DNA of 64,000 bases, taken from Tilletiopsis washingtonensis (Eukaryota > Basidiomycota > Exobasidiomycetes > Entylomatales). The stretch lies in the NCBI RefSeq assembly GCF_003144115.1, contig NW_020312008.1, positions 400,477-464,476 of the forward strand, read 5' to 3'. Made by a program: the position numbers and the translations under genes. Positions 1-64,000 of the stretch are shown here, piece after piece; within the stretch, counting starts at the first letter, position 1, and each line of letters begins with the position of its first letter. The notes below the pieces were generated by a model. The model had not been told where the DNA came from, searched no databases, and was given only the letters and a program-made list of their open reading frames with translations.

Positions 1-1040
1 GGCACGAAGTCGCTGAGCGGCTTCGCCACTGACTTCCGTGAGTCGCGCGCGATAGAGATGCCCTGCGCTGCAATTGCTCACACCTCCTGCGCCAGTCATG
101 GGTGGTGTCTCGGCCGCCGTCTCGAAGACGGCCGCTGCGCCCATCGAGCGTGTCAAGCTGCTCATCCAGAACCAGGACGAGATGATCAAGCAGGGCCGCC
201 TTGCCTCGCCCTACAAGGGCATCGGCGACTGCTTCTCGCGCACGTACCAGCAGGAGGGCCTCGTGTCGCTGTGGCGCGGCAACACGGCCAACGTCATCCG
301 CTACTTCCCCACCCAGGCGCTCAACTTCGCCTTCAAGGACTTCTTCAAGTCCCTGTTCAAGGTGCCCAAGTCGGACCCGTACTGGAAGCAGCTCTCGGCC
401 AACCTCGCGTCCGGTGGTGCCGCCGGTGCCTCGTCGCTCCTCTTCGTCTACTCGCTCGACTACGCCCGTACCCGCCTTGCCAACGACGCCAAGTCGACGG
501 CCAAGGGCGGAGGCGAGCGCCAGTTCAACGGCCTCGTCGACGTGTACCGCAAGACGCTCGCCACTGACGGCATCGCCGGTCTCTACCGTGGCTTCGTTCC
601 CTCGGTCGTCGGCATCGTCGTGTACCGCGGTCTCTACTTCGGCATGTACGACTCGCTCAAGCCCGTGCTCCTCACCGGCTCGCTGCAGGGCAACTTCCTC
701 GCCTCGTTCGCTCTCGGCTGGGCCGTCACGACGGGCTCGGGTCTTGCTTCGTACCCGCTCGACACGATCCGTCGCCGCATGATGATGACGTCGGGCGGCA
801 CTGGCCCGCACTACAAGGTGAGTGGCGCGCGATGTAGCACAGCACGCGCTGCACAGCATGCTGACCCCCTCCCGCCTGCAGTCGATGATGCACGCCGGCT
901 CGGAGATCGTCAAGGCCGAGGGTGTCAAGTCGCTCTTCAAGGGTGCCGGCGCCAACATCCTGCGCGGCATTGCCGGTGCCGGTGTGCTCTCCGGCTACGA
1001 CAAGCTGCAGGAGATCATGCTCGGCAAGGTCTACAAGTAA
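1..1040 (+). CDS. AAC: Mitochondrial ADP/ATP carrier (5' end outside the window)
   Basis: This is a mitochondrial inner-membrane carrier that exchanges cytosolic ADP for matrix ATP. Exons are 1-37, 96-817 and 882-1040, and phases close with introns 38-95 and 818-881. The visible protein starts inside the first transmembrane helix ([20 protein letters not shown]). It carries the carrier-family signature [12 protein letters not shown], a second carrier repeat ([11 protein letters not shown]) and the ADP/ATP-carrier hallmark RRRMMM in repeat three. It ends [15 protein letters not shown]. Length matches a normal AAC apart from the missing N terminus, since the window opens mid-gene. Family identity is very secure; which paralogue it is cannot be told. 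Confidence 0.96.
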
Positions 1041-1624
1041 ATGTCTCGCCGAGGCAGGGGAGCGTGCCCACCATGATTGCTCCCTCACACCACACACACC
1101 ACGACGCTCCTGTCGCACACATCCCACACCGCTGTTCTTCTCTCCAATCAAGAGTATTCGCGACCCACTGAGCGTGCGACGTGAGCTGGACGGCATCGCG
1201 AGGCGGCCTGCGCACGGCGGGAGCGGCGGCGATGGCGGCGGCGGCGGCGGCGGGAGCGCGAAAGTAGGCGGCGCCGGGGACTGGCTGGCGGCGCACGTGA
1301 TCTCGGCCGAGGCGCCACCTGCGCACGGGGCGCCGCGCGGCGAGAGAGCTTGCGTGCTCGCTGCTCGCTGCCAGCCGCTCCGCTTGCGAGAAGCGAAGGC
1401 CGCGGCGTCTTCTTGAGGCGCTCTGCCGCGCTGGCAAGCTGCGCTGCGAGGTGCAGCACAGGAGAGGAGCATGCTGGCCAGGCGGTAGAGCAGTGTCCGT
1501 TGCGTCTGGCGCTCGAGGCGCCGTGAGTGGTGGAATCTGCGGTGGAGGCATCAGCCGCGCTGCCTTCCTCCTCTCACCACCACCACTACCCGCACCAACC
1601 TCACACAACACACACTCAGCAACC
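1041..1624. other. Intergenic, carrier to FKBP
   Basis: No gene was recognised in this 584-base stretch. It should hold the 3' UTR of the carrier and the promoter of the FKBP gene. A GGC-rich low-complexity tract lies at about 1217-1260, and a pyrimidine-rich stretch with CACACA words lies just before the FKBP start. Confidence 0.6.
1217..1260. repeat. GGC-rich low-complexity tract
   Basis: A run of GGC/GGA triplets in the intergenic region. It is in no supported coding frame and looks like simple-sequence DNA. Confidence 0.7.
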
Positions 1625-2453
1625 ATGGGTCCGTCTCTGCTGGCTCGCATGGCGTGTGCTCCGCAGCTGATGCGCTCCTCTGCCTCTGCCTCGTCTGCGC
1701 CCTTCGCCGCCCGCCGTCTCGCTCCGCTCGCGCCCGCCCTTGCCCGCAACCTGCACGCCTCGGCCGTGCGCGCAGGCGTGAGTGGCTCAACGTCAAGGGA
1801 ATGTGCGGGGCAGGCGCTGACGCATGTGTGGCTCGCAGGTCGAAGTTAAGTCTCTCTCGGCCGGCGACGGCAAGACCTACCCCAAGAAGGGTGAGCTGGC
1901 ATGGCATGCCGTCGCAAGCATGTGGCCGCATGGCTGACATGCTCCTCTCCTGCCAGGCGACAAGGTGACGATGCACTACGTCGGCACGCTGCAGTCCAAC
2001 GGCTCCAAGTTCGACAGCTCGCGCGACCGCGGGTGAGTAGTGACGCGGTGCTGCCGGTCCGGGCGGCCGGAGCTGTGCGCTCGGCTCGACGTTAGCTCGC
2101 CGCTCACGCTGCTCTCGCATCGCAGCTCGCCGTTCGTCACCTCGATCGGCGTTGGCCAGGTCATCAAGGGCTGGGACGAGGGTGGTGCGTCTTTGCTGCT
2201 GCGGCAGTCGCTGAGGATGTCGGCTGATTGCTGTCTCAACCACAGTCCCGCAGCTCTCGCTCGGCGAGAAGGCTGTGCTCACCATCACGCCCGACTACGG
2301 CTACGGTGCCCGCGGCTTGTGAGTCTACCTGTTGCACTGGGCTACATCTGCTCTCTGCCGCTCTTGCTGATGCATGAACACCTGTCCAGCCCGCCGGTCA
2401 TCCCCGCCAACAGCACCCTCATCTTCGAGGTCGAGCTGCTCAAGATCAACTAA
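1625..2453 (+). CDS. FPR1: FKBP12-type peptidyl-prolyl isomerase with mitochondrial-like leader
   Basis: FK506-binding proline isomerase. Exons are 1625-1777, 1839-1890, 1957-2032, 2126-2184, 2246-2318 and 2390-2453; all phases close. The FKBP core begins [18 protein letters not shown] and contains [37 protein letters not shown] and [17 protein letters not shown], which are the active-site and drug-binding segments of FKBP12. The odd part is exon 1: 51 residues rich in Ala, Arg and Ser with no acids, ending [13 protein letters not shown]. This resembles a cleavable mitochondrial presequence; FKBP12 normally starts directly at MGVEV. The start at 1625 is the only ATG that opens this exon early, though Met9 and Met16 could give shorter forms. 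The isomerase identity is firm, the mitochondrial location is inferred. Confidence 0.93.
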
Positions 2454-3029
2454 GCGCCTCGCTCCCTGCTGCGCAGTGTCTATGCATCTTGAAATGCACC
2501 TCCTTATGCTCTGCATGCGTCTGCCAGTGTGTCGACAGCTCAGCGCAGCGTGCTTCGCTGTCAGAGCGCACGGCATCGCGGCGGCAGTGTGCGAAGGAAG
2601 ATTAAGCGTGCCGGGCTCGGTTCTGGCCGCGGATATCGGCAGAGGAGGGCGTGTCGCGCTTCGAGGCCACGCTGCTTACGAACCCAGCACGCTTGGTCTT
2701 CCTCTCTGCGCTGGACGACGCTCCTTACCTTGGCTCGTAAACGGATCGTTTGACGGGCGGACGTGAAGGTATGATGATACAGGGCACGACGGGGTGGAGT
2801 AGGGCACGGGGGCCAGGCGGCTCGAGCGGCTGCTCCTCTCGAAGGATGAGCAGCGCAGCATCGAGGGCGAGGATGGCTTGGTCTGCTGCACCGAGCGCGC
2901 GCACGGCGGGACGGTCGAGAGTGGTGGCTGGCTTGTGACGACGTGACGGGAAAGAGCGTGGGTCTGGGACATGGGTGGGACGAGAGCGGCTGCCGGCTTC
3001 TAAGAGCGAGAGAGACTTCGTGCGGTCTC
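2454..3029. other. Intergenic between convergent FKBP and Argonaute genes
   Basis: The two genes point at each other across 576 bases. The stretch should hold both 3' UTRs and terminators. I see no gene or repeat in it. Confidence 0.6.
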
Positions 3030-6000
3030 CTACAAGAACCATAGGGCCTGGCAAAAGGTCGGATCACGCTCCAGCGAGCGCATCACGGCCGTGGTGTCGA
3101 TCTCGGGCAGGGGCGTGCGCTCGCGCGTGGCCGACGAGACGGACGTGGCGACGTCCGAGGCGCCCTCGCCATAGACGCTGCGGGGCAGATGATCAGCAAA
3201 TGCAGCTTGCACGCACGACGTGGCCGGCTCACAGGCAGCGCGCCTTCTCGGCGAGAATGTCGGCGTACGCGGCGGCGGGCACGAGCGCGACGGAACGGGT
3301 GGCGCGCGCGTAGGAGAAGCAGAGCGAGTGGACGACGGTCTGGATGTTGTCCGAGGAGAATCTGATGGGTACGGCGATGGCGCGCGGAGGTCAGAGCGAG
3401 ATCAAGGGCAAGAGTGAGGGCGAGAGGGGTGGCGCACTTATTCTCGTCGAGGAGGCACACGTAGTGCACGCTGCGCGGAGTACCGACGAGGCTGGCGCAG
3501 AAAGACGCATAAGCAGCTGACACTACGGTGACGAGGGCATAGCGACTCACCCTCCGTGCGACTGTCCGTACCAGTCAAACGCAAACGGATGCGTGGCAAC
3601 CTGGTCGACGACGGTGCCCGACGGCAGCGACGCCGAGCGCTGGTCGTTGTCTTGCGGGTTCTCGGCGAAGAAGCGGATGTGGTGGCGCTTCGAGCAGACG
3701 ATGTACGTCACCTTGGGCGCGTAGCCTGCCCGGAATGATTGGCATGCCTTTCGAATGGCATGAACTTCCTTCTCTACAGCCGCGGCGTACTGGCCCTGGG
3801 AAACGCCGTCGCGGAAGACGAGGAGCACGGGCGGGGGTACGCCGACCCAGCGACGCAGGTGGCCCAGCATCATCTGCTCGAGCTCGATGACAATCTCCTG
3901 CGAGCCGCCGCGCGTGTTGCGCTGGGCGCGCAGCTCGGAGCTGTACTTGAAGCGCTGGCCGTCCATCGTCGCCACCGAGGCGGCAATGGAGGGCATGTCG
4001 CTGCCGGGGCCGGCGTGCGTGACATCGATGCCGACCATCATTGCCTTAGGGTCGAGGCCGGGCAGGTCCTTGGGGCCGGTGACGATCTGTGCGGAAGCGT
4101 CAGCGACTGGGCAAGTCCTCAATTGGCGTGGTGCGCACCTGGTTCGTGCCCTGCAGCTTGATATTGATCTGAACGGACGTCGAGAAGGTCAGCTTGGCAC
4201 ACAGACCCATGCGACGCAAGCACGCACCTTCATAGCGAGGTTACTGCAGTACTGCTCTACGCCGCGCTCCTTGAGGCACTTTGTCGTGTTGGCGACCTGC
4301 GACGGCACGGGGCTTGCCAGCTGGACAAAGAGCGGTCAGCTCCGTGTCGAGCTCGTGCGCTACTCAGCGACACACCTGCATCGCACAAGCGCGCTTGATG
4401 GCCTCGTAGAGCGACGCGTCGGTGCGATCCATGAAGCAGAGGAAGAACTGCGGCGGCGGCGCCTTGGCTCCGAGCTTCGCCTTTGCCTGGGCAAAGGCCT
4501 GCTTACCGGCACCCTCGAGGGTCGTGCGCACACTCTGCGGGTCGGGGTTGCCGGCGATCATCGGCGGCGCATCGTTGACGATGTTCATGCCGAGGCCGCG
4601 CAGCGTCTGGATGAGGAACTTGACGAATGGGCCGCAGTCCTGGCGCGTGAAGTTGACGACGCTCCAGCAGATCAGCGGCTTGCAGCTTGCGGAGAAGCGC
4701 TGGCCGTTGAGGTTCCACGAACCGTTGTTCGGACTGCAAAGCGGCGTGAGCGTCAAGTGCATGAGGTTGCGCCGCGGCTGACCCACCGGGCAGTCTTGTT
4801 GCCGCCGTACGTGACCGTCGGCGCCGGTAGGACGCGGCCCTGCAGCGCCACGGGCTCAGGCGAGACCTCGAGGCCCCACGAGGCGAACTGCGAGAGACGA
4901 GGTGAGCGCAGCACTAAGGTTCAGTGCGGTAGCGGTACTCACGCGGCTGTCCTTCTCGTATGCGAGGTCGCGGCGGATGTCGGCGATGCGAGCCGCGCGG
5001 TCGGCAGGCTTCTGAGCACTCTCGCGGATCTGGTGCACGGCATCAGCATAGAGCAGGTGAGCCGCGAGCAGCTTTGCTCACCATGTCCTGGATCTGTGTG
5101 GGGCTGAGCTTGAGCGGCGGCAGCGGCGTGCCGGGCACGATGATGCAGCACTCGGGCGGCACGAATGAGCCCTGGCCGCCGACGAGCACGCAGGGCAGGT
5201 TCGGGTACAAGATTGTGTAGTTGTACTGTGCGTGGAGTGGGGGAGAGGAAGGTGTGAGAAGAGAAGACACGGGCGGGAGGGTGCAACAGGCTGGCGACGT
5301 ACCTTCGTGCGGTAGACTCCAGCACGCTCATCGTGCTGCCATCGCGCTGCTTGAACGTCGTCTCGGCGGCGCTGCGGGGCGTGAAGCCCTTGAAGATCTC
5401 GAGCTTCGTGGCCGGGCGGTGCGTGACGCGGATCTGCACCTTGGCGAGGCGCTTGCGCAGCTCCTGAGCCTGCGGCTGCGTGATGTGAAGCAGACGGTCG
5501 CCGCCGCCGTGAGCGCCGCCCTGGAACGCAGGCTGGCCGCCACGGCCGCCACGGAAGCCTCCGCGGTCGCCTCCACGACCGCCACGGAAGCCGCCGCGCG
5601 CACCGCCGGGAGCACCGCCGGGCACGCCCAGCACCTTGGCGCACACCGTGAGGAAGTCGCCGCCGCCGAGGCTGAGCAAGGAAGGTCAGTGACAGGCATG
5701 AGCTGGCTCAGACGAACAACACACAATGCTGAGAAGGCCACGTCGATGTTGACAACGAGGCCGCCCATCGTGGCGCGCACCGACTGGAAGAAGCCCTTCC
5801 ACACCTCGCCGCCGCCGGCCATGGGCACAGCGAGCCTGTGAAGCAGCAGTGGATCAGCAGTGATCAGCAAGAGAGTGTCGCACATGACGCACTTGGGGTC
5901 GAAGAAGCGGCGGCCTTGCGCGCCGTGCACCTTGAAGATGCGCGTGGGCTCGTGGCGGAAGAGAATTTCGAGGGCTTGCAGCGCCGTCGTCACCTTGTCG

Positions 6001-7114
6001 GTCGTCGCGGCGCTGGCAGCCATGATGGTGCGGCGGTCGGCGACGCAGAAGTCGGTCAGCACCTCGAGGTCGATCTTGGCCGCCTCGGTGATCGTGACCT
6101 GCATGTGACGAGTCAGCACGCGCGATGCAGCAAGCAAAGATCCGAGGCGCTCACCGAGAACTTGCGGCTACGCGCCGGCGGCGCATCGCCAGCGGGCTTA
6201 GGCGGCGCCTTCTCTCCCGGACCGAGCTCGTAGACCTTCTCGGGCAGCGCACACTCGAACTTCTGCTTGATGAACGGCAGCTTGGTGGGGCTGTAGCCGT
6301 TGCGGCGGCCGTCGAAGGCCATGGCCGCCGCAACCTCGACAGTCAGCACGCCCTCGGTCACGGCTTGCTCGAGACCGGCAGCGAAGACTTGGTGGCAGAG
6401 CAGCACGGGAAGAGCCTTGGGTCCGCCGCTGGACTTGGCCTTGCTGTCGAAGAGTCAGTCCTGGCAGAATGCATACTCTGGACCACGACTCACGGCTGCG
6501 GCGGAGCACCGGCCGCGGGCGCCTCGCGGTCATCGATGGGGTCAAGCACGATGTCGTAGTGCCACACATCGCGCACTGCCGGCGCAGCGCCCGACTGAGC
6601 GGCCTTGGAGCCGCTGGCGCCGCCCTTGCCGCCGCGTCCGCCCGCTCCGCCGCGTCCTCCGCGTCCACCGCCGCCGCGAGCGCCGCCACGAGCCGCAGCG
6701 GTGCCGCCACGGGCTGCGGGCGCTGCCGCCGCCTTGCCGCCAGTGGGCTGGCCGCCCATGCTGACGGCGTACATGTTGACGCGCAGGGCGATCGGGCGGC
6801 CCTGCAGTAGAGGCAGAGTCAGTGTATTGCGCCTACGCCACCGCGCCTCGACTGCGCACCTTGGTACCACCGGCATCTGGGCGCGGCGCCACATCTAGTG
6901 GGAAAGCGTGTCAGCAGCTGTCGACGCTCAAGCAGCGGCTGGTGTCCGTACCAAGCAGAGCGAGCGACTGGCGCTCCTGCAGCGCCGAGTGCTCCTGCTC
7001 CTCGAGCGACAGGCCGGCCTGCAGCGCGCGCGCGAGCTCGAGGCCTTCCTGGGACGTGTCAACTGCGGCGGCGGCTGCGGCTGCCGCAGCAGCCTGCGAG
7101 CGGGTCTGCGCCAT
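3030..7114 (-). CDS. AGO1: Argonaute (PAZ-PIWI) RNA-silencing protein, with a one-base frame break
   Basis: Small-RNA-guided slicer of the RNAi pathway. Seventeen exons: 7114-6952, 6894-6860, 6801-6494, 6443-6155, 6098-5893, 5835-5725, 5671-5303, 5225-5082, 5029-4943, 4887-4787, 4733-4376, 4320-4228, 4168-4139, 4086-3551, 3491-3438, 3361-3233, 3177-3030. Order: poly-Ala leader, GTKGRPIALRVN entry motif, RGG tract, N domain, a second RGG tract, PAZ, L2, MID and PIWI. The catalytic tetrad is visible: D in GIDVTHAG (about 786), E in SQEIVIE (829), D in VFRDGVSQGQ (858), D in AAAYADILAE (996). Exons sum to 3161 nt, one short of a whole frame. The break is in exon 7 near 5310-5325: SVLE is read in one frame, while VYRTK, joining YNYTILYPNLPC, is in another. 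Start 7114 gives MAQTRSQ. Family certain; functionality uncertain because of the break. Confidence 0.93.
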
Positions 7115-9823
7115 TGTAGGCGCGGTGCAGCTCAAAAGTGAGGCGAGAGATGAGCTGTGTGGGGTGCTCGGCTGCGGTGGTGGTGGTGAAGAAGGCCGAG
7201 ATGAGGGCTCGACTCAGCCTCTTGTCCGCGGCTGCCGCAGTGCGCGGGCCTCGCGCGCCTAGGGGCCTGTGCGGCGCTTCTTCCTTCGCTCGCCGCCTGC
7301 CTGCTCCAGCTTCCAATCAGGTGCAGCATGCAGCCACGCCAGCACATCGCTACGAATCTCTCAGCAGGCCTATCGATAGCCGCGCTGAGGTCATAGAGCG
7401 CTCGCAGCGAGTCCAACACCCCAAGGCAAAGACGGCCCACGGGGCGGCTAGGCCGAGGCACGGCGGCGCCCCTGTGACGCTCGCCGAGGCGGCACATCCC
7501 TGTCTGCGCAGCCGCGGCTTGATGATCTGCGGCCCGTCACATCGAGCGCTTTGCCGTCACACAGGCCGCGGAGTGTGTCTTGGATGATGAGGACGGCGTT
7601 GAGCTGGAGCAGACCTGCCTCGTCGAAGCGAGCAAGTCGCTCCCACCGCTCCGCACCAAGAGCTGCAAGCTGCTGCAGGTGCATCGGGCATGCATCGGGG
7701 CGCTGCCTGCACACGGTCACGACCTCTCGGCCCCCCGGCGCCCTGCCAAAGCGGCCTTCGTGAATGTTCTGCTGCCTCAGGCTGGACCTCCAGGGCAGCA
7801 GACGCTGCTCGTCGGGCCCGCTCGCTCGAGAACCGCCCACGTACGAATGCACGCAGGCCCGGTATCCGGCAGGGCGAGAGGCTCGGGAGCAGCGGAAGTT
7901 GCCGTCACGGCGCATCGCGCTGTTCTGGCGGCGCGGAAGCAAAAAGGCTCCGGCGCCGCGCGGCGTGTCGGGGGCCGGTGCTGCTCGTGCTGCTCTTGCA
8001 CGCCGCCATCCCAGCACCAGCCGCCAGCCGGCGCAGAAGAAGGCAGACCACGAGCATCTCGCTGCTTTCGCGCTGTGCTGCTGCGGCTGGCGCTGTACCG
8101 TGCTCTGAGCTTGCATGCCGCTCTGCCGCTGCCGTGCGCCCCCAGCGCAGCAGATCTTGCGTGGACAGCCGGCTCCAGGAAAGCTTCTCCTCCTTCGGCG
8201 CAGCACAGAGTGCTCCTGCTGCGTCACACCAGGGGCAGCGCCGGCACGAGCCGGCATCGAAGGAAGCAGATGCGTCCCTGCTCCGCTCCGCCGAGCCGCC
8301 ATGCACCGGCAGAAGAAGCAGCGCTAGCGGGACATCCGCACCGCTCTGCTCCCGCTCGCCCCCGCCGGCCAGACATCTGGCTCGCAACCGCCGCCGCAGC
8401 ATCCAGCGGTGGGGAGCGTAGGGCAACGACGCCGGCATGACGAAGGTGTGCCTCGCTGAAGTCCAGGCGATCTCGCTGTGATGAGCACTTTACGTGAGAG
8501 GACAAACCCTATGCCTCTCCTCAGGAGTAAAAGCCGCGTGGCGCGCCGCTGCCGCAAGCACGCAGACGTCGCAGCGCAGCCTCAGCACCAGGCAGCAGCC
8601 GAGGCATCTCTCATCAGCATGCAGTGACCCGAGAAGTGTGCGCAGCATTCAGCCTCTGCGGTCGATGCGTGCAGCGGAGGGATGCCGCCCACCTCTGCGC
8701 TGCGCACGGCGTTGATGGAGCACGGCGCTAGGCGCGTCTCGGCAGAAGGCGCACGCGGCGGATGCTGATGGCGGCGCGCTCTTCATGCTGGTGCTGTGTG
8801 CTCGCGCGGTCTGGTGCGCTGCTGCACGGCGCCGATCCTCCGCTCTCTCACCTTCCCGTGCTTCTTCTGCTCACCGGCCCCGGCGCGCAGGAACAAAGTG
8901 GTCGTGCGCAACCCTGAGCTGCGCCTCAGCTCGCAGCGCGCTGCCGCCATGCCGTCAGCACGCCTCAAGGGCCGCGGCACATGAGCAGCAAGGCGCACCG
9001 GCCCCTCGGCACGCTCCCAGCGGCGTGGCTCGTGCACTGCCGGCTGCTGTCCTGCCCGCCGTCGCTCCTCCGTCTGCGCACTCCAGGTCACAGATCACGG
9101 CTCTCTCCTCTCGCTGCACCGCTGACGCTCCGAGTGCCCTGCACTGCAGCAGCGGTTGCACGCTCGAGCGCCTGGTGCTGGGTGCTGCGCGGCCACTCTC
9201 TGCTGCTGGCGGCGTTCTAGACGCTCCTCCTCCTCCTCGTCCGCCCCGCACATGGCCCGCGGGCCGTCTGGAACAGCCGCGCACACTACGGCCTGCTCCC
9301 GTGCTCGGCAGGCCTGCCGCTGCATCGCACTCGGCGTATGTGCAGCATGGTGATCGGATGATGCGGAACGAGGGCGCCGGCCACGAGCACGGCGAGACGC
9401 CATGGGCAGGCGAGCAGCCGTCTCGCCGACGCTGCTGGCCGGCCCCAGCAGCTGCGCCGTGCGCTTTCACCGACGGCGGGCGGAGGTAGAGCGGGCTGAT
9501 TGCAGCCGCCGGCCGCCTGCCCGCACCCCACGGCCTCGGCGCCCCGCATGGTCATCGGGGCCCAGAGGAGCAGCAAGCACGCGGCATGAGCGCCGGTTGC
9601 GCGTCTCTCGGGCCACTCACTCTCCATGGGCGCCCTTCCATAAAGGCAGCGCACTGCCGCCATCCCTCCTCCATTCGCTCCCCCAGCATCTCTCCTCTCC
9701 GACTCGGCAGCCGCCGCCTACTCTCCTTTCCCTCGCACCGCCCCCGGGACCCGTCACCGCTCGCACAGCCCGTGTGCTGCCCACCACTCTCTTCCCACCC
9801 CTCCCATCCCACACGCCGCCATC
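7115..9823. other. Gene-poor 2.7 kb stretch between divergent Argonaute and lipase genes
   Basis: Open frames of about 285 codons occur on both strands (roughly 7448-8440), but their translations are Arg/Ala/Ser/Cys-rich, overlap antisense, and show no domain or splice-supported continuation. I read them as by-products of high GC. The ends must contain the promoters of the two flanking genes. No repeat, tRNA or mobile element was recognised. Confidence 0.55.
9639..9644 (+). promoter_or_regulatory. TATA-like CATAAA upstream of the lipase gene
   Basis: CATAAAGG lies about 180 bases before the lipase ATG, followed by a pyrimidine-rich leader. This is a weak match, inferred from position only. 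Confidence 0.3.
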
Positions 9824-11583
9824 ATGCTCGGCCGCGTCTTTGCGCAGGCAGGCCTGCTGCTCTCGCTCGCCCTCTCCGTCGCTGCCGTGCCCGCCGTCGT
9901 CGAGGGCTCGCTGCCGCGCGTCATGCTCGACAAGCGCGCGCCTACCACGCCGTCCGCCGATCCCTTCTACAAGCCCTCGGCCGCGCAGCTCGCCAGCTGC
10001 GCGCCCGGCGACGTGCTCAACAGCCGCAAGGTCGAGGTGGCCTTCTGGTCGCAGACCAACTTCGGGCAGATCCAGGACTTCAACCAGAACGTGCAGGCCG
10101 CCTACCAGATCCTCGCCTGCTCGCGCGACATCAACGGCCAGCCGAGCAGCACGGTGACGACGGTCATGGTGCCGTACAACGCCAAGAGCAGCCCGCAGCG
10201 CCTGCTCGTCTTCCAGAGCGCCGAGAACTCGGCGTCGCGCGACTGCGCCATCAGCTACAAGCTGCTCAAGGGCTCGGGCCGCGGCGACTAGTGAGTGGGC
10301 GCGCATGGCGGCGCCCCTGCCCTTCACACGTCATGCACAGGGTCTTGCCTCATCTGACGCACACGCCTCTCCACAGCGACTTTGCCATCGAGCAGATCCT
10401 CATCAACCGCGAGCTGAGCCAGGGCATCATCGTCGCCTGGACGGATCACGAGGGTCCCGACGCCGGCTTCTCCGTCGGCAAGCTGGCGGCGCAGGCGGTG
10501 CTCGACGGCACGCGCAGCGTGCTCAAGTTCGGCACCGTCATCAAGAACCCATCGAGCGTGCGCATCGCCTTCTTCGGCTACTCGGGCGGCGCCCTCGCCA
10601 CCGGCTGGGCCGTGCAGGAGCAGCCTGTGTACGCGCCCGAGCTCAGCTCGCGCATCGTCGGCGCCACGTACGGCGGCCCGCCGATCAACCCCAAGAATAC
10701 GTTCCTGCTGCTCAACAAGGGCCAGGCCGCCGGTGTCGCCTTCGCCGGCCTCGCGGGCGTCGGCAACATCTACCCCGACACCAACGCCTACCTGCTCGAG
10801 CAGGCCACGGACGCCGGCAAGAGTCAGCTGGCGGCGTTCCGCGGCCCGCCGGGCTACTGTCTCGTCGAGGCCGTCAATGCGCTGCAGTTCCAGGATGTGT
10901 TCAGCATGTTCAAGTCGCCGCAAGACGTCGTGCTCAACGCGGCGCCCATCAAGAGCGTCCTCGACGCCGGTATCCTCGGCGGCAGCAATGCCCCGAGCAC
11001 TGTGCCCTCGTGGCCGGTGCGCATCTTCCAGGCCAACATCGACGAGATCGTCGTGACGGGCGACGTGGACAACTATGTCAACGGCTTCTGCGACAAGGGC
11101 GCAAAGGTGCTCTACGTCAAGGAGTACGTCGGCGAGCACCAGTCGCTGTCGATCACGGGCACGCCTGCGGCGCTGGCGTGGCTCGACGACCGCTTCAACG
11201 GCGTCGACGCCGGCCTGAACGGCTGCAAGCGCGAGAACACGGCCAGCACGCTCATCAGCCTGCAGGCGTACAGCGTGTTTGGCCAGACGCTGCTCAACCA
11301 GCTGCTGGCCATCTACAACGCGCCGCTCGGCCCCGTGCTCAGCTTCGGCGAGAAGCGCGTGGCGACGCAGGGCGGCAGCGTCACGAGCCTCAACCGCAAC
11401 TCCATCCTGGACCTCATCAACTCCGGCCGCGCCACGCCCAGCAAGAACCCCACCTCGTCGGGCAACTCGACCGAGCCGGCGGCGAGCAGCAGCAACAACT
11501 CGACCAGCTCGGACGGCCAGACGCAGAGCAAGGCCTCGTCGACGACCAAGACAACCAAGAAGCCCTTCTGGCAAATTTGGTAG
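9824..11583 (+). CDS. Secretory triacylglycerol lipase, LIP / Candida antarctica lipase A family
   Basis: Secreted lipase that releases fatty acids from external glycerides. Exons 9824-10290 and 10377-11583 join as a 557-residue protein. Residues 1-22 form a signal peptide (hydrophobic LLLSLALSVAAVPA). A KR pair at 37-38 (LDKRAP) suggests a Kex2-cleaved propeptide. The nucleophile elbow is GYSGG with Ser225. The Asp is probably D378 in NIDEIV and the His is H410 in YVGEHQS; the Ser-Asp and Asp-His spacings (153 and 32) resemble CALA. The C terminus after about 500 is a Ser/Thr/Asn-rich tail ending KKPFWQIW, longer than the catalytic core needs and likely glycosylated. It stands alone, with no lipase cluster nearby. 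Family assignment is firm; substrate is not known. Confidence 0.93.
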
Positions 11584-11947
11584 ACGGCCGGCCTCTTCCT
11601 TCTTTCGCGGATCGCTCACTAGACCGACCCTCACTGGCTACACGCTTTTTCTCGCTCGGCTCGCCTGTTCCAACGCGCCCCTTTCCCTGCTTGCTTCATC
11701 TCCCGTCATCGGCCTCTCCTCTCTTGTCGCTCTTTGCACTCCTCCACACACACTCTCTTGCTCTCTCGTGTACCCACACCCGCCGCCCTGCCGCCCCACT
11801 CTGCGCGGGCCGTCTGTCAGTCGTGCATCGCACGCAGCTCTCTCCGAGAATGGATGATTGCTCTGCGTGCTTCTCCGCTCGGTGGGTCGCTGCGTCACTC
11901 GAGTGGAAGGAGAGCAATGTGCATTGCGGATGGCTGGCGGACACGAC
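11584..11947. other. Intergenic between convergent lipase and SWC4 genes
   Basis: 364 pyrimidine-rich bases that should hold both 3' UTRs. No gene was seen. Confidence 0.6.
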
Positions 11948-14015
11948 CTACGACGTGCTGTCCTCTCGCGCTGGCGACGCAAAGGCGCCCGACGAAGCCG
12001 CTCTGGCAGGCGTAGCGCTCGGCGCCGGCGTTCTCGAGGCGCCTCGCGGCGTAGCAGCCGCCGCTGGCGTCTGCTGCGGCGCGACCGAGCCGTCCTTGTT
12101 TGCCTGCGCCGCAAGCCGCGCCTTGACAGTCTTGAGCTCCATGTCGATGCGGTCGAGCTGACGCTTCATCTCCAGCCCACTCGTCACGGCGCCAATCAGG
12201 CCCTCCCAGCGCTCCAGGTTGCGCGCTGTAGGGAAGACAGGTCGCGGTCCGACGGCAGGCTTGAGCTCCGCAAGCGTCTGTGCCACGCGCAACGCCAGCG
12301 TGGCGCGCGGAGCCAGCACGCGCGAGGAGCGCAGGTAGGCGCCGTGCGAGGTCGACTGGTTCGACGCTGTTGGGTTCACCGCTGGTTGAGACGCAGAGAC
12401 GCCGATGAGATGCGGGTAAGGCGCCTTGTACGGCGTCGCTGGCACGGGGTCGAAGCGCGTGATGCAGTGCAGGTCGTCTGTCGCGAGCGGAGGTGTGAGA
12501 AGCCGTGAGAACGAGAAAGGGCGCCGAGCGACTCACCGAACGCTTGCTGCTTCAGCTCCGTCTTCTGCTTGTACGTCAGCTGCGTCTTGGAAGGGCCCGC
12601 CTCGTCGTCGCCGTCGTTGGCCTTGCGCTTCTTGCGCTGTAGGAAGAAGGGTGGTGAGCTGCAGTCGTCGACGATCAGAGACAGGTCGATGCTCACCTTG
12701 CCATCGCTCGGCTCCTCGGGCGCCGGCACGCTGCCCGGGATCGCGAAGCCAAGGCCAGCGCCGACGCTGGCCGTGCTGTTGCGATCTCCATTCGGCGTGC
12801 GTTCCCATCCGCCAAGCAGCTTGAGCAGATCCTCGCGCTCCGCCGCAAAGCGCGTCTCGTTCTGCTCGAGGCGGCGGATCTCTACGTAGAGCGCCTCCTC
12901 CTCGGCCAGCTGCGCCGGCGTGCGGCCGAAGAGCCGCTCGACTGCACGCTTGCGCTCGGCTTCGCGTGCGCGGTCGAAGGTGTAGGTAGCCAGCAGCGCC
13001 TGCCGCGTGTCCATGTCGGCCGTGGTGATGCGGGAGCGGATCAGGCGTCGGCAGAGGGCGTAGTAGCGCGCCTTGAGGTCCTGAGAAGTGCCAAGACGAT
13101 CAGCATTCCCAGCGCTGCGTGCAGCAACTGCCGCTTTTCTGATCGCTCACCTCGATGCTCCGCTCCTTGCCGCGCCACTCCCAGCGATCGTGGATCACCA
13201 CAAAGCGCAGGTCGTAGGCCTGGCAGAGGTCGATGAGATAGTCCGTCTCCTCCTTCGTCCAGTCCTCGTCGCGCAGGTGCTGGTGGTACTCTTCCGTCGA
13301 GTAGCTGTACACGCCCGAGTTGGTGTTGAAGTGCGCAAACTTGTACTCTGTGTGCGAGAGAGGCGGAGAGATGGACGTCTCAGCGCAGGGCTCGACCGCC
13401 GAGGTGCGGAGCAGACCGAAGGATGCTGCAACACGCGCCTGCTGCTCGTCCACTCTTCGGGCGCGACACTCACCTCTAGGCACCTCTTCTTGCGTCTCCG
13501 GCTTGCTGCTGCTGCCAGCTTGTGCCTCATCCTCGGCCGCCTGCTCGCCCTCTGCTGCCGGTGCTGCCTGCGCAGCCGGCACTTCCGCCTTGGGCACCCA
13601 GTGCGAGAGCACGAGGTCGTCCTCCCGAGCCGGATTCCGGAACGGCGCATTCACCCTGTGACGAGACACATGAGCGTCACATCACCTGTTCAGCTTGCCA
13701 CAAAGCCACGCACCACTGCTTGGCCTTCATGGGCCGCTTCTTGAACTTGGGCTTCAGGCGCGCCTTTGCCGCCTGCGCATCTTCGAACTCGGCGCGTGCG
13801 ATGGCCAGACTCGGCACACTGTCGCCGAGCAGCGCATACAGCTCGCGCGTGAGGCCATCGGGCTTCTTGGCGCCCGCAGCTGCCTTGCCGCTGCCGCTGG
13901 CGCCGGGCGCTGTGGGTGGGCCACGCCGCGCAGGTGCGGCGCGACGAGAGGAGGAGGCGCCACTGCCGGGCGCGGGCAGCGAGAAGATGTCGCGCACGTC
14001 GGAGGAGGAAGCCAT
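11948..14015 (-). CDS. SWC4: SWR1/NuA4 subunit SWC4 (DMAP1 homologue)
   Basis: Shared subunit of the SWR1 remodeller (H2A.Z deposition) and the NuA4 acetyltransferase; nuclear. Exons: 14015-13714, 13655-13474, 13347-13151, 13080-12537, 12477-11948, giving 584 residues with all phases closing. The N terminus MASSSDVRDIFSLP and the segment KKPDGLTRELYALLGD are typical of SWC4/DMAP1. After VNAPFRNPAREDDLVLSHW comes the SANT-like domain (YKFAHFNTNSGVYSY, HLRDEDWTKEETDYLIDLC, RFVVIHDRW). Next are DLKARYYALCRRL, a helical RRLEQNETRF segment and a C-terminal coiled part (MKRQLDRIDMELKTVKARL). An upstream in-frame ATG exists, but Met at 14015 matches the family start. It shares a 514-base promoter region with the divergent gene at 14530. 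Confidence 0.93.
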
Positions 14016-14529
14016 GGCTGTTGAAAGAGGGCGAGAGGAGGTGAAGCGCAAGAAGCGCACCAAGATGGATGAGGAGCGGAGGAGAAAGTGCCTGAGGTCC
14101 ACTTCGGCGACGCGTCTGCGAGGCAAGAGCGGGAGACGGGACACGCTGCTGCACGCCGCGAGCGTCTGGGGCGGTGCCTGACGCGCGGGGCACGCCCTAT
14201 CGGGGCGCCGCTTGCGAAGCTTTGGGGCCGGCCGGGGAGCGCGAGAGGCTGCCTTCCCGCATCCACCTCCTCAGCGACATCTCTCTTCTCGGATCTGCGG
14301 TCTCGCTCCTCGCTCTCTCATACCGTCTATAGAGTACCACTTGCACCAGCGCCAGGGCGAGAGTTCAGCGCAAGTGCTCGCAAAGCTTCCATCCTTCCAG
14401 CGCCAGCGAGGCATTCGAGCCCGTGACTCGGGTCAGCCAACTCGCCGCAGCACTCCCGCTCGTGCATAAAGAGGCACCCCGTCCGCTGTCTCGGGTCGTT
14501 CTGCTGCATCCCACTACCGCCTCTTCATC
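14016..14529. other. Bidirectional promoter region, SWC4 / KAPA-synthase-like gene
   Basis: 514 bases between divergent starts. A CATAAA element occurs at 14465 for the plus-strand gene. Nothing else was recognised. Confidence 0.55.
14465..14470 (+). promoter_or_regulatory. TATA-like CATAAA before the KAPA-synthase-like gene
   Basis: CATAAAGAGG lies 65 bases upstream of the ATG at 14530, a plausible core-promoter position. Inferred from position and sequence only. Confidence 0.35.
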
Positions 14530-16214
14530 ATGCTCGCCTCGCAGCTCAAGGCCGCCCTGGCGCAGCGCCAGCATAAGGGCACGCTGCGCGCTCTCTCGCT
14601 CTACCCTGCCTCGCCCGCTCCGTCTACCTCTAGCGCTGCTACAGCCGCACAGCTCGTCGACTTCTCCTCCAATGACTACCTCTCCCTCTCCTCGTCGTCG
14701 ACGGTGAGGGACAACTTCGTCCGGCGCGTCACGCACGCCGTGCAAAGCGGAGAGCCGATGCTGGGCAGCACGGGCAGTCGACTGCTGGATGGCAACTCGG
14801 ACGCGCATGAGCAGGTGAGCGATCAGTGAGGCGCAGGAGGAGTCCGAGAAGCCGTGCGCTGTACTTGAGCCTCTCGCCGCTCTGCAGCACACTGACATCT
14901 CCCTCTGCAGCTTGAGCATCGTCTCGCATCGCACTTCCGCTCGCCCAGCGCACTCCTCTTCAACTCAGGCTTCGACGCCAACGTCTCTCTCCTTTCCTGT
15001 CTGCCACAGCCAGGTGATGTCGTTCTCTACGACACGCTCGTGCACGCCTCCGCCCACGAGGGCATGCGTTCCTCCCGCGCCCAGATCTGTCGCTCCTTCC
15101 GGCACTCCGACCCGGCCGATCTCGAGGCGCAACTGCTTTCGCTCCTCGAGCCGTCGCTGGATCATATGCCGCCCGCCAAGCGCGCCGCAGCGTCAGAGCT
15201 AGCACAGCGTCTCAAGTCAGGTCGCGCAAACGTCTTTGTCATCGTCGAGGGCGTCTACTCGATGGATGGCGACATCTGTCCGCTCCCGGAACTGCTGGAG
15301 ATCCTCGAGCGCCTCGTGCCGAACGAGGACTGCAGACATGTCATTGTCGATGAGGCGCACAGTGTCGGCGTCTATGGCGATGCCGGTGAGGGACTCTGCG
15401 TCGCCATGGGCGTCGAGGAGAAGATCGCGGTGCGGCTCGCGACGTTTGGCAAGGTGAGTCTGGCTGCTCGCGAGGCTGACACAGGCACAAGCTTACGTTC
15501 CTTCGATGCCTCAGGCCTTTGGCAGCTCTGGAGGTGAGTGCTGCGAGAGCTCGCTTACCATGTTGCTGTTGCTCACATTACACTGTCCGCAGCTGCTGTG
15601 CTCTGCTCTCCGCTCTTGCGCCACTTCCTCATCAACTATGCTCGGCCGCTGGTGCGTACTGTGTCCTCTCTGTTCTTCGCAAGATGACGGCAAGCTCATT
15701 GTCGGTGCCTCTTCAGGTCTTCTCGACGTCCATGTCGCACCACACCATCCTCTCCGTGCACTGTTCGCTCGACGCGCTCTGCGATGCGCAACAGCCACGT
15801 CGCAAGGCCCAGCTCCACACCAACACGCGCCGCTTGATCGGCGGTCTCTCTTCCATCCTCCACTCCTCCTCCACGCCCGCGCCCGCATGGCTTCCAGCCG
15901 AGCTGCAAGCTCCGCAGCTCAGCGGATTGGCACCAAGTCCCATCGTGCCTCTCCTCACGCCCTACGCGCGCGAACTGGCAGAGCGGCTGCGCAGCAAGGG
16001 CTTCCTCGTCCGCAGCATCTGCTACCCGACGGTGCCGCGCGGGCAGGAGCGCGTGCGCATCTGCGTGCATGCCGAGAACCGCGAGGAAGACGTCGATGGC
16101 CTTGTGCGCGCCGTGCAGACGTGGAGCAGCGAAGTGCTGCAGCAACAGCAGCCGCAGCTTCCACAGAAGCGACCGGCAAACCTGCGCAAGGAGATCGACG
16201 CGGCTAGACTTTGA
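14530..16214 (+). CDS. 8-amino-7-oxononanoate (KAPA) synthase-like PLP enzyme with PTS1-type C terminus
   Basis: PLP-dependent alpha-oxoamine synthase. The best fit is BioF, which condenses a pimeloyl thioester with alanine in biotin synthesis. Exons: 14530-14814, 14911-15453, 15515-15533, 15593-15651, 15717-16214; 467 residues. Family motifs in order: FSSNDYLSLSSS, PMLGSTGSRLLDGN, LLFNSGFDANVSLLS, DTLVHASAHEGMR, FVIVEGVYSMDGDICPL, IVDEAHSVGVYG, and ATFGKAFGSSG with PLP-binding Lys276. The lysine is the last codon of exon 2, and a 19-nt micro-exon encodes the residues just after it. The protein ends DAARL, and ARL fits the peroxisomal PTS1 consensus; peroxisomal KAPA synthase is known in other fungi. 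Other oxoamine synthases (ALA synthase, serine palmitoyltransferase) fit less well. No other biotin gene is adjacent. Confidence 0.85.
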
Positions 16215-16345
16215 AGAGACGTGGTATGACGAGCTAAGACCAGATGCGCTAATTTTACAACGGGTAGACGAGTGACGGGCTACGAACAGGGGCGAGGGAT
16301 GAAGAAGGGCGGCGTCTCTCATCTCAATGCAATAATTCCGCCCTC

Positions 16346-17450
16346 TCATGCTGTCTTGTGCGTGTGCGAGGCCGGGAAGAGGTGGAAGAGCCACACGCCC
16401 GTCCAGGGGATCATGAGCCACGTGCCGAGCGCGAAGGCCGCACGCTCCTTCTCGAACGCCTCGGCGCCGACGCTGTGGTGTGGAATGTGCAGTGCCTGCG
16501 ATAGAGCGGGCGAGAGAGAGGCTATGGTGCCGACGAAGCCGACCAGCAGGAGGCCGATGCGCTGTGCGGACGCAGAGGTCAGGTCTGTGAGACTTGAGGA
16601 AGAATAGAGATGCAGCAACGCACCTGGAGAGTAATGACGTAGCCGAACGCAGTGTGCACCGTCGCCCAGCGCCGATGCTGGTCCCACTGCTTCGCCCGCG
16701 CAGTCTTCCACGCCATGAGCGTCGTTGCGGGCCTTGGTAGGGAGAAGAAAGGGAGGGGAAGCCGTTCAGCCTCGTTCGCTGCCTGCTGCACTCGTCACGG
16801 ACCACGCACCACGCGACGCCCACCAGCACTACCGCAGCATTGAAGCTGGGCCATTTGAGACCGCTCCATTCATGCAGCTCAAACGTCTTGATAGAGTAGG
16901 AGAGGTTGAGAGGAATGAAGAGCAGGCCGGTGATGTTGAGGATCACAGCCGAGAGCAGTGTGGCGCGCCCGACCCAGCGGTGCAGCGTGCGGTACGAGGA
17001 GCGCAGACGAGCGGAATGCTGCATCGGGATGCCGATGGACCAGATGATCGCCGGGATGGCGTGCAAGCTGAAGAAGTAGAGAGGTTGACGATGAGCAAGC
17101 GTCGAAAGCGAGAGATGGGGAGGAACTGACCCGCCGTAGAGACCGGGCGCGCGGCTCATGCGCTCAGCGAAGAACGGCTTGCCGTCCTCCTGCGAACGAG
17201 CGTGAGCATTACGATCAGCCATGTACTTGGTTCATTCGGCTCTCACAGGCTGGCGATATGTCGTGAGCGTCGGAGAGTCCTTCATCGCCTCGGAGAGGTC
17301 GACAACAGGTGCGAGGTAGAGCAGCAGAGGTTGCGCGGCGAAGACGAGCATGAGTGCGCTGAGCGCCAGCATGAAGAACTGCGAAGGCTGCCGCGCCTTG
17401 GTCGCCGAGGCGGTGAGGCCCAGTCGTGCAAGGAGAGAGAGGGCAGACAT
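16346..17450 (-). CDS. DUF2306-like multipass membrane protein
   Basis: Exons: 17450-17247, 17189-17131, 17067-16810, 16732-16624, 16561-16346; 281 residues, all phases closing. I count about seven hydrophobic segments, among them FFMLALSALMLVFAAQPLLL near the N terminus, LHAIPAIIWSIGIPMQ, ATLLSAVILNITGLLFIPL, IGLLLVGFVGTIASL and TWLMIPWTGVWLFHLFPA. Conserved polar spots are SYRTLHRWVGRATLL and WDQHRRWATVHTAFGYVITL. The repeated HRWxG and HRRWA pattern is typical of the fungal DUF2306 family, whose function is unknown. The fourth exon uses an AAG acceptor, less usual here but needed for frame. Convergent with the PLP enzyme, 131 bases apart. Family call is moderate; no function is claimed. 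Confidence 0.75.
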
Positions 17451-18272
17451 GGCTGCGAGGTCTGGCCTAGCGATGATAAGGATGAGACGCAACAGTGGCT
17501 CTGCCTTGGACTCGTGCGCCTTTTGAATGTTCAGAGCGGGCGGCTGCTGCTGAGCTGAGCTCGACGTCTGACGTCCAGCGTGTGTACCTGATGACCGCGT
17601 GGAGTGCCAGGAGCGAGGCTCTTGAGGCGTGGTGGAGGCGAAGCAGCATCGGGAAGCAGCTGCTGCGAGGTCCGGGCCTCGCGCGGGGTTAAGCAAGCCG
17701 CGGCTCAGCGAGCGTGAGAGCGCCCAAAGCCGCGCGTCTCGCCTCTGCCGCGCACCGCACGCATGAAGGCTGGGCCCGCGCGGCCGCAGCGACCGCACAC
17801 GCTGCGGCGAGCACCGCTCGGCGAGGCCAGAGCATGTGTTCGGCCTCATCGACGGCCGCTCGCTCTCCGCCATGCGCTTCGTCTCATGCTGCTTCTCAGC
17901 AGGCTGGTGGGCCCGCCAGAGGTGGACGGTGCGAGCGCTTGGGCGGCATGCTGTGCCGCGGCTGCAAGCCAGGAGCACGAAGCGGGACTTCTCGCTCGCT
18001 CGCTCGGCTCTGCGGCTGGACTTCCCGCCAGGCATGCTCAGTCGACAGCGTTTCTGTGAGGCAGACAGGTGTGGCTTACGGAGCCTCGATCTTCTTGCAC
18101 ACCGCCTACGCACCGAGCCGGTGCGAGGCGGACACGCCCACAGCGGCTCTTCTGTGCGGCAACGTCTGAGATTGCGCTGTTGGCTTCAGGGCCCAATGTG
18201 ATGCAGACCAGCTACTGATACACGTGTGTGCTCTCTCTCTCTCTCTCGTCGTTCTTCATATCGCCCAAGTTT
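17451..18272. other. Intergenic, 822 bases
   Basis: Upstream of the minus-strand membrane-protein gene and downstream of the next minus-strand gene. No coding signal was recognised. A CT dinucleotide run lies at 18231-18247. Confidence 0.55.
18231..18247. repeat. CT dinucleotide microsatellite
   Basis: About eight CT units, 26 bases downstream of the stop of the minus-strand gene at 18273, so probably in its 3' UTR or terminator region. Confidence 0.8.
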
Positions 18273-18982
18273 TCACTTCTTCTCGCCCTCGCTGCCGTTG
18301 CCGAACGGGTTGTTGCCGCCGAGCAGCTGCTGCAGCTTCTCGGGCGAGACATCGACGCCGGCGTCCTTCAGCTCCGTCATCACTGCACGGCCCAGTCAGC
18401 CTGTGCATCGACGCGCTGAACGGCAGAGCGCCACTCACCCTCGCTGACCTTCTGGCGCACCTCGCCGTCGGCCGCAATCTTGGCCAGCTGGAACATGCTC
18501 GGCGGCTTGCCGCTCTTGACGTCCACGCCCTTGCTCTCGAGCAGCTGCATCAGACGCTCCACCGCTGTGACAGATGTGTCAGATCTCTGCGGCATCTGAG
18601 ATCTACAACGCCACCTGACGGATCTCTAGCTCGTCATGCTAGCTGTGGCCCAGACGGCCGGCCGGCAAGAGGCGCGGCCGGCCCACCGAGCATGCAGCGT
18701 CGCGTCAAGCAGCTGACGTGCGTGCAGATAACATGAACGGCCTACGCAGACCTGTTTCCCTGCATATCCTCAGAAGCAGCGTCTCCAGACCCACTCACCG
18801 GCCATAGCCTTGGGCGAGCCGAGCAGCTTGTCCATGGCGGCCGGCATGATCGGCGGCGGGTCCTGCGGCTCGGACGCACGGCGCACGGGCGACGTGGCGA
18901 GCGAGCGGCGCGCGACGGGCGCCCGGCGCAGCGTCGGTGCGACGGCGCGCGGCAGAGAGCGGATTGGGAGGCGAGCGAACAT
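18273..18982 (-). CDS. Small uncharacterised protein with mitochondrial-type presequence
   Basis: Exons: 18982-18799, 18564-18439, 18382-18273; 139 residues. The N terminus is Arg/Ala/Ser-rich without acids for about 35 residues (MFARLPIRSLPRAVAPTLRR, then RRSLATSPVRRAS), a strong matrix-targeting look. After a Pro-rich linker there are two similar helical modules: MDKLLGSPKAMAAVERLMQL with SKGVDVKSGKPPSMFQLAKI, then VRQKVSEVMTELKDAGVDVS ending KLQQLLGGNNPFGNGSEGEKK. The mature part would be about 95 residues, acidic-helical and soluble. I do not recognise the family. Intron 1 (18565-18798, 234 nt) is about four times the local norm and contains two small inverted repeats. Divergent from TRM6, 202 bases between starts. 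Confidence 0.78.
18627..18683. repeat. Two adjacent small inverted repeats in an intron
   Basis: Left: CTAGC...GCTAG (18627-18643, 5-bp arms). Right: GGCCGGCCG at 18656-18664 and its perfect complement at 18675-18683, with a 10-base loop. Both lie in intron 1 of the gene at 18273-18982. Confidence 0.7.
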
Positions 18983-19184
18983 GGTGTGTGGTGTGAGGGA
19001 GGGGAAGCTGGAGGCGAAAGCGAGGGAGGGGCCCGGTCTGCCTCCACCTGGCGCGCCCAGGCCGCGCCTGCATGGAGAGCGTGGGACCGCGCACGTGACG
19101 CTCAGAAAGTGCTCCTGCTGCTCCTCCAGCCGCCTGCTGCTTCCTTCGCGACTGCATCTCTCCTCTCACCGACTTCTCGGCAGC

Positions 19185-21216
19185 ATGCCGCTGCACACTG
19201 CTGCGCCGCCACGGCGCTCCTCGCGCCTCTCGCACATCCCCACGGCGCAACCGCTGCTGCTGCGTCTGGCGTCGGGCCAGACCCGCGCGGCGCTGCTGCC
19301 CACCGACCTGACCGGCGGCGGCCCTTCTCAGCGCGGCGCAGCAAAGACAGCGGCGAGCGAAGGGCCCATCGTCTCGCTCGGCAAGCTCGGCACGTTCCGC
19401 TCGCGCGCCATCGAAGGGCTGCCATTTGGACACTCCTACGAGCTCGTTGGCGGCGAGGTGCCGAACAGCGAGGACCGCTGGCGGAAACGCGGCGCAGCAG
19501 AGGGCAGCGACAGCGATGCCAGTGAGGAGGAGGTGAAGCCGCGCAAGGGCGGCAAGATGAAGAAGCCGGCTGAGGTGCGGATATTGGTGCAGGGCCCCGA
19601 GGAGGAGATCGGTGAGTAAAAGCAGCCCTGCGGTGCCGACGTGGAGGACTGCTGCTTTGCGGAGCTGGGACGTCGAGCTTGTCCTGCAGCCAGCACACGG
19701 CGATGCAAAGCGAGTGTGGCCGAATCAGCGCTCACACACGCATGTCTCTCAGAGGAGACCGAAGCGACCAACGAGCACTTCGGCGAGGAGACTGCGCCAG
19801 CCCTAACGGCGCTCGACGTCGATGCGCTGCGGCAAGCAGGCGTGGACGGGCGGCTCATCGTGCAGGCGGCGAGCGAGAAGAACGCGACGTTTCAGCAAAA
19901 GACGGGCTATGCGCAGGACAAGTACCGCAAGAAGAAGGAGATGAAGTGAGTGTGCATCGGAGCTCGACAGCCGTGCTAGTGCGGCGCGGCCCTAGCACAC
20001 AGCTCTCGCACGCCCTGACGCTCCTCAGGCACATGCGGACATTCACACCGCTCGCGCCGACGACCTACAACGTCGCCGCCTTTCACTTTGAGCGCTCGCC
20101 GGAAAAGCTGCTGGGTATGCGTGCCGATGCGCTGTCGCAGATGCTCTCGTTTGGCAATGTCGGCGCTGGCGGGCGGTATATCGTGGTCGATGGCGTGGGC
20201 GGCCTGCTGGCAGGTGCAGTGCTGGAGCGGCTCGGAGGTGAGTGTGGCCTGGCCGGTATTGGGCTGTGCGCTGCTGACCTCGGACCTAGGCGAGGGCCGC
20301 GTCTTCATCATCAACGAGCACGACTCTGCGCCGACGCTCGAGCTCTTCATGAACATGAACTTGCCGCCGGAGTACATCGAGCCCGTGCTCAGGGCCGTCA
20401 ACTGGGCAGCGACTGAGCGGCGATGGCGCTCGCGTGAGTGTAGCGCTGGTGGAAAGCACAGACAGCTGCTGACGATCCGCCAGTGGACGAGCCGTTGGCG
20501 GTCGACGAGGCGACGACGACGCCCGCTGGCAAGCCGCTCGGCGAGCGCGACAAGCAGCGTCTGCGCAAGCGGCGCGCGCTCTTCGAGGAGCACGAGCGGA
20601 CACGGCACGAGCTCTTCGACGGCGAGTTCGACGGGTGAGTGCGATTGCCAGTTTGACCTCTGCACACTGACTGACGCTGCCTCGCACAGACTTCTCGTCG
20701 CCTCGCCATTCGAGCCCGTCTCGGTGATCGAGCGCCTCCTGCCTTTCATCGCCGGCTCCGGCAGCATCGCGGTGCACTCTCCGTACCTGCAGCCGCTCGT
20801 CGAGGCACACGCGCGTTTGCGCCTCACGCCGCATCTCCTCAACCTCAGCATCACCGAGCCATGGCTGCGGAAGTACCAGGTGCGTGCATTGCGTCTCCCG
20901 TCGTCATGTAGCTGACACGTGTGGCCAGGTGCTGCCCGGCCGGACACATCCGGAGATGACGACGTCGAGCAGCGCTGGCTACTTGCTCTCGGCGACGCGC
21001 GTGCTCACCGACGCCGAGTCGGAGGCGCTCGAGGCCGCGCATGCACAGGAGCAGGAGGAACGCGTGGCCGCAGAGGCAGCGGCGCCGGCAGCCGAGAGCG
21101 CTGCCGAGCCGGTGGCGGAGGCCGCTGCGGCGCAGCCGACATCAGAGGCTGCGACGGATGCTGCGGCAGATGCCGACGCCGAGCCGGCAGCGAAGCGCGC
21201 GAAGGTCGAGGAATGA
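19185..21216 (+). CDS. TRM6: tRNA m1A58 methyltransferase non-catalytic subunit
   Basis: TRM6/GCD10 partners TRM61 to make m1A58 in tRNA, including initiator tRNA, in the nucleus. Exons: 19185-19611, 19753-19945, 20029-20237, 20290-20433, 20484-20634, 20690-20879, 20929-21216; 533 residues, all phases closing. Family marks: PLLLRLASGQTR, IVSLGKLGTFRSRAIEG with PFGHSYEL, an acidic-basic linker, the junction EKNATFQQKTGYAQDKYRKK, then TYNVAAFHFERSPEKLLGMR, MLSFGNVGAGGRYIVVDGVG, LLVASPFEPVSVIERLLPF and HLLNLSITEPWLRKYQVLPG with HPEMTTSSSAGYLLSATRV. It lacks the catalytic SAM loop, as expected for this subunit. An Ala/Glu tail ends with a KRAKVEE-type basic patch. Its stop lies only 21 bases from the stop of the convergent glycosylase gene. 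Confidence 0.94.
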
Positions 21217-21237
21217 CAGCGTGTGCTTGAGCCGAGA

Positions 21238-22720
21238 TCACGATGCCTCTTGCTTGACCTGGCTGCTCGTCTGCGCGTCTGCCAGTGGGATCGGCCGCTC
21301 ATGCTCCGCATCAAGCTTCTCCTCGTCGAGCGACGTCTCGGCTTGCAGCTCGCCTTCGACCTGTGCGACGGCCTGTATCGCCTCGGCCTTGTCGTCGCTG
21401 AGCTCCACCTGAGCCCCATCCTCGACGGCCTCGACGCGATCAGGCGCTGTGAGCACGCGCACCTCCACGTCCTTCCACTCTCCTTCCTCTGCCGCCGTCT
21501 CGCGCTTCGCCACGGCCTCTGCCAGAGCACGCAGCTTGCCGAACCACTCCACCTTGCCGGGCAGCTGGTGCGTCGTGACGCGGCCGCTCGTGCTCGGCAC
21601 ACAGAAGCAGAGCGTGATGTGCGAAGGCGTCGCTGCGCTCGCAGGCTTCTTGTCGCCGTCGAGCGTCGGGATGTCGAGCTCGGCGTCGCTCTCGGCATAG
21701 CCAGCGATGGCGAAGGGCTGCAGGCCGAGGCCCGACTCATCCTCGGCTAGCGGCGTGCTGGCCGGCACGCGCACCCAGCGTCTCGTCGCCTCTGCTCCGC
21801 GCGTGGCACGCTCGAAGATCTGCGCAATGCCCTTGCCGACCATGACTGCGACGGCAGGGCGGCACTGCGCCACCTTGCGGATCAGCAGCGGCGCGCCAGC
21901 GGTGTAGTCCTGCGCCTTGAGGCCCGCGGCATCGCGTGTGGGTCGCGGGCAGAGGTTCGTCAGGCCGATGCGAAGATACGGCGCCTCTTGCACGAGCAGA
22001 GAGGGCCCTGCTGAGGGCAGGAACTTCGTAGGCGTCAGACCGGACTGATGCAGCGCCGGCCAGAAGTGCTGAAACAGATGAAGTGAGCGTCAAGCTAGCG
22101 GTAGTGCTTTCGTTGGACGCACATTCGAGAAGTGCGCAAAGTGATGGCCCGTCGCGCTAGAGGTGAGGCCCGGATTGATGCCGACGACGAGGACTGCGAG
22201 CGCTTTCAGGTGGTCTGCGAGGCAGAGGAGCTGCCGGCGCGTACTCACTGTCGAGGTCCGGCGCCAGATGGTCCGGCAGCAGCTTCAACACGCGCCCATC
22301 GGGCTGCTCGCCGAGCTCGGTGTCCTCCTTTGCCTTCGCCTTGCCCTTCACCCTCGCTTTGACCACCTTGGCCTCCTCTTCTTCCTCATCGGCCGCCGCC
22401 GCCGCCGCCTGCCCGCGAGCGGAGAGGCAGCGGGCGCGCTTCGGGTACCGGCGCTGCGATGGCTCATTGTCTTGAGCAGCTGCATCGCCGCCGCTACCCT
22501 CTAATTCCACAGCAGACTCTTCACCGCCGGTAGTGGCACTGCCGCCGCCGCTGCCCCGCTTGCCTGTCTGCGCATCCGCGCGGCGCGGCGGGGCCGGCTT
22601 GCCGCCGCGGAAGGAGTGGGCGTGGATGAAGGTCTGCGCGAGACGCGGCGGTGGCGGGCGCACCTCGACGTCGCCGGTCGAGGGCAGCAGCGGCAGACGG
22701 CGAGCCGGTGGCTGGCCCAT
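21238..22720 (-). CDS. G/T mismatch-specific uracil/thymine DNA glycosylase (TDG/MUG family)
   Basis: Base-excision repair enzyme removing U or T opposite G; nuclear. Exons: 22720-22249, 22214-22123, 22068-21238; 464 residues. The catalytic motif is VVGINPGLTSS with Asn171, followed by GHHFAHFSNHFWPALHQSGL, LRIGLTNLCPRPTRDA, and the second motif FCVPSTSGRVTTHQLPGK. The N terminus (about 150 residues) is low-complexity and basic/acidic with KAKAK clusters, and the C-terminal 100 residues are acidic Glu/Ala/Val-rich; both are accessory. Intron 1 is only 34 nt (GTGAGT to GCAG), but frame and motif continuity require its removal; intron 2 is a normal 54 nt. An open frame runs upstream of 22720, so the start could be further out. 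Confidence 0.9.
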
Positions 22721-23272
22721 GGCGGCGGCGGCGAAGGGCGGGAAGGAGGGGTGGAGGCGGGGAGCAAGAAGCACCGCCGCCGGTCGGGTCCGCCTTGCCG
22801 GCGGCGCGCGCCGCGGGGGCGCCAGCATGCGTGCGCCGCATGCGCAGCTGACGCGGCGCGGTGTGCTGAAACTGCCTTCACAACTCCCTCCTTCGCTGCA
22901 CCAAGCCTTGTGGTTGAGCTTCGGGCTCTGAGTAGCTGCCGTAACGATTGAAACAAAGTGGTAGAGGTGAGTGATAGAAAGCATGCCCCTTGAGTCCTTT
23001 GTGAAAGATGACAGAAGCCCTTCGGATGGTTGAAGAGTCGCGTCGCTCCGATGCCCAGCGCACCGCCACACGGCAGCAGAGCAGACGACTCGACGCACGA
23101 CTTGACCTAACGGCTACCTGATGGACGAGACAGCTAGCAGGGAGCTCAAAAGCAGCACATGCGGCTGCTTCCGCTGCCCCCACTCGCGCCCACGCAAGCC
23201 AAGTCGGTGCCGGGCTCTCGCGAAACGACAAGCCTCCCGCAGCCTCTTCGTTCTCTCCGCTCGATTCTCGTC
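22721..23272. other. Intergenic between divergent glycosylase and first array gene
   Basis: 552 bases. An open frame antisense in the first 380 bases continues the glycosylase N terminus but looks non-coding. No repeat or element was recognised. Confidence 0.5.
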
Positions 23273-24030
23273 ATGTCGCGCGCCTTCTCCAAGTGGCAAG
23301 AGGCCGAGACGAAGCTAATCCAGAGCCTGAGCAAGGAAGACAGAGATGATCTGATCGATTACGGACGCGCGGTGTTCACGTCCGAGGCGGCTCTCGCCAA
23401 ATTTGAGAAGGGACTTCGCGGAAGTCAGTTCGACGATCGACAGCTTGATTTCGGCGAAGTCGCTGAGGAAACTTTTCAGGCATGGAGTGCAGTCGTGTAC
23501 GGTGAGAGTCTACGGATTAGAGAGGTTAAGCCAGGCAAGACTGACGTTGCGGGACGTCTCGCCTTGCTTCAGCGGACTTGGCGCAGCCTGTGAGCAGCGA
23601 TCAACTTCGCCTCATCAAGAGAAGGCTGCGCGCTAGTTTCCAGCTTGAGCTCCTTCGACACGAGCAACTCGAAGTAGCGCAGCCCGAACGCAACGATGGT
23701 AGGGACAGTCAAGAGGCACTTGGGCTTGCGGGCGTCAACCTCCAGCTGCAGCTGGTTGACGTTCGCAACAATCTGGCCACTACGGAATCTGAGCTGAAAG
23801 CTGTGGTGGAAGAGCTGCAACAGACACGCTATGAGCTTCGAAAGCTCGAAGTCTACGCTGCGAACGATCGGGACAAGTGTCGTTGCACGCAAGATGACCT
23901 GCGCGCAGAGAGTTGGAGACTCGAGGCACGCCTGGGCCGGCTCGAGAAGACTACAAGCAAGCTGGACGAGGCTTACCAGCGGCAGACAGTCTCGACGGAG
24001 AACTCGCGCAGTCAGACCATGGAGGTCTGA
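23273..24030 (+). CDS. Array gene A: unknown family, coiled-coil C terminus
   Basis: Exons 23273-23501 and 23573-24030; 228 residues. Exon 1 (77 residues) is MSRAFSKWQEAETKLIQSL onward, ending FQAWSAVVYG at the intron. Exon 2 begins with a basic helix (QLRLIKRRLRASFQLELLRH) also present in array gene B. It then becomes a coiled coil (LATTESELKAVVEELQQTRY, LRKLEV, WRLEARLGRLEKTTSKLDEA) to the end. No signal peptide or membrane segment. Base composition is less GC-rich than the flanking housekeeping genes, with codons such as CTA, AGA and GGA. I do not recognise the family and claim no function. The ATG at 23273 is preceded by a pyrimidine-rich leader. Confidence 0.78.
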
Positions 24031-24789
24031 TCCGCAGAACCTCTCGACGACCGCGAGCTCGTCATCGAGGTCGTCCTTTTCTCGCTCGCGGCGTGTCGCT
24101 ATCGCCGCCCTCACATCGCTCTCGCTCGAGGCCGTCTTCGATGGACAAGCGAACGCGTGTCCAACATTGAGATCTTTGCGAGCCGTGATCCAGCTTGCCC
24201 GCACAACCGCCGACCTTAGCTCCTCATCTCGCCGTACTCGTCGTGTAGGATCACGCGAGGATGGTGATGAAGAGCTGAGTTGGAAAGCGGCGTGCGACGA
24301 CGCGCGTGTGTATATGACAGAAAAAATCACGTGACCGACACGTCGTCCTCGTCTTCCCTCTCTCCACATTGAGGCGGCTCCGTGTGTCCTCCATTGCGCC
24401 ATATGCGACGCAGCCTCACCTTTTGGGGTCTGTCTGAAATGTCAACCTTTGCTCCTGTACACGAGGCACGTTCCAGCGCGCGATTAGATCCAGCCTCCTG
24501 CTGACCCTCGAAGAGAGAGGAGTCATCGCGTCGTGTCTTCTGCTCAGTCTACCCGCTTCTTCAATTAAGCTGAGACTAAGTCCTCGTGAAATCAGCTTCA
24601 GCATCGAGAAATGAAAGCCAGCGCAGAGATGAGCCGAGCGTGAGGCGCGACGTGGGGAAGCGAAAGAGGAGGCGCCGCGTTGTATAAGAGCCGCGCGTCT
24701 TTGCTGATCTCTCATCTCGGCCCCGTCCCACAAGCCTCATTACCGCACCCACGGCTCGAGCCCCAACGTCTCCGTCTCGATCCAGATCA
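24031..24789. other. Intergenic between array genes A and B
   Basis: 759 bases, visibly more AT-rich than the window average. It contains a TATA box at 24683. No gene was recognised; antisense open frames here are shadows. Confidence 0.55.
24683..24688 (+). promoter_or_regulatory. TATA box of array gene B
   Basis: TATAAG in the context TTGTATAAGAGCC, 107 bases upstream of the ATG at 24790. It is the clearest TATA element I saw in the window. Confidence 0.5.
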
Positions 24790-26224
24790 ATGCGCGGAGA
24801 ACCTTCGCCTCAGTTCGAAGCTTGGGCCGCGGCCGAAAGAGAAAAGCTACGCATGCTGGAGGCATGGCAAAAGCAAGAGCTGCGTTCGGCTGTATCTCGA
24901 GGCGAGATCTGCAATCTGTCTCTCTTCGAGAAGAAAGTGTCGTCATGCTTGGAGTCCAATCAACAGCTTCGTCTAGCAGCAAGAGCCGAACGAGCTTACT
25001 CAGACTGGTACTTAACAAGAGCTCATGGTAAGTGGCCGCTGCAGTCCACACATTGCTGGCGCTAAGCCCGGACACCTGCCAGTCCACAAGTGTCTGTGCC
25101 AGGCTCGCTTTGTCGAGGGCATCGATGGCGAAGTCATCACACGTCACCTGCGCGCCAGTTTTTGGCAGCAATTTCTCGTCATGGGTGACCCCAGCGATAC
25201 GATCAAGCGCAAGAGACCCGTACAAGAGGAAGATCTCCTGAGAAAGAAGAACACGGAGCTCGAGACTCAGCTGGATGAGCAGCAAAAGTTGTACGAGCAG
25301 CTCGCAGAGCGAGAAGAGCACCTTTCGGATTGGTCGTCACATCTGGAGGGTCGTCTGAAGGCTCAGCAACAGTGGAATGGAAAGCTTGACAAGTCGTTGG
25401 AAGACGAGGCAGTGACGTCAGCAATGGCGGCCTTGCAGCTAGGGGAGCAAGGAATGCTGCTTGTCAAGCAGCGCGACGACATCGAGACACAGCGCAAGAC
25501 CAATGCGGAGCAGCGTCAGGCAAGCGACGACCAGCTCGCAACCATCGAGCAGCAGCGCAAGACCATCGAGGCGCAGCACGCAACAGGTGAAAAGCATCTT
25601 CAGCAGATCAAAGAGCAGCTCGACGCCATTGACGAGCAGGCCAGAATCATTGACCAGCAGAGCAGACTCCTGGACGAATATCAAGCCATCATCAAGACGC
25701 AGGCCCTCACTCTTCAAGCCTTTGTCGACGGAAGCAAGCGCGAGGCTCCCTCAATGACCAACGATATCGAACGCCGGCTGACGGAGATCGAGTACAATCA
25801 GACCTTGGCACTGAAGCGCACCCGTGACTGCCTTCTCGAGCGTCAAGCAGGCGCGGAGCAGGCCGAGAGTTGCAACAAGAAAGACGAGCGAGCCTCCTCA
25901 CCGAGCCTGGGAGACCTTCGCACAGCTTTTGAGCAGCAAGAGATGCTCGAGGCTCGCGTGTCCAATCTTGAGGACACCATTGCGTTTGGCAACATCAGTG
26001 ATCGACTGGAACGCCTCGAGGTCGCTTCCACGCTAAAACTCGAGGCGGACGCCACGGCCCGGATCGACCTTGATCGTCGTCTCATCAGCGTGTGCGAGAA
26101 CATGTCGCAATTCGAACGTCGTCTGGCTCTACTCGAAGCCACCTCGACGGCCTCGACGACTTCCTGGCTGCTGTCGCCTCCAAACCACAGCGATTATGAT
26201 CTCTCTGCTTTTGACGTCACTTGA
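24790..26224 (+). CDS. Array gene B: unknown family, long heptad-repeat coiled coil
   Basis: Exons 24790-25027 and 25083-26224; 459 residues, the longest member. Exon 1 (PQFEAWAAAEREKLRMLEAW ... NLSLFEKKVSSCLESNQQ ... ERAYSDWYLTRAHG) aligns with gene A around the shared FEKK/FEKG and the closing aromatic-Trp segment. Exon 2 opens with EVITRHLRASFWQQF, the counterpart of the LRASF helix of A. A KRKRP basic patch follows, then an almost continuous coiled coil: residues about 213-289 are eleven seven-residue units such as IEQQRKT, IEAQHAT, IDEQARI, IDQQSRL and LDEYQAI. A second coiled segment (ARVSNLEDTIAF, ISDRLERLEVAST, FERRLALLEATST) precedes a Ser/Asp tail. No catalytic motif. Likely a self-associating scaffold, by inference only. 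Confidence 0.8.
25481..25723 (+). repeat. 21-bp periodic heptad repeat inside array gene B
   Basis: Eleven consecutive seven-codon units with Ile/Leu first and usually Gln fourth (IETQRKT, NAEQRQA, SDDQLAT, IEQQRKT, IEAQHAT and so on). The protein period is exact with no indel, consistent with expansion by 21-bp duplication or strong selection on a coiled coil. Confidence 0.75.
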
Positions 26225-27077
26225 GCGGTAGTTCAAGGTTGAGGGCTCCGTACACAATCCGACTGCAGTCAAGACCGCCTCAGAGTCGTTTGACCTGTCA
26301 GCGACGGCGCCAGAGTGGCTGAACGGTTCGCAGTACCTCACAGTCAGCTCTCCTCTCCGGAGGACTCGCAACCACCAGAAGCTCTCGTCCTCGTCTCACG
26401 CGCTCGTCATCCTCCTCCGATGCTTGACGCTCTGCCGACGCCTCTCTTCAAGCTCGCTACCTCACCCGCCTCAGTCTCTGGCCCGCCTCAGTCTCTAGTT
26501 TGAATGACCCTGTCTCTCACAAAACCTTAATATCACGACTTCTGCTCTGTTTACTCTCATCATTGTGCCCTTCTGATGCTGCACTTTTGCTCTCTTTGCG
26601 GACGGTGGTGTCGCAAGACGAAGTGTCCTCGAAACGTCAGAGATGCTGCTGTAAGCGGCGCCTTGAGGTGTATCTTCTCGGAGGAGCTGAATGAATCTCT
26701 CCCGGCCAAGCACCTCAAATACGAGATGCTCGGAGTCCCGAGCCGGTCCTTCCGTCCAAGAAGGGTCAGCGCTTCCGGTGTAAGTGGGATGTCTTCTTGC
26801 AAAGCACATGAGAGCGATCGCGCAGCGCACTAGGGGGCGGACCGCCGCCAGACCTAATCAGTCGGAACGCGTGAGGCCGGCCAGCAGTCTGGAAAGACGG
26901 TAGATTGACAGATGCGGGACGCTCGATGCTCGGTGCTCATCACGCGGCCTCCTTCTGCTGATCGACTGGCTGGCTGGAGGGACAGCGGTCTCGTCGGCGG
27001 CCGCATCTCTGCCCACCACCACAGCACCCTTCGCTGCCGACTACCTCTCCTGCCACCGCCTTCGCATCACCACCGAC
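26225..27077. other. Intergenic between array genes B and C
   Basis: 853 bases, more AT-rich than average. Short open frames of about 80-110 codons exist on both strands (26495-26833) but match nothing I know and overlap antisense. A tRNA-like word near 26308 does not fold further. Confidence 0.5.
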
Positions 27078-27726
27078 ATGAGCAACAGCATGAGCGACAC
27101 TCAAGACTCGCACGACCAGACGTGGGCCTGCCTGGCTCAAGAGCAGGTCCCCACATCCTCTTTCCGCAAGTGGCAGGAGGCCGCGACCGCGTTCTATGCC
27201 GCATTGGAGCCGGAAGGGCGCAACAGCTATGTCGCCGATCAGATGCGCGTACCCTGGGACGTCAGCAGCTCCGATGACCTCGACTACGCAGACAAGTTCG
27301 AGCAGCGTCCGGTGCGCAACGTTGCTGCGCTCCGCGAGACTGCCGGCGCCCACCTGCTCGAGGCTGACGACTTGGAGATTGAGTCGCTCCTCACTCGATT
27401 CTGGGCGAGTCTGAGGACTGGTGAGTCGTCTCAAAGCTTAAGCTTGATACCTGGACCTTACTCACACACGCACGGAAGACGACGAACGTGAGGCGGCCGA
27501 GGATAGCAGTGTCGAGACCAAGAGAGCACAGGCAAGGATGTCGGCGATCCTCAAGCTGCAGCTACTGGCTCAGGCCAAGAAGCTGGCCGCCAGCGCCGGC
27601 ACGCCACAGGAGATGGAAGCGAGCGAGAGCGACAACGATTCAGAAGCGGCTGCTCAGTCCGATGCAGAGTTGTCTGGCGTGCCGCGCAACGTGAGTCTAT
27701 CGCCGCAGGATGAAATCGTCTGCTGA
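27078..27726 (+). CDS. Array gene C: unknown family, shares the KWQEA module
   Basis: Exons 27078-27420 and 27479-27726; 196 residues. The first exon is longer (114 codons) because of an N-terminal extension before SFRKWQEAATAFYAALEPEG, which closely parallels AFSKWQEAETKLIQSLSKED of gene A. It continues DDLEIESLLTRFWASLRTG to the phase-1 intron. Exon 2 begins acidic (DDEREAAEDSS), then a helix RMSAILKLQLLAQAKKLAAS and an acidic Ser/Asp tail. The acceptor (GGAAG) is weaker than its neighbours. Unknown function; short, soluble, acidic. Confidence is moderate because the second exon is short and low-complexity. Confidence 0.68.
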
Positions 27727-28414
27727 GACGCTGTGAGAAGAAGAAGATGAAGCGCCATCGCTCGTCCTCATCGGAGTGAACGCTCGATGGTGCCCTGACC
27801 CACCAAGAGTACAATACTCCTTTGCGTCAAGTTGCCGGCACGATCGAGTCCCAAGTCCTGTATCATTCCGCATCGACGGCACTTTCTCCTCGCCGCGTCG
27901 TCGACACGTTTCCTCGACTTTGCCTCTCCTCACAATCAGCTCTGCGTCCCGGGTGCCAAGCTCCCTCACGCGCTCGTACTGTGCGACTGCTCCGAAATGA
28001 ATCTTATTCGCCTCACGTCTACTGCTAGTCGGTGTCATGCTGCGCCTGCGTGCCTGCGTGCCTTCGAAGGACGTAGCCCCCGGCCTTTTGACGCGCACGC
28101 GCCGCGTCGCGCTCGGTGTTGGGACGCGCCGCACGTGGCTGGGGCGCTGCAAGGCATCACCTTACGCCTGAGCGTGATGCCGAATACACCGACGCTGCCC
28201 CTAGACAAAGCCACAGCGAAGCCGAGACGAAGTAGAGTGCCTGTCAGCGAGCGCTCTGCTGCCCCGCCTGCCTCTGAAGCTGAGCTGCTGCGTCGTGCGC
28301 TGCTCGTGCTCGCCAGGCCAGCTCGGCCTCTGTCGTCCTCACCACCACCTGCCTCGCACCGCAGCGCGCATCCCAGCACCTTTGTCAGCTCTTCACCTCA
28401 CATAGCTCGCCGCC
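27727..28414. other. Intergenic between array genes C and D
   Basis: 688 bases, AT-richer in the first 300 and strongly GC-rich in the last 400, so a composition step lies near 28030. No gene was recognised. Confidence 0.55.
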
Positions 28415-29216
28415 ATGCCGCCCAAGCAGTCCCTCGCACAGGCCATCGCCGCGTGCCGCGCCGCCGTGCTCGCCTTCCGCAACAGCCTCGACGGCGAGCA
28501 GAAGAAGCTCTACACGGCGTGGGCCATCTCGAGCCTCGAGGCGCCGACGTGCGACCACTGCCAGCACGGCTACCTCTACGTCGACCACGCGCATCGTGCG
28601 ATCCCCGTCTTTCTCGAGTCGCTCAACCAGCAGCAGCTCGAGGCGCGCTGTGCGCTCGATGACCAGTTCGAGGCGCTGCTGGACCGTCTGTCTGGAAGTG
28701 AGTGCTGCGTGGGGTCTTGCCTTGAGTCTTTCCCTTCACGTGGTACGGATGCTGACACCTTCTGCAGACGGCGAGGCCGACGAGCCCGTGCTGCTGCAGG
28801 CCTTCATGGAGCGCCTTATCCTCGCCGAGAACGCGACGCCTCGCGGCGGCAACAGCGCGGGCAGCAGCTCGAACGGTGGCGCCGTTGTTCGCTCGACTGA
28901 GCGCGCCGGCAACGGATCACAGGTCGTCAACCCTCGCGGACGTGGCCGCTCCGAGCGCCCTCTCTTCGAGGTGACCTCGACGCTGGTCAACATCAGCGAC
29001 ATGCCCAGCTACATCGCCAGCCTGCCTCCCGGCTCGGGCGCGGCCGCCGCCGCTCGTGCGACCCACGCGCAGATGGAGACGCGCCGTCAGCCGCAGTCTC
29101 TCGGCCCTGCGCATGGGGCCGAGCAGCGCACGGCCAGCTTCGATCCTACTCCAGCCGAGATGCATGAAGCGGAGAAGGGAAAGAAGGCAGAGGGTAGCGT
29201 CAAGCAGGCACAGTGA
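28415..29216 (+). CDS. Array gene D: unknown family
   Basis: Exons 28415-28697 and 28768-29216; 243 residues. Exon 1 is MPPKQSLAQAIAACRAAVLA, FRNSLDGEQKKLYTAW, a CDHCQHG segment, then VFLESLNQQQLEARCALDDQ and [10 protein letters not shown]. It resembles gene F closely (LAFxxxL...Q+..YTAW, and ESLNQQQLEARxxLDxQFxxLL against QSLNKQQVAARYRLDEQFDRLL). Exon 2 opens EADEPVLLQAFMERLILAE, then turns Gly/Asn/Arg-rich (VNPRGRGRSERPLFEV) and ends in a charged tail. No signal peptide or catalytic motif. The first exon is exactly as long as that of gene E (283 nt). Unknown function. Confidence 0.8.
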
Positions 29217-29861
29217 GGGCCGTCGTTGGTCGAGTAAGTCGGGCAGCTTCAACTCTCTGTGAGGCCTGCACATAGCGGTCGTTTGATACCTTGCCCTGCA
29301 GCTGAGCTTAGCCGTTCGCTCCGCAGCTCGACGCTCGGCTCCTCATTCTTCCCAACCAAGTCCTTCCTCTCTGTGTCGTACGCCGCCATCTCGAAGTCAC
29401 ATGTCAATGAAGCCGGGTCACTGCACGCGAAGCAGGCAGAGGAGTGTGTCGAGCCGAGAGGCGGATCGTTCATCTAGAAGAGCTTTGCAGCGGAAGCACG
29501 TGCGCTCTTCTTCCAAAAGGAGGTGAGGCTTGACCAGGAACAGAGAGACCGCCCCTGTCAGGGTCACTTCGCGCTCCTGAGGCGTGCTTGGGAGATCTTG
29601 CCGCAACGCTAAGTGCTCTATAGCAGGGAGAAAGGCAATGAGTGCTGTGTCTGGCTCGTCTCCGACCCCTGAGGAGGACCTGTTGCTTCTTTCGTCACGC
29701 TGCCGTACAGACGAGTAGATTCTACTTTGACTCGACTCGACCTTAAGAGAGCTCTACTCCCTGCACACCCATAACACTACCCCACCGAAGCCCGAAGCTG
29801 CTCGTCCGTGTCATCCTCGAGCGGCTCTTTCCTTCGTTCATTCCCTCATAGCGGCATCAAC
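29217..29861. other. Intergenic between array genes D and E
   Basis: 645 bases, pyrimidine-rich near the E start. No coding or structural signal was seen. Confidence 0.55.
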
Positions 29862-30508
29862 ATGCCTCTGCAACCGCTCTGGTCGCTTCTCTCCCGCTTC
29901 CACTCGAGAGTGCTCGAGTTCGACAAGCATCTCAACGAGGAGCAGCAAGAGCTCTTCAGAGAGTGTCTCGACGACGAGATCGCGGAGCCACAAGTCTCGG
30001 ATGGCAACGAAGCAGAGCGCGAGGTGGCCCAGGGCTCTGCCAGGCACGCGCTTCTCGAAGCCTGGCAGGGCGACGCAGCGCGCCTGGCGGAGAGAGCCTG
30101 TCTCGACGCCCTCTTCGCTCAGATCGTAGAGCACATGAAGAAGGGTGAGTGTCCTGCAATGTGCTGAGGTGCACTGACGCTGACTCACGCTACTTGTCTC
30201 GACCAGATGAGCCGTCCTCTTCGCTGCAACGCAACGGCGTCCAGGCTCTCGTCGAGCGCTTGCTGATCAAGGCAAAGGATCCCCCGGACGAAGCTTCGGA
30301 CCCGGACGACATTCCGCACAACTTCAGTCACTTCGTGGCGGAGTCCCTCGACGGTCCCACCTACGCCGAGATCAACCAGCTGATGCGCATGATCGACGAG
30401 ACGCGCATGACCCTCGAGTACCTCGAGGAGCATCTGGAGGTCATCACGGGAGGCTGCATTCCTGAGTGCTGCATTACCTACGCCAGACGCAGAATGAGAG
30501 GACGCTGA
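29862..30508 (+). CDS. Array gene E: unknown family
   Basis: Exons 29862-30144 and 30207-30508; 194 residues. Exon 1: MPLQPLWSLLSRFHSRVLEF, DKHLNEEQQELFRECLDDEI, then LLEAWQGDAARLAERACLDA and FAQIVEHMKKG. It follows the array pattern (aromatic helix, then L-N-E-E-Q-Q). Exon 2: EPSSSLQRNGVQALVERLLI, the counterpart of LLQAFLERILTAE in F. A unique C-terminal part then has two helices (YAEINQLMRMIDETRMTLEY, LEEHLEVITGG) and a Cys-containing basic end (CIPECCITYARRRMRGR). Strongly acidic in the middle. A GTG upstream could extend the frame, but ATG at 29862 fits the family start. Unknown function. Confidence 0.75.
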
Positions 30509-31290
30509 GGCGCACGCTGTGCGGCGCTGCTCGTCAGCGCCGTGTATGAGCGCCGAGGACGCCTGCGTCGCGTCGAGCTATATCCCATCGCTAGCCGCAA
30601 GAACGACTCACCCGCTCGCAAGTGCGCCGTCTTGCCCTCTGCCACCTCACATCTGTCCTCTTTCTGCCCTTTCAACGTCAGGGCGCTCCACTGCGCCGTC
30701 CGTTCGACATCATGTCGCCGTCAATTCAACTCTTTTGCTCGCTGCGTGGAGTTGGCTGCGACCAAGTCAGTCTCCATGTCTCGAGCTCTTTTTCCCTCGC
30801 TCTTAGTACCATACGCGACCATCGAAATGGCGCTCGCTGTGCGATGCGGCGATGATGCTCCTCTGCACGGCGTCGCTTGCGGTGCGCAGTTGTGGCACCC
30901 CCTGGCGTCACGCGTGCGGCGCGCTGCAGCACGGCGGCGGCGCTGGGCGCGGCACAGCGGCTCGCACCATCTGCATAGCGGCAGCGCAACTGGACTGCTT
31001 TGCTGCGCTGGCGGTACCGCGGATGTGCTACCGCCCCTATCTCTGCTTCATCTCTGCGTGTTGTTGTGTCTGCGCTTCCGCTTTTGGACGCAAAGTGCTC
31101 GCCAGCGCGTCACTCAGGTGCAGCGCCGCGCAATGTGGCGTCCCAGAGGGGCAGGGCAAGACAGGGAGGACGTGCTGCGCGGCTGCCAGCGCAGCGTCCA
31201 TCGCGAGCTTGTTCAAGAGCCAGCGCCGCCCGCTGCGGCCTGCTTCAGCACCACCATCACCCTGTCACACGCTGCCGCTCGCCTCGCACC
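30509..31290. other. Intergenic between array genes E and F
   Basis: 782 bases. Several overlapping open frames but no recognisable product. The final 150 bases are GC-rich and precede gene F. Confidence 0.55.
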
Positions 31291-32150
31291 ATGGCCGACT
31301 CCCTCTCGCTCGTGGCGCAGCTCAGCGCCTACCGCGGCGCCGTGCTGGCCTTCCACGCCACGCTCTCGCCGGCGCAGCGCACCAAGTACACCGCCTGGCT
31401 GCTCGGCCACCTCTGCCCGCCCGAGATGGTCACCTGCGCCAACAGTGCCGAGATGCACGTGCACTGGGTGCGCCCGGGCCTGCTGCCCTTCGAGCAGAGC
31501 CTCAACAAGCAGCAGGTCGCGGCGCGCTACCGCCTCGACGAGCAGTTTGACCGCCTGCTGATGTGCGTCGGCAACGGTGAGTGCGGCAAGAGCTCATTGA
31601 GGGGAGCACCGAGTCGATAGTGTGCAAAGGCTCACGCCGGCCACCTCCAGGCTCGCTGCCCGACGAGAGTCCCGAGGTGCTTCAAGCCTTCCTCGAGCGC
31701 ATCCTCACCGCCGAGGGCGGCACCGCCGCCACAACGCCCTCTCCTTCGCGCGCCAGCTATCCCTCGACGTACGAGCGCGAGAGCATCGTCGCGACGACCA
31801 GCTTCGCCCGCGTGCCCGGCGGACGCGCTGCCGCTATCGCTCTCGCGGGAGCCGCGGAGCTCGCGGGCCTCGAGCGCCCTTCGGCATCGGCCATGCGCCA
31901 GGAGTCGCTGATGGATGCACTGCTCGGACGCATCACCGAGCTCGACATGTCCGACGACGACGAGTACGAGTACGACGAGGATGACTCTGAGTACGGCGCC
32001 AACTTCATCTACATGGACAGCATGCTGGAGCGCGAGCTCTACGGCCCGCAGCGCGCGATGCCGGCGGCGGCGGCGCCCAAGCCTCCCGGACAGGGCCAGG
32101 CCAAGCGCAAGCGCAGGGGCAAGAAGGGCAAGGGCAAGAAGAAGGCTTAG
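31291..32150 (+). CDS. Array gene F: unknown family, acidic centre and basic tail
   Basis: Exons 31291-31576 and 31651-32150; 261 residues. Exon 1: MADSLSLVAQLSAYRGAVLA, FHATLSPAQRTKYTAWLL, FEQSLNKQQVAARYRLDEQF and DRLLMCVGNG. Exon 2: LPDESPEVLQAFLERILTAE, a Ser/Ala/Arg stretch, MRQESLMDALLGRITELDMS, an acidic cluster (DDDEYEYDEDDSEYG), FIYMDSMLERELYGP, and a strongly basic tail (KRKRRGKKGKGKKKA) that could act in nuclear or nucleolar localisation. Closest to gene D in exon 1. High GC3 like the neighbouring housekeeping genes. Unknown function. Confidence 0.8.
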
Positions 32151-33099
32151 CTGTGAGGCGATGTGCGTGCGAGACGCGAGGTACAGCAGCTGACCTGAAT
32201 GCCGATCAGCGACCCGAGCCTTAAGCCGCAAGGACGTCTCCAAGCACTCGCTTCCTTCCGCCACCCGTAGCTCTCGCTCTCCTTCCGTCCGTCTTGATCC
32301 CGACTCGTTCCACGTCTCGTCTACGCCCCTGCCTGTATCAAGCTCGCATCGCCGGCATGACCTACCACTGCCTCCGAAGTGTCACCTTTCATCGTCGTGT
32401 CTGCACTTGTGACTGAGCTCGTGTGTCTTGAAACCTCGTCATCTGCTCAGCACTTGCATCGAATGCCCAAGGCGTGTTGCCGCTGATGATAGAGCACAAA
32501 GAAGGTGCGCGGTCACGCACGATGTGCTCCCCAACGGTTGGGCAGCGCTAGTGGTGCGGGCAGGGCAGTCTGAGTAGACGCGAGAGTCACGCGCCCCTCA
32601 CCAACGGCTCTTCTCGCGAGACCGCAAGGACTTCTGACAGGCCACCACGACTGCGCCTCCCTTCTCACTCCATCTGCGCCGCGTGTAGCAGTCGAGTGAG
32701 ATTGCCTCACAGCGCATAAGCGTAGCCAGCGCCCGGAATCGAGCGCGAAGGGCTAGCCGCACGGATCTGAGCCGCACGGGACACACAGCCTGGCGAGAGG
32801 CTGCTCTCACGCCCCTATGCGTGCTGCGCAACGTCGAGCGCGTTCTTGCGGTAAACACGGCTGCGCTTCCTCATTTGGACGTGTCTCTGCCAGCTTGCCC
32901 AAAGTGAGCGAGACCTCCTTCTTCGAGAGCGCCCGCCCGCTTGAACCTGCTGCAAGGGTGCAGGCGCTGCGGTGCTGGGTGGCGTCAGCCTTCTCGAGCT
33001 GCCTGGCCGGGCGCTCTTGCTGGACGCTTCGCTCAGCTTCACCATCTCTGCGCTTCAATCGTCGCTCGTGCACTCATCCATCCTCGTCGGTCCTTCAAC
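32151..33099. other. Intergenic between array genes F and G
   Basis: 949 bases, the longest gap in the array. No coding signal or repeat was recognised on either strand. Confidence 0.55.
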
Positions 33100-33812
33100 A
33101 TGCCCTCTCAGGCGTCGCTTTTGCAGGCGGTGGCCGATTACCGCAACGGCGTGATCGCCTTCAGCCATGGCCTGAGCAAGGAGCAGTTCAAGGAGTACCG
33201 GATCGCACTGCAGCACCAGATCGCCTATCCCCACTCGCCCGCCAGTCTGATGACGAACGCTTGGTATGGCATGGACGACCTGATCGCGGAAGATCAGAAG
33301 GAGCACAGAGCGCGCCTTTTCACGGCCTTTGAAGAGCTTCTGCCTCGCATGACTGGCAGTGAGTGTCGCCGGGGACGCATGATGTGGATCAAGCTCACCA
33401 CTACTCCGCCTCTGTCTCAGACCGCAAGCCCGAGATGCGCTACAACCTACTGGCCTTCCTCGAGCGCTACATCATCCTGGAGGATGAGAACGCCCGGTCA
33501 TCCGCCCGGTCATCAGCAACGTCGCAGACTGGAGGCGGCCTGCAGCAGCGCGTCGCGAGTCTCGAGCATCGCGCCGACCACAACGAAGACGTGGTCACTT
33601 CGCTCGGCATCTCGATGCAGAGCGCCGACGGCGACCTACATGACTGCATTGCGCACGAGAAGATGTTGCGAGACATGAAGATCTATGAGGTGGTCGAGCA
33701 GGCGATTGCGGCGCGCATGGCGGACGTCAGGGCGCAGTCTCTCAAGACCATCTTGCTCGAGCAGCGTGTCGGCGAGCTGCAAGCCAAGCAGCAGCAGGCA
33801 AGCGCCCTGTAA
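33100..33812 (+). CDS. Array gene G: unknown family, stops inside a coiled coil
   Basis: Exons 33100-33358 and 33421-33812; 216 residues to the first stop. Exon 1: MPSQASLLQAVADYRNGVIA, FSHGLSKEQFKEYRIALQHQ, ARLFTAFEELLPRMTGN, clearly of the D/F type. Exon 2: RKPEMRYNLLAFLERYIILE, then GGGLQQRVASLEHRADHNED and a coiled coil KTILLEQRVGELQAKQQQAS. The TAA at 33810 comes directly after GCC CTG. The same frame then runs on for another 78 codons with coiled-coil character (see next entry), so this allele looks truncated or uses read-through. Unknown function. Confidence 0.75.
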
Positions 33813-34046
33813 GAGCGCTTCTCCAGTCTCGAGGCACGCTTCGCCGAGCAGCGCACCGAGAAGCGCATCTCTCAGCGCGACGAGGAGCTCAAGCAGGCTC
33901 ACAAGCGCATCGCCGAGCTCGAGGCTGCGCTGGCGAAGACGCAGCTTGCCGCGGCCGAGCCTGTTCTCACGGCGAGCGCCTCTGGTGCGAGTGCTGGTGG
34001 CAGTGCCGACGACGAGACTGCCGCTGCGGCCTCGGCTGAGAAGTGA
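33813..34046 (+). other. In-frame coiled-coil continuation of gene G after its stop
   Basis: 78 codons in the same frame as gene G, immediately after TAA: ERFSSLEARFAEQRTEKRIS, QRDEELKQAHKRIAELEAAL, then an Ala/Ser/Gly/Asp-rich tail ending SAEK and TGA at 34044. The hydrophobic heptad phase fits the upstream coil. A single C-to-T change of a CAA Gln codon would explain the stop. No splice pair of realistic length removes it in frame: the only in-frame GT-AG is 18 nt. Confidence 0.7.
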
Positions 34047-34418
34047 AGCTGCTCAACCACAACTTGTCTCTCGCGCACTGTCTGTCTTCAGTTCGCAGCA
34101 TCCTCAAGAGCTACGACCATGCGGAGCGTCTCCAGCCCTTGTCTCTACTTGTTTCTCCAACGTCCCTATGCGGCCACTCTCCTGTACACGACACACCCAT
34201 CTCGCTGCGAGACGATGACGAGCGCGGTCCTAGTGATGAGCATTGTACAGAGGCGGTCGTGAGCTGGATGTCGAGAACGTGGAGCAAGGGGCGCGAGACA
34301 GAGCTCGGCGCCGACGGCGGCGCAGGTATGGGATGGGAGAAGGCGGCAGCGCAGACAGCGCTGCTATGTACACGGAAGACGCAGCGAGAGGAGGAACGAG
34401 TCGCGGACGGGCGTGCGC
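34047..34418. other. Intergenic between array gene G and RAB5
   Basis: 372 bases between convergent genes. No feature was seen beyond likely 3' UTRs. Confidence 0.55.
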
Positions 34419-35841
34419 TCAGCAGTTGCACGCATCGCCACGCCCGGCACCGTCGTTGTTGCCGACGCGCAGGCCGCCGCCACCGGCCGTCCGGCCGGGC
34501 GTGCTGGCAGCGCCGGCGGGAGCAGCGGCGCGAGCCTGCGCCTGCTGCGCTGCGATGGCGTCGATCGGGATCTTCTTGGCTGTGGGGGCGCGTCAGCAAG
34601 CGCTGCGGCACCAGTCAGAAGCGGACTCACCAATCTCCGTGAAGAGCTCCACCACACCCTCGCCCGTCTTTGCACTCGTCTCAAAGAACAGCAGGCTCGT
34701 CTCCTGCGCGTATGCCTCGGCCTCCTCCTTCGGCACAGCACGTGCGACGCCGGGCGCAGTATCGGCACCCGTCGTCGTAGCCGCATCGTCCTCCTCGGCC
34801 GCCTCAGCCTCCGTCTCCTCAGCAGCCGCCTCGCCCGAGCCGGACGCAGCTGCCGGCGCGGCGCCGAGCAGGTCCAGCTTGTTGCCGACGAGCGCAATGA
34901 CGATGTTGGGGTTCGCCTGCCGTTGCAGCTCCTTGACCCATGACTTGGCCTTCTCGAACGAGCTCTGCGAGGGTGTGTGAGCGGATGCACGTAGAAGGGC
35001 AAGTGCGGACAAGCTCTTCGGGCGTCACTGTCCCATCGAGGAGCCAGGGCCTCATGCCGACTTTGAGGGCCTCACGCTCCACATTGCCTCAGACGAAGCT
35101 GCTGCTGCTCCAAGGTCGCAGCTCCGTCGTGGATCCGACAGGTAGCGCAGGGACTCTACTCTGAGCGTGTCCTGCCCTCCGCACGCCGGCCGCACATCTC
35201 CGCAGACTCACCGCCTTGGTCACGTCGTACACGACGGCGGCGGCCTGAGCGTTGCGGTAGTACATGGGCGCGAGCGAGTGGAAGCGCTCCTGGCCCGCCG
35301 TGTCCCAGATCTCAAACTTGATGATGGCGCTGTCGAGACGGCATTTTTGCTGTGCGAGAGCGGAGTGAGCCGATGCAAGGTAGGGAGATCGGGACACTGG
35401 CCAGACCGCAGAATCGGCCGGGACCTCCGCCTGTCTGGCCCAAAGGGCCCTGTCTCGGCCTGCGCCGGATCACGGCTCGGTTCACCGTCCGCTGCGGACA
35501 GCTCTGCAGGCAATAGCGCAGGCAATGGCATCTGCTGCGCTCCACACTACGCAGCGCACGCCAGAGCCGGCTGTGACCGCACTACACAGCAGCGCATACA
35601 CCTCTGCTCGCCAGCAGCGCCTCTCCATACCGCCCCCGATCACACTCCCAGTCCCGCGACTGACCGTGAGGAAGGCGGCGCCGATGGTGGGCTCCTTGTT
35701 CTCGACGTACTCGTCGCTGACGAAGCGCAGCACGACGCTGCTCTTGCCCACGGCGGCCTCGCCGAGCAGCACGAGCTTGGCCTGCCACGGCTTCTGCGGC
35801 GCGGCGGCGGCGGGTGCGGCGGGCTGTGCGGGTGCGGACAT
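34419..35841 (-). CDS. RAB5: Rab5-type endosomal GTPase
   Basis: Small GTPase controlling early-endosome fusion. Exons: 35841-35665, 35349-35212, 34964-34631, 34579-34419; 269 residues. G1 is GEAAVGKSS (27-35), switch I Thr52 in PTIGAAF, G3 WDTAGQE (74-80), G4 GNKLDL (132-137) and G5 [15 protein letters not shown] segments [20 protein letters not shown] are Rab5-like. The C terminus ends DACNC, a CxC double-prenylation site. An acidic Ala/Glu/Asp insertion of about 50 residues (from [16 protein letters not shown]) sits between G4 and G5, making the protein longer than the usual 215. Introns 1 and 2 are long for this window (315 and 247 nt). Rab family is certain and the Rab5 call strong. Confidence 0.94.
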
Positions 35842-36907
35842 TGGGAGAGGCGAGGGTGTGAGGGTGGAGAGGCAAGGCTGGCGCGGTGGCACGTGGACGC
35901 CGTCAGGAGGTGCGTGCGGCGGCGACTTGGCGGCGCTGGCGGGGCGGCGCGGCGGGCTGCTCCCACGCAGTGAGCCGTGCTTATGTCAGCATGGCGGCGG
36001 CGCCTTGCGGGTGCGCTTCTCGCCGTGCGCCAAGCCAAATATTGCTCATGCGCATCGCCAGGCACCGCGCCAGCTCGCCGCCGCCACGCAGCGAGCAACA
36101 GCGCGCGCCGCGCTCAAGTCAGCCCTCCAGGCGCGGGTCGTCCCCCGCGGCGCACCCTCGAGGGGACTCGCGGCTGGGCTCTCGCATCTCGACGGCCATG
36201 CTCCAATATGGGCAATGCGCGCAGAGTGAGAGCAGGCGAGCACGAGAGCAGCGCCACAGAGCAGGGCGGCTGCCGTCACACGCAACACAGCAGCGCGCCC
36301 GATGCGAGGTGTGGGCGCCGCCGCATGGCAGCTGGCACAAAACAGCGGCGTGGTCCGGCGTGGTCCGGCGGTCGCTGAGGTGCTGCGGCTGCTGCTCCCA
36401 GGATGCTGCGCCGAAAGCTGATTCTGTTGCCGAGACGTCGAGAAGCATGCCTTCGTGGGCTTTTGAAGGAGGCGCTTGGTGGATCACTTGGCACCGATCG
36501 CCTCCTGGACCAGAGTCAGCACATGTTGAGCCGGACATCTCTCGCTTTGGCTACGCCGTGCTGCATCTTGCTGTCTCGTACGAGAGGAAGAGCTCCCGCC
36601 CCCGCCTTTTCCCTCTTCCCCACACTTCGGCACAGCGGCGATTTCGGCAAGGTTGCCGAGCGGGCAAGGAAGGGTACGCCTCGCTGCGGCTGGCTCGCAG
36701 CCTCACAAGCGCGGCGCTCCGCCCGCGCGGGGCGACATTTGATCCGTCGAGTTGGCCTTAGCGCGCCTTGTCAGGCACAGAGGTGGAGAGGCGCACGAGA
36801 CACCCCCGCACTTTGCTCCCTTGCGGGTGTGAGCTCACATCCGCAGCGTTGCGTATGCTGCGCCTTCTCTTCCCTCAACATCCTCCAGCCACCCAAGCCA
36901 ACGCAGC
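35842..36907. other. Promoter region between divergent RAB5 and MFS genes
   Basis: 1066 bases. It holds a directly repeated 10-mer TGGTCCGGCG at 36351-36370. No gene was recognised; open frames here are Arg/Ala-rich shadows. Confidence 0.55.
36351..36370. repeat. Direct 10-bp repeat in the RAB5/MFS promoter
   Basis: TGGTCCGGCG occurs twice back to back. It may be a paired regulator site or chance; nothing else supports it. Confidence 0.5.
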
Positions 36908-39053
36908 ATGGCCGCCTCGCCGCCGCTGCACGACGCCGCCTCGCTCGAGAAGGCCGGCCCGGGCGACGCGCTGCCCCGCGCCGTCTCGCCGCAGCCGTCC
37001 GTCGTCTTCGATGCCGACGCCGAGGCCCGTCTGCGCCGCAAGATCGACCTGCACGTCATCCCGCCCGTGGCGCTGATCTACATCTGGTGCTTCATCGACC
37101 GCACGAGTGCGACCCATCAGAGCGTGCTTCAGTGCGACGTGTGCTGACACGCGCTGGTCCAGACATCGGCAATGCCCGCCTGGCCGGCCTCGAGCGCGAT
37201 CTCGGCCTGCAGAACTACGACTACAAGTGCGTGTGCTGCGATGTGTGCAATGCGCTTTTGCTCACCCGCGCCTCAGCACGCTGCTCTCCGTCTTCTACGT
37301 CTCCTACATCATCTTCGAGATTCCGCTGACCGTGCTGTGCAAGCGCGTCGGGCCGGGCCGCTTCTTGCCGGCGGCGTGCTTCGCCTTCGGGCTGCTCAGC
37401 ATGTGCGTTGGCTTGCGCAGTCCGCTGAGCTCATGCGACTGAGATGCCGCTCCACCCAGGTGCACCGCCTTCGTCACGAGTGCGCCTGACCCGTTCGGAG
37501 CGGGAGTGAGTATGCGCTATCAAACGGTGGCGGTCTTCGCGCTGACGACGCACAGATCGCCGTGCGCTTCCTGCTCGGCGTCGCTGAGGCGCCCGTCTTT
37601 CCCTCGATCGGCTACTACCTCAGCCGGTGCGTACGGCTGTCTTCGCTGCTGTGAGCATGGCTCACCGCTTCCTCGTCCTGCTGCAGATGGTACCGCAAAG
37701 GTATGCCTGCCAGCCCGAGTCTCAGGCACGCGTGCGCTGATACAGAACACAGAGGAGCTCACGCTGCGGCTTGCGGGCTACCTGGTCTGCGCTCCGCTTG
37801 CCGGCGCCGTCGGTGGGCTGCTGGCCTCCGCCATCCTGACGCTCGACTCGATCGGCATGTACCGCGAGTGGCAGATGATGTGCGTTGCAGCGAGCGCCCC
37901 TAGACGTGTGTGGCCCACTGACGCGGCCTCTAGCTTCCTCGTCGAGGGCATCATCACGATGGGCGTGGGCATCGCGACCTACTTCCTCATCACAGACCGC
38001 ATCGGGACGGCAAGTTGGCTGACGCCCGAGGAGAAGGCGCTCGCCGAGGCGCGCATCGTGTCCGAGAACCCGGCCAGCGCCGTGCTCGACAAAGTGCGCG
38101 CCTCGATGGTGCTCAAGGGCATCTTCAGCCAGACGACGATCTTCGCCGGCCTCATCTTCCTTCTCAACAACACGACGGTGCAGGGCATTGCCCTCTTCAC
38201 GCCGACGGTGATCAGGACGCTCTTCCCGGGCCGCACGGTCGTCCAGCAGCAGGTGCGTGCGTCGAGCGGTCCGTGTTGCCGCGCAAGCTGACGCCGCTGG
38301 CACAGCTGCTGAGCGTGCCGCCGTACATCTGCGGCGCCGCGGCTGTCCTGCTCGTGCCCTACTACTTCATGCATCGGCCGCGCTGGATCTCCATCGTAGG
38401 ATCCAGCTGTCTCGTCGTCGTCTCGTGAGCCTGGCCGCAGCTTGCGCTTGGCCGCCGCTGACGCCTCTTCATAGCTACGCAATCTTCCTCGGCACAGAGA
38501 GCGGCTCTGCTCGCTACGCGGCAACGTTCCTCGGCGCAGTCGGCGCCTTCGTCCTCGGGCCGACGGTGCCCGGCTGGAGTGCCGTCAACTCTGGTGCGTT
38601 GCTTGGTGCAGTGGCTCAGGATGCGTGCGCTGACGCGGATCCCCAGCAAACGACTCGCAGCGTGCCGGCGCCATCTCGAGCGTCATCGCGCTCGGCAACT
38701 GCGGCGGCCTCATTGCCAGTGCGTCATGAAGCATGCGCATCACAAAGAGAGAGCGCTGATCTCTTCCTCAGCGTGGAGCTACCTTCCGCGTCATGCGCCG
38801 AACTACGTGCCAGGTGCGCTTCGGAGGTGCAGCATGCCTCGCCACAGCGTCTGACCCTCGCTCCGCAGGCAATGCGCTCAACCTGGCCTGCGGCGCCCTC
38901 ATCATCATCCTCACGCTGATGCTCACCGCCTTGTTGACGCGCGAGAACGCCCGCCGCAAGCGCGGCGACCGCGACTACCGCCTGGAGAGCCTCTCGCCCG
39001 AGCAGGAGGAGCTGCTGGCGCACCAGCATCCGCGCTTCCGCCTGCGCGTGTGA
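36908..39053 (+). CDS. MFS transporter, allantoate-permease-like (anion:cation symporter) family
   Basis: Plasma-membrane proton symporter of the DAL5/ACS type; substrate unknown. Thirteen exons: 36908-37106, 37163-37226, 37277-37402, 37460-37505, 37556-37626, 37687-37700, 37753-37879, 37934-38252, 38306-38424, 38475-38593, 38647-38718, 38772-38813, 38869-39053; 500 residues and every phase closes. Twelve introns of 50-60 nt and a 14-nt exon (residues WYRK) make it the most fragmented gene here after Argonaute. Motifs: cytosolic N terminus, IPPVALIYIWCFIDRTNIG, LAGLERDLGL, FYVSYIIFEIPLTVL, FLLGVAEAPVFPSIGYYLS with WYRKEELTLR, FFLITDRIG-type loop before SWLTPEEKAL, and a basic C tail. The family pattern RTNIGNA and WYRKEE is characteristic. 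Confidence 0.9.
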
Positions 39054-39201
39054 GCCGAGGCAGCGTGCAGGAAATGTGAATCGCGCGTGTGGTCTAGAGG
39101 ACATGCAGTGACGGAGCGGGCAGGCACAGAGAGTAGGGGTGAGGGGTAATGATGTGGGAGGCAGCCTGGAGAACGAAGCGAGTCCGCGAGCGACAGGGCC
39201 A

Positions 39202-42114
39202 TTACAGCTTCGGCTGCTCTGACCGGCTCGCCACGGCGCCGCCGAGCTCCTGCGGCGGCGGCGGTGGTGCAGAGGACGTCTGAGAGCCCTGCTGTGCCCG
39301 ACGCTGTGAGGAAGGTGTGAGCTGTGGCACTGAGGGGGACCACTTGGCGCAGACGCACCAGCATGCCGCGCTTCTCAATGTTCTTGTCTGCCGCATCGGC
39401 ACGCTCGAACGGCCGGCGGCCGAGCAGGTCGACCATGTCGGAGCGCGTAATGACCTCCTTCTCGAGCAGCAGGTTGGCGACCTTCTGCAGCTCATCCTTG
39501 CGCTCCGTCAGGAGGTCGACGGTGCGCTGGTACGCCGTCTTGATGATGTGGCGGACCTCATCGTCGATCTGCTGGCCAGTGGCCTCTGAGTAGGGCCTGC
39601 AAAGCGTGCGTGAGCGGTTGCACGGCAGCAGGACGCTCAGCCAGCACTCACTTCTGGAACGTCTCCTGGTCCGACGAGTACGAGACGAGGCCCATGCGGC
39701 CCATGCCGTAGCGCGTCACCATCTCGTATGCAATGCGCGACGCGCGCGAGAAGTCGTCCGAGCCGCCCGTCGTGACCGAGTTGAACATCACCTGCTCCGA
39801 GGCGCGGCTGCAGTGAGGCGTATGTCAGCCAAGAAGGCGCACTAATGCTTCAGCGTGCTGCACTCACCCGCCGAGGATCATCGACAGCCGGTCAAGAAGC
39901 GCCTCCGTGCTCGAGAGGTACGTCTCGGTCGGCAGGTACTGCGCGTAGCCAAGGGCGCCGACGCCGCGCGGGATGATCGAGACCTTCAGCAGCGGGTCGG
40001 CGTGCTCGAGGAACCAGCCGCAGATGGCATGGCCGGCCTCGTGGTGCGCGACGATGTTCTTCTCCTCCTTGTTCAGCACGCGCGTCTTGCGCTCCAGGCC
40101 CGCGATGACACGCTCGATGGCCATGTCGAAGTGCTCCTCGCCAATGGCCGCGGCGCCCTTGCGCGCGGCAATCAGCGCCGCCTCATTCGTCACGTTGGCG
40201 ACATCGGCGCCCGAGAAGCCCGGCGTGAGCGTCGAGAGCTTCTCGGCGAGCAGCTCGACCTCCTGCGCGCCCGCCTCGGCGAGCTTCAGCGGCTTCAGGT
40301 GCACCTTGAAGATCTCGGTGCGCCCAGAGATGTCTGGCCGGTCGATGGCAATGTGCCGGTCGAAGCGGCCCGGGCGCATCAGCGCCGGGTCGAGCACGTC
40401 GGGCCGGTTGGTGCCGGCAAGCACGACGACGTGCTCCGTGGTGGAGAAGCCGTCCATTTGCACGAGCAGCTCGTTGAGGGTCTGCAAGCAGATGTCAGCA
40501 CAGCGCGCGCAACGGTCACAGCAGCGCGCGACTCACCGACTCGCGCTCGTCGTTGCCGCCCATCGCTCCGCCCTTGCCACGGGCCTTGCCGATGGCGTCG
40601 ATCTCATCGACGAAGATGATACACGGCGCGTGCTTCTTGGCGTTGGCGAACATGTCGCGCACGCGCGAGGGACCCACACCAACGAACTAGAGGCGCGCGT
40701 GAGCGGCAGCAGCATGCGCGTGCGGCGGAGCACTCACCATCTCGACGAACTCGGAGCCGCTGACGCTCAGGAACGGCACGCCAGCCTCGCCGGCAGTCGC
40801 CTTGGCGAGCAGCGTCTTGCCGGTGCCGGGCGGGCCAGACAGGATGGCGCCGCGCGGAATCTTGGCGCCGAGCTTCTCGTACTTCTCGGGCTTCTTGAGG
40901 AAGCTCACAAACTCCATGATCTCCTCCTTGGCCTCGTCCATGCCGGCGACGTTCTCGAACTTGGTCTTGATGTCCGTCTCCTGGTTGAACATCTTTGCGC
41001 GCGACTTGCCGATGCCGAACACGCCTCCGGACCCACCAGCGCCGCCAGCACCGCCCATGCCGCTCGCAGCACGGCGCGTCATCCAGATGAGACCGCCGAC
41101 GATGAGCAGCGTGGGTGCGAACTGCAGCAGAATGTTTGAAGTGGACATCTCGTCCTTGTACGCGACCGGGATGCGCTGGCCCGCAGGAATCTCGAGCTCG
41201 CGCTGCGCCTCGTCGAGGCGCCGCTCGAAGGCCTCCACGCTGCCGACGGTGAACCAGTAGCTGGAGCGGCCGCCGGCGCCGCTGCCGCTCGACTGCTCGC
41301 TCGGCAGCGAGCCCGTCGCGTTGCTGTGCAGGTACACCTTGACGCGCGAGCGGTTCACGACGACGAGGCGGTCCACCTGGCCCTTGTCGAGGAAGGCCGT
41401 GCGGAACTCCTGCCATGTAATCTCGCGCGACGAGGCCGAGGGCGACGTGTACTGGTAGACGAGGTACGTCGTCAGGAGCGAGAGCAGCAGGCCCTGGCCG
41501 TTGATGCGCAGCTCGACGGGGCCGTTTGGCCCGCCGGCCTTCTTCTTGTCGCCGTCCTTCTTGTCGCCCTCCTTGCCGTCCTTGCTGTCCTTGCCATCCT
41601 TGGACTCCTTGCCCTTCTTGGACGCGCCATCGAGGGCAGACCAGAGGCCCTTCATCGCGGCGACGACCGGGTCCTCGTCTGCTGCCGGCTTGTTCTGCTT
41701 GGCGTCCTTGAGGCCCTTCTCAATGTCGCCCTCGAGCTGCTTGCGCTTCGCCTCCTCAGTGGCATCAGCCGGCTCGGCCTTCCTGCCAGCAGCGTCAGGG
41801 GCAGCGTCGGCCTTCTTGCCCTCTGCCTCGGACGTGGCGTCTGCGGCCTTCTCGCCCTCAGCGCCGGCCTTCTCAGCGTCGGTCTTCTCCGCGTCTGCCT
41901 TCTTGGCCGCGGCGTCGTCCTTGGGCGACTCGGGCACGGGCGTGGCGTAGAAGCGCTTGTGCAGCGTGGCGGGCCGGGGCGCGCCGAGGGCGGCGGCGCG
42001 GCTGAGCGGGTGGCGCAGCGGCGCCGTGCGCAGCAGCGTGCGTGCCGCCGGCGTGCTCACGGCTGCGGCCGCTGCGAAGCGCGCCGAGGCGCGGGTGGCA
42101 AGCGTGGGCAGCAT
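39202..42114 (-). CDS. AFG3: Mitochondrial m-AAA protease subunit (AFG3/YTA10/FtsH family)
   Basis: ATP-dependent inner-membrane protease with its catalytic domains in the matrix; degrades unassembled proteins and matures mitoribosomal bL32. Exons: 42114-40738, 40686-40537, 40481-39868, 39807-39652, 39596-39359, 39303-39202; 878 residues. Arg/Ala presequence to about 55 (LHKRFYATP), then a charged Lys/Glu/Asp/Ala linker. TM1 follows [22 protein letters not shown]2 is [19 protein letters not shown]: Walker A GPPGTGKT (427-434), Walker [31 protein letters not shown]. Protease: zinc motif HEAGH at 656-660, then [20 protein letters not shown]. The exon 5/6 junction was chosen by frame and gives a Pro/Gln tail. 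YTA10 and YTA12 paralogues cannot be separated by eye. Convergent with the MFS gene. Confidence 0.94.
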
Positions 42115-42779
42115 GGTGGGCAGGCGAGGCGCGCAGCGGGCGCGAGACGCGACGTGGAGGCGCACGCGCAGCAGCGGCGACAAAGGAGAGGCGCGCGGTG
42201 GGCAGCAGTGGGCGCCGGGCAGCGAGGAGCGGAGGTGCGGGGGCTGGCAGTGGTGGCGCTGGCGAGCGAGTGTGTGGTGAAGAAGGTGGAGTGACTCGCC
42301 GCTGCTGCTGACCTTGTCTCGTGATGCTCGGACGGCCCTGAGGAGGCTTCGGCACGCTGACGTGCGCTGCGCCGTGGCCTGCGCTGACGCAGCGTGCAGC
42401 AGCACCAGCACCCTCGGGCGGCCGGCTGCACGGGCGCCGTCGGCCGATGCCTGCTCTCACGGCCACCTGGCGGGCGATGAGCGCGACGCCCGCACCCGCA
42501 TGCAGCTCTCCGCCGAGCGTTGCCCGTCCGCCATGCCCGCCTTCCCACGCACCGCGTCGCGCAACCACTCCGCCCTCGCACGCGCCGCACAGCAGCGCAC
42601 GTCCACCTCATTCCTTCTCGCCGGCCTCACTCCTTCGCTCGTGCCCGACGCATACCCTCACACACACCTTTCGCCGCGCTTCGGTCGCAGCCGTCTGCGC
42701 CTCCGCCGACGTCCATCGCCGCGTGCATCGCGCCCACCGTGCCGCCGCTGGAGCGAGCCATCCAGCGCGCCGTCGCGCC
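42115..42779. other. Bidirectional promoter, m-AAA protease / SWI1
   Basis: 665 GC-rich bases between divergent starts, with a CACACACC/pyrimidine-rich leader before SWI1. No other feature was seen. Confidence 0.55.
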
Positions 42780-45700
42780 ATGAACGGGCCCGGCGCGCCC
42801 ACCGGCGCCGGCTCGCCTGGCGCCGGCTTCAACATGGGCGCTCTCGATCCTGCGCTGCTCATGGCCGGCACCGGCGGCGGTGCTGGAGGCCAGCAGCAGC
42901 AGGGCGGCGCCGGCCAGATGGCCAACCTCGGCGGCGGCGCGATGCAGGGCATGCCCGCCAACTTCGGCGCCGGCGGCATGCCGCAAGGCATGTCTGGCAT
43001 GAACCTGCAGATGCAGATGCAGATGCAGGCCATGCAGGCCATGCAGAACGCCGGCTTCGCCCAGCAGTCGCAGCAAGGCGGCATGGGCATGCCGCCGCAG
43101 CAGCAGAACATGCAGCAGAACCTCGCTGCCTTTCAGCAGCAGCTGTTGCAGCAACAGCAGCAGCAACGGCAGCAGCAGCAGCAGCAACAACAGCAGAGCA
43201 TGCAACAACAGCAGCAGCAGTCGCAGCAGCAGGGCCAGTCGCAGCCTCAACAGCAGCAGCAGGGCGGCCAGCAGTCGCAGCAGCAGCAGCCGAATGCCGG
43301 CGCCGCGGGCGGCGGTGGGCCGGGCTTCGGGCCAGGCGGACAGATCCACAACCCGATGCAGATGCTTCAGGTGAGTGTTCTTGAGCGTGTGGACGCTACT
43401 CGAGAACGAGAGCGGTGCGGGTGCTAGTCAATGGCCTCTCACGGAGGCTCAGCCGGGAAGAGAGCATCTGGACTTAGCGCAGAGCTGGCAGACGTGCCAC
43501 GGCCGAGAGCGCGAGACTCACACGTCTGCCAACAGGCCATCGCCGGCAACATGTCAGCTCTACAGCGCCAGTGGGCCGCCGTTGCGACACAGCCCGACTC
43601 GCAGCAAAAGACACAGGCGCAAACGCATCTCGGCATGCAGATGAAGCGGCTGCAGGCCATGCGCACGCAGGCGATGACCGCTCTGCAGGCCTCGGGCGGT
43701 GCCGCTGCTCTCGGCGTCCAGCCCGGCCAGCAGTCGCAAGGCCAGCAGCCGGGCCAGCAGCAGCAGCAGGCACAGGGCACGCCGCAGCAGCAGATGGCCT
43801 CCGGCATGGGACAGCAGCCCGGCGGGCAGCCGCAGCAGCCGCAACAGCCGCAGTCTAGCGGCATGGGCGCCGCTGCCGAGGCGGGCGCGCACCAGGCCCA
43901 GCTTGCGGCGCTGCAGGCCTTCGCTCAGCAGCAGCGAGCCTCGCAGCAGCAGGTCGGCCGCGGCAGCCAGGGCAGCGTGCCCGATCTCTCCCAGCTGCAG
44001 GCGCAGATGCAGCAGCAGCAGCAACAGCAGCAGCAGGCGCAGCCGCAGCAGCAGCAGGGCCAGCAGCAAGGGCAGCAACAAGGTCAGCAGCACATGCAGC
44101 AGCCATCCTCGTCCGGCGATGCGCAGCAGTCTGGCGGCCAACCGCCCTCGCGCGACTTTCTGCAGACTGTGCGCGCCTTCATGGCCCAGCGCGGCACGCC
44201 GCTGCAGCCAAACATGCCTCTCACGTTCTACGGCCCGTCTCTTACGCCGACGCCCGCCGAGCCGACGCGCGCCGTCGAGCTGCAGCCGCTCTTCGCCATG
44301 GTGATCAACGTCGGCGGCTCGGGGCGCCTCAACTCGACGCCCGGCGGCTGGGCGCAGATCGCGCAGCGCCTCGGCCTCGCCGCGTCTACGTCGCCGGCGC
44401 CCGTGCAGGACTCGGGCGAGGGCTTTCCGACGCCCGACCAGGTACCTGGACGCCTCGCCGTCTGGTTCCGCGACCGCCTCGGCCAGTTCGAGCAGTTCTG
44501 GCTGCAGCGCATGCGCACCAACTCGGCCGGCTCGTCGGCGCCGCAGCTCGCCGGCTCGCCGGTGCAGAGCGCCCCGCAGCCGCCCGCACAGCAGGCTCAG
44601 AGTCAGCCGCAGCAGCTCGGCCAGCCGCAACAGCAACAGCAGCAGGGCCAGATGCAGCAGCAGCAGGGTCAGATGCAGATGCCGCAGCAGCAGCAGATGC
44701 AAATGCCGCAGCAACAAGGGCAGATGCCGCAGCAGCAGGGCCAAGCGCAGCAACAGCAGCAGCGTCCGCAGCAGCAGGCGGGTGCGGCCGCTGGCGCCAT
44801 GGGCGCGCCGCAAATGCCCAACGTCACCATCGCCCAGGCGCAGCAGCTGCAGAACGCCTTGCCGCAGCAGATGCAGCAGCTCCAGACGCTCGTCAACGCG
44901 GGCCGCATCACGATGGACCAGGCCAAGCTGCGCTTCACGCAGATGCAGCAGAACGCCGCGCGCGCCATGCTCCTCGCCCAACAGCAGCAACAACAGCAGC
45001 AGTCGCAAGCCGGTCCCTCGTCGCAGCCCCAAGGGCAGACGCAGCAGCAATTCCAGAACGGACAGCAGCCGGACGGCCAGCAACGACCCGGCACGGGCCA
45101 CAGCGCGTCCGGAGGACAGCAGTGGAACGCCGGCCAGCAGCAACAGCTGCAGCAGATGCAACAGCTTCAGCAGATGCAGCAGCAGCAACAGGCGCAGCAG
45201 CCGGGCCAGCAGCAGGCGCAGCAGCAGCTCCAGCAGTTCCAGCAACTCCAGCAGCTCCAGCAGATGCAGGCGATGCAGCAGGGCAACCCGATGCAGCAGC
45301 ACGCCGGCATGCAGCAGATGGGCGGACAAGGCCACCCGATGCCGATGCAGGCGCAGCAGCAGCAGCTCCAGCAGCAAATGCAGCCGCCGCACCAGCAGCA
45401 ACAGCTTCCACAGCAGCAGCAGAACATGCAACAGCAGATGCAGCAGCAGCAGAGCGGCCTGCCGCCTCATCTCCAGCAGCAGTCCGCCCCGCAGCAGTCG
45501 ATGCAGCAGAGTGGCGCGCCCAACACCCAGCAGCACGTGCAAGGTATCTCCGGCCCGCCGGTGCCCTTGATGCAGGCTCCGCCGACGCCAAAGGAGGCGA
45601 AGAAGAGCAAGCCGCGCGCTCGCAAGCCGACGATGACCTCCGAGGCCGGCGGCGTGCCACCGCCAGATGCACCGCTGCCGACGTCGCAGGCGCCTGGCGC

Positions 45701-47870
45701 CGCTCTGAACCCGCAAGCGCCCGATGCCGCATCGCAGCAGCAGGGCCAGCCCGGCTCGCAGGGTACCGCTCAGTTCCAGGCCGCGCAAGCTGCCATGCGC
45801 GCGCTGCAGAGCGGCACGCTCAACCGGCAACAGCAGGAAGCTGCGTACGCAGCTGTGCGGGCCGGTACTGCTGGTCTGCAGCCTGGCGCACGGGCACCGC
45901 AACCAGCGCAAGGCGCACCGCAGAGTGTGCCACCGTCGGGCACCAGCGCGCCTGTCCCGCCGCCCACGATGGCTGTCGCCATGCAGCAACAGCAACAGCA
46001 GCAGCAGGCCGCCGCCGCAGCGGGCGCACCCTTAGCGCCAGGTCTTGGCGCTGCTGCCGCGCAGGCACTCGCCGGCCTGCCGGGCCAGGGCCAGGCGAGC
46101 GTGGCGCCTCCGCCGCCGAGCAAGTTCAAGATCGAGTACATGCCAATCCGCCGGGATCTGAAGAGCCACGGCGGCTGGGACCTGGAGCAGGTCGACGAGG
46201 TGCTCGGTCCGACGCTGGAGGGCCGCGGGCGCCTGCCGCGCACGGTTCGAGAGCTCGGTCTCATCGACGTGCTCGGCCTCACGATGTCGCTGCGGAGCCG
46301 GCTAGAGACGGAGGTTGCATACGCGCTCAACGCTCTCTGCATCATCTCGGCCGGCAGCGGCGCGCCGCCCAACATCGAGTACACCTTCCCGCTCGCCCCT
46401 TGCGAAGATCTGCTCGACGAGCTGCTCGAGCTGCTCGAGGAGTCGGCATTCGGCCGCGACGAGGATGCGCTAGATGCCACTCTCACCTCCGAGCGCGTGC
46501 CCGCCGACGGGGAAGCGGACGTCACCGCACCAGAGAACCTCACGCATCGCGACTGGGTGCTCGCAGCCCTCGAGGACGAGGAGAACCCGCAGCCTCTGCG
46601 CCGGCGCAGACGGCGGGCGCTGTCCATGCCCGAGACGGACGAGAATGGCGCCGGGCCATCGCGCAAGCGGCGAGCGGTCTCTCGGCTGCGCGCCACAGCC
46701 GACTCTGATCCCGGCGCGAGCGCGTCTACGCCGCCAGCCAGTCCGCCAGCACGCGCCGCAAAAGCTGACGACGACGAGGTCGAGGAGCTGTCAGGCCCAA
46801 AGCACTGGGCGTCGCTCCGGCAGGAGCGCTTCGCCGAGCGCTCAGCAGCGCTCGCGCTGACAGTGCTCGACATCGTGCGCAACTTCTCGGTCATGCCGGA
46901 CAACGTCGAGCTGCTGGCGCAACATCCGCGCGCGCTGCGTCTGCTTGCGCGCCTGTGCGTGGCCACAGAGCGGGAGACACGCGAGATGCTGCATCTGCGT
47001 GGCGCGCTCAAGGAGCCAGAGGCAGAGCTGGACGACGCCTCGCGCAGCAGTGCCGCCGACGAGGACGAGCGGACGGTCTTCACGCCGGCAGAGGCGCTGC
47101 GCGTGCGCAAGGATGTGCTCGCCATGCTGTCGCACATCGCCGGCCCTCACCTGCGGCTGTCCAAGCTTGGACGATCGGCGACGATGGCGCTCTTCGACCT
47201 GCTCACCGCCTTCATCATCGACGCCGGCGACATGGAGCACACGTCTGGCCGCGTCTGGAGCACCGACATTGGTGGCCCACCGCCGCAGCCCGGCCAGCGG
47301 CCGCAGCTGCTGAACCGCAAGGTGCCGCAGCACGCCGACTCTGCGCTCGATGCCTTCTCTCGCTTCGCGCAGCCGGACGAGAACCGCGAGGTGCTCAGCG
47401 CGATTGTGCCGGCCGCGAAGCTGCTGCGCCTGGGCACGTGCCTCACGCGCCTGCTGCCGGTCAGCGAGCTTGACTTCTACATCATCAAGACGGAGGGCCG
47501 GCTAGCGTACCACGAGCGCGCGGCGATGTCGCTGTACAACATTGCCTTCCTCGCGCCGCCGCGCATCAAGGCGGCACTGCGCGATGCGCCGGGCGTGCCG
47601 GGCGTGCTGTACCGCTGTGTGCGCAAGCTGCTCAAGGTGCACGCCAACTTCGAGGCGAACCCGTTCAGCTGCCTCGTGACGCGCCTGGCCGAGACGCTGC
47701 GCCTGCTCTCCGACGGCAACGACACGTTTGCCACGCTCAACGGCCGCCACACCGCCACGGCGCCCGGCATTCTCGTCGACGAGCTCATGGGCGTGCTCGA
47801 CATCTTTGCCACGGACAACATCGACCCGGGCCTGGTTGCTGAGCTGGAGGTCACTGTATCGACGACGTAA
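42780..47870 (+). CDS. SWI1: SWI/SNF chromatin-remodelling subunit SWI1 (ARID protein)
   Basis: DNA-binding subunit of the SWI/SNF remodeller; nuclear. Exons 42780-43370 and 43536-47870; 1641 residues. Residues 1-400 are Gly/Met/Gln-rich with poly-Gln runs. The ARID spans about 404-518: DFLQTVRAFMAQRGTPLQ, TFYGPSLTP, ELQPLFAMVINVGGSGRL, WAQIAQRLGLA and FEQFWLQRM. Residues about 530-1050 are a second Gln-rich region mixed with Pro, Ala and Met. From about 1056 a folded C-terminal half is typical of SWI1/ARID1 (FKIEYMPIRRDLKSHGGWDL, LTVLDIVRNFSVMPDNVELL, VLAMLSHIAGPHLRLSK and the segment around LARLCVATERETREML). Antisense of the Gln tracts produces long Leu-rich shadows only. Convergent with the UCH gene, 38 bases between stops. 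Confidence 0.92.
43129..43293. repeat. CAG/CAA poly-Gln tract in SWI1 (first)
   Basis: Dense mixed CAG/CAA codons encoding nearly pure Gln runs. Mixed codons reduce slippage, so the tract is probably kept at the protein level. Further tracts lie at about 43980-44100, 44580-44780, 44960-45540. Confidence 0.8.
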
Positions 47871-47908
47871 TGGGACTGCTGCTACTGTTGCGCGCGTCTG
47901 AAGCTGTC

Positions 47909-48727
47909 TCATTCACTGCCGTCTGCCTTGGCCAGCGCGATGATGCTGAAGTTCAGCGAGTCCTTGTCCTGGTCGATCTGAGGGAGCACCGCTGGTCAGC
48001 AGAGCTGCGCAATGGTCCTGCGCTCCACTCACGAAGTGCTCCTGGATCCACTGGCCCACGACGCTCAGCAGGTCCTCCTGGCGCTCGACGCGCTTGCCGC
48101 GGTACATGGGCCCGCGTCTCCGGCCGTCGAGCTCGACGAGCTCGCCATTAGGGGCGCGCACAAAGGCGACAAAGTGCGTGTCGACGTCGTCGGTCGCCTG
48201 CGGCGCCGCCGTCTGGCCCTGCACGGCGACGTCTGCGTGCGCCGAGGCCAGTGCGCCGGAGCTCTGCAGCAGCGCCGCGCGCTCCGCCGGGTCGGAGAGC
48301 GCTGAGGCTGAGGCGAAGAGCTGTGCAAGCGGCGAGTTGGCGGCAATGGCGCTGCGAGCCGGACTGTTGGCCAGCGCGTGGAGCAGCGCAATGGTGCCGC
48401 AGGCGTTGCCGATGTTCTGCTTGAACCAGAGCAGGCCTTCGTCGTCGCCACGCGCGGCCCACTCCTCGTCGGCGGCACGGCGCCGCTGCTCGTAGCCGGC
48501 CGAGATGGGAAAGAGGAGCAGCACGGCGCTGCACGGCTGCGGCACCATGGCCAGCAGCTCGGCGTCGAGGCCGTACACGTCGTGGAAGGCGAAGCGCTCG
48601 GCGTCAAGGCCGAGCTTGGAGCTCCACTGCGAGGGTGTCAGCGAGCGCGCGCCACTGGCTGCGCACGCTTACGCACCGAGGTGAAGAGCTCCGGGTTGGA
48701 CTCGAGCGGGATCCAAGGCACGGCCAT
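47909..48727 (-). CDS. YUH1: Ubiquitin C-terminal hydrolase (UCH, peptidase C12)
   Basis: Cysteine protease releasing ubiquitin or NEDD8/RUB1 from small C-terminal adducts. Exons: 48727-48677, 48626-48033, 47977-47909; 237 residues, the usual UCH-L3/YUH1 size. It starts MAVPWIPLESNPELFTSW, a classic UCH opening. Catalytic residues: oxyanion Gln87 and nucleophile Cys93 in WFKQNIGNACGTIALLHAL, His168 in DTHFVAFVR and Asp184 in ELVELDGRRRGP. The crossover loop region (about 150-160) is Ala/Gln-rich. It ends FSIIALAKADGSE, the conserved last strand. No transmembrane or targeting sequence. Shares a 239-base promoter with the methyltransferase at 48967. Confidence 0.95.
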
Positions 48728-48966
48728 GACTGTGGCTGCTGTAAGGTGCGAGGAGATGAGGTGCTGGTGGTCGGGAGTGGAGAGTGTGCGCGCGGGCCAC
48801 CCTCCACGTTGGGCCGCGCGCCGCGCGCGGCTCCGCCCGAAGATCACACGAGCCGCAACCGCCACCGCTCCTTCCTGTGCCTCTCCAACCACGCGCTCCG
48901 CCTCGCCTCCTTTGCCTTCTCCAGCTCCCTTCTTTCTCACTTCTCTCGGCCTCTGCCGCCTCTCGC

Positions 48967-50125
48967 ATGTCGCTCACGTCACTCTTCCCGCGCGGATCGC
49001 GCTCGCCGTCACCCACGCCCTCGCCGCCCGCCTCGCCCTCAGCCGAGGCCGCTCCCGTCGTGCCGCCACCACGCGACGGCGGCGACGATCCGAACGACCT
49101 AGGCGGCTGCGCTGCGCGTGTCCGCTACTTCGCTTCAGGCGCAGCGCCGCACGTCGAGTACGCAGCTGAGGCTGAGGCGTTCGCTGGGCCGAGCCGGCGC
49201 GGGGCCCCGCAGTCGGGCGACGAGGCCCGGATAGCGACAGATGCCGGGGCAGCAGGCGGCGCACACGGCGCACACTACGACGTCGTGCTGGATCTCGACG
49301 TTCGGAATGGCTGTGGTGGGCGGATCTGGCCCTCAGCCCGCGTGCTAGGCCAGTTTCTTGCTGGCCCGGCGTCGCCCATCCGCGCCGGCGAGGGCAGCGC
49401 GTGGGGCCGCGGCAAGCATGTCATTGAGCTGGGCTCGGGCACGGGACTGCTGGGCTTCCTCGCGGCCAAGCTGGCACCGGAGGCGACGGTGTATGTTACG
49501 GATCAAGAGTGAGTGCCGGCGAGAGAGCAGCTCGGCATGGGCCAAGACCGACCTAAGGGGCGGAGAGCTGACGAGTACGGCGCAGCGTGATGCTCTCGCT
49601 GCTCCATCAAAATCACAAGCTCGACGCTGCAGCATTGCCAAACGTCGTGGTGGCCGAGTGCGACTGGGGCGTGCCAATAGCCGCGCCGCTACCGCAGAAG
49701 GCCGACGTGCTCTTGCTTGCCGGTGAGGAGCCTCGCTCGCTCTCGCAACGCAGCGCCCGGCTGACGCTTGCCGCCAGACTGCGTCTATCTCGAGACTGCC
49801 TTTGCGCCGCTCATCGAGACGATGCGCGGGCTTAGCCGGCCCGACACCGAGATCTGGTTCAGCTACCAGCAAAGGCGGAAGGTGAGGTGGCCGCGTTCTC
49901 ACACGAAGGACCTTCGCTCACGACGGCTCGTCCCTCAGGCAGACAAACGCTTCTTCCTGCAGCTCAAGAAGCACTTCACGGTGGGTGTCGCCATGCTGTG
50001 TCACCGCTACTTCTGGCTGACGGACGCGTCTGCAGTGGGAGGAAGCGCTCGAGCCGGCACAGGCGCGAGAGGTGTCGCCCGCACGCCTGTTCAAGATGCG
50101 TCTACGCGATGCGGGCAAGCAATAG
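48967..50125 (+). CDS. Family-16 lysine methyltransferase (EFM6/METTL21-like)
   Basis: Seven-beta-strand SAM-dependent methyltransferase, most like EFM6, which methylates elongation factor eEF1A. Exons: 48967-49508, 49586-49722, 49778-49881, 49939-49980, 50036-50125; 304 residues, phases close. The first 90 residues are a Ser/Pro/Ala-rich extension. Then RIWPSARVLGQFL, SAM motif I GKHVIELGSGTGLLGFLAAK, post-I VYVTDQD, the motif ADCVYLETAFAPLIETM, and WFSYQQRRKADKRFFLQLKK, a hallmark of this group. It ends RLFKMRLRDAGKQ. Substrate is inferred from the family, not shown. Shares a short divergent promoter with the UCH gene. Confidence 0.86.
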
Positions 50126-51594
50126 CACATCTTGCTTTGTCGTCCTCTGGCTTCTGGCGAGCGCGGGCGGAGCGCTCCATCGCAGCAGATCCCACTCGCT
50201 CCCGCAAAGAAGAGGAGCGAAGCTCTCCGCCTCTAGACGCCGAGGGCCGTCGCACGCGGCTTGGGTCTTGCGCAGTCATCACCATGCACCATCTCATTTG
50301 CGCGATGGGTCTTGGCTGCGGTCCGCTCATGCATTCGGGATTGCACTTCTCGCCTCCTCGTTCCTAACCCGCAGCTATGGGAGCGGCTTCGAGATCCCGA
50401 AGCCTGTCAGAGGGCGCTTCCACGCGCGCTGTTTCCGGTCATCCGCACCTGCGTTGGCCGAGGCCAGGCCGGGGAAGGTCGTCGTATAGCCCCGCCTTCG
50501 GGTCAGGCACAGAAAGGGGATGATCGGCTGCCTCCTGCCGCACTTCCGCCTCTGCCGATGCTGGACGACGAGCGATAGCCGAGCTGAAGAGGGGCGCGAT
50601 CGCCCTCGAGAGTAGACGTCACGACTCGCGAAGGCAATACGGCGGATGCCAGATCACGCGCGATGAAGACTTGCTGTGTGTGCGCTGCCGGCGGCTAGGC
50701 GGCATCGGAGCGCGCCATCGGGCCGGGCATCATCTCTCTGCGCCCCGCGACGGAGCAAGCTCACGCCTATCAGCTGCCGGGCTCCGAGCGGCGGTGCTGA
50801 CTTGAGCTTGCGAGGGGTTGCGCCGCCGCGGGACGAGCGAGGTGAGATGCGCAGCAGCTCTGTACCTGACGGCGGGAACCGCCCGCAGCAGCCCTCAGGC
50901 CGCCGCCAACGCTCCTCTCGTTGTCGCGTCTCGCATGCGCTGACGCCGCTCGTGCGCCCTCTTGAAAGCGGCAGGCCGCATCGCCGCTTCCTGCGCTGCG
51001 GCCGCGTGTGGCGTGAGGGCCCTGCATGCTGCATGCGTGAGGCGCAGAGCCGCCAACGCGCACGGGGAGCACGGCATGACACCTCGCCGAGCTCGCCGAG
51101 GTGGCCGAGCAGCGTCACCTGACGGCTGCAAGGCTCGTGCCGTGCCCGGCGCGTACGTGGGAGCTCCCCGCGCGCGTGGCACGCGCCTTGGACCGCGGGG
51201 CGGGGCCAGCTGTCGAGCTCGCCGCCTCCTTCCTTCCCGGCAGCCACCTCTCAAGACAGCGGCCAACGCCCAAAGAAGAGCTGAAAGGGGAAGAGGCGAT
51301 CACGACTCTCACGACCACGACGACGCGGCACACTCCTCGCTGCACACTCAGGGCAGGAACATTGGCTTGCGGCTCCACTCCTCAACCCAACGCGGCAGCA
51401 GGCCCCCTCATCAGCCCCGCCCGCCGGCGAGCCTCTCCCGTCGCCTCGAGACGCCGGCCCCTGAACGCCCAAGTGCGTCGCCGATCTCGCGCAGAGGGGC
51501 ACGTCGTGCTCGCCGACCATCGAACTCGCCGAGGTCATCTCTCGCCGCTTCTCTACGCACCACCGTGACCTCGGCCCCTCGTGACGCCGCCACG
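50126..51594. other. Gene-poor 1.5 kb stretch before the ABC transporter
   Basis: Many short overlapping Arg/Ala/Ser-rich open frames on both strands, none with motif or splice support. The last 300 bases are the likely transporter promoter, though a missed upstream exon with a signal peptide is possible. No repeats were recognised. Confidence 0.5.
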
Positions 51595-54500
51595 ATGAGC
51601 AACGCGACGAGCATGACGCTCTACGAGCCGTGTCCGGTGCGTCGGCCCCGCTGCACACGCCTCGGCTCAAGACTGACCATCCCGAGCGCAGCCCGGACTC
51701 GGCGGCAGTGACTGCGCGCAGGCGACGTGCGCCTCGCCGTTCACCGCGCCCGCCTCGCGCCCGGCCTCAGCCACCGCCTGCAGCACCTGTGACTCGGGCT
51801 TCAGGGGCCTCAACGTGGGTGCTCGCGTATGCTCTTTCTGCGCAAACGTGCTGACTCTTCTCTCATCAGTGCAACGTCTGCAGCGGCAGAGGCTCGTGCG
51901 CTGCGATCCAGACTCAAAAGGGCGTTCAAATGGGAACTGGCGCCAGCACGCTCACGGTGAGACCGCTTAGGCCACATCTTTGGCCCAAACAGAGCTGACG
52001 GTGGCGGCGCAGTGCGACACGCAGCCCGACTCTGCGGCGGTCGGCGTCAAGTACGGCGAATGCAAGGTGTCGTCGCCGACGTTCTCGGCACTCTTTGCCG
52101 GCGACATGCGCCTCACCATGACCAAGGTGGCGCCCAGCGGCGCCGGCGAGATGGGCGCGCTGGGCCTCGGCACCTGGCCTGCGCAGGCCGGCACGACGCT
52201 CACGCAGCTGTGGCTCGACGGCATCGAGCAGTTCTACTGCCAGGCCAGCGGCTGCGTCAACTCGAACGTCACCGAGTCGGTCGCCAGCACTGCCAAGTTC
52301 GGCACGTCGGACTGGGCGTGCTCGAATCTCCAGTGCCACTGCATCTCCAGCTCCAAGATCTGCAGTCCCGACGCGCCGTTCGGCATCGGCAAGATCATCG
52401 CCGGGCAGAACGGCTCGCTCTCGATGCCGTGCGACTACGCGGATCCCAACGACGAGAACGCGACCACGCAGTGTGCCTTCAAGAGCCAGGTCATCACCAG
52501 CACGCTGGGCGAGGGCGGCTTGTCCCTCACCGAATGCTCCTTCGGCAGCTGTCTCTCGCAGCAGAGCATTCAGAACGCGTGGTACGACGCCGCTCAGGCC
52601 GATCCGGCCAAGAGCGGCGGCGTCAACCTGTCGGGAGGAGTGATCGGAGGTTTGGCGGTGCTTGGCGTGTTCCTGGCGGGCATTGCGGCCTTCGTCGTCT
52701 ATGGCATCATGGCGCGCCGTCGTGCCGCAGCGCGCCTGCGCAAGCCCCGCCCCGAGGCGTTTGGCCTCCGCTGGGATTCCCTGCACTTCCAGCTGCCCAA
52801 TGGCAGCGCCCTGCAGCGCTTCACGGGCGTCGGCGCCGCCGTCGTGCGCAAGCGCAAGGCCTACGACGAGGAGCACGAGATGTCGCAGATCGCACGCGAC
52901 AAGGGCCGCCGCAGCGGCCACATCCTGCGCGGTGTCTCGGGCGAGGCGCCGCCCGGCGGGCTCACGGCCATCATGGGCGCCTCCGGCGCGGGCAAGACCA
53001 CCCTCGTCGAGATCCTCTCGGGCAAGAACAAGCGCGGCACGGCCACTGGCGGCCTGGCGTATGTCTCCGGCGACGGCACGGTGCTGCCCAGTGCGCCGCC
53101 GAGCGACTGCCGCGTGCTGTGCTTTGTCGACCAAGAGGACCACCTGCCGCCGCACTCGACGGTCCGCGAGGCGCTTTCCTTTGCCGCCGAGCTCGCCAAC
53201 CCGGAGAACGTGACGGCTGCTGAGCGCGCCCAGATCGTCGACGACACGATCGCCACGCTCGGCCTCGGTGCCGTCGCCGGCGCCCTCATCGGCGACCGCA
53301 AGCGTCGCGGCCTCAGTGGCGGCGAGAAGCGCCGTGTCAGCATCGGCATCGCTGCTGTGGCACGTCCGTCGATTCTCGTGCTCGACGAGCCGCTCAGCGG
53401 CCTCGACTCGCTCGCAGCCATGCAGGTCATGCAGGCGCTGCGTGCCATGGCATCGGGTCCGCGCTCCGGCACGACGGTCATCATGACGCTGCACCAGCCG
53501 TCGTTCGAGATCTTCGAGATGCCGAACAAGATCATGGTCATGGCGCACGGCGAGACCGTCTTCGACGCCGCTCCGTTCACCGCGCTCACCTGGTGCCGTC
53601 GCCGCAACGCGAACATCTCGATGGGCCAGAATGTCGCCGACGTGCTAATCAAGATCTGCTCGGAGGGTGCTCCTTCCACGGGCTCGGCGTCGAACTCCAT
53701 CTCCGAGACCCAGCAGGCGACGGGCGTCGCCTCCAGCGTCGAGGGCAGCGAGAAGGACGAGTGGCGCCAGCGCGTCGGCACGGCTCCGGACGTCAAGACA
53801 CCCGGCAGTCCCGGCGCCTATGCCGTCAACATGCCCATCGTCGGCCCTCGCGGGCCGCTCGTCGCAAGCCACGGCGCCACGCCGACGACACTGGCGACGC
53901 AGATGCGCGCCCTCGTCGCCAGACAGGTCAAGACGGCCAAGCGCGACCCTACCGGGCCGCTCGCGCACATCCTCGGCAGTGTTGCCATCGGGCTGTTCGT
54001 GGGCGGAGCGTTCTTCCAGATCGACCTCACGATAGCCGGCTTCCAGAACCGCATCGGATCGCTGTTCTTCGTCTACATCCTCATGACCTTTGCCTCGCTC
54101 TCTGCGACCGTGGGCATCGACCGAGCACGGCCGCTGATGGAACGCGAGCGCGCCGCGGGTCATTACCACTCCATGGCCTGGCTGGCCACGTATTTGGCCT
54201 ACGATCTGCTGCTGCTGCGCGCTATCCCGGCGGTTCTGCTCGCGACAATCGTCTACTGGATGGTCGGCCTGCATCCATCAGCGCAGAACTTCTTCCAGTA
54301 TTTGCTCGTCTCCGTGGTCTACGCCGCCGTCGCGGGCGTGTTCTCGGCGCTGCTCGGCGTGATCGCCGCCGACCTGTCCGTTGCGGTGCTCCTCGCCGGT
54401 CTGAACATCTTGTTCAACATCGCATTTGGTGAGTCGTCGCGCATTGGGTGCCTCCTCGACACACGTTGGGTTCCGGCCGTCATGCACACCTGCTCTGCGC

Positions 54501-54914
54501 TGCGTGGCGCCGTCTCGCGGCTCTGCTGACGGTATGCCACTCCTCTCTAGGCGGCTTCCTGCTCTCGCTCGACCACCTGCCGTCAGTTCTGAGATGGATC
54601 CGCTGGTTGTGCCCGCTCAAGTATGCCCTCGAGGCTGTCGGGTCAAACGAGCTCGTGGGCCTGGAGCTCGTCGACAACCTTGCCGGCGTGCCGATCCGCA
54701 CGCCCGTGTCCCTCTTCGCAGGCGGTCTCTTCGGCTTCCAGGACGGCTCCTACTATCGCGATCTGCTTGTGCTGGCGCTGCCCTTCCTCGTTGTGAGTAC
54801 GGAAGCAGGCTGGGTGTGTCCCATCGAGCGACAGGCTGACACGCGCTGCTCTCGCAGGGCTTCATTGTGCTCCTTGCTCTTGCCACGCAGACGCTGATGC
54901 GCGAGCGCTGCTGA
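51595..54914 (+). CDS. ABCG (White-type) ABC transporter with Cys-rich N-terminal domain
   Basis: Half-transporter of the ABCG group, similar in plan to yeast ADP1. Exons: 51595-51636, 51722-51814, 51870-51956, 52013-54428, 54551-54792, 54858-54914; 978 residues. The first three short exons and the start of exon 4 give a Cys-rich EGF-like region (LYEPCPATCASPF, ACSTCDSGFRG, CNVCSGRGSCA). Intron 3 (56 nt) was chosen for its CTGAC branch site and frame. A TM segment (GGLAVLGVFLAGIAAFVVYG, about 283-305) precedes the ATPase: Walker A GASGAGKTT near 396, signature LSGGEKRRVSI, Walker B ILVLDEPLSGLDS, H-loop TLHQPS. The C-terminal half has the usual TM bundle (SVAIGLFVGGAFFQIDL onward) and an extracellular loop. 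Substrate unknown. A signal peptide expected before the Cys-rich part is not seen, so the true start may be upstream. Confidence 0.87.
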
Positions 54915-55394
54915 GTTGCACATAGCTACATCTCTCTCTCGCGCTCTCTCTCTGTTCCTGTCGTGTTACCCTTCCCATCGTGTCACCTGCCTTGGCTTTC
55001 TTTACCTTATGCCCGCCCTACCAACGCTTTTGGTGTCGGACAGCGCCGCCGCGCGTCTCTTCATCACACCACGCTGCCATTTCAGACTATTTGTTCTTGT
55101 AGAAGACCTCGTCACAATCTCTTTATTGCTCCTACTAGAATGTGCGTGCGAGCTGCGACTCGTGAAGCCCAGCGAGTACTGAGGTGGCCGGCTTGTCCTG
55201 TCCAGGGGGCGGCGGAGTCAAGTAAGAGTGGAGGCGACGCGCAGCGCCGCTCACGCCCAGCTCGAATTTGCCGCGCGTCAGAGTCTGCGCCCTTGCTTCC
55301 CAACCACGACATCAAGCTCAGCCGCCAGACATCAAGCTCTGCCTCAGCCAGCGCCAGTCTTTGTTTGGCGCCCAGGCTCCGCAAACTCGCCGCA
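54915..55394. other. Intergenic, 480 bases
   Basis: The transporter 3' UTR and promoter of the next gene. CT-rich words occur near 54930-54955, and the middle is AT-richer than average. No gene was seen. Confidence 0.55.
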
Positions 55395-56398
55395 ATGGAG
55401 ACGCGGCTGCTGACCGAGAAGCCGCGCAAGGCTGCGCCAAAGGTCGCGCTCAAGCACGCCTACTCGCCGGCGCCGGGCGGCGTCGAGTCCAACCTGCTGG
55501 TCCTGCTGCATGGTCTCGGCGACACGCACGTGCCATTCCTGACGCTAGGGCGCACGCTACAGGCTCAGCTGCCGCAGTGCGCTGTGCTGAGTCTCGAGGC
55601 GCCGTCGCAGGTGCCTATGCTGGGCGGCGGCATGTGGTGGGAGCACTGGGACGAGCTCGGCGAGGGTGAGCGCAGAGAGTAGCGCGGTGAGTGCGCAAAG
55701 GCTGACGCTCTGCGCGTAGTGCTGGTGCCGGACGCCCAGAACCCATCAAAAGCTGTGGCAGCGCTCAGCACGCTACTGTCGTCGCTCGTGGACTCGACTG
55801 GCTGGCCGGCAAAGGCGATCCACCTGCTCGGATTCGGACAAGGCGCGAGTGCAGCAGCCGAGGCGGCGCTGGCGTGGACGCGCTCGCGCAAGGGAAAGGA
55901 CGGCGAGCAAGGCCTCGGCAGCGTCGTGGCCATCTGCGGCGCGCTCGTGTCGGTGAGTGCGATGCCAAAGTGATGGCTCAGGGCCAAGTAGAGCGGAGCA
56001 TCGAGGCCGCGATGTGACTGTCACAGGCTTGTCATGCGAGCCCATGCGCGAGCTCGGCCACAGCTCGGACGATGCGCGAGCCTGATTCCGCCACTCGCGA
56101 TCTCTCTACGCTCGACGGCTAACGCTCCTGCCGGCAGTTCCCGACACCGCCAGCGACCTCCACGCCTCTGCTCTACATGCATCGCTCGTCAGCGACGGCC
56201 GCCTCAGCGCTCAGCTCGCTGCGCCGCGGCTTCGCGCCCGTCGTGGAGCACAAGCTGGCCGCCGGGCCCGACGCCATGCCGCGCGGCACTGAATGGGGCC
56301 CCATGCTCAAGTTCTGGTCCGAGGGCCGCTGGCGCAATCGCGGCAAGTGGGAGCGCGAGGGCGAGGTGTATGCAGTGGAGCCGGGCGCAGCGAAATGA
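55395..56398 (+). CDS. Alpha/beta-hydrolase-fold, carboxylesterase-like protein lacking the usual Ser
   Basis: Exons 55395-55665, 55720-55952 and 56138-56398; 254 residues. It has the fold start ESNLLVLLHGLGDTHVPFLT, LGRTLQAQLPQCAVLSLEAP, and the strand-elbow IHLLGFGQGASAAAEAAL, typical of the phospholipase/carboxylesterase (acyl-protein thioesterase) family. At the nucleophile elbow, where the family has GFSQG, this protein has GFGQG, so Ser is replaced by Gly130. The usual HGxxD near the acid residue reads YMHRSSATA, and the C terminus has MPRGTEWGPMLKFWSEGRW. So the standard triad is not visible. A related fungal group of unknown function may share this; a pseudo-enzyme or a different mechanism is possible. 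Intron 2 is long (185 nt). Confidence 0.8.
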
Positions 56399-56691
56399 GC
56401 ACACGTCAAACATCACGTCGGACTGCGAGCGGGGAAGCTGTGAACGAGCGATGTATTGATGGTGACTGCGCCATGAAGAGGTGCTCATGGTCGTGAAGAT
56501 GGTGATACAGCGAATGTTGTGTGAGGAAGAATGAAAGCGAGAGAACAAGACGTGCGTGCGACAGGCCAGGAGCGGCCGACGAAGCGAGTGCCCGGATGTG
56601 CAGGCACATCGCTGTGGTACGGGAGGACGGGTCGTTGCTCAGAAGCGGGCCGTGCAGAGAACGGCCTGGACTAGACGGACCAGCCGACGAG

Positions 56692-58517
56692 CTACGCCTC
56701 AGAGCCGCTGGTGAAGCTGCCGCTGCGGCCGGTGCGTCCGCTGCTGCTCGACGCGCCGCTCGTGCTGCCGCTGCGGCTCGATGGGCCGCTGCTCGGCTCG
56801 TAGTCATCCTTCTCATCGACGGGCGAGAGCATCGTGCGCAGTGCCGGACGCTGCTTGACAAGCTCAAGATCCCAGTCCGAGCTCTCCTTGGAGAAGAGCA
56901 GGTGCGGCACGCCGACTTCTTCGTCCTCGCCAAGCACATGCGCCGGCAGCTGCGAGTAGGCGGAGGCCCAGGGCGACGGTCGGCAGAAGAGACGGTCGAT
57001 GCCGCGTGTCGACCGCTCGCGCTCGTGCTTGGCGTCTATCCGGCGCAGCACAAAGTGCGCGATGAGCGCAAAGTACGCGGCCGACAGGGCGCTGCAGGAC
57101 GCGTCAGCATCGATCGTAGCGCAGAGGTGTAGCGGCACTCACGTTCCGGCGACAAGGTCGATCGCGTAGTGGTGGTGCTCGTACTGCGTCGACCAGAACA
57201 TGCCGGAGCAGTAGACGAGGGCGAAGACGAGGCCCCAGGTGCCGCCGTAGCGCGCAACGAAGAAGCTGAGGCATGTTGCAGTGGCAGCATGCAGACTCGG
57301 CACTGGAGCGAGCGTCAGCTGTGACAGGCAGAACAGCTGCACCGCCTAACTCACGAGCGCCAAAGACGACGGGCGACGCGGCAAAGGCGTGAGTGTAGAG
57401 ATGGCTGCCGAACACCTTATCGAAGCGCACAAGGCCGGCGGCCGAGCCGGGGAAGGAGTAGTCCGGGATCTGCAGAGTAGTCTGGATCAGCTCTGTGCAT
57501 CGCTGAAGCTTGTTGCGCGCCACTCACCACGGTCGGCGGGTAGGTGTCTGCGTACCACGGCGCGGCATTCGGGAAGAGGAGGTGGATGCACAGGCCGGTG
57601 AAGTTCTGCAGGCCGAGGCACCAGCCAAACGCAATGGCGGCGCCCGGCGGGCACCATGCCCAGGCCCACCAGCCCATGAGGAACGGGCTGGCAAAGTGCA
57701 GGCAGCCGTAGAAGATCCAGGCGAGCACGTCCTGGAACGCATCCCACGTCGTGTTGAGCGCGACGTAGTTGAGCACCTTGAGCCACGCGGGAAAGAGCAG
57801 CACGAGGTATGCCAACGGTGAGCGCGTGGCGCTGCGGGCTCGCAAGAGAAGCGCGAGAGGCACCAGCGCCACGGTGAAGAGCAGAACGCCCTGGAACGAG
57901 AGCAGCGCGGCCTCGAGCTGCGGCAGGAGCTTCGTGTGGATCTGCGTGTGCAGTTGGTGTCAGCCTTGCTGCGTCTCACGCTCGCGTGCCGTCGGAAGAC
58001 GTCTGCAGTTCTCCTTGCGCAGCGCACTCGGCCTCTCTGCTCGATGGCCGAGCCGGCGATTGCAGCTCAGCACGGTGACGAAGCGGGTGTGCCGTCGAGC
58101 GAGCGCGCATCCGCCATGCGGTGCCCCGAGCGCGGCCGTGCCTGCATCGAAGTCCGCCTGGCGTTGGCGCGGCGCGTCTTGATCTGCGAGGCTTGGCAGG
58201 CCAGGCGCCTCCACCTTGCAGACCGGCTCGCAGCACCGGCACCGGCACCGGCCGTAGCGCTCAGCCTCGCCAGCTGCACTCACCGTCGGACGCCACTCAT
58301 CTGGCAGGCGGCGCGCCATCTTGAAGCTCAGTGTCCACACGACGGGCGGCAGGATGCCCGAGAGCAGGCCGGCGAGCCAGCGCGCATGGCTCTTGTCGTT
58401 GAGCAGCACGGCGTGGCAGTGCCGCAGCAGGGCGCCGAGGGCCCGCAGGCGACCCGTTGCCGCGGCGAGCACGACGACGAGCACGGGCAGCAGCGGCAGC
58501 AGCTTGAGGAGCGACAT
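56692..58517 (-). CDS. AUR1: Inositol phosphorylceramide synthase
   Basis: Golgi enzyme moving phosphoinositol from phosphatidylinositol to ceramide, the aureobasidin A target. Exons: 58517-58284, 57941-57528, 57469-57355, 57302-57143, 57091-56692; 440 residues. Family landmarks: hydrophobic N terminus, LPDEWRPTIHTKLLPQLEAA (yeast has a near-identical segment), DVLAWIFYGCLHFASPFLM, CIHLLFPNAAPWYADTYPPT, YSFPGSAAGLVRFDKVFGSH, then the PAP2 motifs GALPSLHAATATC and HHHYAIDLVAGTALSAAYF. The C tail is Ser/Gly-rich. A hydrophobic stretch between ALLSFQ and ALNTTWDAFQ (about 45 residues) has no counterpart that I recall in yeast and may add a TM pair. Intron 1 is 342 nt, the longest found. Confidence 0.92.
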
Positions 58518-61335
58518 ATCCTTCCGCGAAGGGAGAGAGCGGGGTGCGCCGAGAGGCGGGAGAGTGGGCGGGACGGGCCTGAGGAGCGCGGAACGGAGAG
58601 AGATGGGGAGCGAAGGCAGGATGCGTCGGAGGTGTGGACGTCGAGTGAGAGGCGGGCCCGGGGAGACGAGGAGCGCTGCGGTGCGAACTGAGCGAGGAGG
58701 AGCCGAGAGAGGCCGTCCGCGGACCGAAGCGGCAGGCACGAACGAGGTCAGGGGCCGTGCAGCGCGAGAGCGTATCTGGCAGGCCTCGCCGCGGCTACTT
58801 CCTCTTCGAGGGCCGAGCTCGATCTGTCCAACGCAACGGCTGTGTACCTCGCACCTGCAGCGCTGAGCACAGCCCATCTCATGCGGCCGCTGCATGCCTG
58901 CTGTGCTCGAAGGGGCTCGCGATGGGCAAGGTCGCGTGGCCTGTCCGCGGCTTCACGCTTCATCACCACGCTCGCGCTTGCCTTTTGCGCTGCAGCACGC
59001 AGCCACTCTTACTGCCCCTGACAGCAGCAGCAAGGCAGGGCCTCGCTCGCACTTCCGCTTCTCTGCGCTCGCGGGCCGCCTCCTCGGGCAGCGAGCAGCG
59101 TGCACCTCTCCGGCGTCTCTGCGCGGAACACGCCTGCCGGCCTGCCGGGTGCCGTGTGCGGAGCTCCCTCTCTCGGCGCGCCTGCTGCTCGGTACACGCA
59201 CTCCGCAGGCGGAGGTGCCTCTCTCGTTGCGAGGCCGGACAGGCACGCAGCAGCGGCATGAGACGTCAGCACGCAGCACCGCCGCACCGCACAGCACCGC
59301 ATCGACGTGCAGCGGCCGAGGCGGGCGGGCAGCATCCTTCTGCAGCACGCAGCATGCAGCAGCATCCCGGCGGAGCGGCGGGCGGGTCACACGAGCCGTC
59401 GCTTCGACGATCGCCCGCTCTGAGCTGCCTGCTGCACGCTTGAGAGGCGCGATGTGGCACCTCGACGCGCAGGCTAATCATCGCCCGGCGCGCGCCAAGC
59501 CGCCCGATGGCTGCCGCCCGCGGAGCTTGAAGCGTGGGCCGCAGCCTCAGCCGCCGAGCAGCACGCCGACGGTCAGCGGATCTGCTCCTCGCGAAGGGGC
59601 GAGCCGCGGCTTGATGACGCGCGGCGCCGGCTGGGCACCTCCGAGGGCAGCGCCAAGGCGGCACAGCGGCACTGCGGCGGTGTACGCGGCCTAGGGCTGT
59701 GCCTGGCCGAGTCCCGCACAGGGGCGCATCGAGAGGCGCTTTCTGCTCGTCGAAGGCGAGGCACGCAGCCTCTTCGCCCCTCCTCCGAGCAGTCCCCTGA
59801 CAGGGCCGTCTCCCGCTGTCGCCCGCTGCAGGCCGGTCGTCCATACCTTCTGGCGCTTTGGCGGCTGGACCTGTGCGCCGCACACACCTGCGGCGGCCTG
59901 GCCGCAGTGCAGGTGCAGCACACAGGGACAGCAGGGTCCTCTGCGCGGCAAGCGTCGCGCTGCGATGCGATGCGCTGCAGCTCGTCGGAAGCATGCATCC
60001 GCGGGCCGAGTCTGCCCACTGGTGCATGCTTCACGACCCTGACGCTGCGGTGCTGCTGGGTGCTGCAAGGAGCACGCTGCACACTGCTGCGCTCCTCCTT
60101 TCCAGAGCTCACTGCTGCTGCTGCGTGCTACTTCCTGCGCAGGGCACTGCATCTGGCTCTGCATCTGCAGAGCGGCAGCAGGCAGCCATTGGCATGCGAG
60201 ACGAGGGCGAAACGGCTCGCGTGACCCGCCCTTGTCTTCGGGTCACGGCTTCGAACGCCGCCGGAGGTGAGAGAGAGCAACAGCCTCCGCTCGTCTCGCT
60301 GTGGCTTGCGCCATCGCGCCTGGCGTGCCCGGACGTGCCGTGCTTCAGAACGTCCGGCTCGTGCCACCATCAAGGACGCGGAGCCGCAAGCCGCCGGATC
60401 TCTTGGAGCCGGCGGGAGACGCTCCGAGCGTCGTGTGGCGGGAGCAATGCCGGCGGCAGCGGCAAGGCGTCGGTCCGGTGAGAGAGTATGTGTGCATCCT
60501 TCGTGTTCAGCCATCAAGAGTCCGCCGGACGTCAATTGCCGAGCGGTGGCAGCAACTCTCTTCCTTCCGCACTCCGTGGCGCTTTCATGAACCCCTCTCG
60601 CCGCTAGCTCGGCCTTCTGGCCGCGAAGCACTCTCACTTCCGCTTTTAGACCTTTCGCTGACGACGATTCTCGGTCTACCGCCTTCGCCGTCGCCGTGGC
60701 ATCGCTATCGACCAGGCGCACCTGGCGTCACAGCTGCTGTCGCAGCGTTGCACTGCAAGGGCGTCTCACTGCCTCGACGGGGCTCTGCTCTGCCGCCCAT
60801 GATGTGCACGCGCTAGGGCAGACGCAGGCGCACACGAATGACCACATCGGAGCTTGAGTCTCTAGAGCCGCGGCAGCCGACGAGGCGCCCTGGAGAAGCG
60901 AAGTCCAGCAGCGCCTGGCAGACCTTAATGCCGCTCTACCCTGCCGTCGAAGCGCCGGCTTTGCCCGCTATGTTTCCGCAAGTGGCTGCGCATGCCCTCC
61001 GCCAGCCTTTGACCAGAGCCCATTCTCCTCATTGAGCTCTCTTCTGGCAGTCCGCTGCTCGAACCGCCCCTATACGCTCTCCTCCGCCTTCCAACTTTGC
61101 ACCGCTAGATCGCCAGATGTGAGATGAGGCAGCGTGCGTGTCGCCGCGCGCCGCAATTGCTTCGATATGTTGTCCCCGCCCGTCAACCCTTCCCGCAGCA
61201 TCCCATCGACACCCGTTCGTTGTCCTGGCCTATGACGTACTCAGCAGCACCTGCTCCTTCCCTCCGCCATTCTCTGCCTCCATCATTCCCCTCCATCCCG
61301 CTCCCATCCCTGCCAAGCTCTCCCCCACCATCTCC
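58518..61335. other. Gene-poor 2.8 kb stretch
   Basis: Upstream of AUR1 and downstream of the bL35 gene. Open frames are numerous, short, overlapping and Arg/Cys/Ala/Ser-rich, with no domain or consistent splicing. A pyrimidine-rich tract lies at 61240-61330. I recognise no repeat, RNA gene or mobile element. Confidence 0.5.
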
Positions 61336-61797
61336 TCACAACCGCGGGCCGAGCAGCCGTCGGAGCATCTTGACGTGCTTGCCCGAGCGGTGCACGGCGG
61401 TGCCGCGCAGGCGGCCCTTCTGAGCGCCGTGCATGTGCTGGTTGAGATGCTGCTTGCCGGCGAGGCCCCGCTTGAACATGGGGCCCACGACGCGCGAGCC
61501 GACGCTGGGCAGCATGATGGGCGCCATGCCGGGCACGAGCTGCGCGTCGGGCGAGAAGAGGGGCATGTAGCGCGTGCGTGTGGGCGTGCGCTGCTTGCCG
61601 ACGGCGCGGAAGCGCTTCGAGGCGCCCGAGTGTGTCTTCTGCTTGCCGCCGCCCCACGTCGCCGCCAGGGCCGAGACGGAGAAGGCGCGCGCGGCGGCCA
61701 CCAGCGGCGGCGCCAGCAACGCGGCGCCGGCGCCGAGTGGCCGGGCGGCGGCAGTGGCGCCGCGGAAGAGGTGCGCCGAGGCGCGGGCGAGGGACAT
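61336..61797 (-). CDS. Mitochondrial large ribosomal subunit protein bL35m
   Basis: Single exon, 153 residues, a structural protein of the mitochondrial large ribosomal subunit. The first 45 residues are an Arg/Ala/Leu presequence (MSLARASAHLFRGATAAARP, then ARAFSVSALA). The bL35 core follows: KQKTHSGASKRFRAVGKQR, then a fungal insert with YMPLFSPDAQLVPG and MLPSVGSRVVGPMFKRG, then GKQHLNQHMHGAQKGRLRG and HRSGKHVKMLRRLLGPRL. KTHSGxxKRF and AGKxHLN are the bacterial L35 signature positions. An open frame continues upstream of 61797, but this Met opens the presequence. The gene before it on the plus strand (62027) is divergent. Confidence 0.92.
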   Translation of the reverse strand: MSLARASAHLFRGATAAARPLGAGAALLAPPLVAAARAFSVSALAATWGGGKQKTHSGASKRFRAVGKQRTPTRTRYMPLFSPDAQLVPGMAPIMLPSVGSRVVGPMFKRGLAGKQHLNQHMHGAQKGRLRGTAVHRSGKHVKMLRRLLGPRL

Positions 61798-62026
61798 GGC
61801 GACGGAGGGAGCGGGCGTCGTGGAGCGAAGGTGGAGCGAGAGGCGCACGCCAGAGGCTGGCCGGCCTGCAGCAGGAGGCAGTCGCAACCGCGCACGTGAT
61901 CGTCCTTCCGCCCGCGCCTGACTCACGCCCCACGCCTTGCTCTCACGCCCCGCCCGCCCGCCGCCGCGATTTAGGTGCCGCCGCCTGCTCCGCATCGTCG
62001 CGGCCGACCACCACTCCCTCCCGCGC

Positions 62027-63188
62027 ATGTCCAGCCTGCTCGCCTTTCTCTGCCCCTGCATCGGCCCGCGCGCCCGCAGCGCCCGCGCCGGCGACGGCAG
62101 CTCCGAGCGCGACGCGCTGCTGCCGCACGCCGACGCCTCGCGCCCCTCGGGCTCCGCCTCGGGCCCCGACGGCGCCCGTGGCAAGAACGGCGACGCCGGT
62201 GGGGCTGGCGGCGCCGCAGAGGAGGGCGTGAAGCGTGTGCGCCGGCCAGACGTGCCCAGCGAGCGCCTCGGCCGCGCCCGCAGCAGGACGGAACGGTGAG
62301 TGGCGAGCACGCCAGACGCAGGCACGGGCGTCGTGAGACCGAGCTGCCCTGAGCCTGGGAGCAGACAAGTGGGCGCAGCGCCGAGGCTTCCTTGCCCTTC
62401 TGCCCTCAGCGCTGCCGTCGTCGGAGATGTATGAGGCCGTCTTGGAGGAGGCGCGAGCAGCTGCTCGTCTTGACGCGTTCGCAGTCAAGAGTTCCTTGTG
62501 GCGGGCATAGCGGATGGAAGAGGTGCAGCGCTTCTCTCTACAGGAGCTGCACCACTTGTCGTCGTGTGGGCCTCATGCTTGCACTGAGCGAGCTAGAGCT
62601 GACGCGCAGCTTGCAGCCACCTGCGCCACGTCGACGCTCCGCTCGAGACCTCTCCACCGCGCGCCGGCTCGGCGGTCCGTTCAGCCTCCTCATCATCTGC
62701 GCTCGGCCGGCGGACACGGCGCTTGCCCGTCTCCGCTGCCGGCAAGGTGCGAGCGCTACATCTCGGCCTCGATCCGAGCAGTCCCGGCACCAGTCCCGGC
62801 GCGGCTCCTGAGCTGGACGGCCGCGCCGATGCCTCGCCCGAGGTGCGGCCAACTGCTCGTCGGGCTCGCTCCTCTGGGCGCGATGAGGCGGGCGTGCGAG
62901 GCAGTCAGTCCGAGCACAGCTTGCGAACGCTCTACTCTCCCGATGTGAGTCGTGTGCGATCTCGGTCGCCTCTTGCGCCTGCTCACCCTGCGGTTTCAGG
63001 CCGCCGCAAAGGTCGACCCGCGAGAGCGGCTGCGACAGGCCGTGCAAGCCGCCGGCGGCTTCTGCGAGCGCTTCGACGCCACGCCCGTGTCCGAGCATCT
63101 CGAGTCGGGCGGCGAGAGCGGCACGGAGAGCGAGAGTCTGCCGCGTGGCTCGACGAGCTTGCCGCTCGGCAGCGCGCCGCGAGGCTAA
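62027..63188 (+). CDS. Uncharacterised gene; first and last exons visible, middle unresolved
   Basis: A likely gene with incomplete model. Exon 1 (62027-62295) encodes MSSLLAFLCPCIGPRARSAR, an acidic-Ser segment with ERDALLPHAD, a Gly/Ala stretch and RRPDVPSERLGRARSRTER before a GTGAGT donor. The last two exons are likely: one ends SEHSLRTLYSPD at 62944 (GTGAGT donor), and 63000-63188 encodes AAAKVDPRERLRQAVQAAGG, FCERFDATPVSEHLESGG and a Ser/Gly tail. Between them, a helical segment LPSSEMYEAVLEEARAAARL (from about 62415) is in a frame I could not join cleanly. The Cys pair near the N terminus and the LLP motif recall lipid-anchored lysosomal adaptors, but this is only a guess. Confidence 0.42.
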
Positions 63189-64000
63189 GCCCAGCAGTCT
63201 GAGCACGTACGCTCCGGCGCTCTTGCCTCCTCCACGCTCGACTACGACCGCACCGCATCTCATGCCTCTTCACTTGCACGCGCGACAGCCACAGCGCCTC
63301 GCCCTCTGTCCCTTCATTGCACTGCACCATCCTGCACTTCTCGCGCATCTCTGCGCTCTCCAAAAGCGGCCTCAAGCCCGCCCATTGCCATCGAGCACAC
63401 CCATCCACATACCCTCTTTCCCTGCGTCCGCACCGCGACAAATCGCCGCGCGCTTCGCATGCGTACCTGCACACCACACTCCTTGCCCCTCGAGCACCTC
63501 CACGCCTGCCGCGCCGCTCGAGCGCGCCGCACGGCCTGAGGCTGAGCCTACAATGCATCGTGCACACCCATGTCGCGCTTGATGCCCTCATCGTCTGCCA
63601 GAGCAAGACTAATACTGCTGCGCCGCGCTGCGGCAGACAGGAGCTTGGTGTGACGCGCTAAGGCCGCCGCCACGACAGCATGGCGCATGTCGCGGGTCCA
63701 GGGGCTCTGCCTTGGCGCGTGGGGCCGGCTCCGAGGACGACCAGCCCTGCGCTGCGATGCTGAAGCAGGCCTCTCTTGCCTGGTGCAGTCGAAGCGAGAA
63801 GGAGAGGGCTGCGAGAGGGCTCTAGCCATAGTGCCCGTCTCCGCGCTCGAGCACGAGCCTCGCACCTTGCCCACTCGAGGAGCAGCTCACCTGGCGACTC
63901 CGTGCCGCAAGCGGCCCCGCCTTGCGCACTTGCGCTCCGCTGTGCTTACAAAGTTTAGACTTCGTCCGCCTTGAGGCTCAATGTGCATGCTTCTTCCAGC
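63189..64000. other. 3' flank to the window edge
   Basis: 812 bases. Open frames on both strands are short and composition-driven. A gene could begin or end beyond the edge; nothing can be supported here. Confidence 0.5.

Follow-up and report, generated by a model that had tools for sequence, protein, structure and literature searches.

Smut fungi (Ustilago and relatives) carry lineage-specific effector genes in tandem clusters, and small, diverse orphan genes arranged in tandem arrays are typical of fungal effectors. The homeodomain mating-type proteins of basidiomycetes have a variable N-terminal dimerization region. The bicycle genes of aphids are described (PMC9168663) as having diverged to the point that gene structure is an aid in recognizing their homology, and as being implicated in plant galls. 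Here we analyze seven neighboring genes in a 64,000-nucleotide stretch of fungal DNA (the window). A literature search with limited terms, including the available part of PMC11687029, returned no description of this array, which so far is apparently an undescribed gene family from a fungal lineage that has received little study; its predicted helical domain matched no catalogued family in our searches. Like the homeodomain mating-type proteins, the array proteins would have a divergent helical N-terminal domain, but the homeodomain motif W-F/Y-x-N/S-x-R is absent from all stop-to-stop frames of at least 25 residues in the window, and the PF05920 homeodomain matches in the genome lie on contigs C7 and C22, with none on the array contig (C11).

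A tandem run of two-exon gene models

Seven neighboring two-exon gene models occupy positions 23273 to 33812 (+), all on the same strand, confirming as models the seven genes of the preliminary description. Each model consists of an exon 1 joined to an exon 2 at chosen splice sites. Exon 1 contains 76 to 114 whole codons plus one base and is followed in all seven models by a single phase-1 intron of 55 to 74 bases, again as described earlier, although with chosen acceptors in genes 1, 2, and 3. For each of these three genes, three acceptors were tried and the one giving the longest exon 2 was kept, and their models lean on this choice. The features are as follows.

23273..23501 (+): gene 1 exon 1; model with phase-1 donor GTGAGA
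23573..24030 (+): gene 1 exon 2, charged, with leucine-heptad runs; acceptor picked among three
24790..25027 (+): gene 2 exon 1; similar to gene 1 (p 0.002)
25083..26224 (+): gene 2 exon 2, long, possible coiled coil; acceptor picked among three
27078..27420 (+): gene 3 exon 1; similar to gene 1 (p 0.005) and to genes 4 and 6 (p 0.007 and 0.008)
27479..27726 (+): gene 3 exon 2, the weakest model; AAG acceptor, picked among three
28415..28697 (+): gene 4 exon 1, predicted helices 7-24, 27-41, 62-69, and 72-93; model and AlphaFold
28768..29216 (+): gene 4 exon 2, LQAFMER stretch followed by a Gly/Ser/Ala-rich tail; model and exon-2 similarity
29862..30144 (+): gene 5 exon 1; model, pair tests, and leave-one-out profile
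30207..30508 (+): gene 5 exon 2; model and exon-2 similarity
31291..31576 (+): gene 6 exon 1; model, pair tests, and leave-one-out profile
31651..32150 (+): gene 6 exon 2, LQAFLER stretch, acidic stretch, and Lys/Arg-rich C terminus; model and exon-2 similarity
33100..33358 (+): gene 7 exon 1; model, pair tests, and leave-one-out profile
33421..33812 (+): gene 7 exon 2, ending at an in-frame TAA (33810-33812); model
33813..34046 (+): open frame of 77 codons past the gene 7 stop, translation putative

Donor sites read GTGAGT in five models, GTGAGA in gene 1, and GTAAGT in gene 2. A CTNAY motif is found in six of the seven introns (it is missing from that of gene 2), and six introns end in CAG, so that splice signals appear good in most copies. 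The AAG acceptor is the least secure part of gene 3. Gene 1 has a further in-frame ATG 114 bases upstream of its modeled start. At the other end of the array, gene 7 stops at its in-frame TAA, which corrects the earlier end coordinate of 34046, a position reached because the next 77 codons of the frame contain no further stop. Among 49 candidate introns of 38 to 124 bases spanning the stop, 15 keep the frame and none has a GTRAG donor. In the stretches upstream of the genes, the commonest 7-letter words occur in five of seven, compared with 17 to 18% of background, a count uncorrected for word number from which we draw nothing.

Similarity among the seven genes

All 21 pairs of exon 1 were compared against 1,000 shuffles, and the start of exon 2 was tested likewise. 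Genes 4 to 7 resemble one another on both sides of the intron, with p<0.05 for all six exon-1 pairs and for five of the six exon-2 pairs, and LQAF(M/L)ER or a variant recurs at the start of their second exons. Exon 1 of gene 4 is 36, 33, and 22% identical to that of genes 6, 7, and 5, and 19, 18, and 11% identical to that of genes 1, 3, and 2. Genes 1 and 2 are similar in both exons (p 0.002 for exon 1 and 0.004 for the start of exon 2). Exon 1 of gene 3 matched those of genes 1, 4, and 6 (p 0.005, 0.007, and 0.008 among 21 pairs tested), and genes 2 and 3 did not match in either exon (p 0.46 and 0.27). Between genes 1 to 3 and genes 4 to 7, p<0.05 was reached by three of 12 exon-1 pairs and one of 12 exon-2 pairs.

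For leave-one-out analysis, a profile of the other six genes, covering exon 1 together with 45 residues from exon 2 and omitting residues 1 to 24 of gene 3, was compared with 2,084 background fragments and with each gene shuffled 1,000 times. Genes 4, 6, 7, and 5 were recovered at E 1e-14, 1e-14, 1e-5, and 7e-4, outranking all background fragments and shuffles. Genes 1, 2, and 3 were missed (E 1.3, 110, and 67); gene 1 was equaled by 21 of 1,000 shuffles and two of the 2,084 background fragments, and genes 2 and 3 were equaled or outscored by 476 and 442 of 1,000 shuffles. With exon 1 alone, recovery was weaker, at E 1e-10 to 1e-9 for genes 4 and 6, 0.006 for gene 7, 0.2 for gene 5, and 0.7 for gene 1, and genes 2 and 3 were absent among the matches listed. 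Against a profile of genes 4 to 7 alone, genes 1, 2, and 3 were equaled or outscored by 51, 204, and 68 of the 2,084 background fragments. Profile-profile comparison of the two groups (hhalign) gave a P-value of 0.0054 and a probability of 6.8%.

These comparisons are solid grounds for reading genes 4 to 7 as one duplicated family. The earlier proposal of one family of seven is thus secure for genes 4 to 7, which the leave-one-out profiles recover across both exons, while genes 1 to 3 are only possible members. The latter may be an older branch of the same family, with gene 3 as a tenuous bridge between the groups, and we would give about two chances in three that all seven form one family with an old split. 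The lesser, though still substantial, possibility is that two or more unrelated small families (genes 1 to 3 and genes 4 to 7) adjoin by chance and that their common intron phase is coincidental. The frequency with which genes 1 to 3 are equaled by shuffles and background fragments would then be expected, as would the low profile-profile probability and the failure of genes 2 and 3 to match each other, and the shared gene structure is tempered by the analyst having picked some of the intron sites. Such a chance meeting nevertheless has to account for an identical strand, intron place, and intron phase in all seven models, for the three matches of gene 3 (p 0.005 to 0.008 in 21 pairs), which reach into both groups, and for the hhalign P-value.

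Relatives and genomic setting

In agreement with the description of the family as unrecognized, none of the seven proteins reached a Pfam cut-off (best score, 18.1 bits versus a cut-off of 27.6). Searches of NCBIfam with genes 4 to 7, of Rfam with positions 22000 to 36000, and of PDB sequences gave nothing usable. Two profile searches of a database of 5.8 billion proteins, one of which scored 8,000 candidates only, returned seven sequences in total, four per search with one common to both. These represented genes 1, 3, 4, and 5 of the same species (five rows encoded in the window), together with a gene 4 variant that differs by a single residue and a gene 5 variant whose C terminus is different. 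No relative from another species was found in this database, and because the same searches missed genes 2, 6, and 7 of the species itself, the apparent absence of the family elsewhere is soft.

As a single control, we searched the same database with the ubiquitin hydrolase of the window and found that annotated smut and Exobasidiomycete proteins are present. Its nearest match was a JGI protein (95% identical); among the best 120 of 501 matches, the best named ones were from Malassezia and Acaromyces (55 to 58%), and many further named ones were from Ustilaginomycotina, for which reason the host genome apparently belongs there. Relatives of the array could well be missed, since even this conserved enzyme shares no more than about 55% identity with its nearest named matches and the family members are 11 to 36% identical to gene 4. 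Finding no relative, therefore, does not mean that the family is newly born.

The array lies on a 728-kb contig of a genome of 18.7 Mb in 32 contigs. Genome searches with exon 1 of genes 1, 2, 3, 4, 6, and 7 and with spliced gene 5 hit nothing beyond the array except for a match on contig C3 (L004; E 0.6), beside a frame read as DCP2-like, that we judged to be chance; these single-protein searches reach down to 39% identity and miss known array members below that level. A DNA pattern built from genes 4, 6, and 7 found these three, as it must by construction, and nothing else in the genome. Within 100 kb on each side of the array, profile searches detected no convincing member (best other match, E 0.05 over 35 residues). 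With gene 4 exon 1 as the sole query, bacterial and archaeal genomes yielded no relative. In viral contigs, the same query matched 27 residues at 48% identity (E 2e-5, calculated among candidate stretches only) in an AT-rich contig (L035), which we also judged to be chance. The array seemingly represents an orphan family confined to its lineage, and families of this kind are familiar in evolution.

Twenty open frames of the window were sent to Pfam. The matched neighbors were a mitochondrial carrier, an Argonaute (Piwi and linker domains), an aminotransferase, a uracil-DNA-glycosylase, a Ras-superfamily gene, an FtsH-type protease, a BAF250-like gene, the ubiquitin hydrolase, and an ABC transporter, all of which read as ordinary eukaryotic genes. 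The nearest of these to the array are the glycosylase upstream and the Ras-superfamily gene, by our own reading Rab5-like, downstream. Between the glycosylase and gene 1 lies a 318-residue frame (22160-23113, -) without a Pfam match.

Predicted structure and protein properties

Structure prediction was performed on exon-1 sequences. For gene 4 (four sequences), AlphaFold placed four helices at the positions given above with a mean pLDDT of 78 and a pTM of 0.65, and residues 50-59 were uncertain. For gene 1 (three sequences), it returned three helices at a pTM of 0.33, too weak for fold comparison. Neither model had a convincing PDB match, the structure aligner having been run on gene 4 only. 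An internal repeat of two hairpins within exon 1 was not detected in any of the seven genes at p<0.05.

Second exons had been described as often coiled coil. In crude tests, we found hints of this in genes 1 and 2 and no signal in genes 3 to 7. For gene 2, one test of periodicity gave a value above all 100 shuffles, but in another 7% and 15% of 60 shuffles were as high; gene 1 has leucines spaced seven residues apart yet does not stand out in the periodicity tests. A coiled coil is thus suggested for genes 1 and 2 only. The tails differ from gene to gene, being long and heptad-like in gene 2, rich in Gly, Ser, and Ala in gene 4, and acidic and then basic in gene 6.

By crude hydropathy, none of the seven proteins has a long hydrophobic N terminus, and the highest 19-residue value over all seven is 1.15, leaving no strongly hydrophobic segment of that length. 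Close to their N termini, the products of genes 4 and 6 have a short hydrophobic helix (maxima over 10 residues, 1.95 and 1.57). On this measure alone, the earlier view of the proteins as non-secreted is upheld in the sense that they are not evidently secreted. Each protein contains one to seven cysteines. Third-position GC content is 0.66 and 0.65 in genes 1 and 2 and 0.78 to 0.91 in genes 4 to 7.

Selection on genes 4 to 7

In a codon model of genes 4 to 7 (120 codons, kappa 2), an omega of 0.05, the lowest value tried, was preferred over an omega of 1 by 39.3 log-likelihood units. When codons were shuffled and realigned, the same difference ranged from 8.7 to 35.2 and was below the real value in 20 of 20 controls. 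Alignment by similarity therefore accounts for most of the signal, and the modest excess over the controls favors constraint. Synonymous sites are saturated, at 17 substitutions per codon over the tree. Pairwise NG86 dN/dS values of 0.95 (genes 4 and 6), 0.75 (genes 4 and 7), and 1.24 (genes 6 and 7) do not support constraint, although we gave them low weight because third positions are GC-rich and saturated. Selection on genes 4 to 7 is unsettled and leans toward constraint. The array had also been called fast-diverging, and the low identities (11 to 36% to gene 4 exon 1) bear out the divergence; neither the codon model nor NG86 separates fast change from great age.

Discussion

We propose, with a probability of roughly 0.36, that the array encodes intracellular docking or adaptor proteins with a common helical head and gene-specific tails. 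The proteins would stay inside the cell, with exon 1 folding as a small helical bundle. The conserved beginning of exon 2 would add one more helix, packed against or alongside this bundle. Bundle and helix together could act as a dimerization or docking module, and the differing tail would give each copy its own partner or location, so that the array would supply a set of adaptors or scaffolds with one common docking head. The shared head and its duplication are the likely part of this proposal, and the docking role is what we infer from them. With no recognized family, no strong hydrophobic segment, a shared helical head, and different tails, a docking head is the most economical reading. In its favor we count the two-exon, phase-1 structure of all seven models, the similarity of genes 4 to 7 on both sides of the intron, the predicted helical exon 1 of gene 4, the differing tails, the low hydropathy maximum, and the codon-model preference beyond all 20 controls. 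Against it, we count the lack of a convincing structural match, the low pTM of the gene 1 model, the failure of profiles to recover genes 1 to 3 from the others, and a selection signal only modestly above controls in the face of saturation and the NG86 values. The shuffled controls led us to lower our estimate for the docking reading from 0.40, to raise that for genes without a common role somewhat, and to raise that for two unrelated families slightly.

Three other accounts of the proteins rank below the docking reading. The nearest to it, which we hold to be somewhat unlikely, is that these are orphans under weak or decaying selection, little expressed and with no common molecular role. The in-frame stop of gene 7 followed by 77 open codons, the gene 5 variant with a different C terminus, the lower third-position GC content of genes 1 and 2 than of genes 4 to 7, and dN/dS values near 1 would all suit such drift, but the codon model leans toward constraint beyond 20 of 20 shuffled controls and most copies retain good splice signals. 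Resemblance to the tandem arrays typical of fungal effectors would fit effectors, either leaderless or secreted by an unconventional route, in a fungus associated with plants; we consider this improbable given the cysteine counts of one to seven and the lack of a long hydrophobic N terminus by crude hydropathy, the short hydrophobic helix in genes 4 and 6 notwithstanding. Least probable are allorecognition (self/non-self) proteins, a role compatible with a multicopy, divergent set lacking a recognized catalytic family and in line with the recognition role raised in the preliminary description. The gene 4 variant differs at a single residue and the gene 5 variant at its C terminus, a weak point against this role that draws on two variants only, and no mating-type linkage was seen, the PF05920 matches being on other contigs.

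A bolder form of the docking reading, to which we assign a small chance, is that the paralogs, with their different tails, form specific mixed oligomers through a new helical docking domain. They would then make up a combinatorial system for assembly or recognition within the cell, confined to a single lineage of smut fungi. The array is of interest as an apparent orphan domain, and a new system or mechanism is only putative. It offers a tractable case of how orphan families arise by tandem duplication, keeping one domain while their tails diverge.

Of the described systems, the effector clusters of smut fungi resemble the array in their tandem arrangement, divergence, orphan status, and small proteins, and they apparently occur in the same subphylum. 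The array differs from them in having no evident signal peptide (by hydropathy only), one phase-1 intron in each model, and a predicted helical fold. The aphid bicycle genes, as described in PMC9168663, differ from the array in kingdom and architecture but share with it a strong divergence and the value of gene structure as a clue to homology.

Additional observations on the gene family and its individual members

On the same contig, upstream of the window at a distance of about 88 kb, a 70-residue frame (positions 2208-2417 of the DNA stretch L014) contains an LSEEQ-type helix that over 35 residues (E 0.05) is similar to exon 1 of genes 4-7. This frame, in which a stop follows soon after the helix, may be a chance match or a decayed relative.

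We also observed differences between the window and database copies of two family members. Exon 1 of gene 4 (28415-28697) and a JGI copy of it (P0002) are distinguished by one residue, number 14; at this site genes 6 and 7 carry the residue of the JGI copy rather than that of the window. For gene 5, one database copy (P0004) has a shorter and different C terminus in exon 2 (30207-30508), possibly due to a frameshift or sequencing error.

At the 3' end of the array, gene 7 terminates at an in-frame TAA, beyond which the next 77 codons are free of stops (33810-34046), with truncation and unusual processing as alternative explanations. At the 5' end, a second in-frame ATG lies 114 bases upstream of gene 1 (23159-23272), and a start there would add 38 residues. 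When GC content was taken in 2-kb steps, the minimum of the window (0.57-0.59) fell at 24001-28000, the stretch containing genes 2 and 3, with all other steps at 0.63-0.71.

Other genes in the window

3550-6167, Argonaute gene with Piwi and linker domains
43428-47867, long, glutamine-rich frame that carries numerous CAG-type repeats and encodes a BAF250/Osa C-terminal domain

Some smuts lack RNA interference; the presence of an Argonaute gene with these domains suggests that this fungus may have it.
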